DNA of 64,000 nucleotides from Warburgia ugandensis (Eukaryota; Streptophyta; Magnoliopsida; Canellales; Canellaceae). The number at the start of each line of letters is the position of its first letter. Positions within the stretch are counted from its first letter, which is position 1. Positions 1-64,000 of this stretch are shown here, one piece after another. The DNA lies in the NCBI GenBank assembly GCA_035236585.1, contig CP141126.1, forward strand, positions 68,983,414 to 69,047,413, read 5' to 3'. Position numbers and translations under genes: made by a program. The notes under the pieces are model-generated. The model was not told where the DNA came from. It saw nothing but the letters and a program-made list of their open reading frames with translations, and ran no database searches.

Positions 1-1694
1 TAGTTTGCATGAATGTATGGGAAGTTTTGAACACCCTATTTTGAATGGATAAGCCTTAATCTTTTACTTAATTTTACTGAGTACTCATGGAATAAATTAG
101 GATATCATCCATAAATGCAATGACAAATTTATTAAGGAATGGCTACGAACACCTTGTTCATAAGATCCATCAATGTAGTTAGAGAATTAGTCAAGCCAAA
201 TGGCATTACTGGAAATTCATAGTGTTTGTATCGAGTTCTGAATTCTATCTTTGAGATATCATCTTCTCTAGTCCTTAGCTGATGATACCCGGACCTCAAA
301 TCAATGTTTGAAAAGACTTTTGGTTGCTTGAAGTTGATCAAAGAGGTCATCTATCTAGGGTGGAGGCTACATATTCTTCACTATCACTCCATTAAGCATC
401 CAATAGTTAATACAATATCTAATTGACCCATTACTTTTTAACAAATGGAACTAGTGCTTCCCATGGAGACACAATAGGTCTAATGAATCCTTTATCTAGT
501 AATTCCTATAACTGCTCCTTCAATTTTTTTAGCTCTAATGGGGACATTCTATATGGCACATTGGAGGTGGGAACTGTTCATGGTATTGGTTCAATAGTAA
601 AATCTATCTTCCTCTTGGGTGGTAATTTGGTAGATCCTCAGGCAACACGTTTGAAAATTTCCAAACTACCACTTCCTCCTCTAACGTGGGTTTGTTAACC
701 TCCATAGTCTCAACTCTAGCCAAAAAAGTCTAACATCCCTTAGTAATGCTTTTAGCCACCTTCATAGCTGAAATGATACATGCCTCAAATACATTATCTT
801 ATCTCAATCACCAAGTTTCAATTAACTAAATATCTACTTGGCATTCACAATTATTAGAAGTCTCTCCAAATATTAGCCACAAATGTATCCAACTCTTGTT
901 TCAAAACCAATTCACACCAATAAAATTGGTGTATAGGACTAACTCTTTTCTTAACTAATTGATTCATCACTTTTACTATTCATTGTCAACCAAGTATAAT
1001 TCATTTTATTTCCTATATTTCATTCTTAATTCACAATGTAAGATAAATTCCTACTCTTTATCCATCTTCCAAGCAATGATAATAAAATTCCATTCAATAG
1101 AAGGTTTAGTCTAATCAAACCTACATTTAGACTCATCCATTTATAACTAAAATCATTGATGAACATACTTTGAAATCTTACAATGACTTGCCTAAGTTCA
1201 TAAGTTAAAGTCACTTCAATATCTTAGATTAAATACTTTCCGGATGTCAACTCCATGATGTTCACTTCCTTCTGATTTCTAACACTAGGAATTAATACTT
1301 TTCAAAGAATAGCTCAACAACCTTTTCTAATTAATTTAATTATATTATTGTGTCACTATCTTCTCATCATCCTTTTAAACTATTACTATGATGATTAGAC
1401 TCCATTGCCTGTAGTTGGTTTAGCAGGTACTACTTGAGTTGCTACACCAATAATTTAATAGCTTCACCCATCGCATTACCTTTGCTCCAATGAGCCAATG
1501 GAGTGCTGACGAGTGTTAGAATTGCACTTTTGTGTCTCCTAGGTGGCATCTATTTTCAAAAACACAGCAAACCCATGTAAGTACTTACTATTGTATTCAC
1601 ATTAGAACAATAACTTTTTTATTTTTTTGACCATTCATGACCTTCCATCATATAACTAGCAGTGAGTGATGTAAACTTGTGGAATGATACCAAC
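1..1694 (-). mobile_element. Element F: decayed Ty3/gypsy chromovirus interior
   Basis: Reading the minus strand, the right end holds a degenerate primer-binding site (1,681-1,694) and a gag-like start MPPRR at 1,549. Near 720-800 is the end of a protease region that matches the same segment of element A (29,703-29,760). From about 700 to 1 lies reverse transcriptase: the approach to the palm domain (423-698), the motif [11 protein letters not shown] (132-350), then FMDDILIYS at the window edge. Most of gag is absent and the pol remains are heavily decayed with multiple breaks. Order and motifs place it among chromovirus-type gypsy elements. The left part of the element lies outside the window. 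This is an old fossil. Confidence 0.8.
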
Positions 1695-2205
1695 TATAAC
1701 AACTAGGGTTTTTTAAACACAAATTATTATTTTTAAGTTCATTTACAAAGTTGGGATCTCTATATGAAAGTTTACTTTGTAAAACAAATCATGTGGAAGA
1801 ATCTTTTTCAATAAAATGGTTTCCAAAAATCCTAAGTGTTAACATTCAAAACTCTACATTATAAATACTAGACTCACATCTATGTCCATGAACTTCCATA
1901 TCTATTCAAAAGAATAAAACCCAAGTTTTATTATTCATAGCTAATTATAATGTAAAGTTCAATAAAATATAGTCTAGCACTTTGTGCCTAAATAAATTCA
2001 TAGTCAACAAAATAAATATAAGAAAAGGAAACACCAAATCATCTAGGGTCTCACGTTTCTACTTAAGTTCTTATCTTTAGAGTTGTTTACTACTTGATCC
2101 AAATCTTTCAAATTAATCTGCAGTGTTTTTGAGGGTTGAGTATATGACTATATTAGTAAATAGAACCAAAACTACAAACTTGAAATTTACTACATTACAC
2201 CATGC
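1695..2205 (-). mobile_element. Element F: start of 5' LTR (inner edge), decayed
   Basis: Begins directly right of the degenerate primer site, with a sequence resembling the inner LTR edge of families A and B (a decayed form of TGTGACGACCCGGGTTTTT). Near 2,134 a trace of the GGTTGAGTATATGACTATAT block also recalls the GGGTGAGTATATACTATA block of B LTRs. No coding is seen. The far end of this LTR is not found; it may be interrupted by element E near 2,205, with the remainder outside the window. Confidence 0.5.
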
Positions 2206-4790
2206 ATTTTGATGTGCCTTAATTAATTATTGCAAGTGCGTAGCTATATTAGATTATTGAATCAACAAATATAGGTGACCCCATGAGGACTCTTTGATAA
2301 ATGAGAGTTTATTAAAATTAAGTTGCTTCATTTTAACCTAGCCAACAAGGAAAAGAAGGAAATAACATTAAAATAAACAACTAATCTAAGAAAATTGGAT
2401 CAAAGCAATGAAACTAAGACATAAAACAAAGAAAGAAAGTAATCTAGCTATGAAAAGGGATGCAACTTTTCATTAATGAACATTGATTACAATTGAGTAC
2501 TTGAAAGAAAGGAAAGGAAAAGTAAACAAAGTAATATAAGAAACTTCCATAAAGTGGCCACTATAGGAGCCCTTCATCGTATCACTTAACAAGGCTCTTT
2601 ATACATCCTCTTCTTCTTTTTTGTCCTTAAACACCATTTTATGACTTACATTGTTGTGTCACTCAACAAGGACATATACACTTACATCCAACCTAAAATA
2701 TACTAAACTATAACCAAGTATTTCTCATCTCCTCAACCCAACATTCCACAAACCCATTGAAATTTTCAACCATGATTACAAATTGGGATTAACCTTGGCT
2801 ACCATAGAAGGGCATGAGGTGTTCTTCCTTTTTTTTTAGATTCCCAAATCTCAAAAGTGACAAGAATGTAAAAAAAGGATGGAAGATAGAAGAACAAGAT
2901 GCATGTAGTGAATAGATGAGAGGAGGGGGTTGGGTGTATGAGAGAAGGAAGAGTGGAAGAAAGGTGTAGAAAAGAGTGGGGGACTCATGGAATGCAAGGT
3001 GGATGGAAGAGGGTGCTAGGAAGAGCTGTGATTGTAAGGCTTAAGATTGACTAAGATGCTTGTAAGTGAGTGAAATGAGAATGGTCGAATGATGCATGCA
3101 AGGGAGATTGCTATGGTTTATGCATGTAATTTTAAGGGAGATGTGTTGCATATACAATTCAAGAATGGAAAAGAAAGAAGGGGGAATGGAGAACAAGATG
3201 GAAGGAAGAAAGAAAGAAATGGAAGTGATGACGGAAGAGCTTCATTACCTCTTCACCAATGGATTGGCTTTGATCTTATGGGAGCTTTGGCAAAGTTGAT
3301 CTCTCTCCATATTTTTCTCCTAGATTTAACTTTATGGTTCAAGGGAAATGTAAGAGATAAACGTTTTCCATCTCCTTCACCTCTTATTATAAAGTTTGAG
3401 AAAAGAAAGCCCTAGGGATGGATGGTTAGGTTCTAAAGGAGAAAGTATAATTGAATGGTTGAGATGAAAGCGATGATGTGACATTAAAAAGCATTGAATA
3501 GAGGGGGAGGACTATGAATTCTATTATTGGAAAGTGAAATGAAGTTTGGGCAGGAGTTAGATAGGAAACGAGGAATGGAAAGGAGAAAAAGTGGTAAGGC
3601 ACATAGAAAAGAAATTTCAATTAGGAAACAAAGAAGATTGCTTAGGAAAGAAGGAATAGATGAGAGAATCTAAGAAGTTAGGCTGACTTTGGTTAAAATT
3701 AGAAGGTGGTTAGGTGGGGAAGGCATCTTTTTCATATGGAGATAGTGGAGTGTAATTAGGAAAGAGATAGGATAGAAAGAGAAGGACTAACCAATGGTAA
3801 TGACAAAAATAAATGGGAATTGAAAGAGATTGGAAGGAAAGGGAAAGAAATGGAAAGGAAGTGAGGAAAATATGGGGTTTTAGAAATTAGAAAGCATAAG
3901 GAGGGACATGATTTCCAATTGGGTGTGTGTTTGATATTGTCAGAAACCTTAAGACGAGATGACATTGGATCGAGGTGGGTGGTTGAGATCTTCTGTTCCT
4001 TAAGGTTTGGGTTGACTTTCAAAATGGGAAAGGTGATTAGGATTTTGATCTTCTCAGTGCTTCACTCCTGGCCATTGGATCATACTTACCCTATCTTAAA
4101 TGGATGTGATCCCTTTAGGATGTGTGGATCTTGCTTAAGCTTTATTTTCTCTCCATCATGGGATTGAATATCTTAGAATGAATGATCTTGATTTATTATA
4201 GATTTCTTCATGTATTTCACATGGAACCAAGTGCGCTTCACTATCTTTGCATAGGTAAAACGTCTAATCATTGGTTAGCCTTCTTTGTTTTGTTAAGTAG
4301 GAGAGAAAGTAAGCAAAAAGTCTTCATGTCGGTCACAATCTTTTTTTCTTTTCTTTTTTTTTGAGAAGCTTTCATTATATTTGATCCCATTATATGTGAA
4401 TTGAACTTCTTTCATAAGATTCCTAAGGTGCTAAAATGTATGCATTCATGCATGGGGTATTTGCCACCTTTTCAACTTGATTGGAGTAGGAGTTGTGTGT
4501 GGGGTTTCTAACTGCTCAAACTTTGATAATGACACCCAATGATCATTTTGAGCTCCTAAACTTTATGATTGGCATGTATGCATCTGCAATGTAGCTTGGA
4601 AGGTGGAATATCTCCTTTAAGGGTAAAAGTGATAATATCATGCATTTTTTCATTTGTACTCAAGACCTATAAAATTATGGAAATAACCCTAGTTAGTGAT
4701 AATTAAGTGATTTGAAGTGCTAAAATATGTTAAATATAGAGGTGTATATATATATATATATAATATTTCTATATATATCAAATATCCCCA
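2206..4790 (-). mobile_element. Probable 3' LTR of element E (Tat/Ogre-like)
   Basis: About 2.6 kb of AT-rich sequence without plausible genes. Its left part (about 2,225-2,300) has the short block around TTGCAAGTGCGTAGC and CCCCATGAGGACTCTTTGAT. Its right end joins TATCAAATATCCCCAAACTT. From memory both blocks recur at LTR or LTR-adjacent positions of plant Tat/Ogre-type gypsy elements. The minus orientation is set by the gag and protease remains of E farther right. Boundaries are approximate and no target duplication was found. The open frames here (for example 3,089-3,415) look random. Confidence 0.35.
4744..4763. repeat. (TA)n microsatellite
   Basis: About ten TA units in the terminal part of the probable E LTR. 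Confidence 0.9.
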
Positions 4791-5156
4791 AACTTAGAGT
4801 TTGTTAGTGCTCGAGCAAAACTACAAAATTTAGAAAAAGGTCTAAAAATAATAGTAATCATTTTTGCTGGTTCTCTTGTCTACATTTAGCATATGCAAAA
4901 AGCCTTTAAACCCTTAGGTTACCCCTAGTGGATGAGATATAGTATTCTAAGGTTTTCTAGAAATTCTAGCCATAAACATTTTCACAAATCTTATGAAAGT
5001 TCTTCATGTATCTTAGAGAGTTTCCTTGTAATCAGCATTCATTAAATTCCTAACTTTAGCATGTTAATAGAAATGATCAATGGTTCCAAATTTTATCCTT
5101 ATGCTAAAGATATCTCATTGATTCATTAAGCCTCAAAATGTGAGTGTGTGCTATAG

Positions 5157-5200
<44 letters not shown>

Positions 5201-5870
5201 ATTATTGGTCTCCAAGGAAATTATAACTTAATTGTCATTCAAATGTATGATTTGGCTTCAAATTTCATAGAATATTCTTTCCCTTTTGGAGAAAAGTCAC
5301 TCAAAAAGAAGTAAATCTCTTATTAATATGTGAATAGATTAATGTTTATTAAGTCCAAACTTCTCACATATTTTCATACAAAAGAAGGATAACTTAGAAA
5401 GAAACTGATAATGGCCTCATGAGACAATATCAACTATTAAGGATGTTATACAATCTGCCAAAATTCCCATTCATTCATAACCACATCTAAGCCATAATAT
5501 TCCTAAGATCAAGTTAGAACTTTTAATAGGACACTAGGCTTAGGACAAGGTTATCAAAGGAATGATACACAAAAGTATTTTGAAAGATATACAAAGGTCT
5601 TCTACAAGTGTATTCACAACTTTCTTTTCTATCCATAAGAGTGAACATTTTCTTTTTCATTTGCTATTTTCTTCTTTTTGTTTTCTTTTGACCTTTTCTG
5701 TATATAGCCTTTCTTTGAACTTTTCCCTTTTCATCCCTTCTCCTTCTCCTTCTCATCTCTTGAATTGTATTGTTCATACTTTTTCTTCAATATAGTTCTC
5801 CAACCAACTCTACATATATCTAAAATAAACTGGGTAATGGATATATTATGGGCATTTAATAATGGTAATG
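4791..5870 (-). mobile_element. Element E: non-coding region next to 3' LTR
   Basis: AT-rich sequence with no supported gene. It starts with the block CCCCAAACTTAGAGTTTG followed by GCTCGAGCAAAAC, which I recognise from the region between pol and the 3' LTR of Tat/Ogre-like elements. It is cut at 5,875 by the solo A LTR and resumes at 10,605. The frame at 5,562-5,795 is low-complexity and not credible as a gene. Confidence 0.4.
5161..5200. repeat. (TA)14(CA)6 compound microsatellite
   Basis: A pure TA run (5,161-5,188) passing straight into CA units (5,189-5,200). Confidence 0.95.
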
Positions 5871-6469
5871 GTCAATGTAATAACCCCATTTTTTGTAATT
5901 GATTGAGAAAATCAATAAAGTTTGAGTTTCAGATATTTCGGGCTGAAATATTAGGGTTATTTAGAATATAGTTTTTATAAAAGTATAATCAAATAATAAG
6001 ACATGTACAATTGAAATTAAACTTAGCAAACCCTTCAAAATGACTGTAAGCACGACAAATTCTAAATTCGGATGAAAAATCCTTAAGTTTCTTCATTTCT
6101 TGGACAAAAGGGTAAAATAGTAATTTTATCTAAAAAATCAAAATATGAGACATCAAAATTTAGAATGTACTAAGAAATATGAATCCAATGCCACTAAGTA
6201 CACTAAAATCCGAGATCATGGGAATAAAACCCAAAATTTTATACATAAATGGCAAAACAGTCTTTTTACACCATGTGGGGCCCACAAGGGACCCAAAAAT
6301 GAATCTTATGAGCAGCCCACGTGAAGTCATGGGTCAAAAAACATCAACTGGTCTTGGGGAAGAAAAATGGAGCATGGGGAAGAAAAAATGGAGCATGGGA
6401 GACTTTGATGCCATTTAATAATAAAAAATTAAATATTATAATCATGAAAAAAAGAAAGACCAAAATGCC

Positions 6470-6477
6470 TATAAATA
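6470..6477 (+). promoter_or_regulatory. TATA box of the family-A LTR promoter
   Basis: TATAAATA lies about 600 bp into the LTR, where a Pol II promoter for the element is expected. The same octamer sits at the matching place in reverse-oriented copies (21,855-21,862 and 40,081-40,088). Confidence 0.65.
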
Positions 6478-6850
6478 CAACCCCAAAAAACCTCCAAAAA
6501 TGCTCATAAAATTCGCACAAAATTTTCTTCACTCTCCCTAAAAAATTAGACCTAGATCCTTCCCCAAAAACCCAAAATTTCTAAAAGATATCTCTCTTCT
6601 CAATTTCTTTTTCTTTTTAGATTGGAACAAGAGACCTAAAATCAATTAGGCACTCTGTTCCATATCTAAGTTCATAAATTTCACCATCCAAAACTTCCCA
6701 CCATATCTATTATGCAAAACCCCCAAAGCAATTTCAAGATCCAATGGTTCAAACAACGGAAATTTGCAAGAAAGGTGGATCTTAGGCCATATCTTCATCA
6801 ACAAGGTATTCTTTTTAAATTGGGTATATAGCCAAGTTTTTTTATCTAAT

Positions 6851-6860
6851 CAGGTAGGTG
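6851..6860 (+). other. Splice-donor-like motif in A LTR
   Basis: CAGGTAGGTG, about 380 bp after the TATA box. It fits a plant 5' splice site (CAG|GTAGGT) and recurs at the corresponding place in the other LTR families of this window. Splicing itself is an inference. Confidence 0.4.
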
Positions 6861-7089
6861 GGAATACTTTCTATAGATGTTTAATACTGGTTTATGTAAT
6901 TTTTAGTTTACTGTAATTTATTTTGATGATAAAAAAAGGTAAAAATAAAGTAATAATAGAACCCTTAATTTAGGATTACAGAGTGCTCAGATGAAAATTC
7001 TGACTACATCAATAGATCCAAAAGGGTCCAAAACCCCTAAGGTAGAATTTTCACAATGATCTGAGAAGGTTTGGTCCCTCAATTGAGAA

Positions 7090-7275
7090 GGGATTGCTTA
7101 GACGGTCCAAATGGATTGTCCGATCTCCCGATTGGACGGACGACATCCCGCGCGCATCCATGGACGCCCCGTGTGGGCGCTTCCAAAGTTCATAGTAGTG
7201 GACACACCCGACGAATAGAACGCATTCCGCCCGGCTTGGTTTTCCGCCTGAAAGATCTAGGCCGTCCGTTTCTTG
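7090..7275. other. CpG-dense cassette in A LTR
   Basis: A GC- and CpG-rich block in an otherwise AT-rich LTR. Short words such as GGACG, GACGCCC and CCGCGCGC recur. Open frames crossing it on both strands (7,051-7,287; 7,071-7,382) arise because high GC lowers the number of stops; neither looks like a protein. Confidence 0.7.
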
Positions 7276-10200
7276 GGCCCAGATCAAATCTAAGCTCTAG
7301 AAAGGATTGTGAACTTCCAGATCAAATTCCGAAGTTATCTGAACTCCAAATTGAGATTGGAAAGAAGCTATGGAAAGCTTGAAACCTCTATTTTCTAATG
7401 AAATGATAAAATAGATATAATATTCAGTAAAACTTTCTGTATTAAAGAAACAAGTTTCCAATTACCTAGATCTTCAAGATCTGAGATGATCAAATCTTGA
7501 AAATATGTTTTACTAATGATATACTATTGAAATAAAGTGAGATCTATGGTTTATTTGGACATATATGAGATATATTAAGGGATCTATCCATTATGGTAGT
7601 AAAACCCTAAAAATACAAAAGGACCCACTTGATCAATGAGATCAAGTATGATAAGATCCTTGGGATGGATAAAATGAATGTTGATATAATGAAAGCCAAG
7701 AAATCATGGATGGATTATGAAAAAAATGGATCAATATGATCTTTGAACCTTAATAAAGAAAATCCCCTAAATATAACTAATACCTTTAATCAAAAGAAAA
7801 GATCTAAGATCTAATGGTTGGATCATAAGTAAAGGTTTCTAAAAAAGTTAATATAATTAGTTTCATTTTATATAATAGCATTTTAAATATGATTATGTTA
7901 TAAAGCATGCTAGTATAACATTTAGACTTTAGCATGATATGTGATTTCATTGTTATCATAAGGTGCTAGATTTAATTATCTTAGTGGCACTTTAGTATGA
8001 TTTCATACCATTCTAACTTAGGACAATGCTAGAATTTCATAACAGTTTATACTATAGTATGAGATTATACCTTAAGTCCATATTAGTTTAAATTGAGTTA
8101 TTAAGGTATATTAGTTGGAAATCATGTTAGAGTAATTTTAAGTACCTTGCCTCATTATCATAAAATGTTAAATTATGTAGTTTTATGCTTTGAATTTATA
8201 ATTCATTTATGGTTAAATGTTATTAGTAGATCTACTTGTTATGAGATAAAGAGCATAAAACATAAAAAATGTAATCTAATGAGAAAGTAGAGTTTCATGA
8301 CACAAATAAGAATGAAGTACTTTGGACTTAATTAGTAAGGGCTATAGTTAGTAGGACAATATAAGGATTATCAAATCCTTGGCCCAAACTAGGAAAAGAA
8401 TAATAAACCCCATGAATGACATTATAAATATTCATGGACTTAATTAAAATCCATTAGAAAGAGTACTTAGGGTAAATTGCTTATAAGAACCTTATGAAAG
8501 GTTGAGCTATGGTCATTCTAGTGAATGATGAACATAGTGGTTAAGGGGGTTATCTAATAGAGCCTCGCTCTTCCCCTACTTTCCGTTGACATTTGTGAGG
8601 TCTAAACGCCTCCTTACATGAGGATTGAAGTAACCACTTTGTGTTCACCCATTCAGCTAGTAAGCCTTAGCCAATTGGAAATAAGAGGAGTAGTCTAGAT
8701 TTAGGCTTGAATAAGTTACCTTCAACCAGCACATTAACTTGTTGAATAATAATAATAAGAGTATAAAAGGTTAGTAAATTACCTAACCCTAATAAAAATA
8801 GTAAGTAAGATAAGGATGATCAAACAAGATCCATTAGATCTTGGATGATCAAGAACAATAATAATAAGAATATTATATTGTACTTAGTATGCATGTTTAT
8901 TAGTATGCTTGTTATAGTTCATTAGATTAGATAATCCAAACCCTTGATCAAAGATGATTCAAGGAAGAAAACCAAGATCATCCTCCTTAGGGATGATCTA
9001 ATAACTGAACTTAGATCAAAGAAGAACTAGATGATAGAAGATCTAGGACCTTGATCTTTATCAACATGTGTAGATTGTCAATCAATGGATCTATGAAAGA
9101 TCAAGATCAAGGAGATGGACACACAAAGACTTAGAGATAGAAACATACTTAGATATGAATGATCTAAAGATCATTCTAAACATTAGATCTAATGATCAAT
9201 AGAATTGTTCAAAATTTATATATTGACAATATGTATGGATGTACAAATTACATACATCAGTCAGGATCATAGAAGATTGGGGAAAAGAGATCAATCCTTA
9301 AAGATAGGAGGATTTGATGAATGCATTTACATGAGATATACATGATTGTACTCATGATCTTATGTTGACAAGAGTAATGTTAATACTTGTATTAAATCAC
9401 ATATAAGATGGTTAAGGACTAAACTATCAGTGAATAGGGAACTAGAAAATATTTCAGCCCTAGGTAAACAAACATATGGTCTGATATATATGAAATCTAT
9501 TTTACATACAAGCTTAGAGGCTTGTGAGTTTGTTTTAATAGGCATAAGCCTAGGGGAATGCTATTGCTAGAGGAGTTATGAGGGTTTGGCCACCTACTCC
9601 TTGAAATTTGATGATATGATGATACCTTGCCCAAAGAGAGGCTAAAAGTAGGGTGGTGGTAATTATGGGAAGGCCACCACAGTGAAAGTCTTGCCCCCCA
9701 TATGAGCAGTGACATAATATTTTCCACTGTGGTATTAGTGGTGAACAGGGCAGTTATCCAAGTGCACTAGTACGGATCAGACTGCGGCATAACAACCTTT
9801 CTGATTATTTTGCACTATGATGCATATAAGAATAGGCATAGTAAAATGCCTTATGTTGTAGCATAATGCAATGCTAGGTAATTGTATACTACCAATATTT
9901 TCCAAGAAGTGAAATTCACAGTATAAGATTAGCTGTAATACTAAATTCTCAAAACGAAGAGAATTGATCAGCTTAGTTGGGAATGATATTTGACTACTTT
10001 CACAAATTTAACTGGTTTACCCATGAAGGGTATGCATGTATATAGATATACATAACTTACAAAGTAAAGAGTATGTTTAAAGAAAATGAGATTATGAAGT
10101 ATTGGAATTACCTTGTCAATTATTATGTTTCTTGAATCCCCTACCAAGCATTGCTTGCTGAGATATTGTACTTGTTGCAATATCTTAGATACAGGGAAGG

Positions 10201-10604
10201 AGAGTTAGGAGCTGAAGGCGATAGAAGTCTTGAAGAGAATAATCTTCAAGGTATACTCTTGAAGACATGTGTTTTTCTTTGTTGAGAGTTTTATTGTATG
10301 GTGAGCTTGAGTTTTGGATTATGTAATTTGGACAAGTACTGTAATAGATTTGGCTGTAATGTGAACCATTGGATGGATCCTGGAGATTTAATAAAAGTAT
10401 ATTCCTTCAATGAAATTTTATTTTGTACACAAATTGTACTTATGTTATGTATGAAGTGGTGACTTGGGTTTTCAAAACAAGTTCTAAAGAAAAGAATTTC
10501 TGCTGCTTTGTTTTGCGAAAAAAAAAAAATTTACACTCTTAAGGGCCTTGCATTTCAAAATACATTACAAAATGTGTTACAAAAACCCGAGTCGTCACAG
10601 TCAA

Positions 10605-11829
10605 TGGGTTTACAATTAAAAAGCCTTATTTAAAGACTCAAAGGCTTAACTAGTGGATAATAACTCAAAGAAGCCTAAAGGCTTTGGTATAACCAATGAT
10701 GGCTTCTATCACTTCCTAGGTTTTATATGACTTAAATTGACCATAACCTCAAGAGATAATTGGTATACTTTTTTACATGTTTTCTCAATAGTTGACCAAG
10801 ATAAGAATAATGACACAAACTAAGAATTTATGTCCATTAAAAAAAAAAGATTGAATTTATATAAGTCTCAAAAGGAAGAATGTCTTTAAACTCATATGGG
10901 TTACAGGTCTCTACAAATCTTCTTCAGAATCTCTAAGTTATATTTTCTATTCAACTTAATATATATATGGCTGTTTTGTGCAATGGATATCTGACTTTAA
11001 CCTTTTCATGGAGTACTTTATAAAAAGGATAAAATAATAAAATACTTGTATACAAATCTATTAATAATCTAAAGTTCAAAAGATTGGCTGAATATTAAGA
11101 AAATCTAAATTATCATCCTTGTAAAGAAAATTTTCATAAAAAAAAATTCAAAAACTAAATTCAAAATAAATGACTAAAAATTAACTAAGAAAAACTTAGA
11201 CACATCAAAATTTAAATATCCTGCCCCATAGTTAAATTAAACATTGTCCTCAATGTTTTAAGCTGTATAACGTGGATAAATGAAATAATAAACCTAAAAG
11301 GAAAGGGTGCGAAATATAGTACATTCTCTCCTAGGATAGTGCATAGGGCATTGATCTGTTGATATGGACAAAGAAAAATATTTAGTGACTATGAAAATAC
11401 AACACTATGACACCTAACCTAAGCTAATATATTAACCTAGACTAACTATGAAGGAGTTCCTAAAAAACTCACTTCATTTTAGAATTTCACGGTAGTCTAT
11501 GTTCATTTTCCACCCAGAAATATATGTTGACGATAACAATATAGCATGATGGACCACCGCTAAAGAGAATTATTTGGATCAACTTGTGAGGATTGGCCTT
11601 TGATTGGTCAAATTGGGTATTCCAGATACCAACACTAAAAAGAGGAAAAAATTTTAGAGCCTAATTGTCTTATTATAAATACATTAAGCTTAATATCCAT
11701 TCCTTCGAATGACAACTACATGCTTCCATTCCTATAATTAATTATTACATTTGATGTGGCCAAGAACAGCCAACAACTACATGCTTCCATTCCTATAATT
11801 AATTATTACATTTGATGTGGCCAAGAACA
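10605..11829 (-). mobile_element. Element E: post-pol and degenerate region
   Basis: Continues element E to the right of the solo A LTR. The blocks around AAAGGCTT (10,640-10,690) and TGCCCCATAGTTAAATTAAA followed by CATTGTCCTCAATGTT (11,222-11,258) recall non-coding parts of Tat/Ogre-type elements. No reverse transcriptase, RNase H or integrase is recognised between here and the protease remnant, so most of pol seems lost. No gene is supported. Confidence 0.4.
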
Positions 11830-11834
11830 GCCAA
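11713..11834. repeat. Perfect 61-bp tandem duplication
   Basis: Two adjacent identical 61-bp units (11,713-11,773 and 11,774-11,834), each starting CAACTACATGCTTCC. The perfect match inside decayed sequence implies a recent local duplication. Confidence 0.95.
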
Positions 11835-12421
11835 CCCAAAATGACTGGAATTTGACCACTAGGGTTTTGCCAAAAGCTATGTATCTAAGACTAAAAAGTT
11901 CACTAGAAGTAAGAACTTATCAACTTGAACTAGTACATGCTCTACCATGCCATGAGGAGCCTTAACTAATCTATCTACTAATTATACTATGATGGTAGTC
12001 CATTTCATCTTGCTTAAACCTAATTCCTTATATACACAATAAGGTAATAGGCTAAAACTTGACCCCAAATCAAGTAATGCCCTATCATTGTACAGTACCC
12101 ATTCACACATGATATAGTGGGACATCTAAGATCTCTATATTTTCTGTGAGGTGGTCTATTGTAGGATTAGGCTAGCTTGCATTGCAAGATATGCTTTCCT
12201 CTGCACCTAATGTTTTCTCTTATGTGTGTAGAGATTTTTCAAAAGTTCGGAATAAAAAGGGTTGCCTTTGATTGCATCAAGTAATGAAATATTGATATTC
12301 ACCAATTTAAACACACCCATTAACCTATCAAAATTATTTTCCATCTTATTCATTCTTAAACATTTAGGAAACAGAGCCTTTGGAACCTAATGTGATTTCG
12401 GATTAGGGTGAGGGGTAGTAG
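11830..12421 (-). pseudogene. Element E: gag end and aspartic protease fossil
   Basis: On the minus strand this reads as the gag-protease junction of an Athila/Tat-class gypsy element. Recognisable words are FKLVNINISLLDAIK near 12,300, RALLDLGSSFSLLPY around 12,080 (the protease active-site region of this class) and HGMVEHVLVQVDKF around 11,930. The protease would cut the element's polyprotein. The region is decayed with several breaks and its coding partner to the right is cut off by the D LTR. Class assignment rests on remembered family motifs. Confidence 0.7.
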
Positions 12422-13060
12422 TGTAACAACCCTAAAATTTTACTATTCCATGATCAAGTTATGAGCTTTTAGGAAGTATATATTTTAATAGGATACTAAT
12501 TTGGAACTAAAACTAAAACCATTAGATAGTACTTAGAAAATGGAATCCAACAAGCTAAAGAATGCTGAAAACAGAGTCCGAATGAGGAAGTTATGGGACT
12601 TCAAAGTCAAGGCAATATAATAATTAAAAGATAAAAAAAAACTAAGAACATGAAAATGAAATTATAAAATCTGGATTCTACTCATCGATATTAATCCAAC
12701 AACACTAAGTTTGTTGCAATTAGAGATTGGATGAATAAATGGTAATTTTCTTACAAAAGGGTATTTTTGTAATTTTGCTAAGGGGGCCCCACTTGTAGTT
12801 GGAATGTGACATTCAATGGATTTGAAATACATCATTAACTAGTATCATGGTGTTTAAAGTAGTAAAAACATCATGGTTAACAACAAACATAAACTAATTG
12901 AAGGAAAAGAAAAAGGAAATAAAATAATTAAAGGGGGGGCCAGAATTGATACTGGCACCCCCTCCCCTATCACACAATATGTTCTCTAACAGAACAGACT
13001 CAAAAACCCTAACTTCCTTGGCGCTTCGCTCCCTTTCACTAGTATCTTGCACTAGTATTC
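12422..13060 (+). mobile_element. D LTR, promoter-side (U3-like) part
   Basis: Starts like the family-A LTR (TGTAAYAACCC) and has the same arrangement of T-rich and GGGGCCCCAC blocks (near 12,783). At 12,935-12,965 it has GGGGGGGCCAGAATTGATAC followed by TGGCACCCCC, which resembles the reverse complement of the C LTR near 45,450-45,482. No gene is seen. Confidence 0.55.
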
Positions 13061-13795
13061 ATGGTGAAGAAGAAGAATGAATCGAAAGCCTCTGCTTTTA
13101 GCAAGAACAAGAATAAGAAGAAGTAGGGCAAGAAGGAGCTTCTCTTAACAACCAATGCCATGACCATGGAAACCCAGTCTAGTTGAGAACATTCATTTGA
13201 AACCATTTGATCTCATAGGAAATTTGACTTTCCTCTTTGGCATAAACATCTCACTAGTGCAGTCCCAACACAACCGGACTTCTCTGCGTAGCTCATTGTT
13301 GACACAACATGCACAAAACCCCTCTTCTCTAGCAAATGCAACAAAACCCGAAAACCCATTTTCCTCTCCCCTCCTTTTGGATACCTATTGGCACGATGAC
13401 TAGTTTGGCATGGACAGCCAATCGACAGAACCCCCCTCTCGATTTTCTCCTTCAATTAACAAAGCAGGGGGAGCAGTCACTGGCCACACTCCATCGACAT
13501 GCTACCATTCTCCTCTTTGGCAAAGTGCAAAACCTAGGTAGGCAGTCCCAAGTGGTGACTAAGCCAAGGCCCCTAGCCATTGCTGAAACCCACCTTCCTC
13601 TTCTCCCTTTCATTCCCCTTCTTGATTTCCTCTAGCCAGTGTAGCCCCATCAGCATGTCGTCCCATCCTCTTCTTCCTCCGACCATCTACATGCTTGAAA
13701 CCCACCCTTAAGATTTGATTGCCCCCACTACCCAATCCAATGAAGGCTTCATAGATCTGAGATAGCTGAGTAACAAGATCCATCTTCCCAATCAA
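13061..13795 (+). other. Unassigned, more GC-balanced insert upstream of the PPR fragment
   Basis: This stretch does not look like the AT-rich LTR around it. It opens with an ATG at 13,061 followed by a short lysine-rich reading (MVKKKNESKASAFSKNKNKK) that stops after 21 residues. The rest has short frames on both strands (13,197-13,403; 13,336-13,635; 13,213-13,455) without a recognisable domain. It may be leader sequence or further host sequence captured together with the PPR fragment. I cannot assign a function. Confidence 0.3.
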
Positions 13796-13799
13796 TGGT

Positions 13800-14640
13800 C
13801 ATTGATTGGAGACTGGATTACCCGATTTACAACCAATTTGATCATCTCTTGAAATTGGGATTTGAATTTCAAATCTTTGTTAGGTTTGCATTGTTTGAGA
13901 TGTATGCAAAATGTGGAAGTCTTGATGATGCACAGAGAGGGTTGATCAGCTACAAGACCCTAATATGGTGTTGTGGTCATCGATGATTAGTGGGTATGTG
14001 CAGAATGGAGAGAACGAAGAAGCTTTAAACTTATATGGTAGAATGGAGAGTGAGAGTCTTTTGCCTAATGAGGTAATAATGGCTAGTATTCTCAGAGCAT
14101 GTTCTAGCATTGCAGCTCTAGAACAAGGGAGGAAAATCCATTCTCGTGTGGTCAAATATGGACTTGGTTTGGAAGTCTGGGTCAGTAATGCTCTAACAAC
14201 TATGTATGCAAAGTGTGGGAACCTTAATGACAGCAACACCATCTTTAGAAGAATTCCTAGTAGGGATATTGTTTCCTAGAATTCAATGATATCAAGTTTG
14301 TCTCACAATGGGCAAGGTAGCAAAGCTTTAGAACTCTTTGACAAGATGTAGTTAGAAGGCACAAAGTCAGATTCTGTCACATTTGTTAACATTCTTTCTG
14401 CTTGTAGCTAGATGGGCTTGGTCGATAGAGTTTGGTCGTACTTCAAGTCAATGCTCGATGATCATGGAATAGTTCCTAAGATTGATCATTATGCTTGTAT
14501 GGTTGATGTTCTAAGTCAAGTTGGGAAACTTGAGGAAGTTAAGGATTTCATTAAATTTGCCCTCGTGGATCATGGCATGTGCTTATGTCGTATTTTGTAG
14601 CTATTTGTGCTTGGCAGCAATTACTTCAAATACGCTCTCA
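13800..14640 (+). pseudogene. PPR protein pseudogene fragment (PLS class, At2g33680-like)
   Basis: Family proteins bind organellar RNA in mitochondria or chloroplasts. Visible repeats include ALFEMYAKCGSLDDAQR (from about 13,890), VLWSSMISGYVQNGENEEAL (13,968 on), LRACSSIAALEQGRKIHS (about 14,092), NALTTMYAKCGNLNDSN (about 14,185), ALELFDKM (about 14,328) and HYACMVDVLSQVGKLEEVKD (about 14,487), ending in VDHGMCLCRIL near 14,600. Alternating motif types and the phrase VDHG.CL.RIL recall the Arabidopsis At2g33680 group, from memory. A full gene would be roughly 700 codons; about 280 remain, covering the C-terminal half. It is broken: the frame changes near 13,960 and in-frame stops lie at 14,277, 14,349 and 14,409. 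It lies inside the D LTR in the LTR's own orientation, so it was probably captured by the element. Confidence 0.85.
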
Positions 14641-15084
14641 ATTGTGTGAGGATATCAAGAATCCAGAGAAGATTAGCTGGCCGTCTTTGAAGACATTGTT
14701 CCTTTTGAGGTTGTGGTCCATGATATTTCCATGCTCTGACTTCCGCCACATTGTCATGACACCTGCAACCCTTTTGATGTATTAAAGTGCATGGGGTTGA
14801 TCGTGAAGAAGTGGGAAATTAAAGCTAGTGGAATCCGACGAACACGTCACACGAGGTAGGTGGAAATTTAAGACAACATATCTAAATAATAAGATGCATG
14901 TTCTAAACATGATCTTATTTCTGATTGTAGATGTTATGAAGCTAAAATGGTATGATTAATATTTGACATGCTTTAAACTGAAATGATGAAATAATGTTAA
15001 TTAAAAGAATTGCATGTTATAATTGATGCTTATGAATTGTACTTCATGCATGTGAATTATGAAATTACGCTTATGGTACATGGG
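14641..15084 (+). mobile_element. D LTR sequence after the PPR fragment
   Basis: No convincing PPR repeat continues beyond about 14,640. AT-rich LTR-like sequence follows a donor-like motif at 14,853 and runs to the ATGGG target site (15,080-15,084) of element A. Confidence 0.5.
14853..14863 (+). other. Splice-donor-like motif in D LTR
   Basis: GAGGTAGGTGG, counterpart of the A-family motif at 6,851. The PPR fragment lies upstream of it, that is in the presumed first transcribed segment of the LTR. Confidence 0.4.
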
Positions 15085-15932
15085 TGTGATGACTTGGGTT
15101 TTTGTAACATGTTTTGTAATGTATTTTGAAAGGCAGGGCCCTTAATAGTGTAAATTTTTTTTGCAAAACCAAGCAACAGAAATTCTTTTCTTTTGAACTT
15201 GTTTTGTAAAACCCAAGTCATCACTTCATGCATAACATAAGTAGAATTTTTTGTACAAGATAAAATTCCATTGAAGGAATATACTTTTATTAAATCTCTA
15301 AGATCCATCTAATGGTTCACAGTACAGCCAAATCTATTACAATACTTGTCCAAATTACATAATCCAAAACTCAAGCTCACCATACAATAAAACTCTCAAC
15401 AAAGCAAAATACATGTCTTCAAGGGTATACCTTGAAGATTATTCTCTTCAAGTCTTCTATCATCTTCAGCTCCTAACTCTCCTTCCCTGTATCTGAGATA
15501 TTGCAACATTTACAATATCTCAGCAAGCAATGCTTGGTAGGGGATTCAAGAAGCATATTAATTCAAAAGGTAATTCCAATACTTCATAATCCCATTATCC
15601 CTAAACATATTCATGTCTCTACTCTTTACTTTGTAAGTTATGTACATCCATATACAAACATACAACACATTGGTAAATCAGTTAAATTTATGAAAGTAGT
15701 CAAATATCATACCCAACTAAGCTGTTCAATTCTCTCTATTATGAGAATTTAGTATTGTAGCTAATCTTACACTGGGAATTTCCCTTCCTGGGAAATATTG
15801 GTAATATACAATTACCTAGCATTTCACTATGCCTATTCTCATATGCATCATAGTGCAAAATAATCAAAAGGGCTACCATGTCATAGCCTCGATCCGTACT
15901 GGTCTTACTGGGATAATCGCCTGTTCACCGCT

Positions 15933-18520
15933 GATACTGTCATGACCCGGGTTTTTATATGATGCAATTTTGATAAAAAGGCGAGATCTCTTATTTTGTA
16001 AGTATGAAATGCATGAAAATCTTTTTCATTTGGAAAACTATCTTTCATAAAAACCCTGAGTGTCAAAACACATTCTCAATTTATCTAGCCATGGCAAAGT
16101 TTAAATCAATATTATTCCCAAGAAAGTGTTAGTCATAGCCCCAGCTATTAGAGAGTAACTGCAATCAAGTAACGTTGAAAGATAAGGTAGGGGTTTTACT
16201 TACTTGTACTTAGTCTGGGTGGTTCCTAGCACAAGCGTTCCTTGCCCTTAAGTATTTACTTGGTGTCTGAAAAATGTTGAGGATTGGGTGAGTATATACT
16301 ATACTCAGTAGGAGCCTATCACTACTAGTTTTATAATGCATGAGATGTTTTAAAATCATATGCTCATTCAAAATATGTGTATGTTTGAATACTCAAGTGC
16401 AACATCGATATTAAAATCCATTGTTAAACTGAAATACTAACGACTTAAAGGATCATATAATCCAAAATCGAAAGTATCATATACATATGTATCATAACAT
16501 CATGATATGCATAAGATGCTTCATGGAATCCAACTCATGGATCTCTAGTATGCTATGGTCGACCAACCTCATCTCATGCCATATGCAATGCACATAAATC
16601 ATCAAACCATAGGGTCCACTATGCCCACGACCTCCTCGCCGTGTGGTCCCCGGGTACCTGAGGACACGTCGACCCAGTGCCGTGACACCAATGGTAGCCC
16701 CTTGTACCACATGCAGTTGACGTAGGGACTTGCCTCTTTTTGGGCGTGGTACCCATCCACCTAATAGTGGTAGAGGCCGGGTGACCAACCCAGACCCCTC
16801 GGCATAGCACCCACGGGCTTACTAGCCCAAATCACATAAGATCAAATAAGCAAAAACCTCTTTTCAAAACCTGTCCTCTTTAGGTCCCTCACAACTTCCT
16901 GGCACTCGGCACTCCAGCGTCTTTTGGCAACCCTCAAGGACATGCAATCTTTGCAAGTACTTAAATTATGCAATGTATGCACTTGTTTGCAAAACATATA
17001 TGTGCATAATGTATATGCAATCATTTTACAAAACATGTCTATGTACAAAGCATTTATCATGCATGCTGAATTAAGTCATGCTAAACAAGTCATATATATT
17101 AAAACATATGTTCTTAAAATAATAATAGTTCTTTTAAAAGAATCTAATAGTGATAGAGCACCTACCTGGCTAGGTCGCGCTAACCCTTTTGTCCTCGGAC
17201 GCTCATGATCATGGTTTGGGGAATCAAGGTTAGTTTGGCCTATTTTTTATGGGTTGTAGAGTAATTTTTCTTATTACTTAGGCATTAGGGATCCATCCCT
17301 ATGCCTATGGGTGTCCTAAGGTCCTAATTGGGCCTTGGTATCCTCAGTTTTCCAAAGTTCTAGTGGCCATGCGCCACCATCCTCTTCTAAGGGTCATGCC
17401 CACCTTTGATTGGGCCTTTATCAGAGATTTTATAGTTTGGATGTGTCCACATCGTCGACACGGACACAACGCCTTTTGCGGCGCCTCAATCGGAGCTCTA
17501 GATCTCATGTTATAAGCGTTTTAGTGTCGCATGTACATAGAGTCTTAAGAATGAAAAAAAACGGAATGTTAAGGCGCTGCGCGACTACGTTGCCCTGGCT
17601 TCCTTAAGGAACGAAAAACCTGCAGCGCTAGTGCACTACGCATTTGGGTGTGCGCCTCAATGGGCGCGTCTGTAGACGCGCCAGGTTTTCCACCACCTGT
17701 CCCTTTTGCGGGCGTGTCCCTGGACGCGCCCGTTTGGTTTTTCAAACCGGGATCGACGTGTGACGTTCCTATTGGATCGTCTTGTTCGTTGGGGAACCGG
17801 GGCATCCTCAGGACACCCTGGTTTGACCCTGTGGAACCAGTGCAACCCAGGGGACGTCCCTGGGTCCTTGGTGAGTCTTTAGGGCTCCATTTTGCATGGT
17901 TTTTCATGCAAAAACTTAGGAAAATTGACCATGGAACTATGGCGGAGATGGGTTTTGAGGGATCTTGGGCGTACCTGGCTCATTGCTGGGTTTTTCTCAT
18001 TGTTTTCCCCTCTAGGTCACTGCTCCATGACGGGTTGTTCTTCAACGTTTTGGGCTGCCATTAGAAGCGCCCAAGAGCTCTATTTATACAGCTAAGAGAG
18101 GGTTCTGGAGGGGGCTCTCATTGCCTTTGAATGGCGGTGGAGAAACCTCCAGAATGGCTGTGATTTCTCCTCCAATCACTGCCGTTCTAGAACCCTCTAG
18201 AGGTTGAAGATGAAGGGGTGCCCGTATCAAAACGGGCCCCTGTGTTTTGCAGGTTAAAACCGTTTTTGTAAAAATGACAATTTTGCCCCTGAACTTCAAA
18301 GAGCCATAACTTGCTCATTTTAACTCCGTTTTGGGTGATTTTGGTCTTGTTGGATTCTTTTTTCTGAGACGCATCAAATGGAACCATTTTGAGGACCAAA
18401 TTCTTAGGTTCAGTCAAGGTGAATAGTGAAATGACTAAAATGCCCTTATCTTAAAAAACTGATCTTTTCATTGCTAAACTTGGAATTTCAATATTACAAA
18501 ATTGGAGTCATTACAGATAC
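15933..18520 (-). mobile_element. Solo LTR of family B, TSD GATAC
   Basis: The LTR is 15,938-18,515 (2,578 bp), starting TGTCATGACCCGGG and ending GGAGTCATTACA on the plus strand. GATAC flanks both sides. The interrupted family-A sequence reads on across the insertion in the same order as the intact copy around 37,255. It has a TATA box at 18,081-18,088, a donor-like motif at 17,159-17,168 and a CpG-rich block at about 17,440-17,860. Confidence 0.95.
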
Positions 18521-20879
18521 CATAATGAAAAATATTATGTCACTGCCCATATGGAGGGACAGGACTTTCACAGTGGTAGCCTTCCCATAATTGCCCCACT
18601 CGACTTGTAGCCTCTCATAGGGCAAGGTACCATTAAATCATCAAATTTCAAGGAGCGAGTGGCCAAACCCTTATAACTCCTCTAGCATAGCATCCCCCTA
18701 GGCTTATGCCTATTAAAACAAACTCACAAGCCTCCAAGCTTGTATTTAAAATAGATTTCATACATATCAGACCATCTGCCTATTTACTTAGGGCTGAAAT
18801 ATTTTCTAGTTCCCTATTCACTTATGGTCTAATCCTTAACCATCTTATATGTGTTTGGTTGGATCATAAGGTTTTCAAGAGATTTAATACAAGTATTAAC
18901 ATTACTCTTGTCAACATAAGGTCATGAGCTCAATCGTGTATATCCCATGTAAATGCATTCATCAAATCCTCCTACCTTCAAGGAGTGATCTCTTTTCCCA
19001 AATCTTCCATTATCCTGACTGATGTATGTAATCTGTACATCCATACATATTGTCAATATATAGATTATGAACAATCCTATTAATCACTAGATCTGATATT
19101 TAGAATGATCTTTAGATCATTCAAACCTAAGTCTTTGTGTGTCCATCTCCTTGATCTTAATCTTTCATAGATCCATTGATTGACAATCTACACATGTTGA
19201 TAAAGATCAAGGTCCTAGATCTTCTCACATCTAGTTCTTCTGTGATCTAAGTTCAATTGTTAGATCATCCCTAAGGAGGATGATCTTGGTTTTCTTCCTT
19301 GAATCATCTTTGATCAAGGGTTTGGATTATCTAATCTAATGAACTAGAACATGCATACTAAGTACAATATAATATTCTTTTTCTTATTATTCTTGATCAT
19401 CCAAGATCTAATGGATCTTGTTTGATCATATTTATCTTTCTTACAATTTTTATTAGGGTTAGGTAATTTACCAACCTTTTATGCTCTTACTATTATTATT
19501 CAACCAGTTAATGTTTTGCTGGTTGAAAGTAACTTATTTAAGCCTAAGTCTAGACTGCTCCTCTTATTTCCAATTGGCTAAGGCTTACTAGCTAAATGAG
19601 TGAACACAAAGTGGTTACTTCAATCCTCATGTAAGGAGGCATTTAGACCTCACAAACGTCAACAGAAGGTAGGGGAAGAGTGAGGCTCTATTAGATAACC
19701 CCCTTAACCACTATGTTCAACATTCACTAGAATGACCATAGCTCAACCTTTCATAAAGTTCCTATAAGCATGTTAACCCTAAGTACTCTTTCTAATAGAT
19801 TTTAATTAAGTCCATGAATATTTACAATGTCATTCATGGGGTTTATTATTCCCCTAGTTTGTGCCAAGGATTTGATAATCCTTATATTGTCCTACTAACT
19901 ATAGCTCTTACTAATTAAGTCCAAAATACTCCATTCTTATTTGTGTCATAAAACTCTACTTTCTCATTAGATCCCATTTTTGGTGTTTTATGCTCTTTAT
20001 CTCATAACAAGTAGACGTACTAATAAAATTTAGCCATAAATGAATTATAAATTCAAAGCATAAAACTACTTAATTGAACACTTAATGATAATGAGGCAAG
20101 GTACTTAAAATTACAATAGCACGATTTCCAACTAATATACCTTAATGAGTCAATTTAAACTGACATGGACCTTAGGTATAATCTCATACTATAGTATAAT
20201 CTTATATGAAATTCTAGCATGGTCCTAAGTTACAATGGCATGAAATCATACTAAAGTGCCGCTAAGATAATTAAATCTAGCACCCTATGATAACAATATA
20301 ATCACATATCATGTTAAAGTCTAAAAGTTACACTAGCATGCTTTATAACATAAATCATATTTAAGATGCCATTAAGGGTCTTAGTTATATTTAAGGGGTT
20401 TTCTTTATTAAGGTCCAAAGATCATATTGATCCATTTTTGTCATAATTCATCCATGATTTCCTTGGATTTCATCATATCAACATCCATTCCATCCATCCC
20501 AAGATCTGGTCACACTTGATCTTATTGATCAAGTGGGTCCCTTTGTAATTTTTAGGATTTTTCTACCATAATGGGTAGATCGCTTAATATCTCATAGATC
20601 TGTCCAAATAAATCATTTTTATAACTTTATTTCAATATTATATTATTATTAAAACATATCTCCAAGATCTGATCATCTTAGATATTGAAGATCTTGGCAA
20701 TTGGAAACTTGATTCCTAAATACAAAAATTTGTATTATATATTTTCTCCATTTTATCATTTCATAAGAAAATAAAGGTTGTAAGCTTTCCATAGCCTCTT
20801 TCTGATCTCGATTTGGAGATCATATGACTCCAGAATCAGATATGGAAGTTCACAGTCATTCCTAGGGCCTAGATTTGAT

Positions 20880-21240
20880 TTGTGCCCAACGGAATGGATG
20901 GCCCAGATTTTTCGGGCATAAATGAGCTGGGCGGAACTCTCGGTTCATCGAGCCCATCCATCGCAAAGGTGATACGGATGCTCCCTCTCGGGACGTCCAC
21001 AGACGTGCGCTAGATGAGCAGAACGCTCATCGTCACGCGGCCGTAACTGCAATGCGAGATGGGCGCGTTCACTTGATTTGGTTACAGAAGCGTAGTCGTC
21101 CCACTTGGGACAACGTCCCACGTGAAGTGCACGTGTGAAAACGCTTCCGCGTGCGGCATTTCCATACTGCGTCGCGCCGAGCGTCTTGGGCCCCATTCGA
21201 TCAGGAGATTGGATAGTCCATTCTTGACCATCCAATCAAT
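20880..21240. other. CpG-dense cassette in A LTR
   Basis: GC-rich block with GGACGTCC, CACGCGG and GGGCGCG words, between the segment ending near TGTGCCCAAC and the segment with TCAATTGA. It matches the cassette position of other A LTRs but differs in internal sequence. Frames through it (20,945-21,235; 21,122-21,346) are composition artefacts. Confidence 0.7.
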
Positions 21241-22452
21241 CCTCTATCAATTGAAGGCCCAAAACTTATCCGATCTTTGTGAAAATTCTATCCTAGGGGT
21301 TTTGGACCTTTCTAGATCGATTGGTATGGTCAGAATTGTTATCTAAGAACACCATCATCTTGAATTAAAGGTTCTATTGTTTACCTTATTTTTACCATTT
21401 TTATTACCAAAATGAAATTACAGTAAAATAAAATTTTCATAAAACATTAGTAAACATGTCCAAGAAGCATTTCCACCTACCTGATTGGAGAAAAAATGTT
21501 GGTTATATGTCCAATTCAAAAGAATACCCATTTGGTGAAGATATGGCCCAAGATCCACTTTTTTTGCAAATTCCTGTTCTTTGAACCGTTGGATCTCAAA
21601 ATTTCTTTGGGGTTTTTGTAGATAAGGTATGGTGGGAAGTTTTGGATGGTCAAATTTGTGATATTAGTTCTGGAACAGAGTGCCTAATTGATTTTAAGTC
21701 TCTTGTTCCAATCTAGAGAAAAATGAAAATGAAAAGAGGGAGATCTCTTGAGAGTTTTTGGTTTCTGGGGATGGATCTAGGTCTAGATTTATAGGGGAAG
21801 TGAAGAAAATTTCATGGGATTTTTATGAACATTTTTGGAGGATTTTTGGGGTTGTATTTATAGGCATTTTGGTCTTCTTTCATGATGATATGCATTAATG
21901 ATGGTTAATTTTTTATTATTAAATAAGCATTGGATTCTCCCATTCTCCACCTACTTCCCCAAGACCAGCTGGTATGGTTTGTCCCATGATTTCACCTGGG
22001 ATGGCCATAGGATTCATTTTTGGGTCCCTTGTGGGCCCCATGTGGGCCCCACATGGTGTAAAAAGACCATTTTGCCCTTTATATCTTAAAAAAATTAGGA
22101 TTTATTCCCATGATTTCGAAATTGAGCGTACTTAGTGGCGCTGGATTCGTATTTCTTAGTACATTCTAAATTTTGATGTCTCAGATTTTGATTTTTGGGT
22201 AAAATTACTATTTTACCCTTTTGTCCAAGAAATGAAGAAAATTAAGGATTTTTCATCCGAATTTAGAATTTGTCGTGCTTACAATCATTCTGAAGGGTTT
22301 GCTAAGTTTAATTTCAATTGTACATGTCTTATTATTTGGTTATAATTTTATAAGAAGTATATTCTAAATAATCCTAATATTTCAGCCCAAAATTTCTGAA
22401 ACTCAAACTTTATTGATTTTCTCAATCAATTACAAAATTTGAGGTTATTACA

Positions 22453-22492
22453 ATCTTCCCCCCTTACAATAATTTTGTCCTCGAAATTTGTA
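22453..22492 (-). other. Element A polypurine tract and flank
   Basis: The minus strand reads GTAAGGGGGGAAGAT just before the 3' LTR, preceded by AATTTCGAGGACAAAATT. The purine run is the usual primer for plus-strand DNA synthesis. The flank at 22,471-22,489 matches the B element at 55,496-55,514 in 18 of 19 bases. Confidence 0.85.
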
Positions 22493-22501
22493 ATACAATA
22501 C

Positions 22502-23083
22502 TTAATCAAACAAACTAGGGTGTGTCTTCCTCATTTCTATTTTGATTTCCCACGTGGCTTCCTCAACAAAGCGATGTTGCCACAGGACTTTGACTAACGG
22601 AATGCTTTTGGTCTTTAACTTCTGTTCTTTGCTGTCCAGAATTCGTATTGCCTTCTTTTGGAAGGTTAGGTTAGGCTTTAGCTCTTCTGGCACCCTTTGA
22701 AGTACATGAGTGTCATCTTGGAGGTATTTTCTTAGCATAGACACATGAAAGACACTGTATTTCTGAGAGTTGGGGTGGTAAGGCTAATTTGTAGGCCACT
22801 GAACCAACTCTTTCTAAGATTTCAAATGGCCCAATGAATCTAGGACTAAGTTTTCCTTTACTTCCAAACCTCATTACTCCTTTGACAGGTGATACTTTTA
22901 GAAATACGTGCTCCCCCACATCAAATTCTAGGTTTCTATGTCTTTTATCTGTGTAAATCTTTTGTCGACTGCGTGTTATTAACAACCTCTTCTGTATCAA
23001 TCTGACCTTGTCTACACATTGTTCCACTAGTTCTGACTTTATCAGCTTTCTTTCTCCAACTTCACTCCAACAGGTTGGTGATT
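22502..23083 (-). pseudogene. Element A integrase C-terminus and chromodomain
   Basis: On the minus strand the first part (23,083 to about 22,760) is the integrase C-terminal region, with KIYTDKRHRNLEFDVGEHVF and FIGPFEILERVGSVAYKLAL, the GPF/Y-type module of gypsy integrases. Then comes a chromodomain (about 22,690-22,502) with LVKVLWQHRFVEEATWE, the fold that in chromoviruses directs integration toward heterochromatin. The region ends about 30 bp before the polypurine tract, as expected for the end of pol. The rest of integrase lies beyond the nested solo LTR, starting at 27,452. Broken fossil. Confidence 0.9.
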
Positions 23084-26000
23084 GACATTGAGACAACCCA
23101 GGTTTTTGAAACACATTTTATAATATATTTTTCAAAGGCAAGGGCGTCCCCTCAGTAAAAAATTTTTGCAAAACAAAGCAGTGAAAATTCTTTTATTTTA
23201 AAACTTGTTTTGAAAACCCAAGTCACCACTTCATACATAACATAAGTACAATTTGTGTACAAAATAAAATTCCATTGAAGGAATATGATTTTATTAAACT
23301 TCCAGGATCCATCCAGTGGTTCACAGTACACAACCCATTGTATCCTTACAATACTTGTTCAAGTACACAATCCAAATTACAAAGTTCTAAATACAATATA
23401 TGCTCTCAATACAATGTTTCAAGGGATATACCCTAATTACTTATTCTTCAATAGTTCTTCAAGTCTTGAGCTCCTAAGCCTCCTTCTCTATATCTGAGAT
23501 ATTGTAAACATTCGAACATTTACAATATCTCAGCAAGTTATGCTTGGTAGGGGATAAGAATGTAAGTTATTGACAATAAAATCTCAATATTCAACTATCC
23601 CATAATTCATTCTATCATAAACACATTCACAGACCACTATTATTGATATGAACATCTCATTTCCTTATCATTTGTGTTCACCTTTATACATACATATTAT
23701 ATAAGAACAAATCTGTTAAAATTGTAAAAATAATCAATAATCATTTCCATACAAAACTGATCAACTCCTTTCATTATAAGAGATTTGTATCTCAGGCAGT
23801 TACTATATTAGGATTTTCCTTTCTTGGGAAAAATATTGGTAATTTACAATTACCTGGCATTTCATCATGCCATCCCTTAAGACATTTCATTATGCCAATT
23901 TCATATGCATCATAATGCAAAATAATCAAGGACTACTATGCTTGCAGTCTGATCTGTACAGCGCGCTCGGATAACTGTTCAATAATCCCCTTATACCATT
24001 TTCAGTGAAAATTACAATATCCATGTCCATATGGGAGGACCATGGCTGTCACAATGGTGGCCTTCCCATAATTGCCCCACCTGACTTTTAGCCTTTCTTA
24101 GGCTTGGTATTCAATATCATCAAGTTTCAGAGAGTGGGTGGCCAAACCCTCTTAACTCTTCTAGCATAGCATCCCTAGGCCTATGCCTATTTAAAACAAA
24201 ACCACAAGCCTTCAAGCTTGTATGTAAAATAATACTTATACATATCAGACTATTTGTCTGTTTATCTAGGACTGGAATATTTTCTACTTTCCTATTCACC
24301 TAGGGTTGTTCTCAATTCTCAACTTAACCATTTAATACTTATTTTCCTCATCATTTGGTTGGATCATATTTCAATTTGAGGTATTTACCTTAATATATTG
24401 GTATCATACATGTCAATACTTCAAAACATAAGATCATGTATTAAACATGTATCTTCATGTAAAGGTATTCTTAATAATCCACCTACCTCAATAAGGTATT
24501 CTTACTCCTTAAAATCTGCCATAGTCTCGATCACTATATATATCTGTCAAATCGTATGCATAATGTCATTTTTCTAATCAAGGGTACATACTACATGGTC
24601 TTTTGATCATCCTATATCCAAGGGTTTAATATCATCTATACAAATACTATCTATATCATACATAACAATCTAATCGACATTGATGTTTCTTTTTCCTTAT
24701 TGTTTTTTATCATACAAGATCTCATCTTGTTTGATCATCCTTATCTTACTTACTATTTTTATTAGGGTTAGATAATTTGCTATCTTTTTATGTTCTTATT
24801 ATTATTCAACCAGTTAGTGTCTTATTTGGTTGAAGATGATTTATTTCTTCCTATTACTAGACAACTCCTCCTTATTTTAGGATGACTAGTACTTACCAGT
24901 TAAAGTCTGCTCAAAAAGTGGTTAATACAACCCTCATGTAAGGAGGCGTTTAGACCTCTCTTACGTCAATGGGAGGTGAGGGAAAAGCACTTGGCTCTTG
25001 TATACCCCCTATAACCACAATGTTCAGAGTCCACTATAGTGGTACTAGTTCAACCTTTGACAAGGTTCCTATGACCTCTTTACCTTAAGTCCCTTCTCTA
25101 ATTGATTTTAATTAATTTCCATAGATATGCACAATGTCATCCATGGATGTTCATTATTTTCCTACTTTGGGCCAAGGAAATGATAAATCATTCCTTATAT
25201 TGTCCTACTAACTATAGCCCTTATTAAGTCAAAATCATTCATTCATCTTAGTTGTCCATGAATCTCTATATTTCATTAGTTCATATTTTTGGTGATTTAT
25301 GCTCCTTATATCTTAACAACTACTTAACAATTGAATAAAATTTGACAATAAGTAAATCATCAACTTGAAAGCATAAATCAAATATAAGTTTAACAACTAT
25401 ATACTAACATTCTTCCTATGAATGTAACTTAAGCTAGTGAAATCAAACTAACATGATCCTAAGTTATGAAACACATCTTCTATCATAATGAAATCATTTT
25501 TAAATCTTAATTTACACTAACATGATCCTAAGATAATCAAATCTACTAACAAATTACTCATTTAGGACATATCATACTAAAATTTAAAGATTACACTATC
25601 ATGCTTTCTAACTTAGAACATAAATCACATTTACACTTTTATATCCAATAAAATACAATTAAACTAATTATATTAAGATTATTATAAACCTTTAAATATG
25701 ATCCAACCATTAGATCTTAGGTGTTTTCCTTTAGATCAAGGGTTTTAATTACCTTTAGGGCTTTTAATCTATTAAGATCCAAAAATCATATCCACTTGAT
25801 TTTGTCACATTTCATCCATGATCTAACTAGATTCCATCATAATATCATCCATTTAATCCATCCCAAGGATCTGATCATACTTGATCTCATTGATCAAGTG
25901 GGTCCCTTTGTATTTTTAGGGTTTTTCTACCATAAAGGGTAGATCTCCTAATTTATCCCAGATCTGTCCAAATTAACCATAGATATTACTTTATTATACT

Positions 26001-27456
26001 ATTATATCATCATTAAAATAAATTTCCAAGATCTGATCACCTTAGATCTTGAAGATCTTATAAATTGGACACTTATTTCCAAAATACAGAATAATTCAGG
26101 AATAATTTTTAGACATATTATGACTTCATTAGAAACTAGACATTACAAGATTTCCATAGCTTCTTTCTGATCTAAATTTGAAGCTCATATGACTCCACAA
26201 TCTTAAATTGAAGTTTACAGCCGTTCCTAGGGTCCAGATTTAATCTAGGCCCAACAGAACTAATCTCTCTCAATTGAGGGTCCAAACCTTGTTAGATTTT
26301 CTTAAAAATTATACCCTAAAGGTTTTTGACCCTTCTGGATCGATTGGAAAGCTCAGAATTTCTATCTGAGCTCTCTATCACCATGAATTGAATGCTCTGA
26401 TATTTACTTTATTTTTACAATTTTTCATTCAAATTAAATTGCAGAAAAATAAAAATTACACTAAACCATAATAAATATGTATAGGAAGTAGTTCCACCTA
26501 CCTAATTGGACAAAAAACATATATTTGATGCCCAATTTGAGAGAATTACTGGTTGATGATAATATAGCCCAATTGTCCCCGTTTTTGTGATTTTCTGTTG
26601 TTGGAACCATTGGATCTTGAAATTGATTTGGGGTTTTTGTATATACTGTAGTATAGGATGTTATGGATGGTGAAATTTATCAGATTATACCTGGAACGGA
26701 GTGCCTAATTGAATTTAGGGCTCTTGTTCCACTTAGAAAGAGGAGAGAGAAATAAGAAAAATAGAGATTGGGGAGGGATGAATGAGAATTTGGGGCTGAA
26801 ACTGCAAGGAAGATTTGAAAATTTTGTGGTTAAGGTTGTGAAAATTTTTGGAAATTTTTGGGACATATTGATAGCCAAATTTGAATTTTTTATTATTTCT
26901 TTTGATAAGATATTTTATTACTTTAGAATTTTTAATTGCAAATGCACTCTCCATTCCCATCCCATTCTCCACCACAATCTCCATTACCAGCAATAATGCA
27001 CTGAGCAATTATTGTTGCTTCTAGAACGTTGGCCCACTTTGTGGGCCCCACTTTTATGTGAAAAGACTTTTTTGCCCTTTGAACTCCAAAATTGGAGAAT
27101 AATAGGCAATATTTGTCCGAACTTGGAATCGAACGTACTTAGTGGCGTTGGAATCGTATTTCTAAGTACTTCATGAATATTGAGGTATTATTTCTTGGAT
27201 ATGGAATATGGGTAAAATTACCATTTTACCCCCAAATAGAGAAAATTAAGGAATTTTAACTCAGAATTGAACGTACTTAATGTTGTTTCGATCAGTTTTC
27301 CAAGTACATCCATAATTTCTATGTTTTAATTCATGATATAATCTCCATAAAAAGAGAATTTTCAATAACCTAATATTCCAGCCCAGAATTTCTAAAAATT
27401 CAAACTTTATTAATTGGCCTTAATAAGTTACAAAAATTCAGGGGCATTACAGACAT
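23084..27456 (-). mobile_element. Solo LTR of family A in the integrase region, TSD GACAT
   Basis: The LTR is 23,089-27,451 (4,363 bp), beginning TGAGACAACCCAGG and ending GGGGCATTACA on the plus strand, with GACAT on both sides (23,084-23,088; 27,452-27,456). No interior remains. It is more diverged from the other A LTRs than they are from one another and lacks their CpG-dense cassette (around 26,250-26,265). It has a donor-like CACCTACCT at about 26,495. Frames at 25,721-25,942, 26,709-26,996 and 26,733-27,008 are chance frames in LTR sequence. Confidence 0.95.
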
Positions 27457-28200
27457 GGCCGTCCATACAATGCTTCATATGGTGCCATACCAATACTTGC
27501 TTGAAAACTATTGTTATATGCAAATTCTACTAAAGGAAGATGTTCATCCCAACTCCCTTTCCAATCTAATGCACATGCTCTCAACATATCTTCTAAGGTT
27601 TGAATAGTCCTTTCTGATTGACCATCTGTTTGGGGGTGAAATGCTGTACTGAGTTTAAGTGAGGTTCCCAAGGCCTATTGTACACTCTTCCAACATCTTG
27701 AAGTAAATCTTCCATCCCTATCAGAGATAATAGATAGTGGAATCCCATGAAGTCTTACAATTTCTTTGATGTATAACTTAGCCACATTGTCAACTGATTG
27801 GTTTTGTCTAATTGGAAGGAAATGTGTTGACTTTGTTAGCCTATCCACAACCAACCAAATCATGTCATGGCTTGCTCGGGTCCTTGGAAATCCCACTACA
27901 AAATCCATAGTGATATTGTCCCATTTCCATTCTGGAAGTTCCAATGTTTGTAACATTCTAGATGGTCTTTGGTGTTCAGCTTTTTCGTGTTGACAATTTA
28001 GACATTTACCCACAAATTCTCCTATTTCTCTCTTCATGTCTTCCCACCAAAAGTTTCTTTTTCAATCCTCATACATCTTTGTACCTCCAGGGTGTATAGA
28101 AAACTTTGACTGATGGGCTTCTTGTATCAGTTCCTTTCTCATACATGTATTTGAAGGAACCACCAATCTCTCTTGAAAACGTATACCCCCATCTGTACCC
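27457..28200 (-). pseudogene. Element A integrase zinc-binding and catalytic core
   Basis: On the minus strand, an HHCC-type segment with [15 protein letters not shown] (about 27,990) leads into the catalytic core: [15 protein letters not shown] (about 27,910), [14 protein letters not shown] (about 27,730), then [20 protein letters not shown] (about 27,645) and [12 protein letters not shown] at the insertion edge. These carry the D, D and E positions of the DDE centre that joins element DNA to the host chromosome. It is broken in places and cut by the solo LTR at 27,451. Confidence 0.93.
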
Positions 28201-28217
28201 TTAACAAATCCTTTCTT

Positions 28218-28955
28218 TCAACACAATTCCTGAGTTGTTGTATCTTCTTCTTGGGCTTTAAGGACTCTTTCTACAAAAGTTGATTTAATTGTGATGCTTG
28301 TGAGTAGAGCTCTTAGTTGTCTACTTAATGCATCAGCTACTACATTTGCCTTTCCAGGATGGTATTGGATGGTAAAATCATAGTCTTTGATATACTCTAT
28401 CCATCTTCTTTGTCTCATGTTCAAATCAGCCTGAGTGAAGATGTATTTGAGACTCTTATGATCTATAAATACATTGAATTTTTCTCCATACAAATAATGT
28501 CTCCAAATTTTCAATGCAAAAACTATAGTTGCTAATTCTAGGTCATGTACTGGGTAATTTATTTCATGTTTCTTCAATTGTCTAGATGCATAAGCAATGA
28601 CCTTCCCATTTTGCATCAACACACCTCCTAACCCTTTCCCTAAAGCATCACAATATATTTCATATCCCCTGCTCCCAACTGGCAAAGTCAATACTGGTGT
28701 TGTAGTTAACCTCTTCTTTAGCTCTTGAAAACTATTTTCACATTCTTCAGTCCAAGTGAATTGTACCCCCTTTCTTGTCAAGGAAGTCAAAGGAAGAGCT
28801 ATACAAGAGAACCCTTGAATGAATCTGCAGTTGTATCTTGCTAGTCCCAGAAAACTATGTATTTCTGTTACTGTTTTAGGTTTCTCCCAATTCATTACCG
28901 CTTCAATCTTGGTGGGGTCCACTTCTACTCCATTCTTGGAAATTACATGCCTCAA
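28218..28955 (-). pseudogene. Element A reverse transcriptase end and RNase H
   Basis: Reads in minus orientation for about 245 residues. The N-terminal part has the connection region ([16 protein letters not shown]). RNase H starts with [20 protein letters not shown] and runs through [30 protein letters not shown] and [17 protein letters not shown] to [15 protein letters not shown]. This domain removes the RNA template during reverse transcription. It follows the RT core on the same strand and belongs to the same pol region. Part of a broken element. Confidence 0.93.
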
Positions 28956-28973
28956 GAAATTAACCTTCTCTAA

Positions 28974-29690
28974 CTAGAATTCACACTTACTAAATTTACC
29001 AAACAGTTTATGTGTTCTGAGGGTATTTAGTACAATTCGTAAATGTTCTTGATGTTCTTTGATACTGGTAGAGTAAATCAGTATATCGTCAATAAATACA
29101 ATCACAAATTTATCCAAAAATTCCTTGAAGATTCTATTCATCAAATCCATAAATACTGCTGGTGCATTGGTCATCCCAAAAGACATGACTAGAAACTCAT
29201 AATGCCCATATCGAGTTCTGAATGCTGACTTGGGTATGTCTTCAGCCTTAATATGCAATTGATGATATCCTGATCTAAGGTCAATTTTGGAAAAGACCTT
29301 AGCAGATTGGAGTTGATCAAAGAGATCATCAATGCGAGGTAAGGGATACCTATTTTTCACTGTGACACTGTTCAACATTCTATAATCAATGCATAATCTC
29401 ATTGACCCATCCTTGTTCTTCACAAATATTACTGGTGCTCCCGATGGTGAACTACTTGGTCTAATAAACCCTTTGTCTAACAATTCTTGCAATTGACCTT
29501 TCAACTCTGCTGGGGCCATCCTATAAGGTGCTTTAGAAATTGGAGTTGTACTAGGAATTACTTCAATGGTAAACTCAATTTCTCTGTGTGGGGGTAACCC
29601 TGGTAGCTCTTTAGGAAAAACATCTTGGAATTCCCTGACTACTTCAATTTTTGTTAGCTTAGGCTGTTCAACATCTAAGGAAATCACTGT
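28974..29690 (-). pseudogene. Element A reverse transcriptase core
   Basis: About 237 residues in minus orientation. Visible motifs in order: [86 protein letters not shown] and [13 protein letters not shown], the last being the catalytic palm motif. It copies element RNA into DNA inside the cytoplasmic particle. It follows protease directly. Similarity to the F and C pol remains shows all three are chromovirus-class. Confidence 0.95.
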
Positions 29691-29702
29691 TGCTAGAAAT
29701 GC

Positions 29703-30110
29703 CTAATACCCCTTGGACATATATTTGACTGCCTTCATAGCTGAGATGATGGATTTGTCTAAGTCATTGTGTTTCCCATACAATACAAATACTTTCTCCC
29801 CTGGTATACTAAATGTGATTTTCTTCTTGTGACAGCCCATAACTACCCAGTATTTTGCTAACCAGTCCATACCTAGTATGATGTCAAAATCCACCATGTT
29901 CAATAAAATGAGGTCTATGTCCATTCTTTTACCCAATACTTCTATAGGTACATTATGTAAGTAATCTTGCAATTTAACTATTTTTCCCACTGAAGTTGTT
30001 ACATCTAGATCAAATCCCAAGTTTTTCACTAATAGTTGTATACTAGATGCAAATTCACAAGATATAAAGGATTACGTAGATCTAGAATCAAACAGTACTT
30101 TGGCATAGTT
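29703..30110 (-). pseudogene. Element A aspartic protease
   Basis: Minus strand, between gag and RT. A stretch of about 108 residues includes DLDVTTSVGKIVKLQDYLHN and MVDFDIILGMDWLAKY, the conserved block after the active site in gypsy proteases. The active-site part would lie around 30,030-30,110. It processes the gag-pol polyprotein. Equivalent remains occur in F (720-800) and C (61,225-61,545). Part of a broken element. Confidence 0.88.
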
Positions 30111-30119
30111 ATCTGCTAC

Positions 30120-30981
30120 TAGTAGTGTGCCTTCAATCAACGCATTGGATGGTCCAGCTTGGTCATTAGTGATGGCGAAGACCCTTCCTTGGTGTCGAGG
30201 GGCAATTTCTAGTTTTGCCTGCTTGACTGCTAATGGTTTGGTATAGTAGGTGGCGACATGTCCATACTCCCCACAATTGTGGCAATTGATTGGAAATCAT
30301 TGTGGTTGTTGTTGTATAGGTCACGGGAAAATATTGCCTTGGTGAAATTTTCTACATCTTGGACATGGCTGTCTATTTAGCCTTGGTGCATTGTTCCTCA
30401 GATTTCTTTGAGGCTTAAAATTGTTCCAAGGTCTTTTATTGTTCTACAAAGGCCTTGGGTTATTGTTTCCTCCTCCACTGAACTTGATAATTTGACCCTT
30501 TTTATATTCTTCTTCAAACTTGGAGGTCATTTCCACACAGTCTGCCAAGGTAGTGGGTTTAGTACCCAGCACCTTTATTTTCAGCCCTAGGTGTAGCCCT
30601 TCAATGAATCGATTCACAGTGTGTGTTTCTATGTTACACACATGAGTCGCGAATCTCCTTAATTGTGCGAACTTCTTATCATAGTCCACCACAGACATAT
30701 TCCCTTGCCTTAGGTCCAAAAACTCTATCAACTTCCTTTCTTGTACATGAGAAGGGAAATATTTATGGTTGAATACTTCCTTAAATTCCTCCCATGTAAT
30801 ATCTTCAAAATTTGATAAGAAGGTGTTGTTAGCTGATCTTCACCAAAATGCAGCTTCTTGTTTGAATAAGTATGTGGCAAATTTCACCTTTGACTCTGGA
30901 GGAGTACGTAGTGCACCGAAAGTCTTTTCTACTTCATATATCCATTCCTCAGCCTTCTCAGCTTCACCCTTGCCATTATAT
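30120..30981 (-). pseudogene. Element A gag, C-terminal two thirds
   Basis: Minus strand. Capsid-like region at 30,731-30,444 with QGNMSVVDYDKKFAQLRRFA and NRFIEGLHLGLKIKVLG, typical of the gypsy retrotransposon gag family, then a zinc-knuckle region near 30,250-30,300 (NCHNCGEYGHVA). Gag forms the particle and binds element RNA. The region is split from its N-terminal part by the solo LTR starting at 30,982. Confidence 0.9.
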
Positions 30982-33900
30982 TGTGACGACCCAGGTTTTT
31001 GTAACATGATTTGTAAAGTATTTTGGAAGGCAGGACCCTTAAGAGTGTAAAATTTTTTCGCAAAACAAAGCAGTGGAAATTCTTTTCTTTAGAACTCGTT
31101 TTGAAAACCCAAGTCACCACTTCATACGTAACATAAGTACAATTTGTGTACAAAATAAAATTCCATTGAAGGAATATACTTTTATTAAATTCCAGGATCC
31201 ATCCAGTGGTTCACAGTACAGCCAAATCTATTACAGTACATGTCCAAATTACATAATCTAAAACTCAAGCTCACCATACAATAAAACTCTCAACAAAGAA
31301 AAATACATGTCTTCAAGGGTATACCTTGAAGATTATTCTCTTCAAGTCTTCTATTGTCTTTAGCTCCTAACTCTCCTTCCCTATATCTGAGATATTGCAA
31401 CATTTACAATATCTCAGCAAGCAATGCTTGGTGGGGGATTCAAGAAGCATAATAATTGACAATGTAATTCCAATACTTCATAAACCCATTATCCCTAAAC
31501 ATACTCTTTACTCTTTACTTTGTAAATTATGTATATTTATATACATACATACCCTTCATGGGTAAACCAATTAAATTTGTGAAAGTAATCAAATATCATT
31601 CCCAACTAAGCTGATCAATTCTCTTCATTTTGAGAATTTAGTATTACAACTAATCTTATACTGGGAATTTCCCTTCTTGGGAAATATTGGTAATATACAA
31701 TTACACAGTATTTTATTATGCTACAACATAAGGCATTTCACTATGCCTATTCTCATATGCATCATAGTACAAAATAATAAAAAAGGTTGTTATGCTGCAG
31801 TCTGATCCGTACTAGCACACTCAGATAACTGCCCTATTCACCACTGATATCACAATGGAAAATATTATGTCACTGCCCATATGGGGGGGCAAGACTTTCA
31901 CAGTGGTGGCCCTCCCATAATTGCCCAACCCGACTTTTAGCCTCTCTTTGGGCAAGGTATCATGATATCATCAAATTTCAAGGAGCGGGTGGCCAAACCC
32001 TCATAACTCCTCTAGCAATAGCTTGCCCCTAGGCTTATGCCTATTAAAACAAACTCACAAGCCTCCAAGCTTGTATGTAAAATAGATTTCATATATATCA
32101 GACTATATGTCTGTTTACTTAGGGCTGAAATATTTTCTAGTTCCCTATTCACTTATAGTTTAGTCCTTAACCATCTTATATGTGTTTGGTTGGATCATAA
32201 GGATTTCAAGAGATTTAATACAAGTATTAACATTACTCTTGTCAGTATAAGGTCATGAGTTCAATCATGTATATCTCATGTAAATGCATTCATCAAATCC
32301 TCCTAGCTTTAAGCAGTGATCTCTTTTCCCAAATCTTCCATGATCCTGACTAATGTATATGATCTGTACATCCATACGTATTGTCAATATATAAATTATG
32401 AATAATCCTATTGATCACTAGATCTAATGTTTAGAATGATCTTTAGATCATTCATATCTAAGTATTTTTCTATCTCTAAGTCTTTGTGTGTCCATCTCCT
32501 TGATCTTGATCTTTTGTAGATCCATTGATTGATAATCTACACATGTTGATAAAGATCAAGGTCCTAGATCTTCTATCATCTAGTTCTTTTTTGATCTATG
32601 TTCAGTTATTGGATCATCCCTAAGGAGGATGATCTTGGTTTTCTTCCTTGAATCATCTTTGACTAAGGGTTTGGATTATGTAATCTAATAAACTATTACA
32701 AGCATACTAATAAACATGCATACTAAGTACAATATAATATTCTTATTTTTATTGTTCTTGATCATCCAAGATCTAATGGATCTTGTTTGATCATCCTTAT
32801 CTTACTTACTATTTTTATTAGGGTTAGGTAATTTACTAACCTTTTATGCTCTTATTATTATTATTCAACCAGTTAATGTGCTAATTGAAGGTAACTTATT
32901 CAAGCCTAAATCTAGACTGCTCCTCTTATTTCCAATTGGCTAAGGCTTACTAGCTGAATGGGTGAACATAAAGTGGTTACTTCAATCCTCATGTAAGGAG
33001 GCGTTTAGACCTCACAAACGTCAATGGAAGGTAGGGGAAGAGCGAGGCTTTATTAGATAACCTCCTTAACCACTATGTTCATCATTCATTAGAATGGCCA
33101 TAGCTCAACCTTTCATAAGGTTCCTATAAGCATGTTTACCCTAAGTACTCTTTCTAATGGATTTTAATTAAGTCCATGAATATTTATAATGTCATTCATG
33201 GGGTTTAATATTCTTTTCCTAGTTTGGGCCAAGGATTTGATAATCCTTATATTGTCCTACTAACTATAGCCCTTACTAATTAAGTCCAAAGTACTTCATT
33301 CTTATTTGTGTCATGAAACTCTACTTTCTCATTAGATTATATTTTTTATGTTTTATGCTCTTTATCTCATAACAAGTAGATCTACTAATAACATTTAACC
33401 ATAAATGAATTATAAATTCAAAGCATAAAACTACTTAATTTAACACTTAATGATAATAAGGCAAGGTACTTAAAATTTCTCTAACTTATTTCCAACTAAT
33501 ATACTTTAATAACTCAATTTAAACTAACATGGACTTAAGGTATAATCTCATACTATAGTATAAACTTATATGAAATTCTAGCATTGTCTTAAGTTAGAAT
33601 GGCATGAAATCATACTAAAGTGCCTATAAGATAATTAAATCTAGCACCTTATGATAATAATGAAATCACATATCATGCTAAAGTCTAAATGTTATACTAG
33701 CATGCGTTATAACATAATCATATTTAAAATGCTATTATATAAAATGAAAATAATTACATTAACATTTTAAGAAACCTTTACTTATGATCCAACCATTAGA
33801 TCTTAGATCTTTTCCTTTGATTAAGGGTATTAGTTATATTTAGGGGATTTTCTTTATTAAGGTCCAAAGATCATATTGATCCATCTTTGTCATAATCCAT

Positions 33901-35909
33901 CCATGATTTCTTGGATTTCATTATATCAACATTCATTTTATTCATCCCAAGGATTTGATCACACTTGATCTCATTGATCAAGTGGGTCCCTTTGTATTTT
34001 TAGGGTTTTTCTACCATAATGGGTAGATCCCTTAATGTATCTCAGATATGTCCAATTAAACCATAGATATCACTTTATTTCATTAGTATATCATTAGTAA
34101 AACATATTTTCAAGATCTGATCATCTCAGAGCTTGAAGATCTAGGAAATTGGAATCTTGTTTCTTTAATACAGAAAGTTTTACTGAATATTATGTTCATT
34201 TTATCATTTTATAAAAAAATAGAGGTTTCAAGCTTTCCATAGCTTCTTTCTAATCTCAATTTGGAGTCCAAATAGCTCCGAAATTTGATCTGAAAGTTCA
34301 CAGTCCTTTATAGGGCTTAGATTTGATCTAGGCCCAAGGAATGGATGACCTAGATTTTTCGGGCAGAAAACCAAGCCGGCGGAATGCTCCTGCTCGTCGG
34401 GTGCGTCCTCTACAATAAACTTAGAAAGCGCCCTCATGGGGCATGCACGGACGCGGACGGGATGAGCGGGATGCTCGTTGTCCGCGTGCCCGTAAATAGG
34501 ACGCTCATCGGGTGCGTCCGCTCATTGTTTTGACGGATGCGCCGTCATGCCGCTTGGGAGGACGTCCCACCCACAGCGCGTGTGAAATGTTTCTGCGTGC
34601 GCTGTTTTTGATGGTACGTCACGTGTGTGTCTTGGGCGCTGTTAGATCCGGAGATCGGACAGTCCATTCTGGACCGTCCAATCAATCCTCTCTCAATTGA
34701 GGGCCCAAAACGTCTCCGATCATTGTGAAAATTCTACCCTAGGGGTTTTGGACCCTTATGGATCTATTGGTCAGTCAGAATTTTCATCTGAGCACTCTGT
34801 AATCTTGAATTAAGGGTTCTGTTATTACTTTATTTTTACCTTTTTTATCATTAAAATAAATTACAGTAAACTAAAAATTACATAAAATAGTATTAATCAT
34901 CTATAAAAAGTATTCCCACCTACCTGATTCGAGAAAAAAACCTTGGTTATATGCCCAATTTAAAAAGAATACCTTGTTGATGAAGATATAACCTAAGATC
35001 CACCTTTCTTGCAAATTACCGTTGTTTGAATCATTGGATCGTGAAATTTCTCTAGGGGTTTTGTAGAGTAGATATAGTGGGAAGTTTTGAACGGTGGAAT
35101 TGGTGAAATGAGATCTGGAATAGAGTGTCTAATTGATTTTAGGTCTCTTATTCCAATCTAAAAAGAAAAAGGAATTGAAAAGAGAGATATCTCTTGGAAA
35201 TTTTGGGTTTTTGGGTAGGGATCTAGGTCTAATTTTTTAGGGAGAGTGAAGAAAATTTCATGGGGATTTTATGAGTATTTTTGGAGGATTTTTGGGGTTG
35301 TATTTATGGGCATTTTGGTCTTTTTTTCATGATTATAATATTTAGTTATTTATTATTAAATGGCATGAAAGTCTCCCATGCTCCATTTTTCTTCTCCAAG
35401 ACCAGATGGTGTTTGTTGACCCATGACTTCATGTGGGCTACTCATAAGATTCATTTTTGTGTCCCTTGTGGGCCCCATGTGGGCCCCACATGGTGCAAAA
35501 AGATCGTTTTGCCATTTATGTATAAAATTTTGGGTTTTATTCCCATGATCTCGGATTTGAGTGTACTTAGTGGCGTTGGATTTGTATTTCTTAGTATATT
35601 CTAAATTTTGATGTCTCATATTTTGATTTTTGGGAGATTTTGATTTTTGGAAAAAATTACTATTTTACCCTTTTGTCCAAGAAATGAAGAAACCTAAGGA
35701 TTTTTCATCCAAATTCAGAATTTGTCGTGCTTACAGTCATTTTGAAGGGTTTGCTAAGTTTAATTTTAATTTTATATGTCTTATTATTTGATTATACTTT
35801 TATAAAAAGTATATTCTAAATAACCCTAATATTTTAGCCCGAAATATCTGAAACTCAAACTTTATTGATTTTCTCAATCAATTACAAAAATTGGGGTTAT
35901 TACATATAT
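30977..35909 (-). mobile_element. Solo LTR of family A in gag, TSD TATAT
   Basis: The LTR is 30,982-35,904 (4,923 bp), beginning TGTGACGACCCAGG and ending TTGGGGTTATTACA on the plus strand. TATAT is found at 30,977-30,981 and 35,905-35,909. No interior remains. Donor-like motif at 34,917-34,926. CpG-dense cassette at about 34,340-34,700. It is the longest A LTR here and useful as the reference. Confidence 0.96.
34340..34700. other. CpG-dense cassette in A LTR
   Basis: GC-rich block with many GGACG, GTCCGC, GCGTCC and CGTCC words between AT-rich shoulders. The short frames here (34,228-34,437; 34,512-34,700) are composition effects. Confidence 0.7.
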
Positions 35910-36253
35910 ATTGTAGTCATCTTTTAATATCTCTCCATCATTTTGTCAACTCTTTCTGGTGCTAATGGGGATTTTCCAACTTCTTCACTTGGTACAAGGT
36001 AACATTGCCTTTGTACTAGTGTGGGGGTAGCTGGTGTTGGTGTAGTATGTCTCACTTCAAGTTGAGCCTGAGCCTGAGCCTATGTACTTGGTATTTCCAC
36101 AGGAGGTGATGAACCTTGAGTTTGTTATAGGTGAGGAAGGAGGTTCCTTAACATCCTTGTCATCATTTCTTCCATATTGCTCATGGTTACTCTCTCCATA
36201 TTGTCTTCTGGAGTATTTTGAGCTGCTTGCCTTGTGATTCTCTTTGGTGGCAT
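35910..36253 (-). pseudogene. Element A gag N-terminus
   Basis: Minus-strand start ATG at 36,253 giving MPPKRITRQAAQNTPEDNME, a usual opening for this gag class (compare MPPRR in F). It lies about 115 bp downstream of the primer site, the right distance for a leader. The ATG is preceded on the minus strand by GTGAGCAG, which ends like a splice acceptor. Cut on its C-terminal side by the solo LTR. Part of a broken element. Confidence 0.82.
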
Positions 36254-36369
36254 CTGCTCACAAACCAAAATTTCTATCAATCCTCTATACTACTACTTCT
36301 ATCTTAATCTAGACTTGGATTATAATCTCTCTTTTGGACATATTTGTACTGTACTGCGACTGGATGAAT

Positions 36370-36384
36370 GGCTCTGATACCAAT
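36370..36384 (-). other. Element A primer-binding site (initiator tRNA-Met)
   Basis: The minus strand reads ATTGGTATCAGAGCC directly after the 5' LTR. TGGTATCAGAGC is the standard complement of the 3' end of plant initiator tRNA-Met. Confidence 0.95.
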
Positions 36385-39300
36385 TGTGACCACTTGAGTT
36401 TTTGTAACTCGTTTTGTAATGTATTTTGAAAGGCAGGGCCCTTAATAGTATAATTTTTTTTTTTGCAAAACAAAGCAGCGGAAATTCTTTTCTAATGAAC
36501 TTGTTTTGTAAATCCCAAGTCATCACTTCATACATAACATAAGTAGAATTTTTTGTACAAGATAAAATTCCATTGAAGGTATAGGCTTTCATTAAATTCC
36601 AGAATTCATCCAGTGGTTCATAGTATAGCCAAATATATTACAATACTTGTCCAAATTACATAATCCAAAACTCAAGCTCACCATACAATTAAACTCTCAA
36701 CAAAGCAAAATACATGTCTTCAAGGGTATACCTTGAAGATTATTCTCTTCAAGTCTTCTATCATCTTCAGCTCCTAACTCTCCTTCCCTGTATCTGAGAT
36801 ATTACAACATTTACAATATCTCAGCAAGCAATACTTGGTAGGGGATTCAAGAAGCATATTAATTCACAAGGTAATTCCAATACTTCATAATCCCATTATC
36901 CTTAAACATATTCATGTCTCTACTCTTTACTTTGTAAGTTATGTACATCCATATACATACATACTATACATGGGTAAATCAGTTAAATTTATGAAAGTAG
37001 TCAAATATCGTTCCCAACTAAGCTGATCAATTCTCTCTATTATGAGAATTTAGTATTTTAGCTAATCTTACACTAGGAATTTCCCTTCTTGGGAAATATT
37101 GGTAATATACAATTACCTAGCATTTCATTATTCTAAAATATAAGGCATTTCACTATCCCTATTCTCATATGCATCATAGTGCAAAATAATCAAAAGGGCT
37201 ACCATGTTACAATCTGATCCGTACTAACGCTCTCAGATAACTGCCTTAGTCAGCACTGATACCACGATGGAAAATATTATGTCACTGCCCATATGGGGGG
37301 ACAAGACTTTCACAGTGGTTGCCTTCTCATAATTGCCCCACCCGACTTTTAGCCTCTCATAGGGTAAGGTATCATCAAATCATCAAATTTCAAGGAGCGG
37401 GTGGCCAAAACCTTATAACTCTTCTAGCATAGCATTCCCTTAGGCTTATGCCTATTAAAACAAACTCATAAGCCTCCAAGCTTGTATGTAAAATAGATTT
37501 CATACATATCAGACCATCTATCTGTTTACTTAGGGCTAAAATATTTTCTAGTTCCCTATTCACTTATGGTCTAGTCCTTAACCATCTTATATGTGTTTGG
37601 TTGAATCATAAGGTTTTCAAGGGATTTAATACAAGTATTAACATTGCTCTTGTCAGCATAAGGTCATGAGTTCAATCATGTATATCCCATGTAAATGCAT
37701 TCATCAAATCCTCCTACCTTCAAGGAGTGATCCCTTTTCCCAAATCTTCCATAATCCTGACTGATGTATGTAATCTGTACATCCATACACATTGTCAATA
37801 TATAGATTATGAACAATCCTATTGATCACTAGATCTGATATTTAGAATGATCTTTAGATCATTCATATTTAAGTATTTTTCTATCTCTAAGTCTTTGTGT
37901 GTCCATCTCCTTGATCTTGATCTTTCATAGATCCTATAAGCATGTTGACCCTAAGTACTCTTTCTAATAGATTTTAATAAAGTCCATGAATATTTACAAT
38001 GTCATTCATGGGGTTTATTATTCTCCTAGTTTGGGTCAAGGATTTGATAATCCTTATATTGTCCTACTAACTATAGTCCTTACTAATTAAGTCCAGAGTA
38101 CTCCATTCTTATTTGTGTCATAAAACTCTACTTTCTCATTAGATCTCATAACAAGTAGATCTGCTAATAAAATTTAACCATAAATGAATTATAAATTCAA
38201 AGCATAAAACTACATAATTAAACACTTAATGATAATGAGGTAAGGGACTTAAAATTGTACTAGCATGATTTCCAACTAATATACCTTAATAACTCAATTT
38301 AAACTGACATGGACCTTAAGTATAATCTCATACTATAGTATAATCTTATATAAAATTCTAGCATGGTCTTAAGTTACAATGGCATGAAATCATACTAAAG
38401 TGCCCCTATGATAATTAAATCTAGCACCCTATGATAACAATATAATCACATATCATGCTAAAGTCTAAAAGTTACACTAGCATGCTTTATAACATAAATC
38501 ATATTTAAGATGCTATTAGAAAAGGAAAATGATTATATTAATATTTTTAGAAATCTTCACTTATGATCCAACCATTAGATCTTAGATCTTTTCCTTTGAT
38601 TAAGGGTCTTAGTTATATTTAGGGGGTTTTCTTTATTAAGGTCCAAAGATCATATTGATCCATTTTTGTCATAATTCATCCATGATTTCCTTGGATTTCA
38701 TCATATCAACATCCATTCCATCCATCCTAAGATCTGATCACACTTGATCTTATTGATCAAGTGGGTCCCTTTGTAATTTTTAGGATTTTTGTACTATAGT
38801 GGGTAGATCCCTTAATATATCTTAGATCTGTCCAAATAAACCATTTTTATAACTTCATTTCAATATTATATCATTATTAAAACATATCTCCAAGATCTGA
38901 TCATCTCAGATCTTGAAGATCTTGGCAATTGAAAACTTGATTCCTAAATACAAAAAATTGTATTACATATTTTCTCCATTTTATCATTTCATAAGAAAAT
39001 AGAGGTTGTAAGCTTCCCATAGCCTCTTTCCAATCTCTATTTGGAGTTCATATGACTCTAGAATAAGATATGAAAGTTCACAGTCATTCCTAGGGCCAAG
39101 ATTTGATCTGTGCCGAACGGAATGGACAGCCCAGATTTTTTGGGCGAAAATGAGCTGGGTGGAACTCTCGGTTCGTCGGGCGCGTCCATCACGGAGGTGA
39201 TACGGACACTCCCTCTCGGGACGTCCACGGACATGCGTGGGACAAGCGGAAAGCTTGTCATCGCGCGCCCATACTCGCGATGCGAGACGGGCGCGTCTGC

Positions 39301-40676
39301 TTGATTTGGTTATAGAAGCGAGGTCGTCCCGCTTGGGATGATGTCCCATGCACAGCAAACGTGGAAATGCTTCTACGTGCAGAGTTTCCGTACTGCGTTG
39401 CGCAGAGCATCTTGGGCCCCATCCGATCAGGAGATTGGACAGTCCATTCTAGACTGTCCAATCAGTCCTCTATCAATTGAGGGCCTAAAACTTATCCGAT
39501 CTTTGTGAAAATTCTACCCTAGGGGTTTTGGACCTTTCTAGATTGATTGGTATGGTCAGAATTGTCATATGAGAATACCATCATCCTGAATTAAAGGTTC
39601 TATTGTTTACTTTATTTTTACCATTTTATTACCAAAATAAAATTACAGTAAAATAAAATTTTCATAAAACATTAGTAAACATGTCCAAGAAACATTTCCA
39701 CCTACTTGATTGAAGAAAAAACATTAGTTATATGTCCAATTTAAAAGAATACCCTTTTGGTGAAGATATGGCTCAAGATCCACCTTTTTTGCAAATTTTC
39801 GTTCTTTGAACTGTTAGATCTCAAAATTTCTTTGGGGCTTTTGTAGATAAGGTACGGTGGAAAGTTTTTGATGGTGAAATTTGTGATATTAGATCTGAAA
39901 TAGAGTGCCTAATTGATTTTAGGTCTCTTGTTCCAATCTAGAGAGAAAAAGAAAATGAAAAGAGGTAGATCTCTTGAGAGTTTTGAGTTTTTGGGGATGG
40001 GTTTAGGTCTAGATTTGCAGGGGAAGTGAAGAAAATTTTGTGGCATTTTTATGAACATTTTTGGAAGATTTTTGGGGTTATATTTATAAGCATTTTGGTC
40101 TTGTTTCATGATGATATGCATTAATGTTGGTTAATTTTTTATTATTAAATAAGCATTGGATTCTCCTATTCTCCACCTACTTCCCCAAGACTAGCTAGTA
40201 TGGTTTGACCCATGATTTCATGTGGGCTGGCCATAGGATTCATTTTTGGGTCTCTTGTGGGCCCCATGTGGGCCCCACATTGTAAAAAGATCATTTTGCC
40301 CTTTATATATTAAAAAAATTAGAATTTATTCCCATGATCTCAGAATTGAGCATACTTAGTGCCGTTGGATTCGTATTTTCCAGTACATTCTAAATTTTGA
40401 TATCTCAGATTTTGATTTTTGGGTAAAATTACTATTTTACCCTTTTGTCCAAGAAATGAAGAAAATTATGGATTTTTCATCCGAATTCAGAATTTGTCAT
40501 GCTTACAGTCATTTTGAAGGGTTTGCAAAGTTTAATTTTAATTGTACATGTCTTATTATTTGATTATACTTTTATAAGAAGTATATTCTAAATAACCCTA
40601 ATATTTTAGCCCAAAAGTTTTGAAACTCAAACTTTATTGATTTTCTCAATCAATTACAAAAGTTGGGGATATTACA
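36385..40676 (-). mobile_element. Element A 5' LTR
   Basis: 4,292 bp, beginning TGTGACCACTTGAG and ending GGGGATATTACA on the plus strand, flanked on the right by ATGGG. It is shorter than its partner because about 0.6 kb present in other copies (for example 32,530-33,120) is missing near 37,935. Promoter TATA octamer at 40,081-40,088. CpG-dense cassette at about 39,110-39,470. Confidence 0.94.
40081..40088 (-). promoter_or_regulatory. TATA box of element A 5' LTR
   Basis: TATAAATA on the minus strand, same place as in the other A LTRs; would drive the element's genomic RNA leftward. Confidence 0.6.
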
Positions 40677-40681
40677 ATGGG

Positions 40682-42223
40682 TACCATGTTAGTATTGATG
40701 ATGTATGAGTCTAGGTTTATAGGATACATCCTTGGTGGGTTATCACCAAATAAGTGAGGATGCTATTCTTGTTATGAAATATATGAATAAGTGAATCGCC
40801 TGTTATTATGATTATCTTACATCTGGGCATGGAGGTCTAAGAGTTTTGTTTTATATAGGCATATATCTAGGGGGCTATGCTAGGGAAGTTATGAGGGTTT
40901 GGCCACCTGCTTCCCAAAATTTGTTTATATGATGATACCTTGCCCTATGAGAGGCTAAAAGTTGGGTGGGGCAATTATGGGAAGGCTCCATTGTGAAAGT
41001 CCTATCTCCCCATATGAGCAGTGACATAATATTTTCCATTGTGGTATCAGTGGTCAACATGGCAGTTATACAAGCATGCTAGTACAGATCAGATTGCAGC
41101 ATGGTATTCCTTATATTTGATGCACTATGGTGCTTATATTATGCATTATGAGATGCCTTATATGATATGACATGATGATATGCTTTATATTATTTTCCCA
41201 ACAATGGTTGGAGGATTATGGACCTCGTATGGTGAGGGGCATAAGGATTATACTGATATACCAACAGAGGCTGGATAATTATGAACCCCACATGATGAGG
41301 GGTGTGATTCTGAAACCCAATATAGTTTGGGAATGTAGATTAGGAGACTTATTGATTATATTCATAAATTTGTATGTCTTTTAAGAATTTTCATATATGT
41401 GTACGTATGTTATATGTATATGATTGAGGGTGTAGTTTCATATGGGTATATGAATGGGTAGAACTATTATACAGAGTATGGTTCATGGAATTGGATTAGT
41501 TTATTTGGATAACAAATAATAATTAAAGATGTTTCATAAATCAATGAATTACTTATAATTATGAAACATGTAGATATTGATAATTATGAAACATGTTAAA
41601 AATTGATTTATCAATGGATTGTTAATGATTATGAAACATGTAGATATTTAGTTTATAAATGGATTATTGAAATGTGAAATATACAGTAAATTCAATTCAA
41701 TAAAATTGCTATGAAAATGAATATTCTATTTACTATGAAATAATTAATGTATCTTAAGATTTAGTATGCTTCTTAAACTCCCCTACCAAGCATAGTTTGC
41801 TAAGATACTGTAAATGTTTTATGTTTACAATATCTCAAATGTAGATAAACAGGAGAAGATATACACAACAAGAGGAATCCAGCAACCATACTCGTATGAT
41901 TTAGTATACACTTTATTTAAAGCTTTGTATTGTGTAGCTAGTTATTTGAATTGTGATATTGGACATTTAATATAATGTTTGTAGGGGTTGTGTAAGTGAA
42001 CCACTGGATGGGTCCTGTTTTTAAGAAATGCATGTCTATCTTCTACAAAAACTATATATATATATATATATATATAGTGTGAGCATAAAGGTGACATCCA
42101 GGTTTTTGGAAAACTGAATTTCAAAGTAAAATCTTCTGCTATTTTGAATTTCAAAAATTTAGACCAGCCACCTTTTGCAAATAAAATTGAGAAATTTTTT
42201 AATGGAAAACCTGAGGTGTCACA
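40682..42223 (+). mobile_element. D LTR, distal part
   Basis: Continuation of the D LTR after element A. Aligns loosely with A-family LTR segments 9,540-9,740 and 10,130-10,599 in plus orientation, including GTTATGAGGGTTTGGCCACC, CATATGAGCAGTGACATAAT and the closing GTGTCACA. No gene. It includes a (TA)n run at about 42,053-42,076. Confidence 0.7.
42053..42076. repeat. (TA)n microsatellite
   Basis: About twelve TA units within the D LTR. Confidence 0.9.
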
Positions 42224-42228
42224 AGTAT

Positions 42229-42765
42229 GAGGTGTGTATTTCTTCCCTTTTTACTTCCTATTCTTTATGGAGTTCACATTGTCCTCAACTTTTTTAGTTT
42301 CTTTAGTCAACCCTACCTAATTATCTATTGTCTTTCCACTCCTAAGGGTGGTAATGGATTGGTTCGTTTCATGAAATGTGGTTGCTTACTAGAAGTTGTG
42401 TCCATCTAATAGTAGCCCTTAAAGTTGGGCATATGTTGACTAGGAAACTTTCCTTGTTCCTTATTAGAAAATGTAGTAGCTAGTGGACTCATTTGGTACT
42501 CCAACTCTGCAATAGCATATAAGTGGGTTTGTATTGTTTGTGTAACATTATAGTAGTAAACTTCTACACTCTGCATAAACAAACTTAGGATCTCTTATAA
42601 AGCTTTCTTCCTTTATTGTGGAGTAAATGGATGTTGTGGTATTGACTACTGTGGAGTTGGGGCTTTAAGAAAAGGATGCTTAAGAGGGATCCTAGATGGT
42701 CCTTCCATATTATTGTAAGATCATGAGGAATTTGCATGCTTAGCCCATCCAGGATTGTATGTCTC
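42229..42765 (-). pseudogene. Element E: gag fossil
   Basis: On the minus strand, decayed gag of Athila/Tat class. The clearest word is NQSITTLRSGKTIDN near 42,340, matching the conserved ITLRSGK segment of these gags. It should lie upstream of the protease remnant at 11,830-12,421; the D LTR separates them. The right edge meets the C LTR. Decayed with several breaks. Confidence 0.65.
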
Positions 42766-45748
42766 TACAACATCCTGGGTTTTTCTAACACTTTTTCACA
42801 AAATCTTTTGCAATTGTGGGGACCTGAGTTTGAAAACTATTTAGAAACCAAACATGGGAAAACATGTTTCATGAGAGGACTCCAACATCCCCAAGATGAC
42901 TCCAATCGTAGCCACATCACCATAACTCCAATTCAAATGCCCATATGTAAATAAAGCAAAGTCATGTTAAGTCAAATATTATGTCAATCCAAAAGATCAT
43001 CAATTACATTGCAAACCTATTTGTTATACCTTTCATGCTCTTCTCTTTAGATCTCTATCACAATCTTCTGCTCCTGTGTCTCATTTCTTCAAACCTAAGA
43101 TATTGTAAACAATTTACAATGCCTTAGTAAGCTTTCGCTTGTGTAGATAGTTTCATCATCGAAACATGAAGTTTATGTAGTTTCAAATCCATAAAGGATA
43201 CATAATCACATGTTATGCAGTTGAGTGAAATATGATGCATAATGATATGCATAACAAAACTCTAAAGTCTCAATCATGCTCTACGAATCAATGTCATGCT
43301 ATACCAATTCAAATTATTAGTTTCAATATCCATGCATATTATTTTTGAAGACAATAGTAACCTTTATGAAGTATTTTACAAGATATAAAAGATTGCCACA
43401 ACTAATATAATGTATCATCTTATAAATATACTCATCCAAACTGGATAGTGAATTATCATAAAAAATCAATTGATGAAAAGCATTTAAACCATAAAATACT
43501 TAAATATGATTAATGTATCTCAAAATATATCTATAGATAATACCATCTGAACCTCCTTAAGATCTTGCAAGTGTAGAAACACTCATAATCCAACCATTTG
43601 CGCTTGGTCATGTGTACTCATTATAGACCTGAAATCTCAAGGTGCCATGCACTTGCACTAACGTGCTATATACATATGAATCTTAAAATAATGGACCCTC
43701 TATGCCAGATAGGATCCAATCTAATCTGTAGGTATCACGCCAATACAAAGACAGATAGACTCCCTTCATTGTAAGTGTGGGAAACATGATTCCCAAGGCA
43801 TGACCTACCCATAATGTCATCAACCTGAATTCGGCCTTTTGTGGTTAGGTATAATATATATAAAGTTTTGGAGGGGGGATGATCAGTCCTCAACCTCCAT
43901 ACACTAGTGAAATCATGAAAATCAATTTCATTATATGATATAAACAGGTAAAAGAAACCCTCAAAAGGGTTGAGAAAGAGGAATTCTCACCCCTCATCAT
44001 TTCATTAATCACAAACTCCATGTAATTTCAAATGCATTTTTACGTACAAGTTTTCAATTTAATAAATAAATCAACATGGTATTCCAAAGTGATAAGTTGC
44101 ATTAAGTACAAATATACTCACTATATAAATAAAAAATCTCTAGAAATCACTATTTTAACTATTTTTAAACATGATAGAATAGTCATTAATAGTTTTCATG
44201 TTTCAAAAAGCATATCGAAGTGAAAACTGCCTACCTCTGACAAGCTCCTCAGATTAGTTATATCACTTCCTCTACTCACTTGTCGATCAACCTTCTCTCT
44301 TGATATTCTCGAGTTCTTGTCAATGTTGAATCATAGATTAGTAAGTACATAAGAGATCTATTTTTATTTAAAGCTTGATGGTTTAGATCATCATAAACCA
44401 TCTAATTTTCCACTGATCATAGATTGCATGGGGGAATTTATGGTCAATCTAGTCCCAGATCCACCATCCATTCACAATTAGTGGACCAATGGTTTAGGTT
44501 TGCATTTACAATTCAAATAAACCCATTGATGAATGATTCAGATCTAAAAGTTTAATCCAACAAGTCATGGTGATCTGACTTAGTGTTTTCAAGTCTGATC
44601 CTATGTTCTTCGAGTGATTGGATTGATAATTAAGGGCTTAAGCTCATTAATTAGAAGCTTGGAAAGGTTACTAGAGTCGTAATCACTAACTGAATGATGT
44701 GTACATCAACAAATCAACGGTCCTTATTTAATCCATCAGTTTCCTAAAAATCAATGTCCTAATCTTAAAATATTATAGTATGTTTACTTAAAAGGGTTAG
44801 GGTACACAATGGTGATGTCTGATCACCAACTAGACATTGCCAAGTCCCTATTCCTCTACTATTTGATTAGACGGTTTAGATTATTTGCTCAATTTGCATC
44901 TAGATTTTTCAATGTCTATTATGTAGTAGTTAATTTAGTGTTTCAAAACTCATCTGTTGCATTCGATCATCAATCAAATGTCACACAGTCATTGTTTGGA
45001 TAGTGAAAAATTGTACAACTGAGATTGTTTGATTGGTTTCCAGGATAGATCTACAATCTCAATTCGATCTGAGCTATAGTAGGCATGTATTTATCCATTT
45101 CGAAGCTTGGATTAAGACTTGGACAGCTGGATCATCTCAGAAAACCTAAATTTAGCATAAACCGTATGGATCTAATAAAATCACTCAAATTAAGAATAGG
45201 GTTTTATAAATCTTACCTCCTGGGAGTGTTTCTATCCTATTCCCTTCCTAGATGATCTAGATTTACCACTATTTTTCAACAAACTCCTCAGACACAATCA
45301 AGATCATCTAGTATTCCTCAATAACCCTAGGGTTTTTTATTGTCTCTTTGCGCTAAGTAAAATGATCGGCTCAGATTGTCATCATCTTTTCCAGCAATGG
45401 CTACATCAATGGAATAGACTGTGCAGTCTATTTTGTTTTGCATTAAGTGGGAGCGGGTGCCAATATCAATTTGGCCCCCCTCCTTTAGTAATATATTTTT
45501 TTCAAAAATACCCTCATATTATAATCATGATATCTCCTCCATCCGAACTTTGATTTTAGTGTTCTTTATGTCATTATAATTGTATCAATGTGTACTTTCT
45601 ATTTTTTATAATTCTAAGTCCAAATTTCCAGTTTCAAAAGTGGTCACTTTCTCATAACTCAATTTTAGTGAATTAAATTCCTAATTTTCATCTCAATTAC
45701 AATATAATATATTGCACAATAAAGAACTCAAAATTGAGGGTTGTTTCA
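42766..45748 (-). mobile_element. Element C 3' LTR
   Basis: 2,983 bp, from a decayed TGTGACATCCTGGG-like edge to GAGGGTTGTTTCA on the plus strand. Just beyond it is CCCCCTTATAAGAATTTCAT, the complement of a polypurine tract. A donor-like motif lies at 44,229-44,238. No gene is supported; frames at 44,032-44,223, 44,809-45,003 and 45,362-45,553 look random. Confidence 0.85.
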
Positions 45749-46150
45749 TTTTCCCCCTTATAAGAATTTCATTCTTGAAATTCTTTCCATGTTATCTTTA
45801 GATGATTCTAAGAGTATTCTCATCTCACAAAACATGAAAATTGTCCCAATAATTCCAAAGTTAGCATCATTAAGTAGGCAATTTTAACATGCCATCTCAT
45901 CAAATATTAACTCATTGTGTAGACAGATACAGCTCAAATCATCTTGAATCAACAATTCATAATATACTTCAAGATGCCATAATCACATATAAAGCAATTA
46001 GCATAATTGAACTCCCATCCAAGATTGTGTCCATCTATGTAAAACATTAGTATAGGTAAAATCACTATATTAATAAAAATCGGAGCATCTTAGTATGCTA
46101 AATCTCTTATAGAGCGCATCAACTCACCAATAGGCAATCTATGCGGATAA
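45749..46150 (-). mobile_element. Element C interior next to 3' LTR
   Basis: Short non-coding remnant with the polypurine flank at its left end. No pol domain recognised. A block near 46,105-46,140 (CATCAACTCACCAATAGG) recurs in altered form at 52,172-52,192 on the other side of the nested B element. Confidence 0.7.
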
Positions 46151-47820
46151 AAACTTGTGACGACTCGGGTTTTTATATGATGCAATCTTCATAAAAAGGC
46201 GAGATCTCTCGTTTTATAAGTATGAAATGCATGAAAATCTTTTCGTTTTGCAAAACAATCTTTCATGAAAACCCCGAGTGTCAAAATACATTCTCAAATT
46301 ATCTAGCCATAGCAAAGTTTAAATCAATATTATTCCCAAGAAAGTGTTAGTCACAGCCTCAGCTATTAGAGAGTAACTACAATCAAGTAACATTGAAAGA
46401 TAAGGTAAGGGTTTACTTACTTGCACTTAGTCTGGGTGTCTTCTAGCACAAGCGTTCCTTGCCCTTAAGTATTTACTTTGTGTCTGAAAAATGTTGAGGA
46501 TTGGGTGAGTATATACTATACTCAGTAGGAGCCTATCACCACTAGTTTTATAATGCATGAGATGTTTTAAAATCATATGCTCTTTTAAAACATGTGCATG
46601 TCTGAATACTCAAGTTCAATATCGATATTAAAATCCATTGTCAAACTGAAATACTAACGACTTAAAGGATCACATAATCCAAAATCGAAAGTATCATATA
46701 CATATATATTATAACATTATGATATGCATAAGATGCTTCATTGAATCCAACTCATGGATATCTAGTATGGTATGGACGACCAACCTCATATCATGCCATC
46801 TGCAATGCAAATAAGTCCACGAAACCATAGGGTCCAACTATGCCCACGACCTCACCGCCGTGTGGTCCCCAGGTACCTAGGGACACAGGATCATATACCT
46901 CCATGGGGCATATGACACTTATTCGTCGTAAATCATGCAATTTATGCAATCGGTTGCAAAACGTGCATGCAATGCATAAAATCTGCTCATGCTAGTATTG
47001 CATTCAAAGTCATAACCCTGCCTAGAAGCCGGACAGCCTAGAAGCCTGACAGCCTAAAAGCCTGCCTGGAAGTCCGACTGGAACGTTTCGTTCGTTGGGG
47101 GACCGAGGCATCCTCAGGACACCCTGGTTCGATCCTGTCGAACCAGTGCGGCCCAGGGAACGTCCCTGGGTCCTTGGTGACTCTCCAGGGCTCTATTTTG
47201 CATGATTTTTCATGCAAAAAACTTAGGGAAATTGATCCTAGGACTATTGTGAAGATGGGTTTTGAGGGATCTTGGGCATACCTGGCTCATTGCTGGGTTT
47301 TTCTCCTTGTTTCCCCTCTAGGTTGCTTCTACACAACGGGTTTTCTTCAGGCTTTTGGGCTGCCATTAGAGGCGCCTAAGAGCTCTATTTATAGAGCTAT
47401 AAGAGGGTTCTAGAGGGGGCTCTCACTGCCCTTGAATGGCGGTGGAGAAACCTCCAGAATGGCGGTGATTTCTCCTCCAATCACCGTTGTTCTAGAACCC
47501 TCTAGGGGGCTGAAGATGAAGGGTGCCCGTATCAAAACAGGCCCCTGTGTTTTGCAGGCTAAATCCATTTTTTGTAAAAATTACATTTTTGCCCTTGAAC
47601 TTCAAAGGGCCATAACTTGCTCATTTTAACTCCGTTTTAGGTGATTTTGGTCTTGTTGGATTCTTTTTTCTGAGATACACCTAATGGTACCATTTTTAGG
47701 ACCAAATTTCTGGGTTCAATCAAGGTGAATAGTGAAAGGACCAAAATGCCCTTATCTTCAAAAACTAAACTTTTCATTGCTAACTTGGGATTTTAATATT
47801 ACAAAATTGGAGTCATTACA

Positions 47821-49508
47821 TTATTACCCCCTTAAAACAATTTTGTCCTCAAAATTCCATAAATTATCATCTTCCTGGTATTTGTCTCTTAGATAACTTC
47901 TTGGTGAATGCATTCTCCCCCTTGGGAATCAAATCTAGGCTCATCCTCAATTTATCATTCCTATTGTTCCTCCTATAAGGCCTCACCTATAAGGGCCGCT
48001 TTTGCTCTGTACTTTGATGAATACTCTCATACGTGCCAGTTTAACAATACCGATTTCTAGCGGTACTTCATCTATCTCGAAATCCTTAGATTCCTATACT
48101 TATCTCATCATGTATAGGATAGTCTCCTCGTAAGATCATGCTTCTTTATTCATGTATAAATTACTCCATACTTCTTTGAGATCATATTATCTTATTTCTC
48201 CTATTTTGAATATCATAGGATAATCCTTTTCATCTAGTGATCTCTTTCATCATCCACAAGTCCAAAAAGTTATCTTCTTTCTATTGTGTCTAACTTTGCT
48301 TCTTACCTTTTATATTTGTCTCCAAGATACTTCAATAATTGCCATGGTATCATGTGCTCTACAGTCAATTCCTTGATTATCGTTGAATTTCAACTGTTTG
48401 CTGTTTTTCCATATGTGACTTTATTCCTCGACCAAAGTTACATTCAAATAAATTCATGAAAGCCAATTAATAGCATCTTCCATCGAGGACCTTATCATAT
48501 ACTGAAAGTAAAATGTCCTAACTCTATATCCAGTTTCATAATTATTGAATTCATTAAACGCTTTCCTTTGTGAGGATCTTATCCAAACTCATGTCAAATG
48601 TTAATGGTCGATTCATCATCATGAGTCATATGTTCTCGTCTAGAAGCTTATCTCACTATTCTCATCAATTTGTCATTAGGATTGTCAATAATGTTCCTAT
48701 TTATGCAAAGCAAAAAGTCTCTTATTCATCACCGAGGACCCTTACTAGGTCATGGTTGAATCCTTTGTCATCATCCTCTTTGTTCTTTCTTTGCTTGATG
48801 GTTTTCTTTGTAACCTTTCAGTCCAACAGTTCTATACTCAATCTAGTAGGGTTAGTCCTTAGGAAATTCCTTAAATTGATTTTTCGTACTTGGTATATGC
48901 TCATAACAACTAACTATTTGTCTAAAGGCCGCATAACATCGAATCTTACCTTATAATGTGCTGGCCACCTTAACTTTCTCCTTCCATCCCTATGTCAATA
49001 TATCGTGCAATCTTTTATCAAGGCTTTATTGTCAATCATGCAGTCTGTATTTGTCAGGAGGTATCCTCATAGTGATTTTCTCAATTCCTCAAATTTTATT
49101 TTTCAAGTGCCTCCTTATTTTATCTTTCAAGTGCCTTCTCATACTTAGCTTATAATAGCAGTTCTCGTTTAATAACTACTTCATCAAGTTATGCTGAAGC
49201 TATCAAATCATCAAATTTGAAAAACACTCAGGTAAGCATGGAACATTTTTGTAGACATATAGAAAGACTTTATTTGATTACCTATTGATCTTTGTCCAGA
49301 TATATCCTTGTCGTAATCTCAAGGGTCTCTAAGGTGATCGGTACTTATCTACCTTTCTTCTTAGGCATCTGTAATCACAAGGTAATTTACCAAACCTTAG
49401 TATGTGTTATCCTATTACCCCTTACTCTTTCATAGATGAAACTTGATTATAAGTTATTCTCCTCATAACTGGGCTGTGAGTAACGTTAAACCTGGCTCTG
49501 ATACCAAC
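47821..49508 (-). mobile_element. Family-B interior, non-coding
   Basis: 1,688 bp between polypurine flank and primer site. It aligns in order with the interior of the B element at 55,478-58,038 but is about 0.9 kb shorter. The plus-strand frame at 48,570-48,956 runs against the element and has no recognisable domain. A weak gag-like trace (FLRTNPTRL, minus strand near 48,850) may be a vestige of a former gag; this is speculative. Confidence 0.8.
49494..49508 (-). other. Primer-binding site of B element
   Basis: Complement of GTTGGTATCAGAGCC, adjoining the 5' LTR; initiator tRNA-Met type. Confidence 0.95.
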
Positions 49509-51726
49509 TGTGACGACCCGGGTTTTTATATGATGCAATTTTGATAAAAAAGGCGAGATCTCTTGTTTTATAAGTATGAAATTGCATGAAAATCTTTTCG
49601 TTTTGGAAAACAATCTTTCATGAAAACCCCGAGTGTCAAAACACATTCTCAAATTATCTAGCCATGGCAAATTTTAAATCAATATTATTCCCAAGAAAGT
49701 GTTAGTCATAGCCTCAACTATTAGAGAGTACCTACAATCAAGTAACATTGAAAGATAAGGTAGGGGTTTACTTACTTACACTTAGTCTAGGTGTCTTCTA
49801 GCACAAGCGTTCCTTGCCCTTAAGTATTTACTTTGTGTCTGAAAAATGTTGAGGATTGGGTGAGTATATACTATACTCAGTAGGAGCCTCTCACCACTAG
49901 TTTTATAATGCATGAGATGTTTTAAAATCATATGCTCTTTTAAAACATGTGCATGTCTGAATACTCAAGTTCAATATCGATATTAAAATCCATTGTCAAA
50001 CTGAAATACTAACAACTTAAAGGATCACATAATCCAAAATCGAAAGTATCATATACATATATATCATAACATTATGATATGCATAAGATGCTTCATTGAA
50101 TCCAACTCATGGATATCTAGTATGGTATGGTCAACCAACCTCATATCATGCCATATGCAATGTAAATAAGTCCACGAAACCATAGGGTCCAACTATGCCC
50201 ACGACCTCACCGCCGTGTGGTCCCCGGGTACCTAGGGACATAGGATCATATACCTCCACGGGACGTATGACACTTATTCGTCGTAAATCATGCAATTTAT
50301 GCAATCGGTTGCAAAACATGCATGTAATGCATAAAATCTGCTCATGCTAGTATTGCATTGAAAGTCATAACCCTGCCTAGAAGCCTGACAGCCTAAAAGC
50401 CTGCCAACCTAGAAGCCTTGTTAGCTCTCTCTCGTCCACCCTCATCGGCCCGCCCTCATCAGCCCGGCCTCATCGGTCAAGGCTACACTTATCATGCAAT
50501 CATGCATGTAGCACATGTCTTAGCAATATATGTACAATGTATTTTTTTCAAAACCTGTCCTCTTAGGGTCCCTTACAACTGTCTGGCTCTCACAACTGCC
50601 TGTCCAGTGTCTTTTGGGCACTCCAACGTCTTTTGGTAACCCTCAAGAATATGCAATTTTGTAAGAACTCAATGCTCACAAATCATGCAATATATGCAAT
50701 TATTTGCGAAACATGTCTATGCATAAAGTATTTAATCATGTGCATGCTTAATTAAGTCATGCTAAACAAGTCATGTACTTATACTTAAAACATGTATTCT
50801 CAAAACAATCATGGCTCTTTTAAAAAGTCTAGTAGTGATAGAGCACCTATCTTGCTAGGTCGCGCTAACCCCTTTGTCCTCGTACGCTCCTGATCATGGT
50901 TTGGGGAATCAAGGTTAGTTTGTCCTATCTTTTATGGGTTTTAGAGTGGTTGATCTTATTACTTAGGTATTAAGGGTCCATCCCTATGCCTATGGGTGTC
51001 CTAAGCTCCTAATTGGGCCTTGGTATTATTAGTTTTCCAAAGGTTTAGAGGCAATGCGCCACTATCCTATTCTAAGGGTCATTCCCACCTTTGATTGGGA
51101 CTTGATCAAGGATTTTATATTTTGGATATGTCTGTGTCGTCGACATGGACACAACGCCTTTTGCGGCACCTCAATCGGAGCTCTAGATCTCAAGTTATAA
51201 GTGTTTTAGTGTCACACGTACATAAGGGCCTTAAGAGTGAAAAGGCGGAATGCTAGCGCGCTGCGCGTCAGTGGCATGCGCCCGCCTTTTCTTAAGGAGA
51301 GGAAAAATCCCAGTTCACTAGCGCCCTGAGCGTCTCTGGCATGTGCCGCAGTGGGCGTGTCCCCGGACGTGCTCGTTTGGTTTTTTTTTTTCACACGCGA
51401 TTGACGCGTTACGTTCTGACTGGAACGTTTCATTCGTTGGGGGACCGAGGCGTCCTCAGGACACCCTAGTTTGACCCTGTTGAACTAGTGCAGCCTAGGG
51501 AATGCCCCTGGATCCTTGGTGACTCTCCAGGGCTCTATTTTGCATGATTTTTCATGCAAAAACTTGGGGAAATTGATCCTAGGACTATAGTGAAGACAGG
51601 TTTTGAGGGATCTTGGGCATACCTGGCTTGTTGCTAGGTTTTTCTCCTCGTTTCCTCTCTAGGTTGCTTCTCCACAACGGGTTTTCTTCAAGCTTTTGGG
51701 CTGCCATTAGAGGCACCTAAGAGCTC

Positions 51727-51734
51727 TATTTATA
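51727..51734 (-). promoter_or_regulatory. TATA box in B 5' LTR
   Basis: TATAAATA on the minus strand inside a palindromic context (AGCTCTATAAATAGAGCT). The same site occurs at 18,081, 47,386, 55,054 and 60,268. Confidence 0.7.
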
Positions 51735-52165
51735 GAGCTATAAGAGGGTTTTGGAGGGGGCTCTCACCGCCCTTGAATGGCGGTGGAGAAACCTCCAGAA
51801 TGGCGGTGATTTCTCCTCCAATCACCGATGTTCTAGAACCCTCTAGGGGGTTGAAGATGAAGGGTGCCTGTATCAAAACAGACCCCTGTGTTTTGCAGGC
51901 TAAATCGTTTTTTGTAAAAATTACATTTTTGCCCCTGAACTTCAAAGGGCCATAACTTGCTCATTTTAACTCTGTTTTAGGTGATTTTGGTCTTGTTGGA
52001 TTCTTTTTTCCGAGACACACCTAATGGTACCATTTTCAGGACCAAATTTCTGGGTTTAGTCGAGGTGAATAGTGAAATGACCAAAATGACCTTATCTTCA
52101 AAAACTGAACTTTACATTACTAACTTGGGATTTTAATTTTACAAAATTGGAGTCATTACAAAACT

Positions 52166-52854
52166 AGAGCATATCAGCTCACCAATAGGAAATCATTTTC
52201 CAATCTAAACCAATTCACAACATGATAATACTATAAGCACTTAGAAGCCTGCCACTTAGAAGCTCGCCACCTACAAGCCTACCAGTGCCTCTCACACCCA
52301 CCCTCGTCTGCTGCCCTCTTAGGATACCCTCTTCTGCTACTCACAAGTACATATTATAAATCAAATTCTAATTACACATAAGAAAATATTCTCGTACAAG
52401 ACATAGATTATTGTCATAGCTCTCATTTAGTGAGAAATTAAGTTTACATATGTAATATAAAAACAACAATTACCATAGATCTATACCACTATTATCCTAG
52501 AGAACTCAGCAAATTAGCGATAGCAATGTACAAGACTAAGGAACTACGAATCTCAGTCACCAATTTGGCTAATCCTAGCCCATCATAGTCCAATAAACTA
52601 CCTCTCTGTTAATCGATGTATTGTGGTCAAAGAAATTCACTTCCTCTTACCATAACTCATACTTACAGATATTTGCAACAAGCAATGAGTCCTTAAGGCA
52701 CTCCAAATAATGCACTAGGATTCCTAGTGCTCGTCTCTGTTCATGAAGCATACAAGAATACTATCTACTAACACAATTATGACTTATCTAAATAACATTT
52801 GAAAACCTAGTCCATCATATCCATAAACTAGCAATTCAATGGTGTCATCAACTG
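52166..52854 (-). pseudogene. Element C interior: RT palm remnant and non-coding
   Basis: The right half (about 52,600-52,854, minus strand) is a decayed continuation of RT: a VIIVLVDSILV-like word at the catalytic palm position followed by DEH and ALRTH traces, comparable to the A-element segment at 28,974-29,110. The left half is non-coding and includes short AGAAGCCTGCC-like repeats (52,250-52,290). Broken. Confidence 0.55.
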
Positions 52855-54444
52855 GTATCTGTGACGACCCGGGTTTTCTCATGCATTTTTAAATGCAATA
52901 CCTAATTTCCTAAGGCGGGATGCATCCCTATTTGAAAACCATTTCATAGAAACCATGCAATGTAGCGGAAGACCTTTTAGTTTTAAACTCATTTTGAAAA
53001 CCCTGAGTGTCATTTGCCTTCACAACAACCAAAGTGGTTTTTTGAAAAACTTCAGAAATCATACATATTTTTCCCCAAGTCTTTCCAGTCACAGTACACA
53101 GCCCAACTGTAATTAAATACAACTTCATGTCCAAAGGGTTGAGAGTTTACTTACATGTATAACTTTCTTCTTTTTGATTCACTTGCTCGTAGTACTAATA
53201 TCTCCTGATACGTCTTCTATTTATGAGTGGAACTATCCTGAAAAATGTTAAGGATAGGGTGAGTATATACTATACTCAATAAGAGTCTATCACTACTAGT
53301 TTTATAATGCATGCGATGCTTTGAAATCATATGCTCTTTCCAAAACATGTGCATGTCTGAATTCTCAAGTTCAATATCGACATCAAAATCCATTGTCAAA
53401 CTGAAATACTAATGACTTAAAGGATCATATAATCCAAAATCAAAAGTATCATATACATATATATCATAACATCATGATATGCATAAAATGCTTCATAGAA
53501 TCCAACTCATGGATCTCTAGTACGGTATGGTCGACCAACCTCATATCATGCCATATGCAATGCACATAAACCATCAAACCATAGGGTCCACTATGCCCAC
53601 GACCTCCTCGCTGTGTGGTCCCCGGGTACCCGAGGACACTCGGTCATAGCCTCCACAGGGCCTATGACATGTCGACCCAGTGCCGTGACACCAGTGGTAG
53701 CCCCCTGTACCACATGCAGTCGACATAGGGACTTGCCTCTTTTTGGGCGTGGTACCCATCCACCTATTAGTGGTAGAGGCCGGGTGGCCAACCCAGACCC
53801 CTCGGCATAGCACCCACGGGCTTACTAGCCCAAATCACATAAGATCAAATAAGCCAAAACCTCTTTTCGAAACCTGTCCCCTTTGGGTCCCTCACAACTG
53901 CCTGGCCCTTGGCACTCCAGCGTCTTTTGCAACCCTTAAGGACATGCAATATTTGCAAGTACTTAAATCATGCAATGTATGCACTTGTTTGCAATACATA
54001 TATGTGCATAATGTATATGCAATCCTTTACAAAACATGTCTATGTACAAAGCATTTATCACATGCATGCTGAAATAAGTCATGCTAAACAAGTCATATAT
54101 TTAAAACATATGTTCTCAAAATAATAATAGTTCTTTTAAAAGAATCTAATAGTGATAGAGCATTTACCTGGCTAGGTCGCGCTAACCCTTTTGTCCTCAG
54201 ACGCTCCTGATCATGGTTTGGGGAATCATGGTTAGTTTGGCCTATCTTTTATAGGTTTCATAGTAATTGGTCTTTTTACTTAGGCATTAGGGGTCCATCC
54301 CTATGCCTATGGGTGTCCTAAGGTCTTAATTGGGCCTTGGTATCCTCAATTTTCCAATGTTCTAGTGGCCACGCGCCACCATCCTATTCTAAGGGTCATG
54401 CCCACCTTTGATTTGGTCTTGATCATAGATTTTATACTTTGGAT

Positions 54445-54469
54445 GTGTCCGCGTCGTCGACACGGACAC
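54445..54469. repeat. Short inverted repeat in B LTR
   Basis: GTGTCCG and CGGACAC arms around a CGTCGTCGACA centre. A close variant occurs in other B LTRs, near 17,443, 51,128 and 59,627. Confidence 0.6.
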
Positions 54470-55477
54470 AATGCCTTTTACGGTGCCTCAATCGGAGCTC
54501 TAGATCTCAAGTTATAAGCATTTTAGTGTCGTACGTACATAGGAGTCTTAAAAATAAAAAGACGAAATGCTAGGGAGCTGTGCGTCTACGACGTGCACCA
54601 CGGCTTCCTTAAGGAACCAAAAACGACGTGCTGCTAGCGTGTCTGCGGCATGTGCCTCAGCAGGCGTGTCTGCAGATGCGCAGTACTCTCCTCCCGTCTT
54701 CATCTTTAGGGGGCGCGTCTACGGACGCGCCCATTGGTTTCCTCTTAGACGCGTTTGACGCGTCTCGTCTGTTTGGGGTGTTTCCGTCGTTGGGGGACCG
54801 AGGCATCCTTGGGATGCCCTAGTTCATCCCTGAGGAACCAGTGTGGCCCTGGGGATGTCCCAGGGTCCTTGATGACTCCCTAGAAGCCTATTCCCCATGG
54901 ATTTTCATGCAAACACCTAGGGAAACTGAGCTTAGGACTATGGGTGAGATGGGTTTGGGGAGTTTTTGGGCATACCTGCTTCGTGGTTGGTTTTCTCTCC
55001 ATGATGGGTTTTCTCCAACGTTTTGGGCTGCCATTAGAGGCACCCAAGAGCTCTATTTATAGAGCTAAGAGAGGGTTCTGGAGTGGGCTCTCACCGCCTT
55101 TGAATGGCGGTGGAGAAACCTCCAGAATGGTGGTGATTTCCCCTCCAATCACCGCCATTCTAGAACTCTCTAGGAGGTGGAAGATGAAGGGTGCCCGTAT
55201 CAAAATGGGCCCCTGTGTTTTGCAACTAAACCCGTTTTTGTTAAAATTATAGTTTTGCCCCTGATCTTCAAAGGGCCATAACTTGCTCATTTTAACTCCA
55301 TTTTGGGTGATTTTGGTCTTGTTGGATTCGTTTTTCCGAGACGCATATAATGGAACCATTTTTAGGACCAAATTCCTGGGTTCAGTCAAGGTGACTAGTG
55401 AAATGACCAAAATGTCCTTATCTTCAAAATTGAACTTTTCATGGGCTTTTAATATTACAAAAATTGGGGTTATTACA

Positions 55478-58038
55478 TTATTACCCCCTTAAAAGAATTT
55501 CGTCCTCGAAATTTCATAACTTATTATCTTCCAGGTATTTGTCTCTTAGATGATTTCTTGGTGAATGCATTCCCCTTTAGGAATCAATTCTAGGTTCCTC
55601 CTCAATTTATCATTTCCATTGTTCCTCCTATAAGGCCTCACCTATAAGGGCCTGTTTTTGCTGCATACTCTGATGCAGCGCCATACTCTCGTACGTGCCG
55701 ATTTAACAATATTGTTTTCTAGCGGTACTTCATCTATCTTGAATTCCTTAGATTCCTATACTTATCTCATCATGTATAAGATAGTCTCCTCGTAAGATCA
55801 CGCTTCTTTGCTCATGCATATACTTCTTTCAAGATCATATTATCTTACTTCTCATATTTTGAATATCATAGGATAATCCTTTTTATCTAGTGATCTCTTT
55901 CATTATCCACAAGTCCAAAAAGTTACCTTCTTTCTATTGTGTCTAACTTTGCTTCTTACCCTTGTCTCCAAGATACTTCAATAACTAATATGGTATCATA
56001 TGCTTTATAGCCAAACTCTTACTTAACTTTGAATTTCAACTGTCTATCGTTTTCCATATGTGACTTGATTTCCTTGACGAAGGTTACATTCGAAAATGAA
56101 AGCCAATTAGTAGTATCTTCCATCGAGGACCTTATCATATACTGAAAAAAATGTCCTAACTTCATACCCAGTTTCATAATTATTGAATTTGTTAAACGCT
56201 TTCCTCTGTTTATCCAAACTTATGTCAAATGTTAATGGTCGATTCATCATCATGAGTCGTATGTTTCTCGTCTAGAAGCCTATCTCACTATTTCTCATCC
56301 ATTTGTCATTTAGGATTTTCAATAATGTTCTCATTCATGCAAGGCAAAAAGTTTCTTATAACTGAGTACCCTTACTAGGTCATGGTTGAATCCTTTGTCT
56401 TCATCCTCTTTGCCCTTTCTTTGCTTGATGGTTTTCTTCATAACATTTCAGTCCAAAAGTTCTATACTCAATCCGGTAGGGTTAGTCCTTAGAAAATTCC
56501 TTTAGTTGATTTTTCGTACTTGGTATATGTTCATAACAACTAACTATTTGTCTAAAGGCAACGTAACATTAAATCTTCTCCTCATATTGTGCTAGCCATC
56601 TCACCTTTTCTCCTTCCATCCCCTTTGTCAATCTATTGTTCAATCTTTTACCAAGGCTTTATTGTCAACCATGTAGTCTGTATTGTCAGGAGGTATCCTC
56701 ATAAGTAGTGATTTTCTCAATTCCCCAAATTTTATTTTTCAAGTGCCTCCTTATTTTATCTTTTAAGTGCCTTCTCATACTTAGCTTATAATAGCAATAA
56801 TTCTTCTTCAGTAGAAATTATATTAAATTGTACTGTAGTTGTTAACTCCACAAGTTTTATAATACTCAGATAAGCATAAACATTTTCTTATTCATAGAAA
56901 GACTTTATTTGATTACCTATTGATCTCTTCCCAGATACGTTATAAGCTCAAGGGCCTCTAGAGTGATCGGTACTTATCTACCTTTCTTTCAATCCAAGTC
57001 TATAATATTTTTCAGACCCAAAGTAATTTCTTCACCTTGTCATGGTAGCCACTAAGGTTTGAAAAACCTTTCACATTGGTTTAGATCACTTCTTATTTTT
57101 GCTTCTCAGAAATTCTAAACTATCTTAAGATCATTGAAATCCTCAATTGCCTATAGCCTCAATAAAATTCATACAATGTCTTAATAATGGTATTGATGTT
57201 TTGGTCATGCTATACTTTTCTTACAAGTTCATGTTAGGATCAATCTATTATCATAGATCTATCATCCCCAATATTATCGTCAAAAATCTTTTGATAACTC
57301 GGTCGAATTCATTTCCTTATTATATTGGTGTTATGTTCCTCTTATTCACATAATCTGTCACCTGTATACCTCTTCTGATTTGCTCCATAATTCTTAGGTA
57401 ATTATTTTTCAATAGCATTTTACTCTCCTGAATAGTATCCAAAATTGAGCTAAGTCCTTCAAGATCCATACCTTTGTCATCTAGTACAAGTCACAGTTAT
57501 CCCTTAGTATCATCTTGTATGCTTATCCCTATTATCATCAAAATTTTCTCAAAGTCTGTCTTTTACATCTCATATATCACATCCTTGTGATAGTGTACTC
57601 ATATTCTGATATTCTTTATGATGGTAAGATAGCCATCTAGGTCTTTTGATTTTTCTCACCTTTGATAAGATTACTTTATTGCATGCCAACACTATCTATT
57701 AACAAGTCCATTAATCATCTTCATTCATTCATTCTCATGACAATATGATCCTTATATGAGATTTCATCTTTGCACCACTGCACAATAATTCTTATTTCCT
57801 ATAATTTTGATAGGATTCAAGCAATCCAATATCTAAGTATTGGCTAGGACTATCTCCTTTTTCACCTATGTGTTTATGGAGAAATGTCTTGAGTCATTAA
57901 TATTATAATCCTCAAATAGAAGTAATCATCTCTACTACTCCTATTTATACTACTTATCCTTGATTTTCTTTATTGTCTATGACCCTTGGACATGTTGGAT
58001 TGACTGTGAAAGGATAAAACCTGGGCTCTGATACCAAC
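55478..58038 (-). mobile_element. Family-B interior, non-coding
   Basis: 2.56 kb with polypurine flank on the left and primer site on the right. No frame in element orientation resembles gag, protease, RT, RNase H or integrase. The minus strand near 56,490 repeats the weak TNPTGL word seen in the other B interior. The plus-strand frame at 57,147-57,353 is not credible. Confidence 0.82.
58024..58038 (-). other. Primer-binding site of B element
   Basis: Complement of GTTGGTATCAGAGCC, next to the 5' LTR; initiator tRNA-Met type. Confidence 0.95.
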
Positions 58039-58626
58039 TGTGATGACCCGGGTTTTCTCATGCATTTTTAAATGCAATACCTAATTTCCTAAGGCGAGAT
58101 GCATCCCTATTTGAAACCATTTCATAGAAACCATGCAATGCAGTGGAAAACCTTTTAGTTTTAAACTCATTTTGAAAACCCCGAGTGTCATTTGCCTTCA
58201 CAACAACCAAAGTGGTTTTTTGAAAAACTTCAGAAATCATACATATTTTTCCCCAGGTCTTTCCAGTCACAGCACAGCCCAACTATAATTAAATACAACT
58301 TCATGTCCAAAGGGTTGAGAGTTTACTTACATGTATAACTTTCTTCTTTTTGATTCACTTGCTCGTAGTACTAATATCTCCTGAGACGTCTTCTATTTAT
58401 GAGTGGAACTATCCTAAAAAATGTTAAGGATAGAGTGAGTATATACTATACTCAGTAGGAGTCTATCACTACTAGTTTTATAATGCATGTGATGTTTTAA
58501 AATCATATGCTCTTTCCAAAACATGTGCATGTCTGAATTCTGAAGTTCAATATCGACATCAAAATCCATTGTCAAACTGAAATACTAATGACTTAAAGGA
58601 TCATATAATCCAAAATCAAAAGTATC

Positions 58627-58645
58627 ATATATATATATATATATC
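58627..58645. repeat. (TA)n run in B 5' LTR
   Basis: A TA run that is longer than at the corresponding place in the 3' LTR (near 53,455), an expansion after insertion. Confidence 0.8.
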
Positions 58646-59340
58646 ATAACATCATGATATGCATAAAATGCTTCATTGAATCCAACGCATGGATCTCTAG
58701 CATGGTATGGTCGACCAACCTCATATCATGCCATATGCAATGCACATAAACCATCAAACCATAGGGTCCACTATGCCCACAACCTCCTCGCCGTGTGGTC
58801 CCCGGGTACCTGAGGACACTCGGTCATAGCCTCCGCAGGGACTATGACACATCGACCCAGTGCCGTGACACCAGTGGTAGCCCCCTGTACCACATGCAGT
58901 CGACGTAGGGACTTACCTCTTTTTGGGCGTGGTACCCATCCACCTATTAGTGGTAGAGGCTGGGTGGCCAACCCAGACCCCTCAGCATAGCACCCACGGG
59001 CTTACTAGCCCAAATCACATAAGATCAAATAAGCTAAAACCTCTTTTCGAAACCTGTCCCCTTTGGGTCCCTCACAACTGCCTGGCCCTTGGCACTCCAG
59101 CGTCTTTTGCAACCCTTAAGGACATGCAATATTTGCAAGTACTTAAATCATGCAATGTATGCACTTGTTTGCAAAACATATATGTGCATAATGTATATGC
59201 AATCCTTTACAAAACATGTCTATGTACAAAGCATTTATCACATGCATGCTGAAATAAGTCATGCTAAACAAGTCATATATTTAAAACATATGTTCTCAAA
59301 ACAATAATAGTTCTTTTAAAAGAATCTAATAGTGATAGAG

Positions 59341-59350
59341 CACCTACCTG
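59341..59350 (-). other. Splice-donor-like motif in B 5' LTR
   Basis: Complement of CAGGTAGGTG, about 0.9 kb downstream of the LTR TATA box at 60,268-60,275. Confidence 0.4.
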
Positions 59351-59629
59351 GCTAGGTCGCGCTAACCCTTTTGTCCTCGGACGCTCCTGATCATAGTTTA
59401 GGGAATCAAGGTTAGTTTGGCCTATCTTTTATAGGTTTTAGAGTAATTGGCCTTTTTACTTAGGCAGTAGGGGTCCATCCCTATGCCTATGGGTGTCCTA
59501 AGGTCCTAATTGGGCCTTGGTATCCTCAGTTTTCTAACGTTCTAGTGGCCACGCGCCACCATCCTATTCTAAGGGTTATTCCCACCTTTTATTCGGCCTT
59601 GATCAGATATTTTATAGTTTGTATGTGTT

Positions 59630-60010
59630 CGTGTCGTCAATACGGACACAACGCCTTTTGCGACGCCTCAATCGGAGCTCTAGATCTCAAGTTATAAGCA
59701 TTTTAGTGTCGTACGTACATAGGAGTCTTAAAAATAAAAAGACAAAATGCTAGGGCGCTTCGTGTCTGCGACGTGTGCCCCGGCTTCCTTAAGGAACCAA
59801 AAATGATGCGTTGCTAGCGCATTGAGCGTCTGCGGCATGCGCCTCAACGGGCGGGTCTGCAGACGCGCAGTACTCTCCGTCCGTCTTCCTCTTAGCGGGA
59901 GCGTCTACGGATGCGCCCGTTGGTTTCCTCTTAGACGCGTTCGACGTGTCTCGTCCGTCTGGGGTGTTTCCATCGTTGGGGGACCGGGGCATCCTTGGGA
60001 TGCCCTGGTT
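59630..60010. other. CpG-dense cassette in B 5' LTR
   Basis: CpG-rich block with GCGTCTGCGGC, GACGCGC and GCGTCTACGG words. Equivalent blocks lie at about 17,440-17,860, 51,130-51,440 and 54,440-54,790. Frames through it (59,789-60,085; 59,822-60,019) are composition artefacts. Confidence 0.7.
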
Positions 60011-60267
60011 CATCCCTGAGGAAACCAGTGTGGCCCTGGGGACGTCCCAGGGTCCTTGATGATTCCCTAGAAGCCTATTCCCCATGGATTTTCATGCAAA
60101 AACCTAGGGAAACTGAACCTAGGACTATGGGTGAGATGGGTTTGGGGAGTTTTTGGGCATACCTGCTTCGTGGCTGGTTTTCTCTCCACATTTTCTCCTC
60201 TAGGTTACTGCTCCATGATGGGTTTTCTCCAACATTTTGGGCTGCCATTAGAGGCACCCAAGAGCTC

Positions 60268-60275
60268 TATTTATA
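60268..60275 (-). promoter_or_regulatory. TATA box in B 5' LTR
   Basis: TATAAATA on the minus strand in the same palindromic setting as in other B LTRs; would promote leftward transcription of the element. Confidence 0.7.
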
Positions 60276-60692
60276 GAGCTAAGAGAGGGTTCTGGAGGGG
60301 GCTCTCACCACCTTTGAATGGCGGTGGAGAAACCTCCAGAATGGCGCTAATTTCCCCTCCAATCACTGCCATGCTAGAACTCTCTAGGAGGTGGTGAAGG
60401 GTGCCCGTATCAAAACGAGCCCCTGTGTTTTGCAGCTAAACCCGTTTTTGTAAAAATTATAGTTTTGCCCTTGATCTTCAAAGGGCCATAACTTGCTCAT
60501 TTTAACTCCGTTTTGGGTGATTTTGGTCTCGTTGGATTCCTTTTTCTGAGATGCATCTAATGGCATCATTTTTAGGACCAAATTCCTGGGTTCAGTCAAG
60601 GCAACTAGTGAAATGACCAAAATGTCCTTATCTTCAAAATTGAACTTTTCATGGGCTTTTAATATTACAAAAATTGGGGTTATTACAGTATC

Positions 60693-61190
60693 ACCCAGAA
60701 CTCCTAGTAATTATAACAAGTCCTAAAGACTGTCATAAAGACATCTTCCTCCACAATCCTTAGCTAGTAACAACAAGACCTCGCATCAATCTCCAAAACT
60801 ACCATGAACTTTCCAAAGCTAATCCATGCATAACAGTAAAGGTCCATCCATCTTTCTTACAAAGAGGACTAGAGCACTTGATGGAGACACTAGGTTTTCT
60901 AACCTCTCATCAAGTAACTCCTATAGTTGAAACTCCTCCAGCTTAGCTAAGGCCATCATGTATGGCACATTGGAAAATAGTGCTATTCTTGATGCCAAAT
61001 CAATATCAAAATCAATCTCCTACGAAAAAAATCTCAAATGCTCCTTAGGAAAGACATCTTCAAACTCTCACACATCATCTACATGCTTTATGTATAGCTC
61101 CTCAATGTCCTCCATTGTCACACGAACAAGATAGACTTGGCACCCTCTAAAAAAATACTACACTACATTCAAGTAAAAATAACACAAACC
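60693..61190 (-). pseudogene. Element C: RT N-terminal remnant
   Basis: Minus strand, decayed. Words such as NVPYMMALAKLEEFQ and ELLDERLENLVSPSSALVLF correspond to the segment before the RT palm in A ([20 protein letters not shown]). It connects in element order with the protease remnant to the right. Many breaks. Confidence 0.7.
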
Positions 61191-61199
61191 TTAGAGATG

Positions 61200-61550
61200 C
61201 CCTTCCTACACAGGAATGGGGTCACTAGTTGTACATGTATACTAAAAGTGACCTTCTTATCATAGCAATTAGCCAATCCATCCTAAGAATGACTTCATAA
61301 TCAACCATATTGAGTAAGATGAGATCCGTGTCCATCCTTTCTCTTGCTAGGTTCACATGTACCTCCTGAAAGTACTCACTAGCTTCCAATAACTCTCCTA
61401 TTGGAGTCATAATATCTAAATGAAAGGATAAAACACACAAGCATGTCCAAGTAGGATGCAAAAACATATGAATAGAAGAATTATTGGATCTTGGATCAAA
61501 GAGGATCATATCATGTGTACCAATAATCAGGAAAATACTTTCCACTACCT
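61200..61550 (-). pseudogene. Element C: aspartic protease fossil
   Basis: Minus strand. LARERMDTDLILLNMVDYEV and RMDWLIA match LGKRMDIDLILLNMVDFDI and GMDWLAK of the A protease. Upstream, HDMILFDPRSNNSSIH sits where the active-site region belongs. Broken. Confidence 0.8.
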
Positions 61551-61554
61551 AGTT

Positions 61555-62450
61555 CAAGGCCCATGCTTGCCTTGAAGTAATAGTAGAAACTCATCACTAC
61601 TCATGTGGGTATGTCACTGCCCTGCCTCCAATGTCAGTCTGTCTAAGTCTCTATCCTGTGAGATATTGTTTAAAGAAATGCCCTGACTCTCCACATTCAA
61701 AGCATTTAAAGGATTGCCACTATAATGGTGAATGCTAACACTATTGCCGCTACGATAGCAGTCTACCAACTCTATGAAGTAACTATCTAGGTGCCTATCA
61801 TTCTAAGTAACATACCTCTTATTTGCATCCCTACTCGAAGGCTGCTATAATAACATTAGTGAAAAAGGATCTCTTGCATTTCTTAAGTTGCGTGAACTAC
61901 CCATGTCTGAGTCTCTATGGTCAGCCCTAGTCCTAAGAGAATCCCTCTCAAATATAGAGGTCATGTATGTTGCCTTTGCCACCAATGTAGAATACTCTAA
62001 AATCACCTAAGTCCTCAATCCAAGTGTTAACTGATCAACAAATCTATCTACCACCTCCTAGTCTATGGTAGCGGTGATAGGAGTAAACCTCTTTATCATG
62101 TAAACCAATTCAATTACTATTGAACTATTCGATCTCTCTACTCTAAAGTAGCCAACTCTCTCTATACCAACAATTGCTCATGAGGTAGAGACACTACTCT
62201 TTATATCACCAGTTGCTCACAATGTAAAGACACTACTCTCTATATCACTAGTTGCTCATAAAGTAAAGACATTGATTGTCATAGGGCTTCTTGAGGGCCT
62301 TCTAGATAAAAGTCTTAGTAATGGAGGAATGCACCCTCTTAATTGACCATCACCATAATCCTTATCATTACATTTTTGGTGCCCTCAAATGAGATTTACT
62401 TTGACATTTGAGCTAAAATTCCCAAAAGGACCAAGTAGCAACTTCTCTTA
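61555..62450 (-). pseudogene. Element C: gag fossil
   Basis: Minus strand. A zinc-knuckle word CFECGESGHFFKQ lies near 61,670-61,715, and a capsid-like stretch with DRFVDQLTLGLRT and VAKATYMTSIFERD lies at about 61,950-62,060, matching the layout of the A gag. Two or three near-copies of TCACTAGTTGCTCA-like sequence occur at about 62,168-62,262, a small local repeat. Decayed with many breaks. Confidence 0.7.
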
Positions 62451-63686
62451 TCGATAGTAGCCATACGTTAAGGTAGTTTGATTCTTGTAAAGACTCATAA
62501 CAATATATCATGTTCTATTGATTTTTGAACTCATCGGGTAATTTTCTACTTTAAGAATTCATTCATAATCATGTCAAAAATTTATGATCAAATTATCATC
62601 ATAAATCAAACATTCTCATATGGATTAGCATTAGAACCTTCTAGTATCCATGCTTTCAATAGGTTTCCATTAGAATTACCAACATTTTCGTACCGATGTC
62701 AAAATTCTCTTATTCGTATAATAGTTCCTTCACTTTGTTCATGTCCAGATCCTTTTATCTACTACATACTTATAATGGGTACTTTTTGGTCCAAAGGCAA
62801 TTAAACAACAAATGTCAGATACTCTCATATAGTATAATGTCTAAATAAACCACCTTTTGTTTTTATTCCTTCTAATATCATAAGAAATCACTTGAACTCA
62901 TTTACTAAGTTTTCTGTAATCATGCTTCAATTCTCCACTCATTTGTTGATCTTTCTTATCATTTAGTAATCATCCATATAAAATAGTTTTTATATCCTCT
63001 AAGCATTACGCACCTCCAACTCATAATTAGAACTCTCAAGAATCATTAAATAGGTATTTATTCTTCAATGATAACTAGCTGTTAGTATTTCTATATATAT
63101 AAGGAATATCTCATTTTGACCCCCTTGATTAATAATTCATTTACATAAGTAGATCAAACTACCACTAATTTTCATAATACCAAAATCTTATCCATCGAAT
63201 ATATCCACTACATACATGGACTAATGTTGTAATTCTCTTAAGTTCCTCAAGATATCTTCCATTGTGACTATTTTCTACTATCTTTTTTATTATAATCATA
63301 ATACTATTGTGCAATAGTTATCACAATCTTCAAAGGTTTATATACATCATCAAAGTTAAAACTTGAATCCTCAAAAGGTCACCCATGTGAATAAATCTAA
63401 CAACTAGCAAAGTTTTCATTTAGATATACTAATTTTATTCTCTTATACTATTGTTCCTTACTCAAAGAATGATACTAATTTTGTATGAGTACTCATCTTA
63501 CTCATACCAAGACTAAATATTATATTATTTTCTTAGAACTTGCCAAACCTCGTGGGTTTCATCTATTTCTACATTTATCAACATTGCCAGTTATTCATAT
63601 TACACATATTTAAACAACTCATTCTCACTTGATTGACTATATATGAATTTTGGACCTGTTGGACTTTCTATGAAAGGAGTGACTGG
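62451..63686 (-). mobile_element. Element C: upstream interior, nothing recognisable
   Basis: AT-rich sequence between the gag remains and the primer site. No domain or structured repeat stands out. The frame at 62,571-62,804 is not credible. Near 63,650-63,690 the words GACCTGTTGGACTTTCTATG and AAAGGAGTGACTGGGCTCT resemble the end of the B interior (57,985-58,030). Confidence 0.5.
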
Positions 63687-63920
63687 GCTCTAAGAGAGTT
63701 CCTCAGAACTCTTATAACCATCGTAGCTCCCACTCCCTAAGCAATGTGGGACGAACTCTCAAAGTCACCCCCAAACATCAGCACACCCCAGATATTGGTC
63801 TATCTTCAATAGGAACTGTTGAGGCCTGACCCCGCTAGGCATCCTCATCCCCACTCAAGGAACCCATGTCATTGTAGACCATGAGTAGCTAGCCCACCAT
63901 CATGAGGAGAACTGGCTCTA
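63684..63920. mobile_element. Possible small insertion at the primer site of element C
   Basis: GGCTCTA occurs at 63,687-63,693 and again at 63,914-63,920, where it belongs to the primer site, bracketing about 220 bp. The bracketed segment starts AGAGAGTTCCTCAGAAC, ends near GAGGAGAAC, and contains CTCCCTAAGCAATGTGGGAC. This looks like a small element with a duplicated target, or a duplication of the leader. Type uncertain. Confidence 0.35.
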
Positions 63921-63928
63921 ATACCAAT
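63914..63928 (-). other. Primer-binding site of element C
   Basis: Complement of ATTGGTATTAGAGCC, next to the C 5' LTR; initiator tRNA-Met type. Confidence 0.85.
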
Positions 63929-64000
63929 TATGACATCCTAATTTTTCTCTAACACTTTTTTCACAAAATCTTTTGCATCTGTGGGGCCCAGAGTTTGAAA
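63929..64000 (-). mobile_element. Element C 5' LTR (first 72 bp)
   Basis: Aligns over its full visible length with 42,766-42,837 of the 3' LTR, including TTTTTCACAAAATCTTTTGC. Continues beyond the window. Confidence 0.85.

Follow-up and report, generated by a model that had tools for sequence, protein, structure and literature searches.

Within the window (the whole 64,000-nt stretch of DNA that was analysed) lies an LTR of about 4.2 kb, here called D, which carries coding sequence from two host genes joined inside it. Judged by its sequence it is read as a solo LTR left by an old retrotransposon, now split in two by a later insertion; a comparison of the window with itself found no second D LTR, and a single D is thus in view. 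Its parts, the host fragments and the neighbouring elements are collected in Table 1.

Table 1. Features of the D LTR and of the elements around it, in window coordinates.
Feature	Position	Strand	Remarks
D LTR	12422-15084 + 40682-42223	+	about 4.2 kb, in two parts
Native 5' part of D	12422-12980	+	starts TGTAACAACC; homology to B, A and F LTRs
NOP14 N-terminal coding fragment, likely	13061-13228	+	from its ATG; 3 in-frame stops
C-rich segment	13259-13845	+	about 590 bp, between the NOP14 start piece and PPR
PLS-class PPR coding fragment	13846-14597	+	about 750 bp; one frame change, 3 internal in-frame stops
NOP14 mid-protein coding fragment	14588-14779	+	64 codons, no stop; Pfam PF04147
Native D resumes	14780-15084	+	aligns with F and A4; contains donor-like GAGGTAGGTGG
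Insertion splitting D	15085-40676	-	A-family LTR complex with nested B LTR
A3 LTR	15085-22455	-	A family, B LTR nested inside
A4 LTR	23081-27452	-	diverged A family
A2 LTR	30980-35906	-	A family
A1 LTR	36383-40676	-	A family, in the insertion splitting D
Native 3' part of D	40682-42223	+	ends GTGTCACA; colinear with A LTR ends
LTR F	42760-45750	-	about 3 kb; both ends related to D

D begins with TGTAACAACC at 12422 and runs to GTGTCACA at 42223, with TG..CA ends present, and its outer flanks, AGTAG and AGTAT, are equal at four of their five bases and differ at the fifth. When these flanks are joined, with the five flanking bases kept once, they continue as a single minus-strand frame through a gag-protease-like region, an agreement of frame that chance alone would give one time in three; stops lie near the joint, two and one of them within 40 residues on its two sides. 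Since the joined flanks keep one frame of an older region, the borders of D look real, and D itself looks like a genuine insertion. Relics of that older region, the apparent target of the D insertion, occupy 11600-12421 and 42229-42760 of the minus strand. The name gag-protease comes mainly from the look of the sequence, since the Pfam match in the left flank, to an aspartyl protease, is weak and falls below the cutoff (E 0.013).

The 25.6-kb complex that splits D has a perfect ATGGG duplication on its two sides, inside D, and A1 and A3 are its outer LTRs. These two are separated by a K2P of 0.083, and either of them from A2 by more (0.169, 0.135). D is older than this insertion; at plant substitution rates, a K2P of 0.083 corresponds to a few million years in fast genomes and to more in trees. 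In its arrangement, the complex resembles the three-LTR template-switching complexes described by Sabot and Schulman (PMC1950507), and A2 could be a separate insertion. Four copies of the B-family LTR stand in a row on the minus strand at 46146-60696, with K2P values of 0.05 to 0.18 among them, and a fifth is nested in A3.

Sequence native to D can be recognised on both sides of the host fragments. On the left, D 12498-12636 is colinear with the B LTRs and 12611-12795 with the A LTRs, while the GC-rich block at 12917-12966 is similar to one in LTR F (82%); an alignment of D 12693-13020 with F 1-344 was also obtained. The score of D 12422-13060 against F was reached by one of 200 shuffles, and that of 12860-12990 by none of 200 (against A4 and A2, the latter interval was matched by 84 and 189 of 200), and 12981-13060 taken by itself does no better than chance against F (33 of 200). 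Since 12860-12990 stands above its shuffles and 12981-13060 does not, native sequence has been counted to about 12980. The 5' end of D gave no match among the viral contigs.

On the right, D 14780-15084 scores above all 200 shuffles against both F and A4 (15 of 200 reach its score against A2), and for the short interval 14780-14870 taken alone, the number of shuffles out of 200 that reach the score is one with F, 109 with A4 and 13 with A2. The start of this right-hand aligned block varies with scoring from 14720 to 14795; recognisable LTR sequence thus ends near 12980 and is back at about 14780-14795. From 14853 to 15026, D is colinear with A4, and the splice-donor-like GAGGTAGGTGG at 14853-14863 recurs at the aligned place in A4, with GAGGTAGGCAG there in F. 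Beyond the splitting insertion, D 40786-41205 is 72-79% identical to the A LTRs and D 41583-42224 is 61-64%. This stretch of about 400 bp, which keeps its 72-79% between D and five A LTR copies against 61-64% for the remaining shared 3' sequence, is a conserved module common to the otherwise diverged D and A families.

Between the left and right anchors lie about 1.1 kb in F and about 1.8 kb in D, and the F interval has no counterpart in D. With the related LTR F as a guide, the chimeric tract apparently replaces the native leader of D; replacement rather than insertion is less than certain, since F is a diverged guide. F, which serves as the guide for the missing native leader, has two donor-like motifs of its own, at about 45219 and 44235 of the window.

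The presence of PLS-class PPR coding sequence within D was the core of the original prediction, and structure and Pfam matches both bear it out, with LTR sequence on either side; the predicted orientation also holds, the matches being on the plus strand, which is the sense of D. A stop-free piece of 116 residues (13929-14279, plus strand) matches PLS-class PPR structures, with 29 distinct structure sequences at E 0.001 or better. The best of these is 9kfx (whole-sequence E 6.5e-104 summed over repeats, with a best single stretch of 110 bits), and PLS9-PPR, 5iww, matches at E 1.6e-63. In Pfam, the same piece matches PPR at E 6.6e-12, in a scan of open pieces that left out one PPR piece of 19 residues as too short. 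Read across the frame change with X at the stops, the fragment as a whole is identical, without gaps, at 146 of 251 residues to the C-terminal part of what we take to be the sequence of Arabidopsis At2g33680. The fragment is host PPR coding sequence in LTR sense inside D, and it measures about 750 bp rather than the 840 bp or so first proposed. Because of the frame change and the three internal stops it encodes no intact protein now, and any spreading of the tract with D lies in the past, this copy having decayed. Searched against viral contigs, the PPR protein gave seven pattern matches, with one contig confirmed, the IMG/VR contig L001, where a stretch of 23 residues at 912-980 is 57% alike to the PPR piece.

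Directly downstream lies a piece of the host gene for NOP14. In the open frame 14555-14785, 64 residues match Pfam Nop14 (PF04147) at profile positions 522-585, and the match was found again when whole frames were scanned; a weak match (E 0.0035) joins the same piece to the Nucleolar protein 14 chain of 7mq8. Among prokaryote genome contigs, the NOP14 piece gave 134 pattern matches and none was confirmed. A second piece is likely to be the N-terminus of the same protein. The ATG at 13061 starts a lysine-rich frame, and its residues 1-56 align, from the first residue on, with what is presumably the N-terminus of Arabidopsis NOP14, at a local score of 79 that none of 2000 shuffles reaches and that ranks top among 3990 six-frame chunks of the window. 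With BLASTP, 12 of 26 residues are identical to the same presumed reference. The piece has no match to Pfam Nop14, only one to Ground-like below its cut-off (E 0.023), and no match among the structure sequences.

The tract therefore reads, in order, NOP14 start, C-rich stretch, PPR and NOP14 middle, the two NOP14 pieces following the order of the gene and all the recognised host pieces lying in LTR sense; by profile position, about 500 NOP14 residues are absent between the two pieces, and the PPR fragment stands in their place. The capture of a host PPR gene thus stands; as a capture of PPR alone it does not, since NOP14 is present as well (Pfam E 4.2e-17) and the chimera joins at least two host genes. 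Of the span 13061-14863, under which the PPR fragment was first described, 13846-14597 is PPR, with likely NOP14 at 13061-13228, C-rich sequence at 13259-13845 and NOP14 again at 14588-14779. It had also been placed between a promoter-side part and a splice-donor-like motif; the native 5' part and GAGGTAGGTGG do lie on its two sides, with the promoter role of the former putative.

Compared with F, A4 and A2, the C-rich stretch scores no better than shuffled sequence (150, 139 and 125 of 200 shuffles, respectively, reach its score). It has no Pfam match in the five of six frames covering it, in a scan of 12422-15086 that took one forward frame whole, the others to 502 of 888 and 521 of 887 residues, and two reverse frames to 730 and 739 of 888. 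At the other end of the PPR fragment, PPR homology extends to 14597 and NOP14 homology starts at 14588, giving a 10-nt overlap, TCGTATTTTG. An 8-mer, TCACTAGT, flanks the NOP14 start piece at 13036 and 13251 and occurs nowhere else in 12900-14900, a pattern noticed post hoc. The direct 9-mer GTGAAGAAG, present at 13064 and 14803, lies close to chance expectation (0.36 in mononucleotide shuffles). For comparison, eight forward translations of other LTRs in the window (A2, B5 and F) gave no Pfam family at E 0.1, a partial control of one copy per family on the forward strand that took in three frames of A2 (811-817 of 1066 residues), two of the three frames of B5 (527-528 of 633) and three of F (423-433 of 582-583).

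As to how the chimera arose, we favour, at about even chances, reverse-transcriptase template switching onto host mRNAs in the leader of D. While copying the leader of a presumed D transcript, the enzyme would have switched at about 14780 from the element RNA to a co-packaged NOP14 mRNA, passed from there to a PPR mRNA across the roughly 10 nt of shared sequence, gone on through the C-rich stretch from the PPR mRNA to the 5' end of NOP14, and returned to the element RNA near 12980-13060. If the chimeric stretch lay in R/U5, strand transfer would have carried it into both LTRs at once; later recombination between the LTRs would have left a solo LTR, which would then have decayed neutrally. Under the standard retroviral scheme, a mistake made while the 5' leader (R/U5) is copied would be doubled at once. 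The separate steps have precedents: Sabot and Schulman describe how jumps occur from one co-packaged RNA to another and how terminal segments come to be copied into each of the two LTRs (PMC1950507), TRIM elements are described as having captured exons alone from several genes (PMC4717578), and abnormal template switching is reported for BARE-2 LTRs (PMC13317346).

Template switching is favoured by the sense orientation and the NOP14 gene order, both as expected of one polymerase moving along an mRNA, together with the overlap at the junction, the 8-mer on either side of the NOP14 start piece (noticed post hoc), the apparent replacement of the leader and the lack of transposon ends in our scans. 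Short shared sequence at a junction is also a mark of end-joining repair, and this is a point against template switching. With a single D copy in view, moreover, the presence of the chimera before the insertion of D is not proven. The event could then have followed that insertion, a double-strand break in the leader being repaired by filling from several ectopic templates, which would make the mosaic private to this copy. We regard such repair as rather unlikely, though with only one copy in view it fits nearly as well as template switching: the mosaic structure, the short shared sequence at the PPR/NOP14 junction, the F interval between anchors that has no counterpart in D, and the single D copy all agree with it. 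Not expected of filler is that the recognised pieces are all coding and all in LTR sense, with two from one gene and in order, though with three pieces the statistics of this argument are weak.

A Pack-type DNA transposon or a Helitron, already carrying the NOP14 and PPR pieces, might instead have inserted into D. In maize, Helitrons account for 1194 captures and other DNA transposons for 462, against at least 189 for LTR elements (these 189 or more captures having given 425 gene-capturing LTR elements), and under the conditions of Baucom et al. no maize LTR element was found to hold pieces from two or more standard nuclear genes (PMC2774510). Two inverted 9-mers, at 12970/14641 and 13155/14570, also reach across the tract. 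Simple scans, however, found no TIR (at least 10 matches in 14, mismatches allowed) with an 8-10 bp duplication around the host fragments, and no Helitron-type end (a hairpin followed by CTRRT) on either strand of 12900-15086, in searches limited to 8-10 bp duplications that degraded ends or duplications of other lengths could escape. Insertion footprints of the chimera's own, which would have spoken against the original prediction, were thus not found by these scans, and with F as guide the native LTR is replaced rather than interrupted. We consider a carrier of this kind unlikely, and less likely than either template switching or repair. That the LTR reading is wrong, and that what lies here is a host locus in decay that has received retrotransposon pieces, is very improbable: the start and middle of NOP14 do lie in gene order on one strand, but LTR homology is colinear on both sides with TG..CA ends, the joined flanks continue one gag-protease-like frame, and about 500 NOP14 residues are missing between the pieces, with a PPR fragment there instead.

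The capture in D is real and somewhat unusual, in that two host genes are joined inside an LTR, in one decayed copy. A two-gene chimera in this position would point to errors of strand transfer in the leader as a route of capture, one which would double the cargo at once and may put it under the LTR promoter. It is possible, though we hold it doubtful, that D represents a multi-copy LTR family and that the NOP14-PPR mRNA chimera, the product of a single faulty round of leader-strand synthesis, became part of the LTR itself. In such a family the chimera would be doubled in every new copy, the leader of each transcript would be host-gene sequence from the NOP14 start codon on, and small RNAs might be seeded against both a ribosome-assembly gene and a PPR gene. 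A single decayed LTR is a lead only. For maize Helitrons, Pack-MULEs and Sireviruses, captured sequences have been described as giving rise to silencing small RNAs (PMC13317346).

Host-gene capture by plant LTR retrotransposons is well known. The PPR domain PF01535 is among the ten LTR-captured domains most frequently detected in rice and sorghum, though under-represented there against the genome (PMC3726574). The maize element Bs1, which holds pieces of three host genes (PMC13317346), and the other gene-capturing LTR elements of maize (PMC2774510) resemble D as plant LTR elements with host gene pieces; the parts of those accounts drawn on here describe the captures within the element and do not place them in the LTR, whereas the D chimera lies inside it. 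In the literature matches listed, as far as those sources extend, no protein-coding capture placed inside the LTR was met, nor any chimera of protein-coding genes inside a plant LTR, the nearest case being Turmoil-1 of C. elegans, a mobile element whose terminal repeats contain pieces of two protein-coding genes; there the repeats are inverted and the host is an animal (PMC2572040). The TRIM element GmaRetroS15, which has 5-bp duplications, likewise brings together fragments of several genes, exons only, but TRIM captures occupy the internal region of elements 1,172-1,449 bp long, not an LTR of about 4.2 kb, and all but two are reported in at least two copies, against one copy of D in the window (PMC4717578). 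Cassandra, Helenus and Ajax share with D host-derived sequence in the LTR, doubled in each copy (PMC10853983, PMC10886601), which in their case is a 5S rRNA or tRNA gene acting as promoter and in D consists of fragments of protein-coding genes. BARE-2 is like D in the route proposed, with foreign sequence brought into its LTR by abnormal template switching (PMC13317346; model in PMC1950507), and differs in the donor, which there is the retrotransposon Wis-2 (PMC13317346) and for D would be host mRNAs.
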